Made by a program: the position numbers and the translations under genes. A stretch of 64,000 nt of DNA from Erythrobacteraceae bacterium (lineage in GTDB: Bacteria > Pseudomonadota > Alphaproteobacteria > Sphingomonadales > Sphingomonadaceae): assembly GCA_027489095.1 (NCBI GenBank), contig JAIYAL010000197.1:1-64000 (forward strand), read 5' to 3'. Positions 1-64,000 of the stretch are shown in pieces. Position 1 is the first letter of the stretch, and the number at the start of each line of letters is the position of its first letter. The notes below the pieces were generated by a model, which was given only the letters and a program-made list of their open reading frames with translations, made no database searches and was not told the origin of the DNA.

Positions 1-66
1 ATTGGACCCTCGGCCCTGACCGAAACCATGATTATGCTCAATAAGCATTTCGCCAATGCTGCCTAA
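1..66 (+). CDS. C-terminal end of a CDS entering the window (...IGPSALTETMIMLNKHFANAA*)
   Basis: Open reading frame from base 1 to TAA at 64-66; too short to identify. Confidence 0.4.
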   Translation: MGPSALTETMIMLNKHFANAA

Positions 67-220
67 TCCCCCAACTGGGTGACGCCGCGCGGCCGTGCCC
101 CATGTTTGCAACAGAGCCCGCCAGCGCTCGGAAACTCGGTGCGGATGATGATCAACGTCTATTCTCAGTCTCGATATTATCCAGGCGCAGCGCTTTTCAA
201 CATTCTCATTGGGAGGTCTT

Positions 221-1549
221 ATGACCAAGCGTAAATACATCAACACAATGATTTCGTCTTTTGCGATGCTCGTAAGCAGTATGCTTGTGGCCAGCGAAGC
301 TTCCGCCGAGTTCGTGGCGCAGTCGGACGATCGCCCGCCGTCGCCCTCGCGGCTGATCTTCCCTGATACCCAGGAGGGCTATCATGTCCTCGCCGGCGAT
401 CTGCACCTTCATACGGTCTTTTCCGACGGCTCCGCATGGCCCACGCTGCGCCTGGCGGAAGCGGCCCATGATGGGCTCAAATTCGTGTCCTTCACAGAGC
501 ACGACATCATCACGCCGAAAATCCGCGACACCGGAACCAACAAAAACCGCAGCTATGAAATCGGGCGCGCTTTCATCGATTCCGGCATGCTCGGACTGAA
601 GGGTATGAGGCTCTCCCTCGGGGCTGAGATCACGCGTGGCATCGGGCACTTCAACTGCCATTTTCTCAAGGATGCCAATGCGCTGAACCCAGCCAAGATC
701 CACTACAGCACGTTCAAGCAGACCGGCACACAGCTTCAGGTGGACTGGAACCGAACCGGTCCGGTGGAAAAGGACCTGGAGGCGCGGTTCCGTGAAGCGA
801 AGCGCCAAGGTGGCATCTGTCAGTGGAATCATCCCACCATCCCATCTTCCATCCCCGGAGATGCCGTGGTGACACCGTTTCTCGAGCGGATGTTCAAGGA
901 GGGCCTGTTGTCAGGCATCGAGGTCGCGCAGAGCGACTTCATCCACCCTGCGGCCATGGACGTGGCTCTGAAATACAATCTCTACATCGCTGCGACGACC
1001 GACGCCCATCTCGGAACGACCATGGAGCAGGAAGCGGCCGGAATGGACCACCGCGTGACGACGTTGTTCCTGACGCGAGGCGACGATGAAAGCGCCTTCA
1101 AGGATGCCCTGGAAAAGCGTCGCACTGTCGGCCTGTTTCGAGACACCTTCTTCGGCACCAAGGAGAACGTCGGGGCCGTGATCAATTCGGTCTTGAAAAT
1201 GTCTTTCACCAAGTACTCGCCTTCGGAGATGCTGATCGGCAACATGGGTGAGATGGAGATCAAGAATTCCGGGCCGATCGACATCGAGCTGGAGATTCTC
1301 CAGCCTGGGTTTCGTCTGCTGAACTACCCGCGCTTCGTTAAGGTAGCGCATGGATCGAAGATCACCTTGAAGGCGCTGCAGATCGATGGGCCGAATTTCA
1401 AGGGTATCAAAGTTCGCGTGATCAATTCGCTCGTGACGTCGCACGATCAGCTGGAGTTTTTCCTTCAAGCGCAGCCGTTCGATCTGAACGCCATTACCGG
1501 CAAAGGTACGCTGGGCGGAATTCCCGCCGATCTCGACGGTTGGATGTAA
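221..1549 (+). CDS. Exported PHP-domain (polymerase/histidinol phosphatase-like) metal-dependent phosphoesterase
   Basis: Signal-peptide-like N-terminus; motifs GDLHLHTVFSDG, FTEHD, GAEIT, TTDAH; RBS-like gggagg before ATG 221. Confidence 0.8.
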   Translation: MTKRKYINTMISSFAMLVSSMLVASEASAEFVAQSDDRPPSPSRLIFPDTQEGYHVLAGDLHLHTVFSDGSAWPTLRLAEAAHDGLKFVSFTEHDIITPKIRDTGTNKNRSYEIGRAFIDSGMLGLKGMRLSLGAEITRGIGHFNCHFLKDANALNPAKIHYSTFKQTGTQLQVDWNRTGPVEKDLEARFREAKRQGGICQWNHPTIPSSIPGDAVVTPFLERMFKEGLLSGIEVAQSDFIHPAAMDVALKYNLYIAATTDAHLGTTMEQEAAGMDHRVTTLFLTRGDDESAFKDALEKRRTVGLFRDTFFGTKENVGAVINSVLKMSFTKYSPSEMLIGNMGEMEIKNSGPIDIELEILQPGFRLLNYPRFVKVAHGSKITLKALQIDGPNFKGIKVRVINSLVTSHDQLEFFLQAQPFDLNAITGKGTLGGIPADLDGWM

Positions 1550-1749
1550 AGAATAGTGACGACGGGGCGGCCATGGAGGGCTTTCTCCATGGCCGTCCCC
1601 AGTTCACCCGAGCGCACGACTTCAGTCGCCCATGGGCCGGTAGGGTTCGAGCAGTCCCAGGCGATTCAGGCATTTATGAGTACGACCTAGACGCGTCTCC
1701 GACATGGTCCCTCCCGAGCTATAACCCACCTGCCGTAGGACTTTTGCTC

Positions 1750-2691
1750 ATGAACAAGATGATGTTCCAGTTCGCAGCCCTCGCCATAGCGGCTACGTCG
1801 ACAACGACGGCCATGGCCACCCCGACCTCCGCCGGGATATCGAAAGCCGCCAGTGGCAGGCTGCCCGCGTTCCTGGCTTGCCTGCAGAAGCAAAAGACCG
1901 CGATCGTCGTCGCGCACAGGGGCGGTCCCTTGGCCGAGCACCCGGAAAACGCAATCGTCACCTTCGACTATACGACGTCGCTTGCCCCGGTCTTCCTCGA
2001 AGTCGACGTGCAGCAGACGGTCGATGACGTCCTGTTCCTCGAGCACGATGGCGTGCTGGAGAGGACGACGACGGGTACGGGGGCGATCAGCGACAAGTTC
2101 TCGATTGAAGTCGAAATGGTCAAGCAGCGCGATCCGTTCGCCACTCCGACGGGCTACACGCCGCCTCGCCTTGCCGATGCCCTCGCCTGGTCGAAGGGGC
2201 GCGCGATCCTGATCCTGGACATCAAGCCGCGGACGGATGCGGCTTTGGTGGCGAAGGAAGTGAAGGCGGCGGGCTTGCAAGCGAGCGTGATCACCAATGT
2301 CTACACGATCAAGCAGGCCCTCGCGGTTCGTGCCGTCCTGCCCGACGCCGTGCTGGCGATGGCGATCGGGACGCAGGATGCCTTCGACCAGGCCAAGGCG
2401 GCCGGATTGGTGGGTCCGCAGATCATTGCCTTCACCCCGCTGGGCAAGACGGGAAATCCGATCGCCCGCGACCTGAAGGCGCTGGGCGCGACATCGATCA
2501 CCGGCTCCTTCTTCGGTCCGGAGACGGCGGACGCGAAGTATCGCACCATCAAGGATGCCCCGCTCTATCAGAACCTGCTGGCATCGGGCGCGGAACTGAT
2601 CCTGTCCAATCGCCCCTTGGATGCCGTGAACGCGCTGAGCGCCGATCCTGCGTATTGGGACAAGCTTAAGGCGTGCGGCGTCGGCGACTGA
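1750..2691 (+). CDS. Glycerophosphodiester phosphodiesterase family protein (exported)
   Basis: HRGGPLAEHPENA, LEVDVQQTVDDVLFLEHD, ILDIKP motifs of the GDPD family; signal-like MNKMMFQFAALAIAATSTTTAMA. Confidence 0.85.
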   Translation: MNKMMFQFAALAIAATSTTTAMATPTSAGISKAASGRLPAFLACLQKQKTAIVVAHRGGPLAEHPENAIVTFDYTTSLAPVFLEVDVQQTVDDVLFLEHDGVLERTTTGTGAISDKFSIEVEMVKQRDPFATPTGYTPPRLADALAWSKGRAILILDIKPRTDAALVAKEVKAAGLQASVITNVYTIKQALAVRAVLPDAVLAMAIGTQDAFDQAKAAGLVGPQIIAFTPLGKTGNPIARDLKALGATSITGSFFGPETADAKYRTIKDAPLYQNLLASGAELILSNRPLDAVNALSADPAYWDKLKACGVGD

Positions 2692-3005
2692 ACATGGCGG
2701 GCCTCCGGCGGGGTTGAATCGGTCGCAGTGGCAGAGCGGATGAAGTGATGGACGCCCGTTCTGCCTTGACGACTCCTGATCTGGAACCAGCGTTCCGCAC
2801 TTCAAGACCTCTTTGCAATCAATAGCTTACGACTCGATCCTTGGCGGCGACCTTTGGTCAGTGCGCGGCCAGCCGGCGTTTTACAACTCGTGACCGTCTT
2901 GTTTATCCAAACGACGTCACGGGCATTTCACAGACCGTTCCTATGGCGCGCGGACATATCGTAGCGCGCCGATCTCGATGGGTCTTCCATGATCGATGGC
3001 CGCTC

Positions 3006-3563
3006 ATGGAGGTGAATCGAAAAATGGACGACGCAGCGCTGACGTCCCGTTACGCGAGCGAATTGGCGGAAGCCGTGAGCCTTCGCCCACAGCTCCTGCG
3101 TTTCGTCCATTCGGAGCTTCGCGTGCGCTTCGATGCGGAGGACATCGTCCAGGAGACTTATGTCCGGCTGTATAATTATCAGACCACGCGGCAAGTCGCG
3201 AATGTGCCGGCATTCTGCTTCGCGACCGCCCGTAACCTGATCCGCGACCATTTTCAGCGCATCCGAAAGTCGAGCCTGGAAGAGACCTTGCCCGAGGCGC
3301 TTGCCTGTCCGATGCCGCTCATCGATGAGGTGCTGGACTATCGCGAACGAGTCGAAGTGCTCGTGCGTGCGCTGCGGTCGATGCCGCAACTCAGGCGCGA
3401 GATTTTCCTCCGCAATCGGCTGGATGGGCATCAGGTATCCGTGATCGCATCGGAGCTCGCCATGACTCGGTCGGCCGTGGACAAGCACGTCGGCAGGGCC
3501 CTTGCCGACCTTCGTCATGCCCTGGCAAAGCGAGGCCTATGGATTGGGGGCGCTGGACAATGA
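3006..3563 (+). CDS. ECF-type RNA polymerase sigma factor (FecI-like)
   Basis: sigma70 region 2 (FDAEDIVQETYVRLYNY...FATARNLIRDHFQR) and region 4 (LRREIFLRNRLDGHQVSVIASELAMTRSAVDKHVGRAL). Confidence 0.85.
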   Translation: MEVNRKMDDAALTSRYASELAEAVSLRPQLLRFVHSELRVRFDAEDIVQETYVRLYNYQTTRQVANVPAFCFATARNLIRDHFQRIRKSSLEETLPEALACPMPLIDEVLDYRERVEVLVRALRSMPQLRREIFLRNRLDGHQVSVIASELAMTRSAVDKHVGRALADLRHALAKRGLWIGGAGQ

Positions 3564-3874
3564 TCAAGAGGACGGAAGAGGCCAAGAGCGGGAACCCTGC
3601 CGGCATGCCGGACGATCCGGCGCTGCGGGAGGCTCTCAATGCGGTTTCGGGCATGGGCCGCCTGTCCACTCAGGATATCCGCACCATGCGCGCGGCAAAG
3701 CAGCGGGCGTGCGCCGCGGCAGCGCTGCTGGTACTCAGCGTCGGTGGCTGGCATTATCTGCGACCCGTCTTTGCGCAGCCCGAGAGCATGGAATATGCGA
3801 CGAAGCGCGGGGAGAGGCGGGAAGTCCGGCTCGAAGATGGATCGGTGCTGCAATTGAACGGGGGCAGCCAGATC
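3560..3874 (+). pseudogene. FecR-like anti-sigma factor, 3' end lost at the Tn3 insertion
   Basis: ATGA overlap with the sigma gene; TM segment AAALLVLSVGGWHYL; FecR-like EVRLEDGSVLQLNGGSQI; the coding frame runs directly into the transposon IR. Confidence 0.75.
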
Positions 3875-3918
3875 GGCCCAGTCGGCCCGAAGCTGCGATT
3901 TTGGTCATCTTGGAGAAC
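3875..3918 (+). repeat. Left terminal inverted repeat of Tn3-family element
   Basis: GGCCCAGTCGGCCCGAAGCTGCGATTTTGGtCATcTTGgAGAAC matches the reverse complement of 7935-7978 with 3 mismatches. Confidence 0.9.
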
Positions 3919-3996
3919 ACGTCGGGAACGGGCTGGTTGTTGTTGACGATCGCCCATGCGAGGAACGACGTTCCGCTCCGATAAGGGAGCGGCGTT

Positions 3997-6906
3997 ATGA
4001 GCCTTGGCGTTTCGAGTGGGGATCTGATCGGCTCCTGGAGCCTGAGTTTTTCGGACATCGCGTTCGTGACCGGCAAAGCGGAGACGGCACGACTGGGATT
4101 GGCGGTTCAGCTTAGATTTTTCGCCGGGCATGGCTTCTTTGTGCCGGATCATGCGTCGATACCCTCCGACGGTGTCTTGTATCTGGCGGAGCAACTTGGT
4201 CTCGATGCCAAATCCGTGAACCACTATGATTTTTCCGGGCGCACCGCCCGCCGGCATTGCGCGGAGATTTTGCGGCATCTCGGGTTCCGCCGTATGACGC
4301 AGACGGATCGCAGGGCGTTGTCGAGGTGGATTTCCGACGATCTTTGTGCGGGCGGGCAGCCGATCAATGCCATGCTCGAGCATGTTTTCCTGTGGTGCCG
4401 CGACCGCCGTATCTATGGGCCGTCGCGCAAGGAGCTGGAACGCCTCGTCCGTTCGCAACGACACCTCTATCTGGAGGCCCTGTTGGCCCGAGTCCGCGAT
4501 CGGCTTGCGCCGGATGCGGTCGCCTTGCTGGAAGCCTCGCTCGCCGATCCCGATGGCCCGACCGGCTTCAACACGATGAAGGGGGATGCAGGTCAGGCGA
4601 CGCTCGAAAACATTCTTGGCGTGACCGCCAAACTCGCCTTTATCCAACGGCTTGCTCTTCCCCGAGATTTCCTATCGGTCACGGGCAAGGCATGGGTCGA
4701 TCAGATCGTTCGCCGGGTTGCCGGCGAGAAAGCCTCGGAGATGCGCCGGCATGTACCGGCGCGCCAGCTCGGGCTCTATGCCGTTTATCTGATGGCGCGG
4801 GAAGCTCAGCTTACGGATGCGATGGTCGACCTGCTGATCGAGACGGTCCATAAGATCGGATCGCGCTCGAAACGCAAGGTGGTGGGCGATATCGCGAAAG
4901 ACATCGAGCGGGTCTATGGCAAGGAGCGACTCCTGGTCGAGATTGCCAGCGCTTCGATCGACGATCCATCCGGGCGCATCTGCGATGTCATTTTCCCAAT
5001 CGCCGGCAAGGACAAACTGGCGGCGATCATCAAGGAAAGCCAGGCAAAGGGCGCCTTGGATCGGCGGATCTACAAGGTGATGCGGAGGTCATGGGCCAAT
5101 CATTATCGCCGTATGCTGCCAAGCCTGCTTTCGGCACTGGAGTTCCGGTCGAACAACGCCGTGTGGCGTCCGGTGCTGGCGGCCCTGGACTGGATCAGAA
5201 GCAAAGTGGATGATGGATGCCGCTACGTGCCGCCGCACGCAGTGCCGGTCGACGAGGTCATTCCGGCGAGATGGCGCAGTTCCGTCATTGATGAAGAGGG
5301 GCGCGTAAACCGGATCAGTTATGAGCTTTGTGTCCTCGCGCAACTGCGCGATCGCATCCGTTCTAAGGAAATCTGGGTTGTCGGGGCGGACCGATACCGC
5401 AATCCCGATGACGATCTTCCCAAGGACTTCGATGCGCGGCGAGAAGCATATTACACAGGATTGAACCTGACGGCGGATGCGCGTGCATTTTCAAGCGCCA
5501 TCCGGGAAGAGCTTGCTCAGGAACTGTTGCTCCTCAATGCCAATATTCCCCGGAACGACAAGGTTCGGCTGCTGTGGCGCGGCGAGAACCGTATATCTCT
5601 CACCCCGTTCAAACCCTTGCCCGAACCCAGGGGTCTCGCCTCGATCAAGACCGAGATCGGCCAACGCTGGCCGATGACCGGGCTGCTCGACGTACTGAAG
5701 GAGGCTGCCCTTGATACGGGACTTCTCGAAGCGTTCGAAACATCGGCCTCGCGTGTTGCACTGCCGAAAACCGCGCTGGATCAACGTCTCCTGCTATGCC
5801 TCTACGGCCTGGGAACGAATGCCGGGCTCAAGCGGATCGCCGGCGCCACCCCCGATGTCAGCTATGAAGAGCTGCTGCATGTCCATCGCCGCTTCGTTCA
5901 TGCCGCGGCGCTCAAGGAGGCGTGTGCCAGGGTTGCGAATGCGACCCTGGCAATCCGCAATGCTGCAGTCTGGGGGGACGCCGGCACGGCCTGTGCGTCA
6001 GATTCCACAAAGTTCGGAGCCTGGGATCGCAACCTGATGACGGAATGGCATGCGCGTTATGGTGGACGGGGCGTCATGATCTACTGGCATGTCGAACGAC
6101 GCGCGACATGCGTCTATTCCCAGCTCAAGCGCTGCTCTTCCTCCGAGGTCGCCTCCATGATCGAGGGCGTGCTGCGCCATTGCACCGACATGGAAATCCA
6201 GCGACAATATGTTGATAGTCATGGCCAAAGCGCGGTTGGCTTTGCATTTTGCCGGCTTCTCGGATTTGAGCTTGCACCCCGCCTGAAAGCGATCGCTCGC
6301 CAGAAGCTGGCTCTTCCCGATGTCGGCATGCGAACGCGGCTTCCCCACTTGCAGCCGATCCTCTCCAGTCCGATCAACTGGGATGAGATCGAGCAGCAAT
6401 ATGACGAGATGGTCAAATATGCAGCCGCGATGCAGACAAAAACCGCCGACCCGGAGGCGATCCTGCGCCGGTTTAGCCGCTCCGAGGTGATGCACCCGAC
6501 CTACAAGGCGTTGAGTGAGCTGGGCCGCGCGGTCAAGACGATCTTCCTGTGCCGGTATCTGCGCGAGGAGTCCTTCCGCCGCGAAATTCATGAAGGCCTG
6601 AATGTCGTTGAAAACTGGAACAGTGCCAATGGGTTCGTTTTCTTCGGCAAGGGCGGCGAGATCGCCACTAACCGCATCGATGAGCAGCAGCTCTCGGTCC
6701 TGGCGCTACATTTGCTGCAAGCGTCGCTTGTCTATGTGAACACCCGAATGCTTCAGAGCGTGCTGGTGGAACCGAAATGGACGGGCCGGATGACGCCGGA
6801 TGATTATCGCGGCCTCACACCGCTGATTTACAGCCACGTCAATCCTTATGGCCGCTTCGACCTCGATCTGAATAGCCGGATCGATTTTGGGCGGCTTGCT
6901 GCCTGA
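3997..6906 (+). CDS. tnpA: Tn3 family transposase
   Basis: 969 aa; DDE_Tnp_Tn3-like C-terminus ([33 protein letters not shown]...[20 protein letters not shown]...[17 protein letters not shown]). Confidence 0.9.
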
Positions 6907-7048
6907 CCGGGGCCTTTCCGCTCGCACCATTTGGGTGCACCCGAACGTGACGATCGGAAGTGACATATACGACATGTCACAAAAGGGTGGTTCCGTCACC
7001 AATGTTACTGTACGAGGGCAAAGCCACCCTAATGTGACGGATTTGCCC
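6907..7048. promoter_or_regulatory. Probable res site / resolvase promoter
   Basis: Intergenic tnpA-tnpR segment rich in GTGAC/GTCAC half-sites: TGACATATACGACATGTCA and CCGTCACCAATGTTAC...TAATGTGACGG. Confidence 0.6.
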
Positions 7049-7915
7049 ATGACCCGCGTCGGCTACGCCCGCGTCAGCACCATCGACCAGGATCTCGACA
7101 TCCAGGTTGCCCGGTTGAAGGCAGCGGGCTGTGAAATCCTCCGCTCCGAAACAGGCTCGGGCGCATCGCGCACTGGACGCACGGAGCTTGAGACGATCAT
7201 GCAGTTCCTGCGCGCCGATGACGAACTCGTCGTCCTGCGTCTCGATCGGCTCGGTCGCTCCACACGCGATGTTCTCAATCTGGTTCATGAACTCGACCAG
7301 AAGGGAGCCTCATTGCGGGTGCTTGAGCCGGAGGTGACGACGGCCGGAAGCATGGGGCGGATGGTGATCACCATTCTGGGCATGGTCGCGGACATGGAAC
7401 TGACGTTCATCAAGGACCGGCAGCGCGCCGGGATCGAGGCGGCGCGCGCCGAAGGCGTCTACAAAGGCCGGAAGAAAAACATCGATGACGATGAAATCCG
7501 ACGCCGGATCACCGCCGGCGCGAGCAAGGCCAGCGTCGCGCGCGACCTCAAGATCTCAAGAATGACCGTCTATCGGGCGCTTGACGTCATTCCTTCAAGG
7601 ATCGGGCTGCCGGAAAAGCCGCCTTCTGTCACCATCGCCCTGCATCTGACCATCGAGAACTTCAACAAGCATGGTCGTGGCAGAAAGCCCGCTCGCGAGC
7701 GCATTGAGGCGATGCTGGAGCGGGATTACCAGATGCAAAAGACCGGGAACTGCGATTACACGCTGACCGTCGCCTATGATCAGGGTGCCGATGGCGTCAG
7801 CCTCGATGATGAGATCGCATCTCTCCAGACAGAGATGTTCAACATCGCAGAGAGCTACAGGTGCTCGATCGAGACCGATGTTTACGAGATTGGAGGACAA
7901 GAGCGAGCCTGGTAG
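7049..7915 (+). CDS. tnpR: Serine resolvase (TnpR-like) with an extra ~95-aa C-terminal domain
   Basis: MTRVGYARVSTIDQDLDIQ...VLRLDRLGRSTRD...GRKKNIDDDEIRRRI then HTH SKASVARDLKISRMTVYRAL; additional C-terminal extension. Confidence 0.88.
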   Translation: MTRVGYARVSTIDQDLDIQVARLKAAGCEILRSETGSGASRTGRTELETIMQFLRADDELVVLRLDRLGRSTRDVLNLVHELDQKGASLRVLEPEVTTAGSMGRMVITILGMVADMELTFIKDRQRAGIEAARAEGVYKGRKKNIDDDEIRRRITAGASKASVARDLKISRMTVYRALDVIPSRIGLPEKPPSVTIALHLTIENFNKHGRGRKPARERIEAMLERDYQMQKTGNCDYTLTVAYDQGADGVSLDDEIASLQTEMFNIAESYRCSIETDVYEIGGQERAW

Positions 7916-7934
7916 ATCGCCATGTTCAATCTTT

Positions 7935-7978
7935 GTTCTTCAACATGGCCAAAATCGCAGCTTCGGGCCGACTGGGCC
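7935..7978 (-). repeat. Right terminal inverted repeat of Tn3-family element
   Basis: Reverse complement GGCCCAGTCGGCCCGAAGCTGCGATTTTGGcCATgTTGaAGAAC. Confidence 0.9.
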
Positions 7979-8232
7979 AGATTGGAACAGGCAAGCAGCC
8001 AATCATTGATATCGCGATAAATTGGCCGTGTGGCTTGAGAGGCCATCTCTGATTTTTCAGGCTCACTCGACCTGCGATGATCACTGCACGACATCAATAC
8101 CGGCATCACAAGCCAGAAAAGCAGACACGTTCTGGACAAGCGCCCAGCGTTGTAAGATCCGAACTGACCCGTTTTGTCTGGCATAATGCGCTTGAAGCCG
8201 TCCGCCATTTTACCGTTTCCACTCACCCTCGG

Positions 8233-8667
8233 TTATGCTCCAGGTTCAGGCAAACGCCTGTCAGAGCCACCGATCCCGTGCTGGCGTCGATAGCTTCTCA
8301 TAGAGATGACCTCGCCAGGTTCTGTGCCGCGCAAAAAGATCGCCCTCCGGCCTGCAAACTCCACCCAGTCGCACGGGAGCGTCAAGCGACGACCATCGAG
8401 AATGCAGCCGTCCCGCCAGATGGATGGGCGACCGTTTTCCCTCTCCATCATGACCATGCCCTTCTTGGTCATTTCCCAGACCAGCACCGGCAGGAAGGAT
8501 CCGTCCATGACCCCGATGCAAAACAGATGATCGTCGCGCCAAGCACCGCAGCCAAGGTACTTGCCATTATCGGCCATGAAGGCCGGCCAACCGCCGAGAT
8601 AGCGCTCTCTGATGGCATCGATGCGCAGCACAAAGCTGAAGCAGCCTACTTCTATGGCCATTATCAA
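8233..8667 (-). CDS. Hypothetical protein
   Basis: 144-aa ORF with protein-like composition (MIMAIEVGCFSFVLRIDAIRERYLGGWPAFMADNGK...); no family recognised. Confidence 0.5.
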   Translation of the reverse strand: MIMAIEVGCFSFVLRIDAIRERYLGGWPAFMADNGKYLGCGAWRDDHLFCIGVMDGSFLPVLVWEMTKKGMVMMERENGRPSIWRDGCILDGRRLTLPCDWVEFAGRRAIFLRGTEPGEVISMRSYRRQHGIGGSDRRLPEPGA

Positions 8668-8828
8668 TCTCCAATAATGCAGTTAGACACGCTGAGCCAT
8701 TGCCCGCAGGGCGGACGAAACTCAGGCGCGGGTTGCGCAAGAACCTTGGGAGCCTTTGGAGCCCCGGCACCTCGCGATTGCCGTTGGGCCACGTGTGACG
8801 ATTGCTATATCTTCGTCCTGCCGACGCC

Positions 8829-9158
8829 TCAGTGCTCCTGTCTGCCAAGTTCAATGCCCCGGCGGAGCGCTGCGAGCGTTATGCGCATGCTCATCTGGGT
8901 ATCGCATTTTCCCAAACGCGCTGCTTTCGCTGCATTCGCCATGCCCATCGCTTCCTGGCAGCGGGCAATGACTTCGCGTGCTTCATCCAGCAGAGGATCG
9001 GGTGGCGGCGGCTCATGCTCCTCAATATAACGGGCAAAAGCGTTGATTATAGAAGATCCGCCAACCGTTTCTTGTGTCTGGCGCTCTTGGTGGCTCAGGC
9101 CACACATCTCAAACGCTCGCTTTATTGCCCACAAGGCGGGAGATTTCGATATAATCAT
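8829..9158 (-). CDS. Hypothetical small helical protein
   Basis: 109-aa ORF, MIISKSPALWAIKRAFEMCGLSHQERQTQETVGG...; no family recognised. Confidence 0.5.
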   Translation of the reverse strand: MIISKSPALWAIKRAFEMCGLSHQERQTQETVGGSSIINAFARYIEEHEPPPPDPLLDEAREVIARCQEAMGMANAAKAARLGKCDTQMSMRITLAALRRGIELGRQEH

Positions 9159-9816
9159 GAAAAACCTTAATGTTATGCTATTCTATTTCTTTAACTAGAA
9201 GTTGTTGTGCCGTTCCTGGAGCAGCATTCCACCATCGGCGCTGGGGACGACCCGCTTTATCTGGCTGTTCTGGGATTGCTTGCGGAAGCCTTCCCCCGTC
9301 AGGCCAAGGAATTGGAGCAACGGATTGACTTCGGTGCACTTCTGCACTGGCGTCATACGCTTCCGCTTGCGTTCGAATTCTTCCCGCATGAACATCACCT
9401 GCCTGGTTCTGCCGCTTAATGAGCATGCCGTGCCGCGGGGCTCGTACGGCAGCGCTACTCGTCGCGCTGGGCAACCTAGACTCGTTTGCCGACAGATTCC
9501 GTCATAGGTCCAAGGACCTTGGTAACGCTGAAGCATGATGCCATCAGGTTTATTGCGGCGTGATTTTCACGCATTGTACGGAATACGCCCCAACGTCATT
9601 CAAGGGCTTGAACGCGCTGGCTTTTTATGGGTGTCAGCGCATCGGCAGGGTGCTAGAAGCGCCGCGCTGCTGCCTCGATCAACCCTGATTTTTACGTGAA
9701 TGCTAGCGGCAGATTTATGCGCAAGCGGACATTCAAGAGCCAATCACAGCATGGCTTGATCTGATCGGACTCTGCCTTTTCGGTGCATTGTCGGACCCCG
9801 GCGAGCGAAGCTACCG

Positions 9817-11079
9817 TCAACCAAATTCTTGGGCGACTGAAGCTAAGCCTTGGGAAACCGTCGCCATGGAGATCCCGACCCCAGCGTCACGCGCATGCGA
9901 CGGCCACTCGGCGAGTGCTGCGCGAACATCGTCGATTACGGCGGCCACGCGCTTGGCCGAAATGCCATGTGCCTTCGCAAGCTTTTCGACATGCTCGCCC
10001 GTGATGGTACGCCCTTCGCCCAGAACAGCCATGTAATGCTCGCCGCCGGGGCCATTCGAGAACGTGAGGTCGAAGGCCGGCGCAAGCCGCCAATCTCCCC
10101 GGGCATCCATCAGGTAGGCATGCTGGCGGACATGATCGTCGCGGTTTCGCGCGAGCACGTTGAAGACCATGCGGCGAAAGGCCTGATCGACGTTCGCCAT
10201 GCTGTGGGTGATCGCCAATGTCGCCTTCAGAAAGCCGTCGTAGTCGACACTTGGCATATGTGGCGATGCTTCAAGCGCCCCGCCCAAGCTCACCATGTGA
10301 AGCCTCTGCCCCGGCGCTGGTCGATCGAAGCGCATGGTCGCGAAATGGCCCGGCCCCTTCGCAGAGGGAATCAATCGCGTTTCAGCCATTTCTATTCCCG
10401 CAGCGCGGGCCATCCGGGCGTAGGCCTCCTCCAGCGGCCCGATATCTGCGGGGTCATTGGTCGCTGCAAACTTGACGATCCATTCCTCACCGGCGCTCTT
10501 GGTTCCCGCTGCAGCCAACTCGTCTCCGGCGGACAGCTTGCCGCCGGCGTCGATCGCCACATGAACTTTCGGCCGCGCGCCGCCCGAACCGCCGCCGAGG
10601 CGTGCCAGCAGATCTTCCAGTTCTGTCTCCTCGCCCAGCAGAACGTGGCGTGATTCATCGGCCAGAGCATCGAGGTCGATAGTACTTGAAGCTTCACCAT
10701 CAAGTGTTTCAGGCTGGAATACGAGGGCGCCCCGACCTTTCGTGCCAACCAGGGCGAGCCGGTCGACCGCATTGAGGTCTTCGAACGGGTGACCCGTTTT
10801 TTGAAGCCGCCGCTTCAACAAGAGCATGCCCCAAGCATCGGGCAGACAGTCCGACAGGAAGCCGTGGAGGCCATCGAAGGTCCGGCTGCGGGCGGGGTGC
10901 AGGCCCGGCTCAGCCGGATAGTGCAGCGGAGAGATTGGCATCCCTTCCGCGATGATCTCTGCAGACCATTCGAGCTGAGCAAGGCCCCTGGCCATCGCCA
11001 GCCTGCCGACCGAACGCGGCGGGGCGGTCTCGTCGGTCAGCAGTCCAACCGCCAAGGGCGTTCCCGGTGCCAGCTTCAT
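9817..11079 (-). CDS. hipA: HipA-like serine/threonine kinase toxin
   Basis: LHGFLSDCLPDAWGMLLLKRRL, NRDDHVRQHAYLMDARGDWRLAPAFDLTFS (HipA kinase core). Confidence 0.88.
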   Translation of the reverse strand: MKLAPGTPLAVGLLTDETAPPRSVGRLAMARGLAQLEWSAEIIAEGMPISPLHYPAEPGLHPARSRTFDGLHGFLSDCLPDAWGMLLLKRRLQKTGHPFEDLNAVDRLALVGTKGRGALVFQPETLDGEASSTIDLDALADESRHVLLGEETELEDLLARLGGGSGGARPKVHVAIDAGGKLSAGDELAAAGTKSAGEEWIVKFAATNDPADIGPLEEAYARMARAAGIEMAETRLIPSAKGPGHFATMRFDRPAPGQRLHMVSLGGALEASPHMPSVDYDGFLKATLAITHSMANVDQAFRRMVFNVLARNRDDHVRQHAYLMDARGDWRLAPAFDLTFSNGPGGEHYMAVLGEGRTITGEHVEKLAKAHGISAKRVAAVIDDVRAALAEWPSHARDAGVGISMATVSQGLASVAQEFG

Positions 11080-11405
11080 AACCTTGTCCCGCTGGCACGC
11101 TTGCGCTGCGGCTTGGCAGCCTGGCGCTGCTGCGCCAGAAGCTCGTCCATGCTGCTTGCCGCAATCTCAGGGAACAGCGCGACAATGCCCTCGTCGCAGC
11201 GCAGGGCGATGGCAGCGCGCACCAGGTCTTCGATTGAGGCCCTGCCTTCGGCCTCCATCCGCCGCCACGTTCTGTGGGCCACGCCTGCTTTGGCGGCTGC
11301 CGCTTGCTGGGTGAGATCAAGGGCCAGGCGGCGGGCCTTGATCCGCTTGCCGAGGCTCGTTAGCTGATCCTGTAGCGTAAGAAACATAGGCCATTTATGG
11401 CCCAT
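11076..11405 (-). CDS. hipB: HipB-like HTH (Xre) antitoxin
   Basis: HTH LGKRIKARRLALDLTQQAAAAKAGVAHRTWRRMEAEGRAS; ATGA overlap with hipA. Confidence 0.82.
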   Translation of the reverse strand: MGHKWPMFLTLQDQLTSLGKRIKARRLALDLTQQAAAAKAGVAHRTWRRMEAEGRASIEDLVRAAIALRCDEGIVALFPEIAASSMDELLAQQRQAAKPQRKRASGTRL

Positions 11406-11440
11406 ATACCGCCAAGAGTCAAATTAGAGGCCATATTTGG
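11389..11440. promoter_or_regulatory. Candidate hipBA operators
   Basis: Perfect dyad GGCCATTTATGGCC (11389-11402) and related half-palindrome GGCCATATTTGG (11429-11440), spaced 40 bp, at the 5' end of hipB. Confidence 0.6.
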
Positions 11441-11598
11441 ACAAAATTTGGCGATTAATTGCAGCGCCGGGATGGTAATCGCTTTTCCTGAGGGCATCAT
11501 GGATCGGATCGCCATCTGCATCCGATTCTGCAACGATATCAACAGAGCTATCTTGGCGGATATGTGTAATGTGATCGCCGCGGCGTTGGAGAACTGCG

Positions 11599-11949
11599 AT
11601 GGCAATTCAGGATTGCGCCGAAAATGGCCAGTTTGATCCGCGCAAGATTGTAGCATTGCTGCAAACGTCGAGCGGTGAGCTTGCTCGGACGCTTGGTCTC
11701 GCCAAAGATGCTCTTGGGCGCGAAGACCTGATGTCCTCTGATCACACCCAGCACTGCATTGCCCAGATGGCAGAGGTGCTCGGCAAGATCGAGGCACGGT
11801 TCGGCTCAACTCTCGTTGCCTATGCCTGGTATCGTTCCGAGCCAATTCCAGGCTTCTCAGGCCAATCCGCAATGGAACTGGTGCAATCCGGTCGAGCGCG
11901 GGATGTGCTGGCCTATATCGAGGCGGTCAGCGCCGGCATTCATGCTTGA
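11599..11949 (+). CDS. DUF2384 (MbcA/ParS/Xre-type antitoxin, toxin-binding domain) protein
   Basis: YAWYRSEPIPGFSGQSAMELVQSGRARDVLAYIEAVSAGIHA is a typical DUF2384 C-terminus; no RES-domain partner seen next to it. Confidence 0.7.
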   Translation: MAIQDCAENGQFDPRKIVALLQTSSGELARTLGLAKDALGREDLMSSDHTQHCIAQMAEVLGKIEARFGSTLVAYAWYRSEPIPGFSGQSAMELVQSGRARDVLAYIEAVSAGIHA

Positions 11950-12450
11950 GCTTGCCTCGTCCAGCAATTCGAGGGCCTGGCTCTCCTTTGAGCCTTCAAA
12001 GCGAGGGGCGAGATACCACGACGCTGCTTTGGCAGAATCGCCACGGTGCCGCGCTGGCTGTCGGCTTGGCAAATGGCCGGATTGCCACCTCTGATATGAA
12101 GTGCCCACAGAAACCCGGGTCACGGATAATGGAAGCCAAGTCCCTGATTGCGCACACCGAACACGGTTTTGCCGTAAGGCGTTTCGGGAGCTATCTCGTT
12201 TAACTACAGAATGTTAGGCGCAGAAGGACGGTCGAAGGGCTCGACGAACCATGTTTCGGCTGCCCACGGAGAAAGTCTAAAGTGTGTAAAATCAGAGGGA
12301 TGGAGCCGCAACATAGTTCGGGTCGCCAAGCGCTTTTCATGGCGTTTCGGCTAGGCGGCGTGGCCAAATTTGAGCCAGTATCTGGCGGTGGCAAGAGGGC
12401 CGATGCCAAGGAAGCCATTGGTCAACTGGTTGTACCGGGTGGCGATGTCT

Positions 12451-13377
12451 TCAGGTGCAGCTCCAGGCGAAACTGAAGTGCAGTGTTCCGTCTGCGGTGC
12501 GACTGTAGAATATCTGCGCGTTGCCGCAATCGCCCCATATGAATGGCCCGTTGCTCTCCAGCGACAGCAGGCAAGGCGGCATCTCCTCAACATTGTACTG
12601 GATAGCGTTGAAGTTGCCGAAGTAGTGCGGTGCTGTTCGGGGAGCACGAAATCCGAGGCATTTCAGGAAATCTTCGACTGGTGGCTTATGCGCCTCGTCG
12701 ATGTTATACAGAAGATCGCACAGCGCATCGTCCAGATAGCTCGGCCAGGTCAGTATCTTTTTCTTCGTTCCCGCGATCAGAGTAGTGTCGCCGCCATCCT
12801 CGTGGTTGAGCCAGGAATCCCAATCGGCGGCGAAGAAGGCGGTGCCTTCGAAATAGGACGGGCAAATTTCCGGCGGCAGCGGGGTGAGATTTGCTCTGGT
12901 TACCGCAGACTTGGGCACGATGCGGATGTGATAGTCGTCGAATTCCGGGCCAAGCCACAGCTGCAGCATTCCCGAACCGAGATCGACGCCCTGAAGTGCG
13001 CCCACCTCTTCCAGATCGAACTGGCACAGCGGTTCGCGGAATTTACCCTCATGCTGGGGCCAGGGATGGTCTGCCGAGGTGAACAGAGGCCCGATGAGCA
13101 TGGGCCGGGTGCGATCGACCTTTGCCGTACGGGCGGTGCGGGTTTTGATGGGATAAGCCCAGCGGAGGCCGGCCAGCATAGCGATGATGGTGTCGAATGG
13201 TAAGTTGATGTCATAGTCATCGCGTTGTGCATAAAGCGGTGCGATTGTTTCGAGGAAGGCGCTTGTCTGCGCGGCATAGGCGACCAGGTTCGCGGCGAAT
13301 GTTTCGTCGTGCAGCAACGATTTTGCCAGTTTGCCCGGTGGCGCGATGGTGGCGCGCGTGATGGGCCGGCCGTTCAT
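12451..13377 (-). CDS. DUF1963 / YwqG-like protein
   Basis: Repetitive YwqG-like layout: QFDLEEVGALQGVDLGSGMLQLWLG..., FNAIQYNVEEMPPCLLSLESNGPFIWGDCGNAQIFY. Confidence 0.65.
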   Translation of the reverse strand: MNGRPITRATIAPPGKLAKSLLHDETFAANLVAYAAQTSAFLETIAPLYAQRDDYDINLPFDTIIAMLAGLRWAYPIKTRTARTAKVDRTRPMLIGPLFTSADHPWPQHEGKFREPLCQFDLEEVGALQGVDLGSGMLQLWLGPEFDDYHIRIVPKSAVTRANLTPLPPEICPSYFEGTAFFAADWDSWLNHEDGGDTTLIAGTKKKILTWPSYLDDALCDLLYNIDEAHKPPVEDFLKCLGFRAPRTAPHYFGNFNAIQYNVEEMPPCLLSLESNGPFIWGDCGNAQIFYSRTADGTLHFSFAWSCT

Positions 13378-13859
13378 CGTGCTGGCATCCGGTCGGGGAT
13401 CGCAAGCTGGATCAGGCGGGCCAGGTCTTCCAAACTTGCCACCGGGCAAGGTGTTCCGGCGCGAAAGCGGGCGCGGGCCTCTTCAAGTTCGGCCGGGGCG
13501 AGCGGGCCCGCGACCGTCCGGCTCACGGCTTGCAGCATCGCCAGGCAATCGAGATAGCCATGTGGCACGTCCGGGTCTTCGTTCTGCCAGGCTTCCCGCC
13601 AGTTGGAGTGATCCGAAAGCTCGGTTTCGTCGAACTGGCCGGACGTAACGTTGATCCTGCCTTCTGCGCTTTCCACCCAGTATCCTTGAAATTTCATGTG
13701 AATTCGAAAGCCCCCGTCATGATCGAACAATAAGTGACAGCGATCTAGAACCAACCAGCACCTCATGTCCCGACTCATTTTCGCCGATCTCTGATTGTTC
13801 TGCCCCATCGAGCTTTGGCCGGCGAATGGTGCGACCACTCTTGTCATATCAATGGTCAT
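13374..13859 (-). CDS. Hypothetical protein, translationally coupled to the DUF1963 gene
   Basis: 161 aa; ATGA overlap at 13374-13377. Confidence 0.55.
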   Translation of the reverse strand: MTIDMTRVVAPFAGQSSMGQNNQRSAKMSRDMRCWLVLDRCHLLFDHDGGFRIHMKFQGYWVESAEGRINVTSGQFDETELSDHSNWREAWQNEDPDVPHGYLDCLAMLQAVSRTVAGPLAPAELEEARARFRAGTPCPVASLEDLARLIQLAIPDRMPAR

Positions 13860-13996
13860 AGGCCACTCAAATATGGTTTGGATTACAGCTGCAATAGATA
13901 AAGCTATACCGGACCTGAGCCATTACTGCGAAGCAGATTGGCGATGAGGCCGATGAACGCCAACGCCTGTTTCGCGTTGGATCAGGGGGTGCAGAA

Positions 13997-14250
13997 GTGA
14001 CTTATACGCGGTTGCAGGCACACTATCATGGGCATTGCCTGTGGGCGGCCGACGTGGGGAAAAGGCGGTGACCCGTTCGCTCGCGTCGGCTCGCGTCGAA
14101 ATGAACCCACATCAGGTGGAGGCGGCTTTGTTTGCGTTGGGCTCGCCCTTGTCCAAGAGCGTTCTGCTGACCGCCAAGCCGCGACGCTACGTCCTGCTGG
14201 GCAACGGGCCGGTGACGCAAAGCCTGATGCTGGCGGCATTGGCGCAGTGA
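13997..14250 (+). pseudogene. Remnant of the N-terminus of a SNF2-family helicase (frameshifted and truncated)
   Basis: VTYTRLQAHYHGHCLWAADVGK in one frame, then SLASARVEMNPHQVEAALFALGSPLSK in another; the following GVLLADEVGLGKTIEAG block expected in intact homologues is absent. Confidence 0.7.
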
Positions 14251-14292
14251 TCGCAGCGCACACGACCGGCATCTCTTAAAGGACACTATGAC

Positions 14293-14823
14293 ATGGCCAA
14301 CCCGACCTCCACGACCGGACTTTCGCCGGAGGATCTCGAAGATATCCGCCGGGAAAAGGCGACCGAGGCATTTTCGAGCCTGCCAGAACCAAAGCCGCAT
14401 TCCTGGGGCATCTGCCTTGGCGGCGATGCGCCTGCAGTCATAGGCGGCCAGTTCATGATGTTCCTGTGGTGGGATGCTCGCCACCAGATGATCGCAACCT
14501 TGCGCGAACATCTGGTACCCTGGTTTTTGCCCCTCTGCGGCTTCGACATGGAAGCCGCAGAGGCTGATACCGCGACTTTGCTCGATGCATTTGCCGAACA
14601 TGGCGATGCGGAACGATTGAGGGCGGACTTGGGGTCCCGTCTGGTCGGGCATGTGCGGATTGACTGGATCGGCCCTCTCGCTGCATTGGCCACCGGTGAT
14701 ACAGCATTCGCTCGTGATATCCGCGCCGACTTCCGCGCTGAGGATGATGGTCTGACCGGGATCGCAGATGCCGATTTGCCCACGTTTGCGCGCTTCCTTG
14801 GCGAATGGACGCAAGGCGGCTGA
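14293..14823 (+). CDS. Hypothetical protein, first intact gene of the large-ATPase operon
   Basis: 176 aa; same strand and short spacing to the 1872-aa ATPase. Confidence 0.6.
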   Translation: MANPTSTTGLSPEDLEDIRREKATEAFSSLPEPKPHSWGICLGGDAPAVIGGQFMMFLWWDARHQMIATLREHLVPWFLPLCGFDMEAAEADTATLLDAFAEHGDAERLRADLGSRLVGHVRIDWIGPLAALATGDTAFARDIRADFRAEDDGLTGIADADLPTFARFLGEWTQGG

Positions 14824-14905
14824 GACGCATCGTATGATCGACTTCAACTAACTGGCTAAGCAGCAGTCACCCCTGCGGGAATGGCAGGCATGGCAGGAAA
14901 GACTT

Positions 14906-17900
14906 ATGGCAACGCTCGAAGAAATCCCGCTTTCGGAAATCCAGCCTCTGCCTACGGCGACGCGCCGCAAGCTGGTGGAGGAGATGTCTGCTTTTTCGCC
15001 CCCTGCGAACTGGCGGGACGACGATACATTTTATACTTGGCTGCTAGGCCATTACGACGGCCACGGCACCGACCACGTCGACGAGGCGCTGACCGCGATG
15101 GGTGGCAAGGACGCGCGGCGGAGGCTGGTGCAAACCGGAGGCGCGTGGCTGAGCCGGCAAGAGACGCGATTTCGCAGTATTAAGGACGCCATCCTGGCCC
15201 GCGATATGGACGCACACATGGTTCCGGTCGTCGAGTGGTTCCGTGACGTCCTCGCAATCGACAGCGAGGAGTACGATACCCCCGATGAAGCAGCCGTCCC
15301 GGAGCACGAGGACGTGATCGATCATGACAGCACGCCCGCAGCCATCGAAGCAGCCCGCGAGGCGCTGACGCGGCTTGAAGCCAGGCCCGATCCTGAGCTT
15401 CTCGATCTGGTCGCCGAGTTCACGCAGACGCTGATCGCAACGCTCGATCAGCTGGATGGTGCTGCCGAGCGCGAGCGCGAAATGCTGCGCGAGATGGAGG
15501 TGGAAGCTGCGCGCGATGCGCTGGCTCGCGAACTCGAAAGCCTGCCACGCAACCAGTTCGACGAACTGCCCACGCAGGTGCGCTCACGCGATATCGCCTT
15601 GCTGGAAGATGCGGCCGGGGCGGTAGCTGCCCTGCGCGCTGCCATCGACGATCTGGGCGAGGCAATGGCATTGAATGCCCGTCAAGGTCGGACCATGGCT
15701 GAAATAGAGGCCGACTTCGACCGGTATACGGCGGCTTATGCCGCAATGAAGGCCGCGCATGCTGATGCGACAGGCGCGCTTGCGCTCGTGCAGGACGCAG
15801 AGGCGGAAATATATGAAGTTAAGGCGATCGAGGAGGCCAGCGTCATGCCGGAGCCGATCGCCGATTGCCTGATCGACGCGATCGAGCCCGTGACGGTCGG
15901 CGCAGAAGCTGCGCATGAAAACAACGGCGTGGAAGCCGACGGCGAGGTGGTTGAAGAGGCTCCGGAAACGGAACCGGTCGAACCTGCGGGCATCGCCATG
16001 GACGTCGAACCGGCCGCAGACCTGGGCGCTGCCGAAGTCGATGCCGAAGTCGAAGTCGATGCCGAGGATGATGGTCCGCCCGCGCGGCTGCAGCAACCGC
16101 TCGACGAGTGGGATCGCTGGACCGAGATGGCGCTGGAGAGCGGGCGCATCGGCTTGGCCGCACACCTTGCCCGAGCGCGAGAACAGGCGGGTGCCGATAC
16201 ACCCGACAGCTGGCGCGCGGCAGTGCTGACCGGCCTCGTGCGGGGCCGCAGCGTCAAGGCGGGCAATGACCTTTCCGCAAGCCGCTACGAAGAACTGTCA
16301 CCCCAGTTGCTCGAAGCTGCGGGTGCCTTGTCACTCGATCACGCTGCTGGACTCGGGCAGGCGCTGACGGTGCTGGCGGGCGCGCTGCGTCCGTGCCTTG
16401 TCGCCAACTACGTCGGGGTTCAGGTCATCGACGCGCTGCCTACCGGGCGGCAGCTGACCGAGTTCCACGCGCTCGTCGAACTGCTGCGCGATGGCCCGCA
16501 ACTGGGGCTCGACGCCGTCGACGACCTGCGCCCGCTGCCTGAGGACAGTGAACGCGAACGCCTCGGACATGACGCCGTCACCGATCTGAAGGCCTGGTTC
16601 TATACCGCGCGCACCCGCAAGATGGCAGGCTACGTGACGGCCACGGCCTTGTGGCAGAACGAGATGATCCGGCCTGACGGCGTGGTCGGCAGCGTGTTCA
16701 CCGCCGCAATTGCAGGCACGAAGGACGCCGTCGAGCGCGCACAAGCGCTGGTCGAGGAATTGCGCGGTGACATCGATGATTTTCTCGATGGCCACTTCAA
16801 GACTTTCCAGCGTGGCAAGGGCCGCGAACTGGAAGGCATGGCGCGCGGGCGCTTCATCACGCTGCTGCAGGAAGCGCGCGACCACCTCGAAGCATGGTTG
16901 CGCGTGGCACGCCCGGTTGGAAATCGGACGGACCGCTTCGTGCGCCCGCGGGGCAATTTCAAGGTGGCCGTCGCGCAGGCCCGCCGTTGCGCACAGGAAT
17001 TCGTCCGAGAGGGTGCTCTGCCGGTGAGGCTGGGCGCTGCGCTTCTGGAAAGCGTGCTCGACCAGTTCAACGATGTGCTCAACGGCACCGATAGCGTTCT
17101 GGCAGACTCTCAGCAGGTGCTGGACACGGAAATCGCGCTGCTACCCGATTTCCCGCTCAACGGCCGGGTCGGGCTGGAGATTGCAGGGAGCGACACGGTC
17201 GCCTTGCGCGACGCTGCTGAGCGCAACCTGGCCGATGGTATGCCCACCTGGTCGGCAGCATTCGATCGCGCGATCATGATCGGCGCGCCCGGCGTGGCAC
17301 AGCGCCTGATGCCGATGCTACCCCCAGACCAGACCGAAGCGCGCTATCGCATCGACGGGGTGATCGAGGATCAGCGACGCAAGGTGAACGAACGGCGCGA
17401 ACAGTTGCGCATCCTGCTCGACGATTTGCTGTCGGCGACCGTGGACGGATCGACCGCCTATGAAGCTCAATTGTTGGAGCTGGAGCAGTTCGACCTGACC
17501 AGCCTTCCCGTCGAAGGCCTCGACGACGCCGGAGCGATCGGCGATTTCCCCGTTCTGGTCGAACGTCTCGATGCCTTCGAACAGGACCTCTCCGCAGCTC
17601 GGGCCGAAGTGGCCGCAGAGCTTGAGGTGCGTATCAAGGCGTTGGCCGCAGAGGGTGCCGACCTATCGGACTGTTGCGCGATGCTGGATCGCGGCAGCCT
17701 TGGCACCCTGGCCGAAGAACTGGCGCAGATCGCCGACACCGGAACGGTCCAGCGGCCTGACAATCCCTCCGCGCTGTTGCAGCCGGTCGAACATTTCGCC
17801 CGCGCTATTCTAGCTCGGGGCCCCGAAGGGCCTGGCAGCATTCTCCTTCCCTTGGGCGAAGCGGCTACTAGTGGAGTGTGCTGGGGGGCCTTTGCCTTTG

Positions 17901-20524
17901 ACGCGCTGCCCGCAAGCGAACGCATCGAAGCGCGCCAGTTGATCGACAGTTGGAGGAAACTGCAGCAGGTCACGCAAAGCCAGCCCAGCGCCCGGAGTGC
18001 CGCCCTGATCCATCTGCTGGAGGCGATCGGCTTCGGCAACGTTCGGGTGGCGAGCGAAGCCGCATGGCGGACAGGACGACGGTTTGAAGTGAAAGTCGAT
18101 CCCTTGCGCTCGGCCGGCGACTGCATAATCCCTGCTTTCGGCAGCCAGGCCGAAGGTAGCTATACCGTGCTGGTCATGCCCAAGGGATCGCTGGAAAAGA
18201 GCGTACCGTCCGGCTTTGACGACCTGCCTGCACGCACGATCGTCCTCGCGATGGAATGGCTGACCCCGAAGGCTCGCACCCAATTCCTGCGCAAGGCGCG
18301 GGGGCGGTCGGACGCAGCCTTCGCGCTGCTCGATGACCCCGGTATCGGCGCACTGGCGGCCACTCCTGGACGGAACTTGCGCAGCTTCTTCACGCTGGCA
18401 GTCCCATTCGGCGCGGGTCGACCCTACTCCGATACCAGCGCGAAGACCTCAGTCGAGATGTTCTTCGGCCGCGTGAAGGAATATGACACGCTTTTTGCCC
18501 CCGAAGGCTCCTGCCTCGTTTATGGCGGGCGTCAGTTGGGCAAAACCGCGCTGCTCAAGCAGATCGAGCAGCGCAACCAAACCAACCGCGACACGGTTGT
18601 CGTCTACAGCGACATCAAGAATGTCGGTTCCGTGGACATGCCGACGGCGGTCTGGGCCAGGATCGGCGAGGCGTTGCACAAGAAGAACCCTGCGGTCTTC
18701 GCCGAGGGTCTGCACGGCGACAAGGTCGCAGATTCGATCGAGGCCTGGTTGCGCGGGCAGGGACAGCGACGCGTGCTGATCCTGCTCGACGAGGCGGACA
18801 ACTTTCTCGAGTCCGAAATGGAAGCCGATTTCCCCAACATCATGAAAATGAAGGGGCTGATGGAAACGCATGGGCGGCGCGTGAAGTTCGTCTATGCGGG
18901 GCTTCACAACGTTCAGCGCTTTGTGCGCGCGCCCAACAGCCCGATGCTCCACTTGGGTGAGCCGGTGAAGATTGGCCCATTGATGGGCCATGACCGCCAT
19001 GCCGCCCGGCAGATGGTGTTCGAACCGATGGCAGCAGCGGGTGTCGGTTTCACGCAGCCGACCGATGCGCACCATATGCTGTCGCTCGTCGGCTATTACC
19101 CCTCGCTGCTGCAGACCTTCGGCAAGTCGCTGCTGGCACGGATTGATGAAGGTCTGGCGCTGAAGGGGGAGCCGGAACAGATGCCCGCGCTGTTGGATCG
19201 TGCCGCGATTGAGCAGGGCTTCAAGGCCTCGGCATTCCGTGAAGATTTGCAGCGCAAGTTCCGCGCGACGCTCGAACTGGATCCGCGCTACGAACTAATC
19301 GCCTACGTCGTGTGCCAGATGACCGAGGACGAACGGGCGCGCGGACGCCTGGCTGCGCACGGCTTCCGTAACGACCAGATCCTCGAAGTTGCACGCGAAT
19401 ACTGGCCGCAGGGCTTCGAGGACATTCGTTCGTCCGACACGTTCAGCGCTCTGCTCGATGAAATGGTCGGTCTCGGCGTCTTCGCCCAACACGGTGAGCA
19501 CTACGCCATTCGGTCCGCTCGCATCGCCACCATGCTGGGCAATCGTGACCAGATCGAGACCAAGCTGCTTGAGTTTGCGCCGCGAGGACGGCCCACCAAA
19601 CCCGACCCGATGGCAAACCACCGCGAACTTCCGTCGGGCGCTTATTCGCCTTGGTCGTGGCGCGACGAGAATACGTTGGTCGACCAGCTGCGCTCGCCCA
19701 AGCATCCGGTCGCGCTGCTGTGCATCACAGGCAGCATGGCGCTGGCCGATATGACCACCATCGTCGCTACGCTCAAGGACATGGCGGAGTTGCAGCAGTG
19801 GCCATCGGCACGAGAACTGGAATATCGCACGATCGATGATCTCCTGAAGGTCATTCCGTCCGCCCGCAGCGAAGCCGCGACAAACCGGCCCAAGCTTATC
19901 ATCTGTCACGGCCGCTGGCCCACGCAGGATGACATCGCCCGGCTCGACGGCTTGCGCGAACTTCGTGATGCGGCGGCCCCGGTGCGGGTGGTCTTTGTGG
20001 GTGACGCCCACGATCAGGTCTTCGGCCGGGTGAGCCTCGACGCTTGCCGCAACTTGAAAGCGCGTTGGGTTGATATCGTGCCCTGGCAGCGCGAAGCGAT
20101 CGCGTTGTGGCTCCATCGGCACGCCCGACCGCTGGCGGACGATGCCGCGTTCGTCGAGCGCGTCCGCGCAGTAACCGGAGGCTTCAGTACCGTGTTTCAT
20201 GCGATCGCACCGACCCGTGCGCCGATCACCGATGGTGACGACATGCTGGCAAGACTGAAGACTGCTGCGGCTAAGGCGCTGACGCCATCGACCATCGGGG
20301 TGGACAATGCCGGCATGCGCCGGTTGATCGAACGCCTGATCGATTTCGATGACCCCGAAGGTCTCGATGAGGAGTATCTGCAGGATCTGGCGGCCGAGTG
20401 CGAGGACGCAACGCATGCCTTGCCGGGCTTGCGGACAATGGGTCTGCTCGAAGAAGTGCAGGCGTCGGGACCACCCTGCTGGCGGCTGCTCGAAGCGGTG
20501 CGCACCATGGCGACCGGCGCGTGA
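14906..20524 (+). CDS. Very large (1872 aa) coiled-coil protein with AAA/STAND-like ATPase domain
   Basis: Walker A YGGRQLGKTALLKQ (~18523-18547), Walker B RVLILLDEADNFLE (~18771-18810); acidic/coiled-coil N-terminal half, winged-helix-like C-terminal region. Confidence 0.8.
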   Translation: MATLEEIPLSEIQPLPTATRRKLVEEMSAFSPPANWRDDDTFYTWLLGHYDGHGTDHVDEALTAMGGKDARRRLVQTGGAWLSRQETRFRSIKDAILARDMDAHMVPVVEWFRDVLAIDSEEYDTPDEAAVPEHEDVIDHDSTPAAIEAAREALTRLEARPDPELLDLVAEFTQTLIATLDQLDGAAEREREMLREMEVEAARDALARELESLPRNQFDELPTQVRSRDIALLEDAAGAVAALRAAIDDLGEAMALNARQGRTMAEIEADFDRYTAAYAAMKAAHADATGALALVQDAEAEIYEVKAIEEASVMPEPIADCLIDAIEPVTVGAEAAHENNGVEADGEVVEEAPETEPVEPAGIAMDVEPAADLGAAEVDAEVEVDAEDDGPPARLQQPLDEWDRWTEMALESGRIGLAAHLARAREQAGADTPDSWRAAVLTGLVRGRSVKAGNDLSASRYEELSPQLLEAAGALSLDHAAGLGQALTVLAGALRPCLVANYVGVQVIDALPTGRQLTEFHALVELLRDGPQLGLDAVDDLRPLPEDSERERLGHDAVTDLKAWFYTARTRKMAGYVTATALWQNEMIRPDGVVGSVFTAAIAGTKDAVERAQALVEELRGDIDDFLDGHFKTFQRGKGRELEGMARGRFITLLQEARDHLEAWLRVARPVGNRTDRFVRPRGNFKVAVAQARRCAQEFVREGALPVRLGAALLESVLDQFNDVLNGTDSVLADSQQVLDTEIALLPDFPLNGRVGLEIAGSDTVALRDAAERNLADGMPTWSAAFDRAIMIGAPGVAQRLMPMLPPDQTEARYRIDGVIEDQRRKVNERREQLRILLDDLLSATVDGSTAYEAQLLELEQFDLTSLPVEGLDDAGAIGDFPVLVERLDAFEQDLSAARAEVAAELEVRIKALAAEGADLSDCCAMLDRGSLGTLAEELAQIADTGTVQRPDNPSALLQPVEHFARAILARGPEGPGSILLPLGEAATSGVCWGAFAFDALPASERIEARQLIDSWRKLQQVTQSQPSARSAALIHLLEAIGFGNVRVASEAAWRTGRRFEVKVDPLRSAGDCIIPAFGSQAEGSYTVLVMPKGSLEKSVPSGFDDLPARTIVLAMEWLTPKARTQFLRKARGRSDAAFALLDDPGIGALAATPGRNLRSFFTLAVPFGAGRPYSDTSAKTSVEMFFGRVKEYDTLFAPEGSCLVYGGRQLGKTALLKQIEQRNQTNRDTVVVYSDIKNVGSVDMPTAVWARIGEALHKKNPAVFAEGLHGDKVADSIEAWLRGQGQRRVLILLDEADNFLESEMEADFPNIMKMKGLMETHGRRVKFVYAGLHNVQRFVRAPNSPMLHLGEPVKIGPLMGHDRHAARQMVFEPMAAAGVGFTQPTDAHHMLSLVGYYPSLLQTFGKSLLARIDEGLALKGEPEQMPALLDRAAIEQGFKASAFREDLQRKFRATLELDPRYELIAYVVCQMTEDERARGRLAAHGFRNDQILEVAREYWPQGFEDIRSSDTFSALLDEMVGLGVFAQHGEHYAIRSARIATMLGNRDQIETKLLEFAPRGRPTKPDPMANHRELPSGAYSPWSWRDENTLVDQLRSPKHPVALLCITGSMALADMTTIVATLKDMAELQQWPSARELEYRTIDDLLKVIPSARSEAATNRPKLIICHGRWPTQDDIARLDGLRELRDAAAPVRVVFVGDAHDQVFGRVSLDACRNLKARWVDIVPWQREAIALWLHRHARPLADDAAFVERVRAVTGGFSTVFHAIAPTRAPITDGDDMLARLKTAAAKALTPSTIGVDNAGMRRLIERLIDFDDPEGLDEEYLQDLAAECEDATHALPGLRTMGLLEEVQASGPPCWRLLEAVRTMATGA

Positions 20525-20529
20525 TGTAG

Positions 20530-21600
20530 ATGTGGCAGGAGAGCGGCAACGCTTGGCGCACAGGGCGAGGGCAAGCGCTCGCCGTGGAGGCGCTCACCCA
20601 TGCGGTCAATCGACGGCCCGTGCTTTTGCACGCACGGCACGCGGGTGCCGCCACGCTGCTGGCGGAAAGCGCGAACGAGTTGTCCTACCATGCTCACCAC
20701 GTGACCCACACCGCAGGGAGAACGCCGCAAGCTTGCATAGAAGCCCTGGTTCCGCCCGATGTGCGCGCCGCCGCGCGTGGCGAATTGCTGCCGTTGATCG
20801 CCAGCGATGACTTGCGTGATGCCGTCATCATCGTCGAGGCGGCGCCCGAGGCTTTCAAGTCGTGGCTGGCCTTTGTCGGCCTGTTCGCATCCGTCCGGCG
20901 GCACTACGATGGACCTGCCGCCAGCCTTGTGGTGCTCACGCCAGAGCACTGCAGCGCGCCCAACCACTGCGTGGTGCTAAACGATGACGATATCGTCGAT
21001 GTACTCGACGCGCTGCTCTTCGTGCGCGATCGTTCGAACTGGTCGCGCAGCCGTCTGGCGCAGACCGCTGCCGCTGTTGTAGTCGAGGTCTGCCGGGGCG
21101 ACCTTGACCAGATCGATTGTCTGCTCGGCCCTTCTCCCGAGCACTTCCTCGATCCCACCGCAGCCTTGCGCAACCTTGAACCTTCAAACGATAAGCGGCT
21201 GCTGAAATGGCGCGATCAGGAGGAGCCGTGCCCGACCTGGCTTCTGGCGCACGATCCGGCCCGACTGTCCGACCGCATCCTGCGTGGGCAATTGAGCGTG
21301 CTGTTTCCCTGGCTCGAAGAAACACGCAGCCTGGTCACGCGGCGTGGAGCCAGGCAGTTGCCCGCTGGTGTGGAAAACAAGGTTACAGGCGATCGACTGT
21401 CCGTCCCGGACTACGAATTTGCACACATCGTTATTGCCTTGATCCAAAGCGGCGCGCCCAGAGTGCAGATCGACGCTGCCGTGACTCTGCGCGACAGTCG
21501 CAATGACCTGGCCCATGGGACGCCTTTGAGTTCCGCACGATTGGCCGCGGCACAATCGGCCGCTCGGACTCTGGTCGCTGCTCTTGGCAAGCAGAGCTAA
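20530..21600 (+). CDS. Hypothetical protein, C-terminal HEPN-like motif
   Basis: 356 aa, starts 5 nt after the ATPase stop; TLRDSRNDLAHGTPLSSARL contains RNxxxH (Rx4H). Confidence 0.65.
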   Translation: MWQESGNAWRTGRGQALAVEALTHAVNRRPVLLHARHAGAATLLAESANELSYHAHHVTHTAGRTPQACIEALVPPDVRAAARGELLPLIASDDLRDAVIIVEAAPEAFKSWLAFVGLFASVRRHYDGPAASLVVLTPEHCSAPNHCVVLNDDDIVDVLDALLFVRDRSNWSRSRLAQTAAAVVVEVCRGDLDQIDCLLGPSPEHFLDPTAALRNLEPSNDKRLLKWRDQEEPCPTWLLAHDPARLSDRILRGQLSVLFPWLEETRSLVTRRGARQLPAGVENKVTGDRLSVPDYEFAHIVIALIQSGAPRVQIDAAVTLRDSRNDLAHGTPLSSARLAAAQSAARTLVAALGKQS

Positions 21601-21665
21601 GAATTCTGCCGTCCCCACCACCAGTGCAATTCAACTAGTGATAATGTAAGCTATCGCTAGTACGC

Positions 21666-22790
21666 TTGCAGGAAAGGGTGTTTTCGCGCACACAAGGTTC
21701 TATGGACCCCTTGTTCGAAAACCTGCCTTCGGGCCTTGACGGTACCGCCCCGCACGGAGGTGGGTTGCCCGCAGTAGATGAAGTGCTGCTCGATACGGCA
21801 CGCCGGGCGATGAGCGCCAATTCGTGGCGGGCGCTGAAGGCCGATCTCAAGGTCTTTGCGCAATGGGCGGCCAGGGTCCGTGCGGCCACGCTGCCAGCCT
21901 CACCGGAATGCGTCACCGCATTCCTGCGCGCTCAGGCCGAGGCGGGCAAGAAGGCTGCGACGCTCGGGCGCTATGCCAGTTCGATTGCGCGTGCCCACGC
22001 GTTGGCGGGCCAGCCCGATCCCACCAAGGCGGAACTGGTCCGGCTCGAACTCAAGGCGCAGCGCCGGGAGCTCGGTGTGCGGCAGAAGCAGGCGCGTGGG
22101 CTTCGCTTTCGCGGGCAGGTCGCCGATCCGCTTGCCGCTGCCGGGCCGATGGGGGTGTGCGTGGAAGCGATGCTTGCTGCGGCGCCCGCCACCCTGCAGG
22201 GCCTGCGCGACCGCGCGCTGCTCAGCCTCGCGTTTGATACGGGCCTGCGTCGCAGCGAGATCGTCGCCACCCGCTGGGCGCACGTCGAGCAGGGAAGCGC
22301 GGGCAGCGGGCGGCTGTTCGTGCCCCGCAGCAAGGCGGATCAGGAAGGTGCAGGGGCCTACGCCTATCTTTCGGCGCGCACGATGCAGGCGCTCGCGGCA
22401 TGGCGTGAAGCCTCTGCCAGCGCAGCAAGCGAAGGCCCCATCTTCCGCCGCCTCCACCGCGCGCGCGACAAGGCGGGCGCTGATATCTGGACCCCCGGCG
22501 CGGGCCTTTCCGCCCAATCGGTAACGCTGGTCTACCGCGCCCTGCTCGATCAGGCCCGCGCGGCAGACCTGCTGGGCGACATCGCCGACGCCGATTTCGA
22601 CCACTGGCGGCGCAGCCTCACCGCCCACTCCACCCGCGTCGGCTTGACGCAGGACCTGTTCGCCAATGGCCAGGATCTCGCCGGCATCATGCATGCCCTG
22701 CGCTGGAAAAGCCCGCAGCAACCGGCGCGCTACGCTCAGGCGCTGAGCGTGGAGGCAAATGCCGCGGCGAAAGTGGTAGGGAAGCTCTAG
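21666..22790 (+). CDS. Tyrosine recombinase / site-specific integrase
   Basis: Core-binding and catalytic domains: LRDRALLSLAFDTGLRRSEIVATRW (Arg I), SLTAHSTRVGLTQDLFANGQDLAGIMHALRWKSPQQPARYAQAL (HxxR...W...Y). Confidence 0.88.
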   Translation: MQERVFSRTQGSMDPLFENLPSGLDGTAPHGGGLPAVDEVLLDTARRAMSANSWRALKADLKVFAQWAARVRAATLPASPECVTAFLRAQAEAGKKAATLGRYASSIARAHALAGQPDPTKAELVRLELKAQRRELGVRQKQARGLRFRGQVADPLAAAGPMGVCVEAMLAAAPATLQGLRDRALLSLAFDTGLRRSEIVATRWAHVEQGSAGSGRLFVPRSKADQEGAGAYAYLSARTMQALAAWREASASAASEGPIFRRLHRARDKAGADIWTPGAGLSAQSVTLVYRALLDQARAADLLGDIADADFDHWRRSLTAHSTRVGLTQDLFANGQDLAGIMHALRWKSPQQPARYAQALSVEANAAAKVVGKL

Positions 22791-22832
22791 AGCGAAATCC
22801 GTTCCGATTGCATCGGACGAATCGCTCTAGAG
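22785..22832. repeat. 48-bp imperfect palindrome overlapping the integrase stop codon
   Basis: CTCTAGAGCGA-aatccgttccgattgcatcggacgaa-TCGCTCTAGAG with perfect 11-bp outer arms. Confidence 0.75.
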
Positions 22833-22899
22833 TCTTGTTCTACCGTGTTTTCCGAGGCTCCTGATGATTCCATCCCGTTGAAATCTCTGCTAGCGGTCA

Positions 22900-25800
22900 T
22901 CAGGATGTGACGACCACATACCCCGCGCCCTTTGCGTTTATCAGCGCATTGAATTGCGCCAGTCTGGCCAACTGCTGCGGCGCAGGCGCGCCAAAGTCGA
23001 ACCGGGCGATCTTCGGCGCACGCCAGGGGCCGAAACCCTGATCAAACACCACGCGGACGGCGCTGCCGCTGGCAAAGCGCAGCGTCATCGTGCGGCCATG
23101 GGTTGCATCATGGCTCTCAAGCGTGACGGCAAAGCCTGCCTCCTCCAGCAGGCCGGTCAGAACGTCATCGCGGTCTTCGCCGTATTGCCAATCATGATCG
23201 GGCGCAAAAGGCTGGCGTTCGTTTTCCCGCAGCGGGTTGGTCACGATCCGGATCGGAAGGTTCTCCGCGTTGCCCAGCGCTTCGCGCAGGCCCCTTGCCG
23301 CATCGGCGAGGAGGCGCACGGTTAGCGGCGTTTGCAGATACCGATCGTTGTAGGTGATGGAGGAGAGCGCGCCTGACCCGCCCGCCGCGCGAATGTGCGG
23401 CATCAGCAGTCTGGCAAACCGAGCCCCGAAGCCGATCAGATCACCATCCAGTTCGTTGGACAGTTCGAGATACCGTGTTCCCGAAGATGGCAGGAGCGTG
23501 TCGAGATCGACCTTTGGCATCAGCGGTATCGACGACGCGCTGATGCGGACAGCCGCGCCGCCCCATTCCTGTCCGGGGCAAGCCGCCGCAGATTCGCGCG
23601 AAACCCAGGCCTTTGCTCGGTCTCCATCGGTCTGGGCCAAGGTTCGCGCGCCGTTCGGGTGCGTTGGCGCCGTGCCTTTGCTCAGTGCCAGTCCCAGCGT
23701 CTTGGCCGCATCTCGCAGGGCGAGGCGCGCTGCGGGGTCGAGCCCTTCCAGCCAGTCCGCCTCCAGCGCCAAGTGCAGGCGTGTTCCGCGTGAGACAATC
23801 TGCCGCGCCGTGAACGCAAACAGGCCATCGGCGATGCCGGCGACGTCGGTTTCCGGCCCGGCCCAGAGAGTGATGACCCGTTTGCCATCTTCTGCCGCCT
23901 GAACCAGCGCATCGGCCAGCGATGCGCAGTATCGCGCATCAGGAGCGGCGCGATCCTCGTCGGCCACGGTGCCAAGCGCCGCGAGGGTCGCTTTGGCCCA
24001 GGCCAGCGCTGCCTTGCGATCGATCACGGCCTGCTGATCAAACAGGTCCGCAGTCAGCACGCAGGCCGAACAGCCACGCCGACAGCCCGGCGCGCTGCAA
24101 TCAAGAATGTGCGCGGCATCGGCCAGAAGTTCTTCGAACAGTCGGGTGGCCTGCGGTGCAAATCCGGCCCCGCCCGTCGCGCGGTCATACAGATAGAGCG
24201 AGTGCGTCCGCTGCCCCAGCACAGTGCGCGCTGCACGAACTGCGATGCCGATTTCACCCGTTTCGATGCCGATCCGCCGAACCAGCGCCTCACGCAAGGC
24301 GGCTGCAACAGCCCACGCAGCACCTGCGTTTTCAAGGCTCTGGGGCTGGAGCTCGGCAACATCGGTCGCCGCTTCATAGCCAAGCGCGACAGGCGTTGTG
24401 ACCTTGAAGGATTTCTCGTTTCCGGGGCAAAGCCCATCGGCGTTTCGGCGCGTGCCGCGCAAGGGCCGGTGATTTGCGAGCGGCTTTTGGCTGGTGCCAG
24501 CTTCAGAAGCGGATTCCGCGCGCCCACACTCAAGGCAGATATGATAGCCTTTGTGGCCCGGCCCGCGTGAGGAATAGAAGACAAGGCCATCCGCACTGGT
24601 ACGCATCCGGCCAAGTTCAGGCGCGACCAGCGGTTGCCAGGGCGCATTGCGGGCCACGATCTGCTCGGCCTCGGGGGGGATATATCTCACATCATCGGTA
24701 TCGGCGTGGGGCTTTTCTCCCATATCGACCACGAATCCGGCAGGTTCGAGAAAGCGTCTTGAGGCACCGAAAGGCAGTTCATCGCGGCAGGACGGGCAGC
24801 GATCTGGCGCCACTGCGGCGCAATCTGCCGCGCCGCAGTGGTGGCACGTCCAGAATACACGGAGCGATTGCACTTCCCGCGCCTGGCCGTCGTCTGCCGG
24901 TCGCTGCCAGTTCAGCGTAACCCCGGCCGAGCGATAGACCAGCCCGTTGACCACCACTTCCGATCCGGGCGCATAATCGCGAATGGCGATGTCCAGCGTT
25001 CGCGATGGATAGCTGCGCCGGCGCTGGTTGCCCTCGTCGCCCGCCTCCCCCTCGGCGCGCGGTTCATCACCGCTGCGCTTGTCCTCATGCACGAAGGGTA
25101 CGACTGCCGTAGGCAACCCATGCCCGGGCAGAAATCCGCGCACCACAAGCTCCTTGAGCAGGTTTTCCCGCGCGAGCCTGCGCAACTGGTATTCAAGGCT
25201 GGCGCGGCCTTCCTCCTTCCCGGCGGTTGCGATCTGCGCCTGAAGCATGTCCCAGTCGGAAATGATTGCCGTCTCGGCCAGTTCGAGCGCACGCGCTGCT
25301 TCCGCAAACACGGTGCGGTCGCCATCCAGCGCGGTCCCTGCAACAAGCTGCTCCACTTCGCCATGCAGGTCTTGCCAGGCGGTGGGCGTAGCCATCCATG
25401 CAATGCATATGCGGCTTGGGCTATTAGCGATGCGTTCGGCCCCACCTTGTTCCGGGCAGCCGAAGAACGCCCCCGCCTGCGTCTTTTGCGCCTCTCCGCC
25501 AGCAGCGGCAAACCAGCGCGCCAGCAACAGGGCGTTCACATGGCGTTGCACAATGCGGCGGCTGTCGAGGCGCACCTTGGGCGCGCGGGTGTGCCGGCGG
25601 AGATAGGCGGCCGGATCCCGGAACGCTTCGCGGTCGAGCGGTGTATCGCGCGTGTAGGTCAGCGAGCTGGCAAATCCCTGCCGACGCCGACCGGCCCGGC
25701 CGACGCGCTGGCGGTAGTTGGCGAGCGATGGCGGCACATTGGTCATCATCACTGCGGAAACGGAACCGATGTCCACGCCCATTTCCATCGTGGTCGAACA

Positions 25801-27336
25801 GTTCAGGATGTTGATTTCGCCGCGCTTGAACTCCGCCTCGAACCGTCGCAGGCGTTCAGCCGGTTGCTGCGCCGAATGCTCCGCGGCGCGGGTGTAGGGC
25901 GACAACAGGGCGATGCGGTCGTGCTGGTTGATCCAGACGCCCTGGTCCCGCAAGGCCTGAAGCACCGGGTCCGCGGTCAGCCAATCGCGCAGGGCACTGA
26001 CCTGCGAGCCTTTTGGAAAGGGCAACGGCAGCTTCGGAAACACGAGAGGCTGGGGTGCCAGATCTGCCGGGCGCACCCCTTCCCGATGCCCATAGAGCGT
26101 ATATCCCAAAGCGGTCGCCGCAAGGACATTGCCAGTCACCGGGCATCGCCATGCATCGATGACCGGCGCAATCCGGGCTTTGCCGAAGTCGAGAGCGTAA
26201 CCCGGTCGCTCGGGCGCATAGAGTGCTGGCTGCAACGCCGCCCAGGCGCATTCGAGCACCTCGTTCAGATCACGGCGATCTTCATCCGAGCTGCGGTCCA
26301 GCCCGAGCGCCTTTTCCAGTATCGCAACAAGGTTGGAGCGCGTGCCCGACTTGCCCGCAAAGGGCCAGGTCAGCTCGCGGCTCGCCTCTGATTTCTCACC
26401 AGGGGGGAGGAGCGTCGACTGTGGCTGGCGCGCATGGAGCCAATGCTGATCGGCCCGGTCAATCCTGATCGCGGTGCGCCCGCGCACGGACATGTCGATG
26501 ATCGCGTAAAGCAAGCCTTGCCAGTCGGCGAGGCCCTTCCCTTTGGCCAAGAGCGGGGCGGGCACGGCTCTGGCGTTGTCGACCGCATCGAACCGCAATC
26601 TGGCGAGGCCCATCGTTTCGGCTGTATTGCCCCGCCGGGGACGGCGGTTGAATTCGCGCAGGAGCAGGAATTCGGCAAAGGCCAGAGGATCACTGCGATA
26701 GCGTTCTTCGCGCGAACCCCAGACTTTGGTCATCCAGGTGTGAACCTCGGGCTGCGCGGCCAGCCCCCTGCGCAGCTCGGACCAGGCAAGGCCGCTGAGG
26801 TTCGGCGCGGTCATTGCTGCGAGCTCCGCCCGCTTGCTGGCGATCAGGTCCGCCAAGGCCTCCGGTGCCACGCTCTCCAGCGTCGCGATTTCGCCGCGCA
26901 GCTTCACGACTTCGGGATCATCATCGCCCGCAGCAGCCATGCTGCCCTGCACGGCATGATACACGAACCCGCGCACGAAGGCCCGTTCCGACGTGGTCTG
27001 GAGGTTGGCGGCAAAGCGCGCGGAGCCTTGGCGGCTGTCTGTGAACGAGAGCAGCTGGCGCCCATCGGCAGGGGGTCGATAGGCACCCGGCGCGTCGAGC
27101 TTGCGCGGCTCCACCCCTTCCAGCATCACTGGCGCAGCGTTACCGATCAGATAAGGCGCACCATAGCGGAAGGGCCTCAGAATAGCGTTCACGCGCTTGG
27201 AAACCACCGCATCACACGCCCCGCAGGACTCCACCGAGTGGACCGGGTAAGGCCGCGTGCCATCTGCAGCCTGATCATGCCGGGTCCCTGTAGACGGCTC
27301 GACATGCGCTTCGCGGCACCCGCGCAGCGGCCGCAC
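22900..27336 (-). CDS. Helicase C-terminal domain / DUF1998 protein, lacking the N-terminal DEAD domain
   Basis: Motif V/VI NCSTTMEMGVDIGSVSAVMMTNVPPSLANYRQRVGRAGRR; DUF1998-like LYDRATGGAGFAPQ...CSAPGCRRGCSACVL; no Walker A or DExH in the ORF. Confidence 0.75.
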   Translation of the reverse strand: MRPLRGCREAHVEPSTGTRHDQAADGTRPYPVHSVESCGACDAVVSKRVNAILRPFRYGAPYLIGNAAPVMLEGVEPRKLDAPGAYRPPADGRQLLSFTDSRQGSARFAANLQTTSERAFVRGFVYHAVQGSMAAAGDDDPEVVKLRGEIATLESVAPEALADLIASKRAELAAMTAPNLSGLAWSELRRGLAAQPEVHTWMTKVWGSREERYRSDPLAFAEFLLLREFNRRPRRGNTAETMGLARLRFDAVDNARAVPAPLLAKGKGLADWQGLLYAIIDMSVRGRTAIRIDRADQHWLHARQPQSTLLPPGEKSEASRELTWPFAGKSGTRSNLVAILEKALGLDRSSDEDRRDLNEVLECAWAALQPALYAPERPGYALDFGKARIAPVIDAWRCPVTGNVLAATALGYTLYGHREGVRPADLAPQPLVFPKLPLPFPKGSQVSALRDWLTADPVLQALRDQGVWINQHDRIALLSPYTRAAEHSAQQPAERLRRFEAEFKRGEINILNCSTTMEMGVDIGSVSAVMMTNVPPSLANYRQRVGRAGRRRQGFASSLTYTRDTPLDREAFRDPAAYLRRHTRAPKVRLDSRRIVQRHVNALLLARWFAAAGGEAQKTQAGAFFGCPEQGGAERIANSPSRICIAWMATPTAWQDLHGEVEQLVAGTALDGDRTVFAEAARALELAETAIISDWDMLQAQIATAGKEEGRASLEYQLRRLARENLLKELVVRGFLPGHGLPTAVVPFVHEDKRSGDEPRAEGEAGDEGNQRRRSYPSRTLDIAIRDYAPGSEVVVNGLVYRSAGVTLNWQRPADDGQAREVQSLRVFWTCHHCGAADCAAVAPDRCPSCRDELPFGASRRFLEPAGFVVDMGEKPHADTDDVRYIPPEAEQIVARNAPWQPLVAPELGRMRTSADGLVFYSSRGPGHKGYHICLECGRAESASEAGTSQKPLANHRPLRGTRRNADGLCPGNEKSFKVTTPVALGYEAATDVAELQPQSLENAGAAWAVAAALREALVRRIGIETGEIGIAVRAARTVLGQRTHSLYLYDRATGGAGFAPQATRLFEELLADAAHILDCSAPGCRRGCSACVLTADLFDQQAVIDRKAALAWAKATLAALGTVADEDRAAPDARYCASLADALVQAAEDGKRVITLWAGPETDVAGIADGLFAFTARQIVSRGTRLHLALEADWLEGLDPAARLALRDAAKTLGLALSKGTAPTHPNGARTLAQTDGDRAKAWVSRESAAACPGQEWGGAAVRISASSIPLMPKVDLDTLLPSSGTRYLELSNELDGDLIGFGARFARLLMPHIRAAGGSGALSSITYNDRYLQTPLTVRLLADAARGLREALGNAENLPIRIVTNPLRENERQPFAPDHDWQYGEDRDDVLTGLLEEAGFAVTLESHDATHGRTMTLRFASGSAVRVVFDQGFGPWRAPKIARFDFGAPAPQQLARLAQFNALINAKGAGYVVVTS

Positions 27337-27413
27337 CGCGATGGACAGGCGCTGCGCTTCGTAAAGCCCATCGTCGTCCTTCTCCTCCGATGGATCGGTC
27401 GCATCCTCGTCCG

Positions 27414-28220
27414 TCAGCTCGCGTTCGCGCAGCGCGGCAAACTCGTCCTGAACCGGGGGTGTAAAGCGTGCCTGTCCATGATCTGGCGGACCAGATCGAT
27501 GCTGGTCTGAAGATTGTTCAAATCGATGCCTTTGGTTTCCGCATCAGACTTGCGCACTTGCGCTTCGACCAGTTCGGCTTGCTTCAGCACCAGCAGGGTT
27601 TCCGCGGCCAGCTTGTCGTTTTCAAGTCCGCGCGTGCGCAATCGATCGCGCAAGTGCGCCAGCGCATCGGCGGTCATGGCTCCTGCTGTATCGCGCAAGC
27701 TGGCCCCGGTCTTTACGTCGATCACCGCATCAAGCAGCGCGGTCATCGCCTCACGCAGCTTGCGCGATAGCTTGAGGCTGTCTTCCGGATCGCCTGCTGT
27801 CAGGCGATCCGCATGGGGCACGCTAATCGCGGTTTGCCCCTGTGCGACCTGAAGCTGCACCGCGATGAAGGTTTCGAGAATCAGGTCGGTTGCATCGAGC
27901 GCTTCGGGCGAAGTGAGGACTGTGGCAAGCCGGGCGACGCCGAGTACGGTGTAGGCCATTGGTTGGCCGTGAAAACCTCCGCGCCCGGTGTTTGACATCA
28001 CAGATTGTGATTTCAAAGCGTTTGCCTCCGCCTTGGTCAAACGAAAGCAATGCACTTCGCGGAACTTGCGCGGATTGCGCGCGACCGCCTGATTGACCAC
28101 GCGCGTTTCAACTCCGAACCGCGCCGCCACCTCGGCATCCAGCATAACCGGCTGCCCCCGCAGCACCAGCACGGCAGGCGCTTTCGGGATCACGGACTGT
28201 GATTTCAAATCATCGCTCAC
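27414..28220 (-). CDS. ORF6N-domain DNA-binding protein
   Basis: LRGQPVMLDAEVAARFGVETRVVNQAVARNPRKFREVHCFRLTKAEANALKSQSVMSN; probable GTG start overlapping the upstream stop (GTGA). Confidence 0.75.
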   Translation of the reverse strand: MSDDLKSQSVIPKAPAVLVLRGQPVMLDAEVAARFGVETRVVNQAVARNPRKFREVHCFRLTKAEANALKSQSVMSNTGRGGFHGQPMAYTVLGVARLATVLTSPEALDATDLILETFIAVQLQVAQGQTAISVPHADRLTAGDPEDSLKLSRKLREAMTALLDAVIDVKTGASLRDTAGAMTADALAHLRDRLRTRGLENDKLAAETLLVLKQAELVEAQVRKSDAETKGIDLNNLQTSIDLVRQIMDRHALHPRFRTSLPRCANAS

Positions 28221-31200
28221 GCCGCATCCCCCACCACAACCCCATCCAACCACGCTTCCACCTTGGCCGCAAACTCGGTCCGGATCGTCCACACATCGGT
28301 AAACTCGGCAAAGGCCCAGCGGCCCATCGTGCCCAGATTGTTGACGCCGGGCACCCACAGCGTGCGCATGGTTTCGGCCTTGGCCTTGTCATCCTCATCG
28401 CGCGCGCCCTTGATTTCGACGACGAGGTTCAGGTGGTCCGCCTCCCCTCGCCCGTCATCCAGCCTGAGGATGAAATCGGGGCGATAGCGGCGCGCTTCGC
28501 CGCCGGCGGTGTAGGGCACCTCGAAGCCCAGGTTGTGGTTCTTCACCCAGGCCAGCACGCGCGGGTGCTGATCGGCCACGCGGCAGAATTCCGCTTCCCA
28601 GTCGCTATCGAGCACCGCGAAGTTCACGTGGCAGCGGGGCGATGTCTCATAGCGGTCCTTGCTCGTCATGAAGCTGACGTTCCGGGTGGACCCTTCGCGG
28701 TTATAGGGATCGAGCAGCGCCAGCACGCGGCCGCCGCCTTCCTGCGCGCGGGTGATCGCGGCCACGATCTTTTCCGCCACCCGGTCAGCGATCGTGCCAT
28801 AAAGCAGCTGGGCCGGTTCGGTGCCGCCGGTGGGTACGAAGTGATCGGCCATCCAGCGCCGAACGATCGTGCGCATCTGCATGATGAGGCCGACATTCAC
28901 CGGCTGCCCCGCCTCGGTCAGCTTGCGCTTCACGATCCAGTCCGCAAGCCGCAGCTGGATGGTGGATTGGCGCGTGTCCTTCAGGTGATCGAGCGTGAGG
29001 TTCGCCTGTTCGCCGACGATGCCGGAATTGACCGTCTCGGTCGCGCCAACCAGTTCGGGGGTCAGCTCCAGCGTGGAATCGGGGGTGAACGCGGCGCGGA
29101 TCACATCCTGCGGCAGTTCGGTGCGATAACCGTCCACGCGGGGAAAGCGGATTTCGCTGCTCTCGCGCTCGGGGCTGATGGCGTGGACGCGCACCATGTT
29201 GTCCGGCGGGTTTACTGTGGCAACCACCGGCGCGGCGGTGAAATCAAACGGGATGCCCAGCACATCGGCATATTCCACCTTGAACAGGCCATCCGCCTGC
29301 TGCTGGTAGGACTGGCGGCGCAGCGCGCGGCCGATCACCTGTTCGCACAGAAGCTGGGTGCCGAAGGCGCGCACGCCAAGGACGTGGGTGACGGTGTTGG
29401 CATCCCACCCTTCCGTGAGCATCGAGACCGAGACCACGCAGCGGATGCCGCCGCCGAGCGCGCCGGGGCGGCCCACGGTGTTCATCACTTCGCGCAGGAT
29501 GGTGGCATCGTCGACCTTCTCGGCCGCCACGCGGTCGCCGCTGCGCTGGATCAGTTCCTGCTTGAACCGCTCGATCTCTCCGGCTGCGGCATCGCGGAAT
29601 TCGGCCGAGATTGCTTCGCCCGATTCCAGCTGCATCGAATCGATCAGCAAAGTGCGCATCCGGGGCAGCGCGGTGCCATCGGGATCATAGTTGCGAAACA
29701 GCGCGCACTTGCCCGCAACCGGGATACTGCCGCCCTGCCCATCCGGGATTTCATAACCGGCGATGTAATCGTGGACGAGCTTGGACGTGGCCGTGTTGTT
29801 GCACACCACGATGAACACGGGATCGACCGGCAGCCCCTGCTCGCGCCACAGCGCCTGCGTCTTCTCGTAATGGCCATAGAGCGCATCGATGGCGGTGAGC
29901 AGTTCGCTCGGCAGCTTCTGCGGGTCCATCCCCGTGGCAGAGGCGCGGCCTTTCTTGGGCAGGTGCTTGCCGACATGATCCCACAAGTTGCGGAACATCG
30001 GGGTGTCGCCGCCGGGCACGTTGTCCATCACGGGCACGCGCGGCAATTTCACGATGCCGCATTCGATCGCGTCCATCAGGCTGAAATCGCTCATCACCCA
30101 GCCAAACAGCGACCCTTCGCGGTAGCCCGATCCGCGCAGGAAAAACGGCGTGGCGGAAAGATCATAGACCATCGCCAGCCCGAGGACGCGCTTGATCGCC
30201 TCCAGTCCGCTGATCCACAGCCGCGCGGCCTCGTTGGCTTCCTTCGCCTCGGCCAGTTCGTCGCCTTTCAGCGCCTTCTGTTCCTCCGGCGTAAGCGGGC
30301 GTTCGCGGTAGCAGTGGTGCGCTTCGTCGTTCAGCACGACGATGTTCTTGAGGCCCGACAAGTCATTGGCGACCCGGCGGATCATCGCCCCGTCGCTCTC
30401 CTGCCGGGGCGCGGTGCGCAGCGCGGCCTGCTGCACCTTGTTGAGCGGCACTTCGTCCTTCCGCTTGAACGCGTGGTAGTTGGTGATGACGATCTTGGCC
30501 TTGCCCAGATCGGGCAGCATGTCGTCCGGCACCAGTTCGCGGCTCTGGTAATAGCTTTCGGGGTCATTGGGCTGCAGCACCCGCAGGCGGTCCTTGATGG
30601 TGATGCCGGGCGCGACGATCAGGAAGCCCTTGGACGCCCACTTCTTGCCGTGGCGCACCGCGTTCACCGTGTGCCAGGCGATCAGCATGGCCATCACGGT
30701 CGTCTTGCCCGCACCCGTCGCCAGCTTGAGCGCAAGGCGCATCAGTTCCGGGTTCGAAGCGGCGTTGGCGGCTTCAAGATGCGCCCAGAAGCGGCGGCCC
30801 TGCGCAGACGATTTCGGCGCGACTTCGGTCAGCCAGATGACCGTTTCCACCGCCTCGATCTGGGAGAAGAACGGCCTCTGATTCGCGAACTCGTGGCTGC
30901 GCCAGTGCCGCAGCAGGCGTTTGGTGGATTCGGTGACCTGCCACTGGGTGTCCGGCAGGCGCCGCCAGCTTTCCACCGCGCTGCGGATGCCGTTGATGAC
31001 TTCGGTGGGGTTGTATTCCAGCCCTTGGTCGTCGGACAGCAGGTCCCCCTGCAGGGCCTTGCCCTTCACCTTCTTCGCCTTGGGGATCGGCGAGACCAGC
31101 GCACTGGTCCGCCGACGCGGCACGATCACGCTGGTGGGCTGCCCCGCCTCGTCGAGCTCCCAATGGCGCGACGGCTCCGCATAGGGCGAATTGAGGATCG

Positions 31201-31225
31201 GGGATTCGAAGAATGTGTCGCTCAT
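28217..31225 (-). CDS. Type III restriction (Res)-like helicase-nuclease, BPTD_3080-type
   Basis: Walker A [19 protein letters not shown], DEAH box [57 protein letters not shown]; C-terminal [12 protein letters not shown]...LVVEIKG nuclease motif. Confidence 0.82.
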   Translation of the reverse strand: [1002 protein letters not shown]

Positions 31226-31386
31226 GTGGTGGTTCTGCCCCTCATCATCCGATCCCTGCAGGCGGGTTCAAGCCCGGCTCACTCCGTGTCGTGCCCGGCC
31301 TCGTCAGGCAAGCCTTTGGCGCGGCACGGCTGTCGATGCGTGCCAGGCTTCATGCCGCCTCTGCACGACAATTTCGGTCGCAGCTC

Positions 31387-32364
31387 TCATACCGTGCCGA
31401 GCGCCAGAAGCACGCGTTCGCGCATCACGCTGCGCAGTTCCTCGGGCGCTTCGATGCGCACGTCGCCGCCCCAGGTGAACAGATGCTCGGCGATCTCGCG
31501 CAGGCCCCCTGCCCTGAACCGCACGAGCAGTTCGTCGCCATCATCCTCCACCACTTGCGCCGGGTGAAAGCGCCAGGCGCGGGCGCGCGGGACGGCGCTG
31601 GGGAGCACGCACAAGACCACGTCGTAGTCGTCTTCGCGCCATATGCCGAAGCTCTGCGCGAGCCATTCGTCGAGATCCCAATCGTCGGGCGGGGCGCAAG
31701 GGGCATTGCCCAATCTCGGGTTTTCCATGCGGTCGAGGCGGTAGTGGACAGGATCGAGATCGCGGCCCGGCATCTTGCCGACAAGGTAGGTCACCGGGCC
31801 ATGGAGCAGGCCATAAGGCACCACGCGCCGCCATTTGGGCGCGCTCGCGCCTTCGGCCAGATAGTCGAACTCGATCGCCGTGCCCGCGATGATGGCCTGC
31901 TGCACCGCGGCCAGCACGTGGGGCGCGGCGACGACCGCCGGCCCGGCCACCACGCGCGTCCGCTGGAGCCGGGCGAGCGCATCCAGATCTGGCTCGATGC
32001 GCGAGCGTTCGCGCAGATCGAACGCGCTGCGCACTTTGGTGAGCAGCGAATCGAGCAGATCGGCCTGCGGGGCCTGTTCGCGCCGCTGCGCCGCGACTTC
32101 GGCTTGCAGCGCGGCTATTTCAGCTGCGGATGGGCGGGTATAGACGCGGCGCAGCCCCTCACGGATGCGGAACCGCTTGGTACGCCCGTCGGCCACGTCC
32201 TCCAGATCGAAATGCAGCGCGATCACATTGCGCAGCCGCTCGGCAGTGCGGCGGTTCACATCCAGCTCGCGCGCCATCTCGTCGAGCGTCAGCCCTTCGG
32301 CGCTTTCGCACAGGAGGTGGATCAGCCTGATCGCCCGGTCGAGCTTTTCCATCCGTGCGCTCAA
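31387..32364 (-). CDS. WYL-domain transcriptional regulator
   Basis: N-terminal HTH (LTLDEMARELDVNRRTAERLRNVI) and WYL-type domain (AIEFDYLAEGASAPKWRRVVPYGLLHGPVTYLVG). Confidence 0.82.
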   Translation of the reverse strand: MSARMEKLDRAIRLIHLLCESAEGLTLDEMARELDVNRRTAERLRNVIALHFDLEDVADGRTKRFRIREGLRRVYTRPSAAEIAALQAEVAAQRREQAPQADLLDSLLTKVRSAFDLRERSRIEPDLDALARLQRTRVVAGPAVVAAPHVLAAVQQAIIAGTAIEFDYLAEGASAPKWRRVVPYGLLHGPVTYLVGKMPGRDLDPVHYRLDRMENPRLGNAPCAPPDDWDLDEWLAQSFGIWREDDYDVVLCVLPSAVPRARAWRFHPAQVVEDDGDELLVRFRAGGLREIAEHLFTWGGDVRIEAPEELRSVMRERVLLALGTV

Positions 32365-32384
32365 GATTGCCCCCTCCCCTTCGA

Positions 32385-33707
32385 TCAGGTCGCGGTGAGC
32401 ATACCCGCCAGTTCATCGTGCGCAAACTTGCCCAGCCACGGAACCACCTTGGCAGGATCGGCCAGATCGAGCGCGGCGATTGTCAGCCGTTCGCGGCCTC
32501 CGGCCATGCCGAACTGTTTGCGCACGGCGCTCCCCTGCCCCGGCGTGGCGGGATAGAGCAGCGTCAGCCGTTCGCATTCGTAAAGCCGGGCATAGACCAT
32601 CAGCTGATAGACATCGGACTGGCTGACGCCCTGCTTGCGGTTGTTGCCAGTGTTCAGCGGATCAGTGCCCAGCTTCTTCCACTTCGTATCGATGATCGCC
32701 AGCACGCGGCCATTCCGGCGCAGGAGAATATCCGGCTTGGTCTGAAACACCCCGGCGCGGCAATCTTCGCCTTCACGCCATTCGCCGAGGCAATAGGCCA
32801 GGCCGCCTTGGGTCGCCACTTCGATCCCGCTCCCGACAAGCGCCTGCCGCAGGCGCGCGGCGACATAGGCTTCGAACAGCGTGTTCATCGGGAACAGCAG
32901 CGTGATGCCTTCAGGCGCGGATGCGGCGGCGTGGACCCCCTGCCAATCGCGCCGCAGAAACAGTTTGGCGAGGGCAAACAGGCTGCGCCAGCGCGCGCTG
33001 GTCCGGTCGATCCGCACATCGCCCCAAGGCAGCCGCGCGGGGGGCACATCGGGGATATCGGCCAGCGCGTGCCGCAGTTCGCCAAGGCGGCGCTGCGTTT
33101 CGAAATGGCGGGCATGGCGCGCCAGCGCGACAACGCAGGCCTTCATCACGCGCATCAGCGGGGTATCGGCCTCAAGGCTGTCAAACCGGCAAGCGAGCCG
33201 GTCTGGCCGCACCGCGTTGACGGTGAACTGCCGCACGACATCGAGGCTGCCGCGCAGCGTCGGCAGATCATCCTCGCGGGTGACATAGCGACGCGGCAGG
33301 CCCCGGCGTACTTCGGCGAGGAGGCGGTCCGCAAACAGGCGGATCAGCACATCGAGGAGGCTCTCGTTCTGCCGCGCCAGCGTGGCAGCGCCGCCTGCCG
33401 ACAGACCCAGCCCGTGCGCCACATCGAGCATGTGGATGAGGCGGCTACGGACGGTGGCGGCCGTCTCAGCAGGGGCAGCGGGATCGACCTTGGGCAGGAT
33501 TTCAAGGCTGACACCCGGTGCCGCCAGCACGCCGACCACCTGCTTTGCGGTGAGGTGGCGGTGGTGATCGGACAGGATGTCGCCGCCTTCCGATCCGCCG
33601 CAAGGGTGCGCGCGCGCGGCAGCCAGCAGCGCATCGACCTGCGCGCGGGTGAAGCCCCCCTCCCCCACCGGGACCCGTCCCCATTCGTGGCACGCAAGGT
33701 GCTTCAT
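32385..33707 (-). CDS. mcrC: McrC-family subunit of modification-dependent restriction system
   Basis: LEILPKVD, NTLFEAYVAARL, PDILLRRNGRVLAIIDTKWKKL (PD-(D/E)XK). Confidence 0.85.
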   Translation of the reverse strand: MKHLACHEWGRVPVGEGGFTRAQVDALLAAARAHPCGGSEGGDILSDHHRHLTAKQVVGVLAAPGVSLEILPKVDPAAPAETAATVRSRLIHMLDVAHGLGLSAGGAATLARQNESLLDVLIRLFADRLLAEVRRGLPRRYVTREDDLPTLRGSLDVVRQFTVNAVRPDRLACRFDSLEADTPLMRVMKACVVALARHARHFETQRRLGELRHALADIPDVPPARLPWGDVRIDRTSARWRSLFALAKLFLRRDWQGVHAAASAPEGITLLFPMNTLFEAYVAARLRQALVGSGIEVATQGGLAYCLGEWREGEDCRAGVFQTKPDILLRRNGRVLAIIDTKWKKLGTDPLNTGNNRKQGVSQSDVYQLMVYARLYECERLTLLYPATPGQGSAVRKQFGMAGGRERLTIAALDLADPAKVVPWLGKFAHDELAGMLTAT

Positions 33708-36700
33708 CCGGCTTCGGGCTCGTCGCCTTCATCCTCGGCGCTTTCCGGCACTTGCACCGGGGCCGCGGCCTTGCCGAGCAGCACGTCATAGGCATTCTCG
33801 GGAAACGTCTCGCGCACCGACCAGCTCGGCTTGGGATCGAGCCCTTCAAGCCCGGGCGGCGGCGGCAACGCGGTTTCCTGAATGAAGCCGCGCCCCACCA
33901 CGGCGGCAATGCGGCTCCAGTCCTCGAAGAAATACTCCTGCAGAAGCGGGATGACCTTGTCGCGCATCACCGCATCGATCGCCGCGCGGCTGCCCGATCC
34001 CTCGCCCATGAAGAAGGCGTGGCCGATGCGGTGATCGCGGTCGAGCAGGTATTCGATGCGGCTGTTGATCACGGCCAGCACCCGACGCAGCGGCACGCCG
34101 TGGGCGTTTTCCGGCAGCAGATCAGGCTGCGGCGGCAACTCCCTGAACCGGAACCGCCGCCGCAGCGCCGTATCGAGCAAGGCGATGGACCGATCGGCGG
34201 TGTTCATCGTGCCGATGATGTGGAGATTGGCGGGCACCGAAAATGGCGTGCGGCTGTAGGGCAGGGTCAGCGACAGGCGCTCTTTCATGCCTTGCCGCTT
34301 GTCGGTTTCGATCAGCGTGATCAGTTCGCCGAACACCTTGGAAATGTTCGCGCGGTTGATTTCGTCGATCACCAGCACATGCTCTTCCGGGCTTTGGCGG
34401 GCGGCATCAGCCATATTGCGGAATACGCCAGGTTCCGGCTTCAGCGTGAAACCGCCACCGGGCAATGCGGAAGGCCGCATTCCTTCGACGAAGTCTTCAT
34501 AGGAAAAGTTCTGGTGGAACGTGACAAACCCCACCTGCCCGCTTTCGCGCAAACCGTCGTAGACCGCGCGCAGTTCCTGACGGCGCGCTTGATCCACGAG
34601 CAAGGGATCGTCCTCGGCCAGACCGAGACACAGCCGGACAGCTGCGCCCATCGTGGCATAGGTCTTGCCGGTGCCGGGCGGGCCGTAGAGGATCAGGTTG
34701 GTCGGATCACGCTTGATCGGATCCGGCACAGGTTCCTCTTCCTCGGCAAGGTCCTTCCAATTGGTCAGATTGGCAAGAAACCAGTCCTGATCCTGCGGCT
34801 CTGCGTTAAACGCAAACTGGATGAGACGCCGCGCCATTTCAGTCGTTGGAGATACCTCCCAGATCGTAGGCTGGTAGGTATAGTGATACCATTCGCGCAT
34901 CTCGAAGGGCGGATCCCACGCTACGGACACTTGCTCGCCATTGCCCGGGTTGGCCGTGATCGTGCCGGTAGCCTTGATCGCCATGCACGAAACGGCTCGC
35001 CCCTGATTGTTGAAAGGAAGCCCTTTCCTTCGCACATACGTGGATTTAACGGCGATTCGCTCACCCACTTCCATGCGCAAAACCTGCTCGCGGTTTCGGT
35101 CGCTAGGGTTGTCTATTTGCCAGATGTCCTCCGCCAGAAAGCGGTCAAGCTGCGCTTCAGTCCGACCATACATCGCCCCCACAAACCAGTATCGGCCAGG
35201 GCCGATTTCTGCGGTTGCATCTTCGTCCTCTGGAGCATTTCCGAAAATTCGGTCCCGCCAAACGGGATGGCTCAGAAACCAGGCAAAATCCTGTGGTTCG
35301 TTCTCCACGATGAAGCGGCGTAACCGATCTGCGAATTCACTTTTGCCCGGATTGTGCAGCCGCCAGACGGCATCGTTGTTGGTGTAGAAGTACCACGTTC
35401 GGGGTTCGATGGGCGGTGACCAATCAACCGACACGGAAAGGCCGTTGCCCGGGTTTTCCATCACGGTGCCGATGGCGCGGATGCGGTTTGCCGTGATCCG
35501 CTTGCCATTGTTGTCAAATGGCAGGTCCTGCGTCTGAGTGAAGAAATCCCGCAGAACGATCAAGTCACCGGGCTGCATCTCGCGGACCCTGCGATTGTTG
35601 TCGCTGGCGATGTCCGTCTGGAGGCTCCATTCGCCGCGCTCGATGAACCGGGCACAGCCATCAGCATCGCCCCATCGCGAGGTGACGAGCCAGATCGGGG
35701 TATCGTCTGCAGCACTCATCGCAAGGTTATGATGCAACTCATCAGGCCAATAGCCTTGCCGATCGCTGCCTGTGGGATGCCAATCCGCCACCACGGCCTT
35801 GTTGGCCAAGCCAGCCAAAAGCACTTTCACGTTTTGCGCATCTAGTGCGTACTTCTGCTCGAAAACCAAACCTAATGCGACGCCAGCGTTGACGTGAAAC
35901 TGAGGACTTGCACCGGAGATTACGCCAAGAACCGCGGTCGCGGATCTGGCATTCACCGAATGGCGGCCAAACCGGAATTGATAGGGTGGCAGATTGACTG
36001 CCCACCAATCCAGTCCTGCCGCATGAACGGCTTCAACTACTTTGCGAAATGCAGCCTTCCGCGCATCAGGCCACTGCTCGAACAACCGCGCAAAATTGGG
36101 GAAGCAGGTGAAATGGGATAGCACCGGGTCTACCACCGGGATGCCTCCACCGAGAGCAAACCGAAAAGTCGTTGCCGAGCTTTGGTTGGCCCCAAATCGT
36201 TCGGGCGGTGCCAGTCCGGCCATTTCCAAGAACTTCGTGCCCACCAGTGCCTGACAAATATTGGGCCAAGCGTCCTTCAGTCCGAGGGCATCATTAATCG
36301 TCCGGACATGGACATCGATGTAATCACGCCCTTCTTCCCGCGCAGGTTCGATGTACGTCTCAAGCACATAACGCCGAATTACGTCGGCGTCCCGATTGGA
36401 ATTGGCTTCGCCAGCAAGGAACCGCCCATATTGCGCCAGCCAGCTGCGCCAGTTCATCAAACGATTTTGCGGCTTCACGGATTGCGGCATCAGGATGCGG
36501 TAGTCTTGCCCGCCAGCCTGGGCGTCATCCAGCATCGCTGTCAGGCGCTGGCGTAGTGCGGCGAACTGGTCTTCGCTCCACGCTGCTTCCAGATCAGGCC
36601 ATGCAAAACCTAGGGGAACAAGCTTTTGCTCGATCGTGCGCACAGCATAAGCCCGGGAGTTGCGTCCCTCCTGGGTCTGTGCGCCCCCCGTTTCCAGCCA

Positions 36701-36724
36701 CTCCCGAAATTCCGCTTCCCGCAT
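33704..36724 (-). CDS. mcrB: McrB-family AAA+ GTPase/ATPase with two tandem EVE/PUA-like modules
   Basis: NLILYGPPGTGKTYATM, VLVIDEINRANISKVFGELITLIE, IIGTMNTADRSIALLDTALRRRFRF; ATGA overlap with mcrC. Confidence 0.87.
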   Translation of the reverse strand: MREAEFREWLETGGAQTQEGRNSRAYAVRTIEQKLVPLGFAWPDLEAAWSEDQFAALRQRLTAMLDDAQAGGQDYRILMPQSVKPQNRLMNWRSWLAQYGRFLAGEANSNRDADVIRRYVLETYIEPAREEGRDYIDVHVRTINDALGLKDAWPNICQALVGTKFLEMAGLAPPERFGANQSSATTFRFALGGGIPVVDPVLSHFTCFPNFARLFEQWPDARKAAFRKVVEAVHAAGLDWWAVNLPPYQFRFGRHSVNARSATAVLGVISGASPQFHVNAGVALGLVFEQKYALDAQNVKVLLAGLANKAVVADWHPTGSDRQGYWPDELHHNLAMSAADDTPIWLVTSRWGDADGCARFIERGEWSLQTDIASDNNRRVREMQPGDLIVLRDFFTQTQDLPFDNNGKRITANRIRAIGTVMENPGNGLSVSVDWSPPIEPRTWYFYTNNDAVWRLHNPGKSEFADRLRRFIVENEPQDFAWFLSHPVWRDRIFGNAPEDEDATAEIGPGRYWFVGAMYGRTEAQLDRFLAEDIWQIDNPSDRNREQVLRMEVGERIAVKSTYVRRKGLPFNNQGRAVSCMAIKATGTITANPGNGEQVSVAWDPPFEMREWYHYTYQPTIWEVSPTTEMARRLIQFAFNAEPQDQDWFLANLTNWKDLAEEEEPVPDPIKRDPTNLILYGPPGTGKTYATMGAAVRLCLGLAEDDPLLVDQARRQELRAVYDGLRESGQVGFVTFHQNFSYEDFVEGMRPSALPGGGFTLKPEPGVFRNMADAARQSPEEHVLVIDEINRANISKVFGELITLIETDKRQGMKERLSLTLPYSRTPFSVPANLHIIGTMNTADRSIALLDTALRRRFRFRELPPQPDLLPENAHGVPLRRVLAVINSRIEYLLDRDHRIGHAFFMGEGSGSRAAIDAVMRDKVIPLLQEYFFEDWSRIAAVVGRGFIQETALPPPPGLEGLDPKPSWSVRETFPENAYDVLLGKAAAPVQVPESAEDEGDEPEAG

Positions 36725-36946
36725 GTCTGCTCCGCCAGTCTGTTGGCTTGTCTGTCACCCGTGGACATGCCGCGCTGGTGCGACAGGTCCGGTCGCATGC
36801 AGAGCGCCCTGCCCCATTTGTCTAAGCGGCTATACCGACATGATTGAACATTCCCGGTCAAGCGCATGTCGCTTCTCACCCCGGCGATTGCGGGATTGAA
36901 TGAATTATGGCAAAACTGAAGCGCAACTGCTTCAAAAGGCCGCGCG

Positions 36947-38152
36947 ATGTCTGAATCGAATGCAATCGTCAGCCAGATCGGTGATCTTGCCTCGGCAGGG
37001 GAGAAGATGATCGAGCGGCTGCGGCGCAAGGCCTTTCTGCCTGAAAGCCGCAAGGGGCTCAATGTACGGTTCGGAATTGCCGAGGCCGCGCAGCTGCTGG
37101 GGTGTTCGACCAACCGCATCCGCATGGCCGAGGATGATGGCCGCCTGCCCCTTCCCCCTGCGGGCGAAAACGGGCGCAGGCTGGGCTATACGGTGCAGGA
37201 AATGCTCAACATGCGCGAGGTGCTTGGCGCCTCCCCTGCCCGCGCGCCGATGGATGTGCCCGCGATCATCGCGGTGCAAAACTTCAAGGGCGGCGTGGGC
37301 AAATCCACCGTCACCACCCATCTGGCGCATTACTTCGCGGTGCAGGGATACCGCGTGCTGGTGGTCGACTGCGACAGCCAGGCGACGACGACCACGCTGT
37401 TCGGCTTCAACCCGCATTTCAACATCGCGCGCGAGGAAACGCTCTACCCCTACCTCTCGATCGACCCGACCCAGACCGACCTGCTCTATGCGGTGAAGCC
37501 GACGCCCTGGCCGAATGTGGATCTGATCCCTTCGAATCTGGAACTGTTCGACGTGGAGTATGAACTGGCGGCCTCCGGCTCGGACGGGCAATCGGTGCTG
37601 GCGGCGCGGTTCCGCAAGCTCAAGCAGGGGCTCGCCGATCTGGCGCGCGATTATGATGTGGTGATCCTCGATCCGCCGCCAGCGCTCGGCACGATCAGCC
37701 TTGCGGTAATGCAGGCAGCCAATGCGCTGCTGGTGCCGCTGGCGGCGACCACGCCGGATTTCTGCTCCACCGTGCAGTTCCTCTCGATGATGGATCAGGT
37801 GATCGCGCAGCTGATCGCGGCCGGGATCGAGGTGGATTACTCGTTCGTGCGGCTGATCTGCTCCAAGTTCGATGGCAACGATCCCAGCCACGCGATGGTG
37901 CGCTCGATCATGGAGCAGACCTTCGGCCCGGCCCTGCTGCCGGTGCCGATCCTCGAAAGCGCGGAAATCAGCCATGCGGCCATGCGGATGATGACGGTGT
38001 ACGAACTGGAGAAAGCCATCGGAACGCCAAAGACGCACAAGCGCTGCAAGGCCAACCTTGATGAGGCGCTGGGCCAGATCGAGCAACTGGTGCGCACCGG
38101 ATGGGGCCGCATCGCCCCCGCGCGCGAAGAGGATGTGCTCCATGCCGCATGA
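36947..38152 (+). CDS. parA: Plasmid partition ATPase ParA/RepA-type with MerR-like N-terminus
   Basis: QNFKGGVGKSTVTTHLAHYFAVQGYRVLVVDCDSQA deviant Walker A; VVILDPPPALG. Confidence 0.92.
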   Translation: MSESNAIVSQIGDLASAGEKMIERLRRKAFLPESRKGLNVRFGIAEAAQLLGCSTNRIRMAEDDGRLPLPPAGENGRRLGYTVQEMLNMREVLGASPARAPMDVPAIIAVQNFKGGVGKSTVTTHLAHYFAVQGYRVLVVDCDSQATTTTLFGFNPHFNIAREETLYPYLSIDPTQTDLLYAVKPTPWPNVDLIPSNLELFDVEYELAASGSDGQSVLAARFRKLKQGLADLARDYDVVILDPPPALGTISLAVMQAANALLVPLAATTPDFCSTVQFLSMMDQVIAQLIAAGIEVDYSFVRLICSKFDGNDPSHAMVRSIMEQTFGPALLPVPILESAEISHAAMRMMTVYELEKAIGTPKTHKRCKANLDEALGQIEQLVRTGWGRIAPAREEDVLHAA

Positions 38153-38234
38153 CGGGGCTTTCCTACAGGATGATGTTCTGCATATGTTCTCAACCTTCTT
38201 TCTGCCTAGCCCATTTTTTTCGCGGGATTGAACC

Positions 38235-39317
38235 ATGGCACGCAAGCAATCCGATTATCTCGCCGCACTTTTGTCGGATGACGAGCCGGCCGAGACCAGA
38301 TCAGCGGGTGCCGAACCGGTTTCGGCACCAGCAGCGGCGGCGGCTCCGGCGGAGCGCGTGCGCGGGGGCACGCTGCTGGGCCGCGAAAACGCGCTGGCCC
38401 GCGTGGCGAGCGGCGAAGTGCGGCAGGTGACGCAGTTGCTGCTCGATCCGGCGCGGGTGCGGCCGTGGGCGGGCAATGCCAGGTCCTATGCGCATCTGTC
38501 TCAGGAAAGCTGCGCCGAACTGATCGATTCGATCATTGCCGAAGGCGGCCAGAAAGTGCCCGCCATCGTGCGCCGGATCCAGGGTGATCCCGCGCATGAT
38601 TACGAAGTGATCGCGGGCACGCGGCGGCACTGGGCGGTGAGCTGGCTGCGCGCGCATTCCTACCCGGACATGCAGTTCCTGGCGCAAGTGGCGCAGATCG
38701 ATGACGAAGCCGCCTTCCGCCTCGCCGATATCGAGAACCGCGCGCGCAAGGATGTGTCCGACCTCGAACGCGCGCGCAATTATGCGCAGGCGCTGCACGA
38801 TCACTACGGCGGACACCTGACCCGGATGGCCGAGCGGCTCAAGCTTTCAAAGGGCTGGCTGTCCAAGATGCTCAAGGTAGCGGCGCTGCCCGATGCGGTG
38901 ATTGCCGCGTTTGCCAGCCCGGCGGATGTGGCGCTGAAACCCGCCTATGCGCTGGCACAGGCGCTCGACGACCGCACGAAGGCTGCCGTGATCCTGGGGG
39001 AAGCGCGCGCCATCGCACAGCATCAGAACGTCCGCCGCGCAGGCGGAGAGGCCCCCTTCCCCGCCGCCGATGTGCTGAGCCGCCTGCTCGCCGCGCCGCA
39101 TGGCCAGTCTGGTCAGGGCAAGGCTGGGCAGAAGGAACCCGTGCGGACATATGCCGGAGCCATGAACCGCCCGGCGGTGACGGTGCGCACCGTGAACCGG
39201 CAGGGCGTGACGCTGCAACTGCACGCCGGGTCGGGCCTTGATGCGCAGGGCCTTGTCGAGCTGGTGGCCGCTGCGCTGAAGGACCTGGAGGATCAGGGGC
39301 AGGGAGTGCTGCGCTGA
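38235..39317 (+). CDS. parB: ParB-family partition protein
   Basis: LLDPARVRPWAGNARSY, IAGTRRHWAVSWLR, ENRARKDVSDLERARNYAQAL, HTH LTRMAERLKLSKGWLSKMLKVAALP. Confidence 0.92.
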   Translation: MARKQSDYLAALLSDDEPAETRSAGAEPVSAPAAAAAPAERVRGGTLLGRENALARVASGEVRQVTQLLLDPARVRPWAGNARSYAHLSQESCAELIDSIIAEGGQKVPAIVRRIQGDPAHDYEVIAGTRRHWAVSWLRAHSYPDMQFLAQVAQIDDEAAFRLADIENRARKDVSDLERARNYAQALHDHYGGHLTRMAERLKLSKGWLSKMLKVAALPDAVIAAFASPADVALKPAYALAQALDDRTKAAVILGEARAIAQHQNVRRAGGEAPFPAADVLSRLLAAPHGQSGQGKAGQKEPVRTYAGAMNRPAVTVRTVNRQGVTLQLHAGSGLDAQGLVELVAAALKDLEDQGQGVLR

Positions 39318-39325
39318 TGCCCGGA

Positions 39326-39343
39326 TGTTTCCCCGGGGAAACA
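39326..39343. promoter_or_regulatory. parS: Candidate parS centromere site 1
   Basis: Perfect 18-bp palindrome TGTTTCCCCGGGGAAACA between parB and repA. Confidence 0.8.
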
Positions 39344-39381
39344 CGCCGCGCGCCGTCCCCAGCACGTCGCGGAAGCACGCG

Positions 39382-40599
39382 ATGAACCGGGCGAAAAGCC
39401 GTGCTGGCAAAGCGGCGGTGGGCGATCAGTTCGATCTGTTCCTGCCCTATATCGCCGATCTGCCGATGCGCGATCAGCGCGAGATGATGGAGCGCCCGTT
39501 CTTCAGCCTGGCCAAATCGCGGCGGGTGAAGCCGATTGATTACACCAGCCCCGATGGCAAGCTGTGGGTCCACGTTTCGGCCAGCCCCGAATATGGCATG
39601 GCCACGATCTGGGATGCCGACATTCTGATCTATTGCGCCAGCGTGCTGGCCGACATGGTTCGACGCGGGGTCAACGATGTGCCGCGCAAGCTGCATCTGA
39701 TGCCCTATGACCTCCTGCGCGCCATCGGCAGGCCGCCCACGGGCCGCGCCTACGAGCTGCTGGCCCAGTCGCTCGACCGGCTCGTGGCGACCACGATCAA
39801 GACCAACATCCGCGCTGAAAACAGGCGCGAGGCCACGTTTAGCTGGCTTGATGGATGGACCCAGCTGGTCGATGAACGGACCGAGCGGTCACGCGGCATG
39901 ACCATCGAGCTTTCGAACTGGTTCTGGGAAGGCGTCATGATGCAGGGCGGGGTGCTCGCCATCGACCGGGCTTATTTCGACATCACCGGCGGACGCGAAC
40001 GCTGGCTCTACAAAGTGGCGCGCAAGCACGCGGGCGGGGCAGGGGAGGGCGGCTTTGCCATCTCGGTGCCGGTCCTGTTCGAGAAATCGGGCGCAGAAGG
40101 GGACTACCGCCGCTTCAAGTTCGAGATCATCAAGCTGGCGGAAAAAGACGCGCTGCCGGGCTACGGCCTGAGCATCGAAGCGGCGAAGGGCGGCGGCGAA
40201 CCTTTGCTGCGGATGCGGCGCTTCGACGGCAAGGACGGGGCGGGGAAGGGCCTGCCGGAATCCAGCGCGCCCGCACACGATGTTTCCCCGGGGAAACATG
40301 CCGCGGCCCCGGCTGCACCGCAGATCGAGGCGGCACCGGAACCGACGTTCGACGCCCGCGCGCTGATCCGCTCGACCGTGGCAGGCCTCAGTGACGCCGC
40401 CACGCGCGGCTTCATGACCGACGAGACCATCGACCACTTGCGCGAAACCTGCCCCGGTTGGGATCTCCACGCCCTCCACGCCGAGTTCGAACGCTGGGTT
40501 GCCAGTGATCCCGCGCGCACCCCCGCCAACTGGCAGCGCGCCTTTACCGGATGGGTCAAGCGCCACCACGAGAAGCACCGGCACAACTTGCGCGGGTGA
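39382..40599 (+). CDS. repA: Plasmid replication initiator (RepA, RPA/pfam10134-type)
   Basis: QFDLFLPYIADLPMRDQREMMERPFFSLAKSRRVKPIDYTSPDGKLWVHV...LMPYDLLRAIGRPPTGRAYELLAQSLDRLVATTI. Confidence 0.85.
   Translation: MNRAKSRAGKAAVGDQFDLFLPYIADLPMRDQREMMERPFFSLAKSRRVKPIDYTSPDGKLWVHVSASPEYGMATIWDADILIYCASVLADMVRRGVNDVPRKLHLMPYDLLRAIGRPPTGRAYELLAQSLDRLVATTIKTNIRAENRREATFSWLDGWTQLVDERTERSRGMTIELSNWFWEGVMMQGGVLAIDRAYFDITGGRERWLYKVARKHAGGAGEGGFAISVPVLFEKSGAEGDYRRFKFEIIKLAEKDALPGYGLSIEAAKGGGEPLLRMRRFDGKDGAGKGLPESSAPAHDVSPGKHAAAPAAPQIEAAPEPTFDARALIRSTVAGLSDAATRGFMTDETIDHLRETCPGWDLHALHAEFERWVASDPARTPANWQRAFTGWVKRHHEKHRHNLRG
40281..40298. promoter_or_regulatory. parS: Candidate parS centromere site 2, inside the repA coding region
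   Basis: Same 18-bp palindrome TGTTTCCCCGGGGAAACA, encoding VSPGKH in RepA. Confidence 0.78.
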
Positions 40600-40623
40600 T
40601 GGCTGCGGGTGATCCTGTCCTGC

Positions 40624-40861
40624 GTTCCGGAAGTATCGTGCGTGCCGGGCTACACGTTCCCAGCCTGCGCACAGGGCTGCTCATTTGAACCTCTATCATC
40701 ACTGCTGCGCATGAAGAGATTCAATTCAGCGCCCGGATTCCAGACCATCGACACATCGGGAACGCGCAGCGACGGTCCGTCGATACATCAGGAACCCGGC
40801 GACGATACTTCGGGAACAATCCTTCGAGACTTCGGGAACGCCGCCTCGACACATCGGGAAC
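40624..40861. repeat. Iteron array, probable oriV (five direct copies plus one inverted)
   Basis: CGAYACWTCGGGAAC-type repeats at 40749, 40781, 40803, 40825, 40847 (last four exactly 22 bp apart), inverted copy GTTCCGGAAGTATCG at 40624-40638; directly downstream of repA. Confidence 0.88.
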
Positions 40862-41149
40862 AGCCCGAACGCGCGAATCGGCGGGACCATGCGAGTCGTG
40901 GCTGCATTGGCGAGCTCTAACCTTGTCTAACTCGCTTTAAACCCATCTAACCCTTCAGGAAGCCTCTGGCTGGTTTGAAAGGGGGAAGGGCCCTGCGGCA
41001 ATGTCAGCCCATGTTCGCCCAGACCCTGCCCTGACCCTGCGCAGGATTCCGGCCGGACACACGACCGCATTTGTCGTGGCAAGCTGTAGGCGTTGAGCCG
41101 CAATCACGGTACTGCCGCCGTCGATGCTGTTTTCTCGCAAGGCCATGCC

Positions 41150-42646
41150 ATGACCAGACCGCGCCGCTTCGGCCTCTCCAAATCGCGCCTGACCATGTTC
41201 GAGCAGTGTCCGAAGCGATTGTGGCTGGCTGTCCATCGACCGGAGGAGGGCGACGCCGGAGAGGCGGCAGAGGCCCGGTTCGCGATCGGGCACGCAGTGG
41301 GGGCGGCGGCCTGCGCCCTGCATCCTGATGGCGTGATGATCGCGGCGGATCCCGATCTGGCCGCCGCACTTGCCGAAACCCGCCGCCTGATCGGCGAAGG
41401 CCACCCCGGCCCGCTGTTCGAGGCAACGTTCGAACATGACGGCGTGCTGGTCCGCGTCGATGTGATGCGCCGCGCCGATGATGCGCGCTGGCACGTGGCC
41501 GAGGTCAAAAGCTCGACCCGGGCGAGAGACTATCACCTCGGTGATCTGGCGACGCAGGTCTGGGTGATCGAGGAGGCAGGCATCACATTAGCCAGCGCCG
41601 CGATCCGGCATGTCGATACGCGCTTCGTGCTGCAACGCGAAGGTCATTATGCCGGGCTGTTTGCCGATGCAGACATGCTGGCACCGGCGCGGGAGGCAGC
41701 GCGCGGGCGGCCGGCGCTGGTCGCGGCGGCCAAAGCGGTGCTGGCGGGGGAGGAGCCGGATATCGCGATGGGCGATCAGTGTTCCGATCCGTTCGACTGC
41801 GAATTTGCCGGGTACTGCGCGCAGGCTCTCCCGTCGGGGCCAGAGTGGCCGGTGACCATATTGCCAAACGGCGGGGGCAAGAAGTGGGCGTCCAAAGGCG
41901 TGACCGATCTGCTCGACCTTGCCGAAAAAGACCTCTCGGCAAAGCATGCACGTGTGTTTGCCGCCACGCGCAGCGGCAAGCCTTACCATGACCGCGCAGG
42001 CGCAAAGGCGGCCATAGCGCAGTGGACGTTCCCGCGCGCCTGGCTCGATTTCGAGACGATTGCCCCGGCGCTGCCGCTCTGGGTCGGCACGCGGCCCTAT
42101 CAACAGGTCCCGTTCCAGTTCTCGCTGCATCTGGAAGCGGCGGATGGCACCATCACGCACCATGCATTTCTGCAAACGGACGGCCAAGACCCACGCCGCC
42201 CCTGTGCCGAGGCGCTCGCCGCGATGATCCCGGTAGAGGCCACGGTGATCGCCTATAACGCCGGGTTCGAGCGCGGCGTGCTGCGCAATCTGGCGCGCGA
42301 TGTGCCGGAACTGGCCGAGACCATGCTTTCGATCGAAGCGCGCATGGTGGACCTGCTGCCGATCACACGCGAGACTTGGTATCATCAGGACCAACGCGGC
42401 AGTTGGTCGATCAAGGCGGTGCTGCCGACGATTGCGGCAGGCCTCGATTATGATGGATTGGAAGTGAAGGACGGTGGCAATGCGCAGGCGGCTTTCCTGG
42501 AGGCCATCGATCCAGCAACGTCGCCCGAACGGCGCTGGGCGCTGAACGAAGCGCTGCTGGCCTATTGCGAGCGGGACACCTGGGCGATGGTGGCCGTTGC
42601 GCGCAAGCTGGCGGGGGAGGGGGGACTGATAGCAATGTTAGGATAG
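41150..42646 (+). CDS. DUF2779-family protein (nuclease-like N-terminus, exonuclease-like C-terminus)
   Basis: LSKSRLTMFEQCPKRLWLAVHRPE...VAEVKSSTRARDYHLGDLATQVWV; WLDFETIAPALPLWVGTRPYQQVPFQFSLH; AYNAGFERGVLRNLA. Confidence 0.8.
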   Translation: MTRPRRFGLSKSRLTMFEQCPKRLWLAVHRPEEGDAGEAAEARFAIGHAVGAAACALHPDGVMIAADPDLAAALAETRRLIGEGHPGPLFEATFEHDGVLVRVDVMRRADDARWHVAEVKSSTRARDYHLGDLATQVWVIEEAGITLASAAIRHVDTRFVLQREGHYAGLFADADMLAPAREAARGRPALVAAAKAVLAGEEPDIAMGDQCSDPFDCEFAGYCAQALPSGPEWPVTILPNGGGKKWASKGVTDLLDLAEKDLSAKHARVFAATRSGKPYHDRAGAKAAIAQWTFPRAWLDFETIAPALPLWVGTRPYQQVPFQFSLHLEAADGTITHHAFLQTDGQDPRRPCAEALAAMIPVEATVIAYNAGFERGVLRNLARDVPELAETMLSIEARMVDLLPITRETWYHQDQRGSWSIKAVLPTIAAGLDYDGLEVKDGGNAQAAFLEAIDPATSPERRWALNEALLAYCERDTWAMVAVARKLAGEGGLIAMLG

Positions 42647-42681
42647 TTTACAAAGAAGCGATAAACTGCCATAAACTTGCT

Positions 42682-43863
42682 ATGGATCGCCGCCGAAATC
42701 CCTTTGCGCCGGGCGCTGGAACGCCGCCGCCGGAACTTGCCGGCCGCGGTCCGCTCATCGAAGATGCCGCCGTGGCACTGGATCGGATCCGGGCGGGGCG
42801 CGCCGCGCGCAGCCTGATCTTCTATGGTCTGCGCGGCGTGGGCAAGACGGTGCTGCTCACCACAATCCGCAACCAGGCCGAGGCCGAGGGGCTGGTGGTG
42901 GTGGCGATGGAAGCGCCGGAGAACCGCTCCCTGCCCGCGATGCTGGTGCCTGCGCTGCGGGCGGCGCTGCTGAAGATGGACCGGATGAAGCAAGCCGGGC
43001 GCAAGATCCGCCGCGCGCTTTCCGCTCTTGCCGGTTTCGTCAAACCGCGCGTGTCCTATGAAGGGTTCGAGATCGCGCTGGAATTCGATGTCGAGCCGGG
43101 GCTGGCCGATAGCGGGGATCTGGAAGCGGACCTTGCCGATCTGATCCGAGCGGCAGGGGAGGCGGCGCAGGAATCCGGCACGGCCTTCGTGCTCGCCATC
43201 GATGAACTGCAGTATGTGCCCGAGGAAGAACTCGCCGCGCTGATAAGCGCGCTCCACCGCGCGGGCCAGTTGCAATTGCCGATCACGCTGGTGGGGGCAG
43301 GGCTGCCGCAGCTGCTAGGCCAGATGGGCCGGGCAAAGTCCTATGCCGAGCGTTTGTTCGCCTTCGTGCCGCTTGGCCCGCTCGACTATGCGGCGGCGGC
43401 CGATGCGATCCGCCTGCCGTTGGAGCACGAGGACGCCGCCATCACCGACGCGGCGCTGAACGCCATTTACGAGCAGACCCAAGGCTATCCCTATTTCCTA
43501 CAGGAATGGGGCAAGCACAGCTGGGACCTTGCCGAAGCATCGCCGATTAACGAACGCGACGTGGCCGATGCTGGCGTGGCCGCGCTGGCCGAACTCGACG
43601 CCAGCTTCTTCCGTGTGCGCTTCGACCGGCTGAGCCCTGCCGAAAAGCGTTATATGCGCGGCATGGCCGAATTGGGGGAAGGCCCGCACCGCTCGGGCGA
43701 TATTGCCGAAGCGCTGGGGATGAAAGTGAACGGTGTTGCGCCCACACGCAACAGCCTGATCCGCAAGGGAATGCTCTACAGCCCCGCCCATGGCGACACC
43801 GCCTTCACGGTGCCGCTGTTCGGGGCCTTCATGCGCCGTGCGATGCCAGCTGGGGCCGCTTAG
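42682..43863 (+). CDS. AAA ATPase (ATP-binding protein, Orc1/Cdc6- or archaeal AAA-like)
   Basis: FYGLRGVGKTVLLTTIR, FVLAIDELQYVPEEELAALISALHRA, winged-helix C-terminus. Confidence 0.82.
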   Translation: MDRRRNPFAPGAGTPPPELAGRGPLIEDAAVALDRIRAGRAARSLIFYGLRGVGKTVLLTTIRNQAEAEGLVVVAMEAPENRSLPAMLVPALRAALLKMDRMKQAGRKIRRALSALAGFVKPRVSYEGFEIALEFDVEPGLADSGDLEADLADLIRAAGEAAQESGTAFVLAIDELQYVPEEELAALISALHRAGQLQLPITLVGAGLPQLLGQMGRAKSYAERLFAFVPLGPLDYAAAADAIRLPLEHEDAAITDAALNAIYEQTQGYPYFLQEWGKHSWDLAEASPINERDVADAGVAALAELDASFFRVRFDRLSPAEKRYMRGMAELGEGPHRSGDIAEALGMKVNGVAPTRNSLIRKGMLYSPAHGDTAFTVPLFGAFMRRAMPAGAA

Positions 43864-43865
43864 AG

Positions 43866-43960
43866 CCGATATCCACAATCGGCTGAAACGCGATCGTGAA
43901 GGGCGGAATGCCAGTTTCGTCGTAGTCGCCTGGTTCCAGCGCGGACGGCACCAGAGTCAC
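43866..43960 (-). pseudogene. 5' fragment of a second EAL-domain gene
   Basis: GTG start overlapping the preceding EAL stop; VTLVPSALEPGDYDETGIPPFTIAFQPIVDIG then homology ends at the ATPase gene border. Confidence 0.65.
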
Positions 43961-45082
43961 TGCGGAATGCGTGCGGAGGTGGCCGGCACATCGAGTTGCG
44001 GATGACCCAGCAGGCCGCCCTGAAACAGGTCGACTCCTTCCGACAGTAGCCAGTCAAATTCACCGCGGGTTTCGACATGCTTGGCAATCAGATCGATCCC
44101 GAGATCATCGCAAGTCTGGATCAGACCACGCACGATGGCCTGCTTGGCTCCGTTGGTATCAGCATCCCGCACAAGCTTTGCGTTGAGAGCAATCGCATTG
44201 GGCTGGCTCATTTCCATCTGGTTTAGCCCCGACCGGCCAGCACCAAAGTGATCGAGGCAGATCCTCAGCCCGTTTTCCTTGCAATCCTGAACGATCGTGA
44301 TGATGGAACTGAGATCGCCGTTCAGATAGTCCTGATTGAGTTCGAGGGTAATGATGCGGCTGTCAATGTTCTGCGCATTGGCCAGATCAATGATCGATTG
44401 CATGGTGGCAATCGCATCGTCGGTGCTGGCAGGTCGGACATTGATATTGATGCCCTAGGCTGTGCCCGGCCGCGCGGAAATCAGCATGGCACGTTGCCGG
44501 GCGACAGCCTCGACGTTGGCCAATACGTCTGCGGCAAAATCCGCTGCCGTCATTTCCCGCTGCATGCGGATATCCCAAGCAATGGCTTCATGTGACCAGA
44601 TCGTGCCCTGAGACGCCGATATGATCGGTTGAAAAGCGATCCCGGTTTCTGCCGAGGGCGCGTGCGCCGACGGGGCGGCGACCGTCGGTGCCGACCCTGG
44701 CGCAGGTCGCGAGGCCTAGCTGCGCCACCGCCCGTCCTTGAATGCGTTCAGCAATTTTTGCGCGCGACCCGGCACCAGCGATTGTGCAGTGACGGTGCCT
44801 GTCAGAAAATCATTCACGCCGTCGAGGTCATCGAGTTCGGCCGCTGTGATATCGGCGAAACCCATCGACCAGTCGCCAAACGCACGGCGCGGAATCGATT
44901 CGCGGATGATCGTAGTGATGTTGCCATGTCGCGGATCGGCGGAAATAACTGCGAACAGGGCATCGATATCGCTATCCTGCCCTTCGATGACTTGCAGAAA
45001 ACTGCCCTCGATGTGCAGCAGGCGTCACCTCAAGGTTTGTGCGCCAGACAACGATTTGCCGGACATTGTGGGAACATAGGCG

Positions 45083-45643
45083 TCAGGCGGCGACGCGGAG
45101 ATACTGGTATAGGGTTTCACGGCTGATCCCCAGGTCGCGGGCGATTGTGGCCTTACGCTCGCCGGCGGCAATGCGGCGGAGCAGCTCGGCGACCTTATCG
45201 TCAGAGAGGGACCGTTTCCGTCCGCGATAAGCGCCGCGTTGCCTGGCAAGCGCAATTCCTTCGCGCTGCCGTTCCCGGATCAAGGCACGCTCAAATTCGG
45301 CGAACGCGCCCATGACCGAAAGCATCAGATTGGCCATGGGGGAATCCTCGCCGGAAAAGGCAAGGCTCTCCTTCATGAACTCGATGCGGATGTCTCTCTT
45401 CGTGAGAGACTGGACCAGCTTGCGCAGATCGTCGAGATTGCGCGCCAGTCGATCCATGCTGTGCACCACGACGGTATCGCCCTCGCGGGCGAAGGCGAGC
45501 ATGGCGTCGAGCTGGGGCCGATTGACGTCCTTGCCCGATGCTTTGTCGGTAAAGATCCGGTCGAGCGACTGACCTTCCAACTGGCGATCGACATTCTGAT
45601 CGAATGTGCTCACCCGGACGTAACCGATCCTCTGGCCTTTCAT
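45083..45643 (-). CDS. tnpR: Tn3 resolvase
   Basis: MKGQRIGYVRVSTFDQNVDRQLEG...VHSMDRLARNLDDL...GRKRSLSDDKVAELLRRIAAGERKATIARDLGISRETLYQYL. Confidence 0.93.
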   Translation of the reverse strand: MKGQRIGYVRVSTFDQNVDRQLEGQSLDRIFTDKASGKDVNRPQLDAMLAFAREGDTVVVHSMDRLARNLDDLRKLVQSLTKRDIRIEFMKESLAFSGEDSPMANLMLSVMGAFAEFERALIRERQREGIALARQRGAYRGRKRSLSDDKVAELLRRIAAGERKATIARDLGISRETLYQYLRVAA

Positions 45644-45815
45644 CGCCGCCTCCGGTCAATTTGTCAGGTTGAAATCTATGACACCGCGCAACAGACGTCA
45701 ACAAATGCGTTCACCAACTCTAATCTGACAGAATTGGAAGCACCGCCCTGACGTCCGGTTAGGCTATACTCCAGATTGACGCTAGCCTGCTGCTCAGGAG
45801 TCGGATGGAGGCAGC
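45644..45815. promoter_or_regulatory. Divergent tnpR/tnpA promoter region, probable res site
   Basis: Intergenic region between divergent tnp genes with TGTCA/TGACA half-sites. Confidence 0.5.
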
Positions 45816-48785
45816 ATGGCGCGGCGGCGATTATTGACCGGGGAAGAACGGCGGCGCCTGTTCGATGCTCCCCATGACGAAACCGCGATCGTCAGCCACT
45901 ATACTCTTGCCGTCAGGGATCTTGACCTGATCGGTCGCCGCTATCGACCCGCCAATCGCCTCGGCCTGGCTGCGCAGATCGCATTGATGCGGCACCCTGG
46001 CTTCGGTTTGCAGCCCGACATCGGCGTGCCAAATGCGATCCTCCACTACCTTGCTGCCCAGATATTCGTCGATGCGGAGGCTTTCGGCGACTATGGCCAG
46101 CGCGCCCAAACGCGCAACGATCACGCTGACATTGCCGCACAGCACCTCGGGTTACGCCCCTTCCGGCGAGGGGATATCCCACTCGCGCTCGACCTGGCCG
46201 CGCGAGCCGCCGAACAGACCGACCGGGGCGAGCCCATTGTTCGCGCGTTGATGGAGGGATTGAAGCAGGAGCACTTCATTCTTCCATCGGCCGACACGAT
46301 CGAACGGGCCGGTCTCGCCGGCAGGGCGCGCGCCCGCAAAGCCGCGGCAGCAACCATCATCGAAAGCCTGGGTCATGCCGAACTGACCCGGATCGACGAT
46401 TTGATCGTCAACAGCAGCGACTTCGGCATGACGCCGCTGGCTTGGCTGCGCAATTTCGAGGAGGCGCCGACGACGGCAAATATCAACGGCCTGCTGGAAC
46501 GGCTGCGCTATGCGCGCGGGGTCGGCATCGATCCGGCGATCGGCGCCAAAATTCCCGATTTCCGGTTCGCGCAATTCATGCGTGAAGGTAGCGCGGCACC
46601 GGCGTTTCTGCTTTCCGACTATAGCCTCAACAGGCGGCGCGCGACCCTGGTCGCGGCGGTGATCGACCTCGAGGCCCGGCTCGCCGATGCGGCGATCCAG
46701 ATGTTCGACAGGCTTGTCGGCGGCCTGTTCACACGCGCGCGGCGCAGCCGTGAAAGACGCTATCAGGACAGCATCCGCTCGGTCGGCGAACTCATGCGGT
46801 TGTTCGGCGCCACGATCGCGGCGCTGGGAGAGGCGGTCGAGCATGGCGGCAATCCGATGGAACTGATCGACGAGGCTGTGGGCTGGCACAGGCTGGTCGC
46901 GGTGAAGGCGCAGGTCGATGCGCTGGCTGATCTGGCGGGGGAAGATGCCCTTGTCGCGGCAACAGGGCGTTATGCGACCTTGCGCCGGTTCAGCCCAGCT
47001 TTCCTCGATGCATTCACGTTCAAGGCGACGGGAAGCGGGGTGCAACTGGTCAAGGCGATTGATGTCATCCGCGACGCCAATGCGCGCAAAACGCGCAACC
47101 TGCCCGATGGCGTTCCCCTGCCATTCGCCAACCGGCAGTGGAAGCGCCTCATCACCGAAGGCGGCCAGATTGACCGTCGGCGCTATGAAACAGCCGTCAT
47201 GGCCACCCTGCGCGATCGGTTGCGCGCCGGCGACATATGGGTGGAGGGAACCCGGAACTATCGCCGCTTCGACACCTATCTGTTGAGCCGGCGCGATGCC
47301 GGGAAGGTGGCCGAAAACCTTGCATTCCCAAACGATGCTGCGGCCTATCTGGCCGATCGCGCGAGAATGCTCGATTGGCGGCTGCGCCGTTTCGCCAAGG
47401 AACTCAAGGCGAACCGGCTTGCAGGCGTGGCGCTCGAGCGCAATCGGCTCAAGCTGCAACCGATGCTGGCAATCACGCCGCCCGAGGCAGAGGCTCTCGA
47501 TCGCAGGCTCGACGCGCTGTTACCGCGCGTGCGGATCACCGAACTCCTGGTCGAGGTAGCCGAGCGCACCGGCTTCCTGAGCGCGTTCCGCGATCTTCGG
47601 TCCGGCAAAGAGCATGACAACCCGCATGCGATCCTTGCGGCCATTCTGGCCGATGGATCGAATCTGGGTCTGGAACGGATGGCCAATGCCAGCGACGGGG
47701 TAAGCTACGCCCAGCTTGCCTGGACGCACAATTGGTATCTGTCGCCCGAAAACTACCAGGCTGCGCTGGCCATGATCGTTGCCGCGCACCATGATTTGCC
47801 GTTCACGCATCATTGGGGCGCCGGAACCAGTTCATCCTCCGATGGGCAGTTCTTCCGCTCAGGCCGCAGCCGATCCGCAGCTGCCGACATCAACGCCAAA
47901 TATGGCGGCGAGCCCGGCCTGAAGATCTACTCCCACTTGTCCGATCATTTTGCCTCCTTCGGGTCGCGGATCATGTCGGCCACCGCCGGAGAGGCGCCTT
48001 ATGTGCTCGACGGCCTCATGTTGGGCGCCGGCGCGCTGCCGCTGCATGAACATTACACCGATACCGGCGGCGCGACTGACCATGTCTTTGCTCTCTGCCA
48101 TCTTCTCGGCTTCCGCTTCGTACCCCGGTTGCGCGACATCGCCGACCGGAAACTCGGCTCGATCGCTCCACCCTCGACCTACAAGGGCCTCGAAAGCCTC
48201 ATGGGGCGAACGGTCAAGACCGCCGCGATCGAAGCCGACTGGGAGGACATCGTCAGGATTGTCGCCACCATCAAGGAGGGAGCCGTCGCGCCGTCTGCGA
48301 TCCTGCGCAAGCTCGCCGCCTACAAGCGCCAGAACAGGCTGGATTTCGCCCTGGCGGAACTTGGTCGCATCGAACGGACGCTGTTCACGCTCGACTGGCT
48401 TGAACAGCCCGACTTGCGGCGGGCCTGCCAGGCCGGCCTCAACAAGGGCGAGGCACGTCATACCCTCGCCGCCGCCATCTACACCAACCGGCAGGGCCGG
48501 TTCACGGATCGTTCGATCGAGAATCAGGAATATCGGGCATCGGGCCTGAACCTGCTGATCGCGGCGATAGCCTATTGGAACACCATCTATATGGACAGGG
48601 CCGCCCAGCACATCAAAGCATCCGGCGTCAGCTTCGACGACGCGCTCCTCGCTCACCTTTCCCCCATGGGCTGGGCGCATATCAGCTTGACGGGAGATTA
48701 TCTCTGGCACCGGGCAAAACCGCTCTCCCCCGGCGAATTCCGCGCTCTCAACGATCCCATGGCTCGCCTCAAACTCGTGGCATAG
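45816..48785 (+). CDS. tnpA: Tn3 family transposase
   Basis: 989 aa; full-length Tn3 TnpA pattern (RRRLLTGEERRRLFDAPHDET...SSSDGQFFRSG...YTDTGGATDHVFALCHLLGFRFVPRLRDIADRKL...LSPMGWAHISLTGDYLW). Confidence 0.95.
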   Translation: MARRRLLTGEERRRLFDAPHDETAIVSHYTLAVRDLDLIGRRYRPANRLGLAAQIALMRHPGFGLQPDIGVPNAILHYLAAQIFVDAEAFGDYGQRAQTRNDHADIAAQHLGLRPFRRGDIPLALDLAARAAEQTDRGEPIVRALMEGLKQEHFILPSADTIERAGLAGRARARKAAAATIIESLGHAELTRIDDLIVNSSDFGMTPLAWLRNFEEAPTTANINGLLERLRYARGVGIDPAIGAKIPDFRFAQFMREGSAAPAFLLSDYSLNRRRATLVAAVIDLEARLADAAIQMFDRLVGGLFTRARRSRERRYQDSIRSVGELMRLFGATIAALGEAVEHGGNPMELIDEAVGWHRLVAVKAQVDALADLAGEDALVAATGRYATLRRFSPAFLDAFTFKATGSGVQLVKAIDVIRDANARKTRNLPDGVPLPFANRQWKRLITEGGQIDRRRYETAVMATLRDRLRAGDIWVEGTRNYRRFDTYLLSRRDAGKVAENLAFPNDAAAYLADRARMLDWRLRRFAKELKANRLAGVALERNRLKLQPMLAITPPEAEALDRRLDALLPRVRITELLVEVAERTGFLSAFRDLRSGKEHDNPHAILAAILADGSNLGLERMANASDGVSYAQLAWTHNWYLSPENYQAALAMIVAAHHDLPFTHHWGAGTSSSSDGQFFRSGRSRSAAADINAKYGGEPGLKIYSHLSDHFASFGSRIMSATAGEAPYVLDGLMLGAGALPLHEHYTDTGGATDHVFALCHLLGFRFVPRLRDIADRKLGSIAPPSTYKGLESLMGRTVKTAAIEADWEDIVRIVATIKEGAVAPSAILRKLAAYKRQNRLDFALAELGRIERTLFTLDWLEQPDLRRACQAGLNKGEARHTLAAAIYTNRQGRFTDRSIENQEYRASGLNLLIAAIAYWNTIYMDRAAQHIKASGVSFDDALLAHLSPMGWAHISLTGDYLWHRAKPLSPGEFRALNDPMARLKLVA

Positions 48786-49214
48786 CCAATGTTCTCATGA
48801 TGTCCGCCAAATCGTTGTCTGGCGCACAAACCTTGAGGTGACGCCCAGCAGCATGCCGGTGATCTCGCGCGCGACATTGTTGCGGCGCGAAACGCCCAGC
48901 AGGTCGATCAGCCGTTCGGCATCAAACACGACTTTGGCGGTGCTGCTATAGATCAGGTGTATCAGGCGGGACATCGCAGGTCGGACTTTCTCATTTACTA
49001 TCTTCGGCCCAACTCTACATTCTTATAAGCTAGAAATCGGAAATTACCGGACATTTCAGGACAGCTCTGCAGCGTAGGCGATAACCAAACCAGGTACGAG
49101 GACCTACCATCGTGAAGCATCGGGAGCAACTTGCGGGCTAGAGCCTGCGCCCCGTTTGATGCCCATGCGTGGGCGTGATCGCAACAACCGGGTCGGGGAT
49201 TAACCCCCACCCGG

Positions 49215-49345
49215 TTTGCCGACTGAACTGACGTCCGCAGACGAGCGCGCTCGACACGAAGTCAGGGCTCCAGCGCTGGTTCGGCCCCTGAGCGATCGCA
49301 ATGGGCGCCCGCGTGCCCAAGGCCCGCTTGCGACCGCTGCCCGGC
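49215..49345 (-). pseudogene. Remnant of an IS3-family transposase (OrfB)
   Basis: RKRALGTRAPIAIAQGPNQRWSPDFVSSALVCGRQF resembles the OrfB segment before the first catalytic Asp; flanking sequence unrelated. Confidence 0.65.
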
Positions 49346-49404
49346 TCGCATTGCGGTTGTTGTCCGGTCGGTGACGAGCTGATATTACGCCGAAACGGAT
49401 ATAA

Positions 49405-50103
49405 AGTGGACAGGCGGTTCATCAAAGGCCCTGGAATCCATACACGCGAAACTATCTTCTCGGCACCTATGCTCATTTCCGCGAACGGTACTGCCGCCAG
49501 GGCGACGCGGGCACGTTCACCAAGGAGCGCCTCATCGGATGGGATGATCCGGCGACCTTTGCAGGCCATGCACATATGGCCCCATATGATCTTCGCCGCC
49601 TGATCCTTCAGTTCACCCATGCATTTCCCGAAGCACATCACCGTTCGCCAGGTTGGAACAACATGGACACTGCGGTTGCCGCCGCACTTGGCTTGGCCAG
49701 ACGGCCTATCTTCCGGCCGATCATCGCAATTGGCCACTTGCTTGACGTCGATGGCGACATAATCGACCAGAACCGCTTCGGGCTTTGCGAATTGGCTAAT
49801 CGAACTGGAATCTACCTCTGGGTAAACCGGCATTTCATCAATACCGCCATTGGCCTTCCTGCAGCCGGATGGCTGCTGTGGCGCCAAGACAACATCGCCC
49901 CGCATGGCAGCGACCGCTTCTGCTATCCCAATCCTCTCCATCCTGATGGAGCGGCCGATCCTGTCCTGACCGAGATACTGGAGAAGCTGGGCAGCGCCCC
50001 CGGCGGCCTGATCAAGCCTGAGAGTGAGACGGATCATTCGGTCGCCCCTGAAGAGGGCGCCATAGATATCTGGTATCCGGAAAGGGCAAGAGGCCCGGTG
50101 TAA
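49405..50103 (+). CDS. Hypothetical protein, apparently 5'-truncated
   Basis: Open from TAA at 49402-49404; protein-like RPWNPYTRNYLLGTYAHFRERYCRQGDAGTFTKERLIGWDDPATFAGHAHMAPYDLRRLILQFTHAF...; no ATG near the 5' end of the conserved-looking segment. Confidence 0.5.
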   Translation, partial: SGQAVHQRPWNPYTRNYLLGTYAHFRERYCRQGDAGTFTKERLIGWDDPATFAGHAHMAPYDLRRLILQFTHAFPEAHHRSPGWNNMDTAVAAALGLARRPIFRPIIAIGHLLDVDGDIIDQNRFGLCELANRTGIYLWVNRHFINTAIGLPAAGWLLWRQDNIAPHGSDRFCYPNPLHPDGAADPVLTEILEKLGSAPGGLIKPESETDHSVAPEEGAIDIWYPERARGPV

Positions 50104-50119
50104 TACAGGCTCTGTGCCA

Positions 50120-53100
50120 TTACGTTCCGACAATCTCCACGCGGCTTGTGCCACGGCCCGTGGGCGTGACTTCGATCTTTGCGGGGATGCGCTCTTTCAG
50201 TTCCTCGACATGGCTGATCACCCCCACGCGGCGACCGGTGGCGTGGAGGTGTTCGAGTAGGGCGAGGGCTTGACCGAGGCTGGCCGGATCAAGGGCGCCG
50301 AAGCCTTCGTCGATGAACAGGCTTTCAATCTTGACCCCGCCCGCTGTCGACATTTCGGCCAGGCCCAAAGCCAGCGCGAGGCTGACAAGGAAGCGTTCCC
50401 CACCCGAGAGGTTATGCAAGCCGCGCGCTTCGCCCCCCATGTCGTTATCCACCACCTGAATCAGCATATCGCCGCCAGGGACACGATCTAGCATGTAGCG
50501 CGGCTTGAGTTCGGCAAGGCGCGTGTTGGCGTGTTCCAGCAGGCGGTCGAGCGTCAGGCTTTGGGCGAAGCGGCGGAAGGTTGCGCCGGTGCGATCGCCG
50601 ATCAGGGCTGCCAGACGCAGCCAGACGTCGGCGTCGGCAGTTTTGCTTTCGAGCTGGGCGCGCAGTTGCGCCGTCTGGTTGCGCACCAGATCGTCGTGGT
50701 GCAAGCGGACTTCCACTTCGGTTCGCGCACGCGTGGCTTGGGCGCACGCGGCGGTCGCCTCTTCGAGGTTGGCGGTGAGCGCGTCGCCGGTGAGGGCCGG
50801 CGGATCTGCGGCGGCGTGGGCGGCCATGTCGCGTTCGCGTTCGGCCAGCACGGCGCGGGCCATGGCCGTTGCATGGTCGATGGCATCAAGGGCCTGCGCC
50901 TCCCGATCCAGCACTTCGGCCCCGGTGGAGGCGGCCTCGATGACGGTTTCAGCGGTAAGATCAGCTTCCTTGAGGGCGGTGGCAAAGGCAGCAGCGCGGC
51001 GCGCGGCATCGTTCTCGGCCTCGACCAGCGCCTTGACCGCGCCCACCTCGCTCGCCGCGGCGGCGGCATGCGCTTTGGCTGCAGCTTCACGCAAGGTGGC
51101 CGCGTGCGCCCGCGCCTGTTCGGCGGCGGAGCGGCGAGCGGCGAGCCGATGTTCCACGGCGGCAACGGCGTCACCGTCCAGCAGGGCTGCGCGGGCTGCG
51201 GTCAAGGCGCGGTGGTCGGCGGTGGCGGTGGACAGTGCGGCGGCACGGCCTTGCGCCTGTGTCGTGCAATGACGGAGCGCCTCGCTGGCGGTGGCGCAGG
51301 CCTGCTGCAAGGGGGGCAGATCTTGGGCAAGACGCGCGGCGTCGGCTTCGTGCAGGCGCCATTGCGCGGCTTGGGCTGTCAGCCATGCACCGGGGTCGGA
51401 CAACGTCCGCCAATCACCCGCAGGGGCCAGCCAGCGGTCCAGCACGGCGAATGTGCTCTCCAGTTCAGCCCGATAATCGGCGATCGCCTTGTCGAGGTCT
51501 TCCAGAGCGCGGCGACCCGTTTCCAGCGCCTCGCGCGCAGAGGCCTGCGCTTCGCGCGCGGTGTCGAGCCTGGCGCGGGCCTTGAGTTCGTGCTGGCGCG
51601 CCGCTTCGGCGGCTTTTTGCGCGACGCCATGGGCGAGAAGGTCGGCCTCTGCGGTCCTGCGGGCGTCGCGCAGGGCATCGGGCAAGACGGCGAAATCCTG
51701 CGGCAGGCCGGAATCCGCCATGGCTGCCAGCAAGATCGCCTGTGCTTCGTCGCGGCGGCGCAAGGCCGTGTCGAAATGGCGGACTTGCTCGATCTGCTCC
51801 CGGCCAAGGTGGGCGGTGCGCTCGTCCAATGCGGCCAGCTTTGCGGCGATGTCGACCGCTTCATGGTCCAGTGCGGCATGGTTGGTTTCTAACGCCTTCA
51901 GGGCGATTTGGTGCTGGCGCAAGTGCTCGCCCAGCTTGCCTTCGAACAGGCCCAGTCGGTGTGCGTCCGAGCCGCAGACGGGGCAGGGCTCGCCATCGGT
52001 CAGTGTGGCGCGCATGGCTTCGGCAGCGTCGGACGCGGCGTTGCGCAGCAGGTCGAGTTGGCGGCGCGCGTCGGAAACGCGGGTGGCGAGGGCCGGGATG
52101 GCCGGGGTGAGCGCCGCATGGCGGGCGGCGAGGGGCGTGCGGGTTGCCGCCGCATCGCGCAAGGCCTGCCGGGTGCGGGTGAGGGCGGCTTCGGCCAGCG
52201 CCAGTGCGTCTTGCGCACCGGTTGCACCGGCCAGCAGCGTTTCGATCCGCGTTAGGCGGGTGTGGCGCTCGGTCAGCGCGTTAAGGGCATCGGGCGGAGG
52301 CAGGGCCTTCTGCGTATCGGCCAGCGCCTGTGCGGCTGCAGCATGGTGCTGCGTGGCGGCACAAAACGCAGCATCGGCCTGCGCATGGGCGTTCATCGCT
52401 TCGAGGAGCGCCTGTTCGCGTTCGGGACGGGTGGTTTCGGCTTGCACGAGCGCCTGCGTGGCGGTGGCGTGGTCGCGCAGTTCGGCAGACAGCTCTTCTT
52501 CGCGGTCGGCAAGGGCCGCCAGAGGCTGGTGGTCGGCAATCCATTGGCGCGCGGTGGCGAGCGCCGCCTCGGCGTGCGTTAGGGCCGCGGTGGCGGCGGC
52601 GTCGGCGGTGGCGGCCCGGGTGCGGACCTCCTCGGCCAGGGTGGAATCAAGCGCGGCTTTGGCAAGGGTGGCTTCCGCGCCGCGCAGTTGCACATCCAGC
52701 GCGCGGGCCTGATCCAGCGCGGGGGCGAGGGCTGTGGCTTCGGCCTTGGCAGCGTTGCGCGCAGCGATGGCCTCGGTTTCTGCCCGGGCGGCTTTCTCCT
52801 CGTCCTCGCGCGCGGTGGCGAGGGTCTTGATGATGCGGGTGCGGTCTGCCGAGCAGGTGTCGCGCCGTTGCTGCGCGACGGACAGCTCGGCCCAAACGGG
52901 CGCGAGCGCCAGGGCGCGGCGGGAGCGGGTCAACGCATCGCGGCGCGGCGCGGCGGCGGCCTGGGCGGCTTCGGCAGCGGTCAGCGTATCGCGCGCGGCG
53001 CTTGCCTGGAGCGCGAGCTGGGCGGCGTGCTCTTCGCGCTGGCGGAGCACTTTGAGCGCGTCGAGTTTGGCGGTGGTTTCGCGTTCGGCCTGCAGGGCGG

Positions 53101-53830
53101 CTTCCAGCGCGGCTTCGGCGTCTTTGCGGCCGGTTTCGTCCAGCCCGTTCTGTCCGGCGATGGCGGCGCGCAGCTGGTCGAGCTCGTCCTGAAGCCCCTT
53201 CGATTTGTCGAAGGCGCGCTGGCCCAGCGTGGTGTAAATCTCCGAGCCTGTCAGCCGTTCGAGCAGCACCGCGCGATCGTTGGCGTCGGCGCGGATGAAG
53301 GCCTCGAAATCGCCTTGCGCCAGCAGCACGGCACGGCCGAACTGTTCGGCAGAAAGGCCGATGACGGCGCGGATTTCCGCCAGCGTTTCCTTGCGTGTGC
53401 CGCCGAGACGCTGGGGCTGGTCGAGCCGGTCGAAGCTGTGTTCATAGTTCTGCAGGCGGCCATCAGCGCGGCCCCGCGCGCGCTTGACCGACCAGCGCGC
53501 GCGATATTGCGCGCCGTTGGGCATCACGAAATCGACTTCGGCAAACCCTTCGCCAGCGCCGTGGCGCAAAATGGCGCGCGTATCGCGCAGCGAGATGGCA
53601 TTATCCTCGTCCTCGCCGCCGATCCTGCCGCTTGCGGGGGCGGCCTTCAGGCGCGGAATCTCGTTGAACAGGGCCAGGCACACCGCATCGAGCAGGGTTG
53701 ATTTGCCCGCGCCTGTCGGCCCGGTGATGGCGAAGATTCCTGATCCGGCCAGCGGTTCGGCGGTGAAGTCGATGGCGAAGGCATCGGCAAGGCTGGCGAG
53801 GTTTTGCCCCCTGATGGCAAGAATGCGCAT
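50120..53830 (-). CDS. sbcC: Exonuclease subunit SbcC (AAA/SMC-like ATPase)
   Basis: MRILAIRGQNLASLADAFAIDF, GPTGAGKSTLLDA, zinc hook CPVCG, LSGGERFLVSLALALGLAE, LFIDEGFGALD. Confidence 0.92.
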   Translation of the reverse strand: MRILAIRGQNLASLADAFAIDFTAEPLAGSGIFAITGPTGAGKSTLLDAVCLALFNEIPRLKAAPASGRIGGEDEDNAISLRDTRAILRHGAGEGFAEVDFVMPNGAQYRARWSVKRARGRADGRLQNYEHSFDRLDQPQRLGGTRKETLAEIRAVIGLSAEQFGRAVLLAQGDFEAFIRADANDRAVLLERLTGSEIYTTLGQRAFDKSKGLQDELDQLRAAIAGQNGLDETGRKDAEAALEAALQAERETTAKLDALKVLRQREEHAAQLALQASAARDTLTAAEAAQAAAAPRRDALTRSRRALALAPVWAELSVAQQRRDTCSADRTRIIKTLATAREDEEKAARAETEAIAARNAAKAEATALAPALDQARALDVQLRGAEATLAKAALDSTLAEEVRTRAATADAAATAALTHAEAALATARQWIADHQPLAALADREEELSAELRDHATATQALVQAETTRPEREQALLEAMNAHAQADAAFCAATQHHAAAAQALADTQKALPPPDALNALTERHTRLTRIETLLAGATGAQDALALAEAALTRTRQALRDAAATRTPLAARHAALTPAIPALATRVSDARRQLDLLRNAASDAAEAMRATLTDGEPCPVCGSDAHRLGLFEGKLGEHLRQHQIALKALETNHAALDHEAVDIAAKLAALDERTAHLGREQIEQVRHFDTALRRRDEAQAILLAAMADSGLPQDFAVLPDALRDARRTAEADLLAHGVAQKAAEAARQHELKARARLDTAREAQASAREALETGRRALEDLDKAIADYRAELESTFAVLDRWLAPAGDWRTLSDPGAWLTAQAAQWRLHEADAARLAQDLPPLQQACATASEALRHCTTQAQGRAAALSTATADHRALTAARAALLDGDAVAAVEHRLAARRSAAEQARAHAATLREAAAKAHAAAAASEVGAVKALVEAENDAARRAAAFATALKEADLTAETVIEAASTGAEVLDREAQALDAIDHATAMARAVLAERERDMAAHAAADPPALTGDALTANLEEATAACAQATRARTEVEVRLHHDDLVRNQTAQLRAQLESKTADADVWLRLAALIGDRTGATFRRFAQSLTLDRLLEHANTRLAELKPRYMLDRVPGGDMLIQVVDNDMGGEARGLHNLSGGERFLVSLALALGLAEMSTAGGVKIESLFIDEGFGALDPASLGQALALLEHLHATGRRVGVISHVEELKERIPAKIEVTPTGRGTSRVEIVGT

Positions 53831-53831
53831 G

Positions 53832-55091
53832 TCAGGCGTCTCCGGCGAGGGGCGCGGTGTTCACGTCCACCAGTAGGCTGGCGAAGGCTTTTGCGAGATC
53901 ATCGGCAGGCGGGTGGCCCCCGTGGCGTGCCGCATGGAGGGCCGCGAAGACGGCGGCGGGCTCCAACGCGCCGAGGACAGCCCCGGCCAGCTGCGCGCGC
54001 GCGCCGGGCAGGGCGGTTTGCTGGCGCACGATGCGGGTGAGGCGCACCGGCTTGTCTTCAAGCGCGGCGAGTACGCGGGTCTGGAGATGGGGCTCGGGAC
54101 CCGTGACCGAGACTGTCACTTCAAGGAACGGTTGCCGCTCACGCGGGAGGGAGTCGTCGAATGCCAGTGCCTCCAGCTCGGCGACCACGACATCGAGCGG
54201 GGCAGCCCCGCGCGCGGGTACGGCGAGGAAAGGGACGGGGCGGGGAATTGGCACTTCGACCAAATCGATACCTGCGCCTGCAAGGCGGACCACGGTGATG
54301 GCGTGGGCATAGTCGCGCTCGGTGGCCGACAGGGGGAATGGCGAGCCGGCATAGTGGATGGGGCAGGGGCCGGCGATCGTCTGGGCCCGGTGCAGGTGGC
54401 CGAGCGCGACATAGGCCGCGCGGCTGTCGAACAGCGAGGCGGCCTGTGCTTCTTCTCCGCCCACGACGATGCGGCGTTCGGACATTTCGGACACGGCGCC
54501 TCCCGCAACATGGAGATGGCCTGTCAACACCAGCGGCAACCCGCCCGCGCGCGCGGCGCCGGCCTCCGCAACCGCAGCGTAGAGCGTTTCGAGCGTTTCA
54601 GTGCCGAGATCGCCGGGGCGGCAGAACGGCACGGCAGCCAGCCATGCCGCAGTCGTTCCGTTGCGGTCTGGCAGCGGCACGAGCAGCGTATCGAGATCGG
54701 GTACGGAGCCGCCTTCGGCCAGCGGCTTGCGCGGCAGGTTGCCGAAGAAGCGCACCCGCGCCTCATCCAGCAACGGGGCGGGCAGGTTGATCCGCGCGGC
54801 GCTATCGTGGTTGCCGCCAAGGATCACCGTAAGCAGTGAGGGCCGCCGACGCGATGCCTCTGCCAGAAAGGCATATAGTCGGCGAGTCGCGGAAACTGGC
54901 GGGTTGGCGACATCATAAACATCGCCGGTGACCAGCAGGACGTCAGCCTCTTGCACATCGAGCTGATCGAGCAGCCAAGCGAGGAAGGCGGCATGCTCTG
55001 CGTCTCGCTCATGGTTGGCGAGGATGTGGCCGAGGTGCCAGTCCGAGGTGTGGATCAAGGTGAGCGGTGGGCGGGTCATCGATTGCATCAT
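53832..55091 (-). CDS. sbcD: Exonuclease subunit SbcD (calcineurin-like nuclease)
   Basis: LIHTSDWHLGH, VLLVTGDVYD, ILGGNHDS, LTGHLHVAGG, ALGHLHRAQ. Confidence 0.92.
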   Translation of the reverse strand: MMQSMTRPPLTLIHTSDWHLGHILANHERDAEHAAFLAWLLDQLDVQEADVLLVTGDVYDVANPPVSATRRLYAFLAEASRRRPSLLTVILGGNHDSAARINLPAPLLDEARVRFFGNLPRKPLAEGGSVPDLDTLLVPLPDRNGTTAAWLAAVPFCRPGDLGTETLETLYAAVAEAGAARAGGLPLVLTGHLHVAGGAVSEMSERRIVVGGEEAQAASLFDSRAAYVALGHLHRAQTIAGPCPIHYAGSPFPLSATERDYAHAITVVRLAGAGIDLVEVPIPRPVPFLAVPARGAAPLDVVVAELEALAFDDSLPRERQPFLEVTVSVTGPEPHLQTRVLAALEDKPVRLTRIVRQQTALPGARAQLAGAVLGALEPAAVFAALHAARHGGHPPADDLAKAFASLLVDVNTAPLAGDA

Positions 55092-55164
55092 TGTTGCTCA
55101 TCTTGGCGGGGACAAGCGACAGAAGCGGTCGCCCCATGGCTGGGGTTAGCGCGCGGACTGCAAG

Positions 55165-56301
55165 TCAATCGGTTTGATGCTCGCGCCAAGCCTGGAAGCG
55201 CTTGGCGATGCTATAGAGACGTTTGGGCCGTCCCCGGCCTTGACCGACGCGACCCCGGAAGCTTTCCAGCACATCCTTGCATCGTTCTTGCAGCAAGTTG
55301 ATCAGCACTACGTCCGATGTGGCCGCATCCATCCGTCGGTCTTCCTCGCGTTCGGCAAGGTAGGCGTTAAAATCGCCGATCGTCTTGATCGCGAGGGCCT
55401 GCTTTGCGGGATCGCCGATCAGCTCGCGGACGGCGTCGGGTGTGTTCAGTTCCAGCGTGGTCAGCACTTCGTGAAGCTGACCGGCGTTCTGGCTGAAATC
55501 GACGCCTTTGATGCTGCCGCCCATGCGGCCGATGAATTCCTGCACGTCGCGGAACGGGCCTTGCTGGGCCTGGAGACGCTTGTTAACTTGGTCGAGGAGA
55601 GCCGAGATTGCTTCATCACCCAAGCGGACCTTCTGTCCAAGGTCGCGCAGCAGGAACTTTTCGAAATCGCCGGGTTCGCCGTCAGGCTTGTAACCGATGT
55701 CGTGTTCGATCTCATTCCATACGTGGGCCATCATGGTGCAGATCTGGATTTCGCAGCCCACGTCCGCGAGATTTTCATAGGTGCCGACGCGCTCATCCTC
55801 CGGGAGGTAGGCCTGAACATGCGTGGCTCGGTAGAAGTTGCTCGGATCGTCCTGCTGCTTGTCCTTCGTGTCGAACTCTACGTCTCCGCCGTCACGTCCG
55901 CAGAACGCCTTGGCAATGGCGGCCTGAACAACGGCGCGATCCTCTTCGCGATACGTGGCGATGCGCACACCCGCGAGATCGCCGACCCCGTCGAAGATTT
56001 CATCGACGTCTGCGTAGTTTTTGCCAGGGTGGGCGCTAAACCGGCGCAGCTTGCCTTCGAAGGACTTGGCGCTTTTGACCCGAAATGTGACTTGCGCGCG
56101 GATCGCGCTGGCCTCGCAGATATCACTGGTGCAAATTTCAGCGACGCGGTCGGCGAGCTTCACATAGCGGTCGCGTTCCCGATGATAACGCCGGACAGCA
56201 GGTTCAATGAGATCGGTGTTGAACGGCACGCAGTAGTCTCTCTTCTGGCAGACTTGGTGGACATAGGTGTGCTGGATCAGTCTTCCGTATCGCTGTCGCA
56301 A
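55165..56301 (-). CDS. RelA/SpoT-domain nucleotide pyrophosphokinase (toxSAS-like)
   Basis: VTFRVKSAKSFEGKLRR, DLAGVRIATYREEDRAVVQAAI, FYRATHVQAYL, CEIQICTMMAHVWNEIEHDIGYK; no HD hydrolase domain. Confidence 0.82.
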   Translation of the reverse strand: MRQRYGRLIQHTYVHQVCQKRDYCVPFNTDLIEPAVRRYHRERDRYVKLADRVAEICTSDICEASAIRAQVTFRVKSAKSFEGKLRRFSAHPGKNYADVDEIFDGVGDLAGVRIATYREEDRAVVQAAIAKAFCGRDGGDVEFDTKDKQQDDPSNFYRATHVQAYLPEDERVGTYENLADVGCEIQICTMMAHVWNEIEHDIGYKPDGEPGDFEKFLLRDLGQKVRLGDEAISALLDQVNKRLQAQQGPFRDVQEFIGRMGGSIKGVDFSQNAGQLHEVLTTLELNTPDAVRELIGDPAKQALAIKTIGDFNAYLAEREEDRRMDAATSDVVLINLLQERCKDVLESFRGRVGQGRGRPKRLYSIAKRFQAWREHQTD

Positions 56302-56696
56302 TCCTCAGCGCCCATGTCGATGCCGATGTACTGGCATTCGCCATGCATCCGATCGAGCGTGATCTCGAACACCAGCACGTTGCCGGGCCAGTCGTCGAAA
56401 TGGCCGTCGAGGAGGTCGTAGAGACTGGCATCGCGGTCGTCCCTGGGCAGGGACTTGCGCAGGGCCTTGATGGCCTGTCTCAAGTCCTTGCGGAGGTAAT
56501 CCAGATCCTCGTCACCACCGATCATGGGGGAAACAAGGTTGAACAGGACGGGCTTTATCCGGCCATAGGCGATCGGCTTGCCCTCGCCTGCGGGGTCGAT
56601 GCGGAAGATGACCTTGCCGCTGATCGGGCAGCGGAGCGCGGGCGCGGCATCGACTTCATAGCCGAGCCGCACCTGATTCCGGTTCAGAATTCCCAT
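56277..56696 (-). CDS. Hypothetical protein overlapping the RelA/SpoT gene; candidate antitoxin
   Basis: 139 aa, acidic C-terminus (GIDMGAEDCDSDTED), 3' end overlaps the downstream rel start. Confidence 0.6.
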   Translation of the reverse strand: MGILNRNQVRLGYEVDAAPALRCPISGKVIFRIDPAGEGKPIAYGRIKPVLFNLVSPMIGGDEDLDYLRKDLRQAIKALRKSLPRDDRDASLYDLLDGHFDDWPGNVLVFEITLDRMHGECQYIGIDMGAEDCDSDTED

Positions 56697-57020
56697 CTAG
56701 CATCCCCTCTCTCTTTATATCTCTATCTCTTGCGCTTACGCATGCTCGGGCGGATTCTTTGGCAAACCCTCTTCTGCCAAAGATCGAGGCAAACAGTCGG
56801 CTCGTGCGCAGCGCCAGCGCCGCCGGCAATCCGTTGTCTGTGGATATCACGAGAAGCCCTTGAAAGCGCCGATCGTATGTAGACCAACTGAACGAAGGTA
56901 TATTCCAGCGCACAGGCATTGACCAGTTCCTGCGTCGGGGTGTCATCGGCGTGGGGGGCAACGATCCGGGAGGATGCGTGAGGGGTTGCAGCCGGGGGTG
57001 GGGCTGTTAGCCTGCGCAGC

Positions 57021-57713
57021 ATGACCCATGGCGTTGCCCCTCCCGATCCGCTGAATCCTCTGGCGCTGAAGGAGAAGCAGCGGCGGTTGCGTGACGGTTT
57101 TCCGACGCCGTTGTCGCTGCGGGTCCATCGTGCGCTGTCCTGGCTGATCCGCGCCGATGTGGAGGCCGATGATCAGGATGTGCGCTTCCTGCTCTCGTGG
57201 ATCGGGTTCAATGCGGCCTATGCGTCGGACGTTTCGCTGGCGCTGGGGGCCGAAAGCCAGCGCCAGCGTGACTTGTTCATGCGGTTTTTCACGACGCTGG
57301 TGGGGTTCGACAATCGGCACCGGATCTATGGCCTGGTGTGGCAGCGGTTTGCGCAGGAAATCCGCGTGCTGCTGGACAATCGCCACGTCTTCGCGCCGTT
57401 CTGGCTGCACCACAATGGCAGCGCGGGCTTTGCCGACTGGCGCGACCGTATGGAGCGCGAGCGGGTGGCCATCAACAGCGCGCTGGCGCGGCATGACACC
57501 GCCACCTTGCTCTCGATCGTGTTCGGGCGGCTCTATGTGCTGCGCAACCAGATCGTGCACGGTGGGGCCACGTGGAACAGCAGCGTCAACCGCGCGCAAG
57601 TGCGCGACGGCGCAGCCATCCTGGGCTGCCTGCTGCCATTGTTCATCGACCTGATGATGGACAATCCGGACCATGAATGGCCCATGCCGCAATATCCCGT
57701 TGTGGAAGACTGA
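57021..57713 (+). CDS. HEPN-domain (ApeA-like/RnaseLS-like) protein
   Basis: VFGRLYVLRNQIVHGGATWNSSVNR = Rx4H HEPN motif; helical context. Confidence 0.72.
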   Translation: MTHGVAPPDPLNPLALKEKQRRLRDGFPTPLSLRVHRALSWLIRADVEADDQDVRFLLSWIGFNAAYASDVSLALGAESQRQRDLFMRFFTTLVGFDNRHRIYGLVWQRFAQEIRVLLDNRHVFAPFWLHHNGSAGFADWRDRMERERVAINSALARHDTATLLSIVFGRLYVLRNQIVHGGATWNSSVNRAQVRDGAAILGCLLPLFIDLMMDNPDHEWPMPQYPVVED

Positions 57714-58597
57714 TGGCCGGGGAGGATTGGACCACACCCGAGATCGAACAGATCGTGGTGGATTACTTTGCCATGCTGGACGATGACATTGCCGAGCGGC
57801 CATACAACAAGGCGGAGCACAACCGGGCGTTGCAGGCGCGGATCGGGCGCAGCAAGGGGTCCATCGAATTCAAGCACCAGAACATCAGTGCCGTCCTGCT
57901 CGGCTTCGGGCAGCCGTGGATTCCCGGATACAAGCCGGCGATGAACTTTCAGGCAGCGCTCGTGGACGGGGTGCGTCGCTGGCTGGATGCCAATCCGCAA
58001 TGGCTTGCGCCGCGCGACTGGTGGACCGCTTCAGCGGTGGCAGAGGCGGGCGGGGCCGAAGCGAACGGGGCAGGGGGCGGCCATGCTCTGCGCCGCGATA
58101 TGCCGACGCTGTGGATCGGCCCGCCGCCGACGCATCGCAATGAACCGCCGCCGGTCGATCCGCAGGTGCTGGCCGCGTTCGGGCGGAAGTGGGACGTGGC
58201 CGCGCGCGATGCTCGCAACCGCGCACTGGGGAAGGCGGGCGAGGCGCTGGTGCTGCACCATGAACGCGCAGGGTTGGTGGCTGCCGGGTGCGGCGCGCTC
58301 GCGGATAAGGTGCGCTGGACATCCGAGCAGGATGGCGACGGCTACGGCTATGACATCCTGAGCTTCGAGGCCGATGGGCGCGAGCGGCTGATCGAAGTGA
58401 AGACAACCAACGGGTGGGAGCGCACACCGTTTCACATCACCGCCAACGAGGTGGCCGTGGCCGACGCGCGGCGGGATTCGTGGCATCTGGTGCGCTTGTG
58501 GAACTTTGCGCGCGCACCGCGGGCCTTTGCGCTGCGTCCACCATTGGCCGACCACGCCGAGCTGACACCAACCAGCTTTCTCGCCGCGCTGCGCTAG
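57713..58597 (+). CDS. DUF3883-domain (PD-(D/E)XK-like) nuclease
   Basis: RALGKAGEALVLHHERAGL...WTSEQDGDGYGYDILSFEADGRERLIEVKTTNG; TGATG overlap with the HEPN gene stop. Confidence 0.8.
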   Translation: MAGEDWTTPEIEQIVVDYFAMLDDDIAERPYNKAEHNRALQARIGRSKGSIEFKHQNISAVLLGFGQPWIPGYKPAMNFQAALVDGVRRWLDANPQWLAPRDWWTASAVAEAGGAEANGAGGGHALRRDMPTLWIGPPPTHRNEPPPVDPQVLAAFGRKWDVAARDARNRALGKAGEALVLHHERAGLVAAGCGALADKVRWTSEQDGDGYGYDILSFEADGRERLIEVKTTNGWERTPFHITANEVAVADARRDSWHLVRLWNFARAPRAFALRPPLADHAELTPTSFLAALR

Positions 58598-58611
58598 GCG
58601 CCGGAGCGGGG

Positions 58612-58917
58612 CTAGTCTAGCGGGACGGCTCCGGCGTCGATGATCGCAGCGAAGCCTTCGCTGACGCTGGCGCGGTCAACCAGATCGACTTTCCACGGCA
58701 GGGGGGACTCGTCGAAGGCTTCGGCCATTTCTGCCAGCAGCGAAAGGGGGAGGGGGGCCGGGCTTGCGAGCGCGAGATCGAGGTCTGACCAAGGCTTTGC
58801 TGTGCCCCGTGCCCTGCTGCCGAACACCGATACGCGCACGCCGGGGGGGAGGTAGCGCGCGAGGATTGCGCGGACTTGCGCCAGTTCGTCCGATGTAAGG
58901 GCGAGTGTGGCGGTCAT
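58612..58917 (-). CDS. MNT-type minimal nucleotidyltransferase (antitoxin)
   Basis: VRVSVFGSRARGTAKPWSDLDLAL (GSxARGxxxxxSDxDL). Confidence 0.88.
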   Translation of the reverse strand: MTATLALTSDELAQVRAILARYLPPGVRVSVFGSRARGTAKPWSDLDLALASPAPLPLSLLAEMAEAFDESPLPWKVDLVDRASVSEGFAAIIDAGAVPLD

Positions 58918-59315
58918 CCGCGCGCTTGCAGGCGGGCGTGCAGGGCTTCCGCTTCGGCAAGGAAGGCGGGGATGGCTGAGACGACTTGTACGGCCTTGGC
59001 CTCGTCATAGGTGTGCGAGGTGATGTTGCGCATCTCGCGGAAGGTGCGCCAATCGGCCCACTCACCCGCTACAACGCCTTGCTCCACGCCCGTCCGGATC
59101 AGCGCCGGGAACGTCAGGCGGTCGATCTCTTCCGGATTGGCGGCTGCCTCTTCCAGCGCGCGGCGCAGCATCTTGTGCGCCAGATCGTAGGTAAATTCGA
59201 ACCGCTGGATCAGCCCGTCGCGGATCTGCGTGTCGGCAGTATCGGCCGCGAAACGGGCCAGCCCTTCGCGCAGGCGGGCGATGGCATTGGCGAAGGGCGT
59301 GAAATCAAGCGACAT
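58914..59315 (-). CDS. HEPN / HI0074-family nucleotidyltransferase substrate-binding protein
   Basis: RFEFTYDLAHKMLRRAL, WRTFREMRNITSHTYDEAKA (Rx4HxY); ATGA overlap with MNT gene. Confidence 0.87.
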   Translation of the reverse strand: MSLDFTPFANAIARLREGLARFAADTADTQIRDGLIQRFEFTYDLAHKMLRRALEEAAANPEEIDRLTFPALIRTGVEQGVVAGEWADWRTFREMRNITSHTYDEAKAVQVVSAIPAFLAEAEALHARLQARG

Positions 59316-59423
59316 GGTGGGCGTGATGCCACCAATGCGCGGCGCGGTAAACTAGGGCAGAACGCCCGCGAGATGGCGGGATGCACAGATGTCCTGCATT
59401 GCTGCGGAGGCGTGTTGTCGCTG

Positions 59424-60050
59424 TCAGTCAGGTGCGGCGAGGAACTTGCGGAGGCTGTCGGCGGTCCATGCCTTGCCGGTGAGGCTTGGTATGCCCTCGG
59501 CGTTCAGTGCCTCGGCGATGGCGGGGTTTTTCAGGCCCTGTTCGCGCAATGCGGCGGCCCTGGCGCGCGCGGCGGTCGCGCGGGCTGGCTTGGCTTTGAT
59601 CCATTCATGTTGGCGTTCGCGCCACTGCGCGAAGTGAGCAGAGGGATCAAAGTCTGGCGCGCCCGCGATTGGCAAGGAATTGGGCCAGATGGGTTCGAGC
59701 TGCAGGCCGAGCCGCTCGGAATGATGATGCAGCGGGGCATGGCTGCGCCAACCCTGTACTTCGCTGAAATCGACGTAGAGCACGACCGCATCATGAAGGC
59801 GGCAAATCGCGGCAACCCGTTCCAGCGGACCCTCGACGAGATCGCTCCCGCGGTCCGGCGCGATTTCGAGGAATGTTTCCTCGTGCACCAGATCGTAGCC
59901 GTTGTCCTTGGCGTGGCGGCGGATGGCGTCGCGCTGATAGCGGATGGTGCGGCTTGCCTCGGCGGCCTGGTCGATATTGCGCGGCAGGGTGGTGAAGCCC
60001 AGCCACGGCACTGACAATGTCCAGTAAAAGCCCACCGCCTTGCGCTTCAT
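59424..60050 (-). CDS. Divergent serine-recombinase (resolvase)-like protein
   Basis: KAVGFYWTLSVPW...ASRTIRYQRDAIRRHAKDNGYDLVHEETFLEIAPDRG and C-terminal AIAEALNAEGIPSLTGKAWTADSLRKFL (recombinase-like); canonical YxRVSxxxQ motif degenerate. Confidence 0.6.
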   Translation of the reverse strand: MKRKAVGFYWTLSVPWLGFTTLPRNIDQAAEASRTIRYQRDAIRRHAKDNGYDLVHEETFLEIAPDRGSDLVEGPLERVAAICRLHDAVVLYVDFSEVQGWRSHAPLHHHSERLGLQLEPIWPNSLPIAGAPDFDPSAHFAQWRERQHEWIKAKPARATAARARAAALREQGLKNPAIAEALNAEGIPSLTGKAWTADSLRKFLAAPD

Positions 60051-60174
60051 AGCCGCTCCTTCCTGCACAAACCCGGAAAATCCCGAGGGATCCGCACCAC
60101 CTCGTGCGGGGTGGTAAAGCCTTGTCATTGCCCCACTCTCATGCGGCGATCCAACAGTAACAGGAGAACGATCC

Positions 60175-61656
60175 ATGCGCACCAGCCACAGCCACCCCTT
60201 GCAGATTGCCGCCATCCTCGCCGGGCCCGGAATGGGGCGCGTCGGCCTCACGTTCTGCCCCGGCAAGAAGCAGGCCTCGGCCAAGAGCGGGGCGTGGGAC
60301 CGCGACCTTGATTGCGATCTGGATGCGATTGCCGATTGGGGTGCGGCGGTGGTTGTCTCGCTGATCGAGAGCCATGAGATGGAGGCGCTGGCAGTGACGG
60401 CGTTGGGCGAGAAGGTGGCGGCGCGACATATTCGCTGGCTTCACCTGCCGATTACCGACGTTTCAACGCCGGGAGCGCACTTCGAAAGGCGCTGGGTGGA
60501 AGACGGCGCGCTCTTGCGCGATCTCTTGCGCGCGGGGTTCGACGTGCTGGTGCACTGCAAGGGTGGGCTTGGCCGGGCGGGCACGATTGCGGCGCGGCTG
60601 CTGGTGGAATTGGGGTGGACGTCCGATGCGGCCATTGCCGCTGTGCGGGCCGTGCGACCGGGGGCCATCGAAACGCATGTCCAGCTGGCGCATGTGCAAG
60701 GCATTCGCGTGGCGCATGAGCCTATGCCCGATACGGCGCTCGCCGCGATGCTCGACCGTGCGGAAGGCGCGATGCTTGGGCTTGCCGTTGGCGACGCGGT
60801 GGGTACGACGCTGGAGTTCACCCGGCGCGACAGCATGCCCGCGCTGACCGACATGGTGGGCGGCGGCTCGTTCCGCCTGCAGCCTGGCGAATGGACCGAC
60901 GATACCGCGATGGCGCTGGCGCTTGGGGCTAGTCTGGAAGATTGTGGCGGGCTGGACGAGGCGGATCTCATGCGCAAGTTCGTGCGCTGGCATGAACAGG
61001 GCGACTATTCGTGCACCGGCACTTGCTTCGACATCGGCATCACCACCCGTCAGGCACTCGCGCGGTGGAAGCGTGCCGGGAACCCGGTCGCGGGATCGAC
61101 CGACCCGATGAGCGCAGGCAACGGCAGCCTGATGCGTCTGGCGCCGGTTGTCGTGCGCCATTTCCGCGACCGGGTGACCATGCGCGATGTCGCCGCCCGG
61201 CAAAGCCGTACCACCCACGCCGCGCCCGAGGCGGTCGATGCCTGCATCGCCTTTGCCGACGTGCTGGCCGATGCCATCGACGGGCACCCGCGCAGCCACG
61301 TTCTGCGCCCGCGTGACGAGCCTTACGCGGGCAGGATCGCGCCGATCATGGCCGGCGCATGGCGGGGCAGGCGGCGGCATGAAATCGCCTCGTCGGGCTA
61401 TGTCGCGCACAGCCTTGAGGCAGCACTCTGGTGCGTGGGGCGCACCGGATCGTTCGCGGATGCGGTGCTGCTGGCCGCCAACCTTGGCGATGATGCCGAC
61501 ACGACGGCAGCGATTGCTGGGCAGCTCGCGGGGGCGCTCTATGGGATCGCGGGCATTCCGGAGGCATGGCGCGAAAAGGTGGCGCTTGGCCCCCGGATCA
61601 CCGCGATGGCTGGGCGTTTGTTCGATGCGGGGCTTGGGCTGAACGCCGAGGATTGA
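60175..61656 (+). CDS. Fusion: dual-specificity/tyrosine phosphatase-like + ADP-ribosylglycohydrolase (DraG family)
   Basis: P-loop HCKGGLGRAGTIAARLL (HCX5R); DraG motifs EGAMLGLAVGDAVGTTLEF, GEWTDDTAMALAL, LGDDADTTAAIAGQLAGALYG. Confidence 0.88.
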   Translation: MRTSHSHPLQIAAILAGPGMGRVGLTFCPGKKQASAKSGAWDRDLDCDLDAIADWGAAVVVSLIESHEMEALAVTALGEKVAARHIRWLHLPITDVSTPGAHFERRWVEDGALLRDLLRAGFDVLVHCKGGLGRAGTIAARLLVELGWTSDAAIAAVRAVRPGAIETHVQLAHVQGIRVAHEPMPDTALAAMLDRAEGAMLGLAVGDAVGTTLEFTRRDSMPALTDMVGGGSFRLQPGEWTDDTAMALALGASLEDCGGLDEADLMRKFVRWHEQGDYSCTGTCFDIGITTRQALARWKRAGNPVAGSTDPMSAGNGSLMRLAPVVVRHFRDRVTMRDVAARQSRTTHAAPEAVDACIAFADVLADAIDGHPRSHVLRPRDEPYAGRIAPIMAGAWRGRRRHEIASSGYVAHSLEAALWCVGRTGSFADAVLLAANLGDDADTTAAIAGQLAGALYGIAGIPEAWREKVALGPRITAMAGRLFDAGLGLNAED

Positions 61657-61753
61657 GGCGCAGGTCTTACCCCGAGGGCCAACGGGCGAAACAGTCGTGT
61701 TTGTGGGCCATCCCACCGACCATGCCGGCAAACCCGACCGGGGCCACGAACCT

Positions 61754-62446
61754 TCAGTCCCGAGGCTCCGCGAACGCGAGGTCAAGGAGCGCAACCCGTC
61801 CGCGCCAGAGTTCATGGTCGGTCGCGTCCGCAGGCTCGGGTGCCTGGTGCCAAGGTGCTTTATGGATCGGCTCGATTACCTGATCCCAGTAGGTTTGGAC
61901 CGTCATGTCCGCGACTTTCATGCCGAGCATTTCAGCCAGGCCTCGCTCATTGCCGCTGGTCACGCACACGAAAACGTCGGGGCGTTTCATCGCAAGGAGG
62001 CGGCTCGATGTGGCGAGCGGGTTTTCGAAATCGAGAGTTCTGGTAAACTCTTCGATGAACTTGCCATAGTGCTTGGCCGTGACCGCTCCGGTCAGCGGGA
62101 CGGCATCGACCGCGCGGCTGAGCGCAAGCGCACCTTTCTTATCCGTCACGTGGCGTCTGAACACGCCCGACGCGCTCATTGAGCCAAAGATCCCAAAGTC
62201 GACAGTGGTACGATGTTGCCGCAGGAGGCTTTTACTGTCTGCTTCGGAGCGGATTGTTCCGGCAATGGCCTTCCGTTCAAGCGGGTTGATGTGGACAAAC
62301 GAGGCTGCATTCTCGAACCAGGTCCTGCAGTGGCGCAGCACTTCAAGGCGCTGTTCGAGGCGTGCGGTTTGGCGGCGGTCGGCGTCGGCGTCCATGGCGG
62401 GGTCGGTCATTTTCGCCCGATACTCGTCCCAGTTCAGATTCAACAT
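61754..62446 (-). CDS. Hypothetical protein of the ADP-ribose cluster
   Basis: 230 aa, MLNLNWDEYRAKMTDPAMD...FENPLATSSRLLAMKRPDVFVCVTSGNERGLAEMLGMK...YWDQVIEPIHKAPWHQ; family not recognised. Confidence 0.65.
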   Translation of the reverse strand: MLNLNWDEYRAKMTDPAMDADADRRQTARLEQRLEVLRHCRTWFENAASFVHINPLERKAIAGTIRSEADSKSLLRQHRTTVDFGIFGSMSASGVFRRHVTDKKGALALSRAVDAVPLTGAVTAKHYGKFIEEFTRTLDFENPLATSSRLLAMKRPDVFVCVTSGNERGLAEMLGMKVADMTVQTYWDQVIEPIHKAPWHQAPEPADATDHELWRGRVALLDLAFAEPRD

Positions 62447-62582
62447 GATCGAATTGCTCCTGCGATGGGCATCCCAGTATGTCGGCACCGGAACTATAAA
62501 AAAATGATTTGAAACAGAAATTTTTTGGATTCTTGCAGCTGTCCATACGACTACTTTAACGCCGGTCAATGTCAGTCGCTAT

Positions 62583-62604
62583 CACTTGATATGCGTATCA
62601 GGTG
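62583..62604. promoter_or_regulatory. Dyad in divergent intergenic region, candidate operator
   Basis: CACtTGATA-TGCG-TATCAgGTG, 8/9 complementary arms, between divergent 230-aa and macrodomain genes. Confidence 0.5.
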
Positions 62605-62633
62605 GAGATTCTCATCACAGGAGTGTGATTGGC

Positions 62634-63101
62634 ATGATCGAAGTTATCGAAGGCGACATTGTCACGCAGATGGTTGATGCGATCATCAATGCAGCGGGCC
62701 CCGGGCTGCGGGGCGGCGGGGGTGTGGACGGTGCGATCCACCGTGCCGCGGGTCCCGCCTTGCGCCGCGCAAGCATGAAGCTGGCGCCGTGCCCCCCGGG
62801 GGAGGCACGGATCACCGGGGCCGGGCGTTTGCATGCCAAGCATATAATCCATGCGGTGGGGCCACGCTGGCGCGACCCCGATGCAGAAGCAATCCTCGCC
62901 AGATGCTATGCCGCCGCATTCCAACTGGCGGAGAGCCATGCGTGCCAGACCGTAGCCTCTCCGTTCATCAGCTGCGGTGTGTTCGGCTTCCCGGCGGAAA
63001 TCGGCCGCCGTATCGCGCTCGATTGCGGCGAGCGCTTCCTTGCCTCGAGCCAGCATGTTCGCCGCATCACGTTCGTGAGCTTCGGGCGGGCACAGCTTTG
63101 A
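62634..63101 (+). CDS. Macro-domain (O-acetyl-ADP-ribose deacetylase/ADP-ribose hydrolase-like) protein
   Basis: IEVIEGDIVTQMVDAIINAAGPGLRGGGGVDGAIHRAAGPALRRA, FISCGVFGFPAEIG. Confidence 0.87.
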   Translation: MIEVIEGDIVTQMVDAIINAAGPGLRGGGGVDGAIHRAAGPALRRASMKLAPCPPGEARITGAGRLHAKHIIHAVGPRWRDPDAEAILARCYAAAFQLAESHACQTVASPFISCGVFGFPAEIGRRIALDCGERFLASSQHVRRITFVSFGRAQL

Positions 63102-63144
63102 ACTGGTATTCCGCTGCCGCCGCAGTGCCGCGCCCGTCAGCGCT

Positions 63145-64000
63145 TCAATCCGCTTCGGGATAGAGCTTCGCGATGCCTCTCGCCCAGGCCAGAATCCCCT
63201 GCTCGCCCTCCAGCACTTCTTGCGGGCCGACGACCTTCACATGGGGGCCGAAACTGAACAGGAACGAGGTGAGGGTGTACCAATGCTTGGTCGTGACCGT
63301 GAGGCTGAACCAGCTGTCAGGCTCATGCGGCCCCGTGATGATCTGATCTGCGCCCAGAGGGCGTTCCTCGAAGTGGCGGATCGAGATCGGCGAGACGCGC
63401 AGTTCCAGCTGGATGGTCTCGTCCGGCCCGCCCATCGGGTGATACAATCCGCCCGTTCTTTCCAGCCATTCATCAAGATCGAAGCGGGCATGATGGAACG
63501 CCTGCTGCGTTAACGCAGCGGCCCGCATCCGGTGCAGGGCTAGAGGCGCACCCGGTTCGTGTTCGAGGCCTTGCAGGCCGACGAGATAGAGGGTCCCGTC
63601 CTTCCCCACGATGGCGAGCGCGCCCATTGTCTTGCGCGAAGTTCGACCAGAAAAAGACGTGTACTCGAATTCAATCTTCCGCTTCCTGACCAGGGCTTCG
63701 AGCAGGACACGCATCACGTCCGGATCAATCTTCGCAGGAAGCCGGGGAAATCCATCCGGCACGATGCGGAGCTTGTCGGCAAGCCTTCCCGCATTGCTGC
63801 GCGCGCCCTTCAGGCGGGCCAGTGCCAGTTCTTCCAGAGTTTCGGCATCCGCTGAGGTCGCCGAGGTCAGCAGCGGATTGATGGCCCCGCGCCCCAACAG
63901 CAATTGCAGCGCGATCGCATCGCTCATGAAGAAGTCGCTGATATCTGCGAGGCTCAGATAAAACTTGGCGGCATCGTCGCGACTGGCAAATTCGGGCCGC
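63145..64000 (-). CDS. WYL-domain transcriptional regulator, N-terminus beyond window edge
   Basis: IEFEYTSFSGRTSRKTMGALAIVGKDGTLYLVGLQ...; frame stays open upstream of Met at 63927 (RPEFASRDDAAKFYLSLADISDFF-MSDA). Confidence 0.75.
   Translation of the reverse strand, partial: RPEFASRDDAAKFYLSLADISDFFMSDAIALQLLLGRGAINPLLTSATSADAETLEELALARLKGARSNAGRLADKLRIVPDGFPRLPAKIDPDVMRVLLEALVRKRKIEFEYTSFSGRTSRKTMGALAIVGKDGTLYLVGLQGLEHEPGAPLALHRMRAAALTQQAFHHARFDLDEWLERTGGLYHPMGGPDETIQLELRVSPISIRHFEERPLGADQIITGPHEPDSWFSLTVTTKHWYTLTSFLFSFGPHVKVVGPQEVLEGEQGILAWARGIAKLYPEAD

Follow-up and report, generated by a model that had tools for sequence, protein, structure and literature searches.

A Tn3-family unit transposon interrupts a minus-strand BLUF gene of the window, the 64,000-nucleotide stretch of DNA analysed here. 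Very probably this was an ordinary insertion into a plasmid-borne gene standing beside EAL genes that had already decayed, an event that removed a blue-light sensor but no working light-controlled phosphodiesterase (PDE). The insertion itself is a clean, ordinary Tn3 case; the loss of a light-controlled c-di-GMP phosphodiesterase, which the first-pass annotation had considered probable for the host, is not supported. In the sequence of events that we propose, a Tn3-family unit of the type found on sphingomonad plasmids would have jumped into the BLUF gene, duplicating 5 bp and destroying it, by what is known of the family presumably through replicative transposition followed by TnpR resolution, and the EAL genes downstream would have been broken or inactive before it arrived.

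The element spans 3,825 bp (45021..48845) and combines a Tn3-type transposase, ~38-bp terminal inverted repeats and a 5-bp target duplication, the marks of the family. Its terminal repeats (45021..45058, plus strand; 48808..48845, minus strand) are perfect over 38 bp and 92% identical over 61 nt when extended, the duplicated CAGCA stands on both sides (45016..45020 and 48846..48850), and tnpA and tnpR are both intact; the insertion looks recent, as it had at first reading. The transposase gene tnpA (45816..48785, plus strand) encodes 989 aa that score 948 bits against NCBIfam NF033527 (cut-off 500), the mark of a Tn3-type DDE transposase, and that also match Pfam PF01526, while tnpR (45083..45643, minus strand) encodes a serine resolvase of 186 aa with the Pfam Resolvase and HTH_7 domains. 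The region between them (45644..45815) is presumed from its position to hold the res site and promoters. This TnpA is the only copy of that transposase found in the genome; a second Tn3-family transposase at 3997-6906 (plus strand), which with the resolvase downstream occupies 3997-7915, is 25% identical to it. Very similar units of equal length (89-90% identity) occur on Sphingobium fuliginis plasmids, and the transposon is therefore of a known sphingomonad kind; a literature search on this sphingomonad Tn3 unit returned nothing useful. The copy on plasmid p2 of S. fuliginis KK22 (NZ_CP060038), a unit of ~3.83 kb, shares ~90% nucleotide identity end to end and identical 38-bp ends, but it lies at another insertion site with other flanks, where no matching 5-bp duplication was seen.

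Insertion took place at codons 41-43 of the BLUF gene. The 5' part of the gene (48851..48974, minus strand, with its ATG at 48974) holds codons 1 to ~41, including Tyr9 and Asn33, and the 3' part (44719..45020, minus strand) holds Gln51, Trp92 and Met94 and ends in ...FKDGRWRS. Because these last three residues all lie beyond the insertion, the N-terminal remnant, left with Tyr9 and Asn33 only, should not make a BLUF photocycle or work as a sensor, judging from the BLUF family at large. Removal of 45021-48845 and one CAGCA copy joins the flanks in frame (...REITGMLL followed by HIEGSFLQVIEG...) and, as had been claimed, restores a full BLUF domain: the joined sequence covers positions 1-92 of 92 in Pfam BLUF PF04940 at 97.2 bits, contains all of the flavin-site residues (Y9, N33, Q51, W92 and M94), and as read amounts to 142 aa ended by TAG.

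Beyond this TAG the same frame passes into a domain that matches Pfam EAL at 109.9 bits, so the spliced sequence does agree with both profiles. The joined frame comprises 396 codons including its end stop, a TGA at 43957-43959, and runs without indels over 395 codons even though catalytic residues have been lost. What stands of the earlier description is that BLUF and EAL share one frame; what does not is that this frame is continuously open, or perfectly reconstructable: two amber stops within it had been missed. The first is codon 143 at the end of the BLUF frame (44716-44718, minus strand), either a native stop or a nonsense codon, and the second is codon 230 within the EAL domain (44455-44457, minus strand); the stretch of frame from one to the other is open. 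From codon 143 to codon 194, a position already past the EAL motif, the joined frame contains no ATG, GTG or TTG. The full EAL half could not be made at the present locus even without the transposon, and the rejoining of two flanks in frame does not prove that a working fusion enzyme has been lost.

The EAL stretch itself, EAL1 (43957..44715, minus strand), is degenerate; an Ala/Pro/Ser-rich linker leads into it, and the domain has no start codon ahead of it. A comparison with 57 related EAL sequences shows that the active-site residues E, N, E, D and Q are retained in EAL1, whereas the second D of DDFG has become H, the K and D of IKxD have become A and N, and the E of AEGVE has become K. In the phosphodiesterase PA3825 the second metal is coordinated by the second D of DDFG and the D of IKxD, with a contact from the E when calcium is bound (PMC5301497). 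Since all three of these residues are replaced in EAL1, its second metal site is gone, and on sequence grounds it is very unlikely to have acted as a normal PDE. Its end branch in the EAL tree measures 2.62 against a median of 0.41, a length which indicates that the divergence is largely old. In relative-rate counts against the closest BLUF relative found, from Azohydromonas aeria (L048, 53-54% identity), the BLUF domains have changed evenly (9 unique changes in the window and 11 in Azohydromonas, p 0.82), and the EAL domains have not, with 58 against 15 unique changes using G917 as outgroup (p 4e-7) and 72 against 12 using Variovorax (p 1e-11); with G979, an outgroup that is itself degenerate, the counts of 32 and 20 do not differ significantly (p 0.13). 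A fast EAL1 joined to a BLUF of even rate implies that EAL1 lost or changed its function while BLUF was still constrained. EAL1 was thus probably dead before the Tn3 insertion and BLUF was hit later, although the order of the insertion and the nonsense mutations is not directly dated; by then EAL1 would have been catalytically dead and fast-evolving, without a start codon, interrupted by an internal TAG and with its second metal site destroyed.

A second EAL gene, EAL2, is represented by a 5' fragment (43865..43960, minus strand) whose GTG overlaps the EAL1 stop as GTGA at 43957-43960 and which opens (M)TLVPSALEPGDYDETGIPPFTIAFQPIVDIGS. Its start is 73% identical over 15 aa to that of the EAL gene in an Acidobacteriia bin (L047; E 1.4e-4 in a window-only tblastn), and the 35-aa fragment, a very short piece, has no Pfam hit. 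EAL-like sequence continues to about 43865, ~32 codons in, and is followed by the 3' end of an ATPase gene (42565-43863, with its stop TAG at 43861-43863). Because EAL2 stops where the 3' end of the ATPase gene sets in, the operon is cut at its far end too, and in the proposed sequence of events EAL2 would likewise have been broken before the transposon arrived.

Whether the TAG after BLUF is native bears on what kind of locus the transposon entered. We think it probably the native stop of a BLUF gene that stood alone, one of two genes, and regard a nonsense codon in a former BLUF-EAL fusion as a possibility of lower standing. On both views what the transposon took away was a blue-light sensor and no functioning light-controlled PDE. 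In A. aeria an EAL gene directly follows the BLUF gene, as it does here, but the BLUF protein has 163 aa, the EAL gene has its own ATG in another frame, both are open, and its EAL keeps all catalytic residues. BLUF and EAL overlap as ATGA in the Acidobacteriia bin, are separate in G917 (L086), and have a stop between them in G979 (L083). In the BLUF tree the interrupted gene pairs with Azohydromonas, outside a clade of fused proteins from Variovorax, Pantoea and other members of the phylum, with SH-aLRT 94 both for the pairing and for the fused clade, just below the 95 mark. This pairing and the separate genes of the relatives favour a native stop. On the other side, the linker 3' of the first TAG (25 codons, Ala/Pro/Ser-rich, GC3 0.76) is in frame, lacks a start codon and resembles the linker of the fused Variovorax protein L111, which favours an ancestral fusion.

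Among the genomes searched no close orthologue was found, so neither TAG can be directly read as native or mutated. In searches that were not exhaustive, no uninterrupted orthologue was found at E<=1e-30 in 401 genomes of the family, and none that is close in ~385 genomes of the class, 121 of relatives and ~399 of the phylum; a GTDB contig scan, also not exhaustive, gave no BLUF beyond ~54% identity. In a synteny test for an empty site across 80 congeners, the neighbouring SbcC was absent (E<=1e-60), and the ATPase gene was present in 3, which left no empty site to compare. Against plasmids the window flanks match only through the transposon and a scrap of an IS3-family transposase gene (49225-49340, of which ~110 bp are 75-83% identical to IS3 copies on plasmids).

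The region 36947-40599 encodes ParA, ParB and a RepA initiator and identifies the contig as a plasmid. It looks rich in defence genes, with a Type III restriction Res-like protein (28217-31225, minus strand), an AAA_5/restriction-like ATPase (33704-36724, minus strand) and, as a candidate for defence, a PDC-S36/NO VEIN protein (57677-58597, plus strand). A DruE3-like helicase of Druantia type III (22900-27336, minus strand; PADLOC 1415 bits) covers model positions 552-2051 of 2055, with the first ~550 missing, and near it lies a 1872-aa AAA protein (14906-20524). Five other BLUF genes are present in the genome, so BLUF-based blue-light sensing need not have been lost; a tandem pair of BLUF genes lies elsewhere in the same genome (L001/L002, G000:C51, 476-1226). 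The plasmid location, these five genes and the separate genes of the nearest members of the BLUF lineage all speak against the supposed loss of a light-controlled phosphodiesterase.

The strongest competitor to an insertion beside decayed, separate EAL genes, though unlikely, is that the locus once encoded a fused BLUF-pseudoEAL, a non-enzymatic, light-controlled protein-protein partner like E. coli BluF, later killed by the two ambers and by Tn3. The startless linker and the 395 codons without indels are what such a history would leave, and the D to H (DHFG) and D to N (IxxN) changes also occur in five gammaproteobacterial BluF-like fused proteins (L085, L087, L088, L091 and L094). The interrupted BLUF, however, lies outside the fused clade, a grouping of EAL1 with the clade of degenerate DHFG BluF proteins is rejected by a narrow margin (p-AU 0.045), and no MerR/BluR-like gene, the neighbour expected of a BluF-type anti-repressor, was found among the adjacent ORFs scanned. 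With EAL1 outside that clade, any likeness to the BluF substitutions would be convergent. A doubtful further possibility is a plasmid-borne operon of BLUF, pseudo-EAL and EAL in which the second metal site of the first EAL was lost independently, by way of BluF-type substitutions (DHFG, IxxN); if true, a non-enzymatic EAL partner under light control would have arisen a second time, and only a broken remnant of it is seen here. Far less credible is a functional BLUF-EAL fusion, a light-regulated PDE intact until the transposon arrived: BLUF and EAL do share a frame and match Pfam, and fused homologues are known (BlrP1, Pantoea, Variovorax), but the sequence as it stands contradicts this view: the frame holds two TAGs, the second metal site and the Lys of EAL1 are lost, its branch is accelerated, and the closest relative of the BLUF is encoded by a gene of its own. 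Amber suppression, by which one long protein would be read through two stops that are both TAG with an open frame between them, can practically be dismissed: the ATPase gene next door ends in TAG as an ordinary stop, the frame is in any case broken by the transposon, and an EAL made in this way would still be without its catalytic residues.

The preferred reading, a BLUF gene struck beside EAL genes already in decay, adds one more example of an EAL partner decaying while its BLUF sensor is kept. In G979 a BLUF gene has a partly degenerate, shortened companion EAL (L083, 137-1252), and in the Acidobacteriia bin the companion EAL is cut after its first ~40 residues (L047, 4001-4608); together with EAL1, these suggest that such decay is possibly recurrent. 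Two known systems invite comparison with the interrupted locus. Klebsiella pneumoniae BlrP1 (PDB 3gfx), the best solved relative of EAL1, likewise combines BLUF and EAL, but it is a fused, active, light-regulated PDE, a type expected to have one open frame through both domains and the EAL metal and catalytic residues, whereas the EAL here lacks D, K, D and E and lies in a frame with stops. E. coli BluF (YcgF) also has BLUF beside a degenerate EAL, with DHFG and IxxN substitutions in gammaproteobacterial homologues; it lacks PDE activity and works as an antagonist of BluR (PMC3509220), but it is fused and intact, and the EAL described here falls outside its clade.
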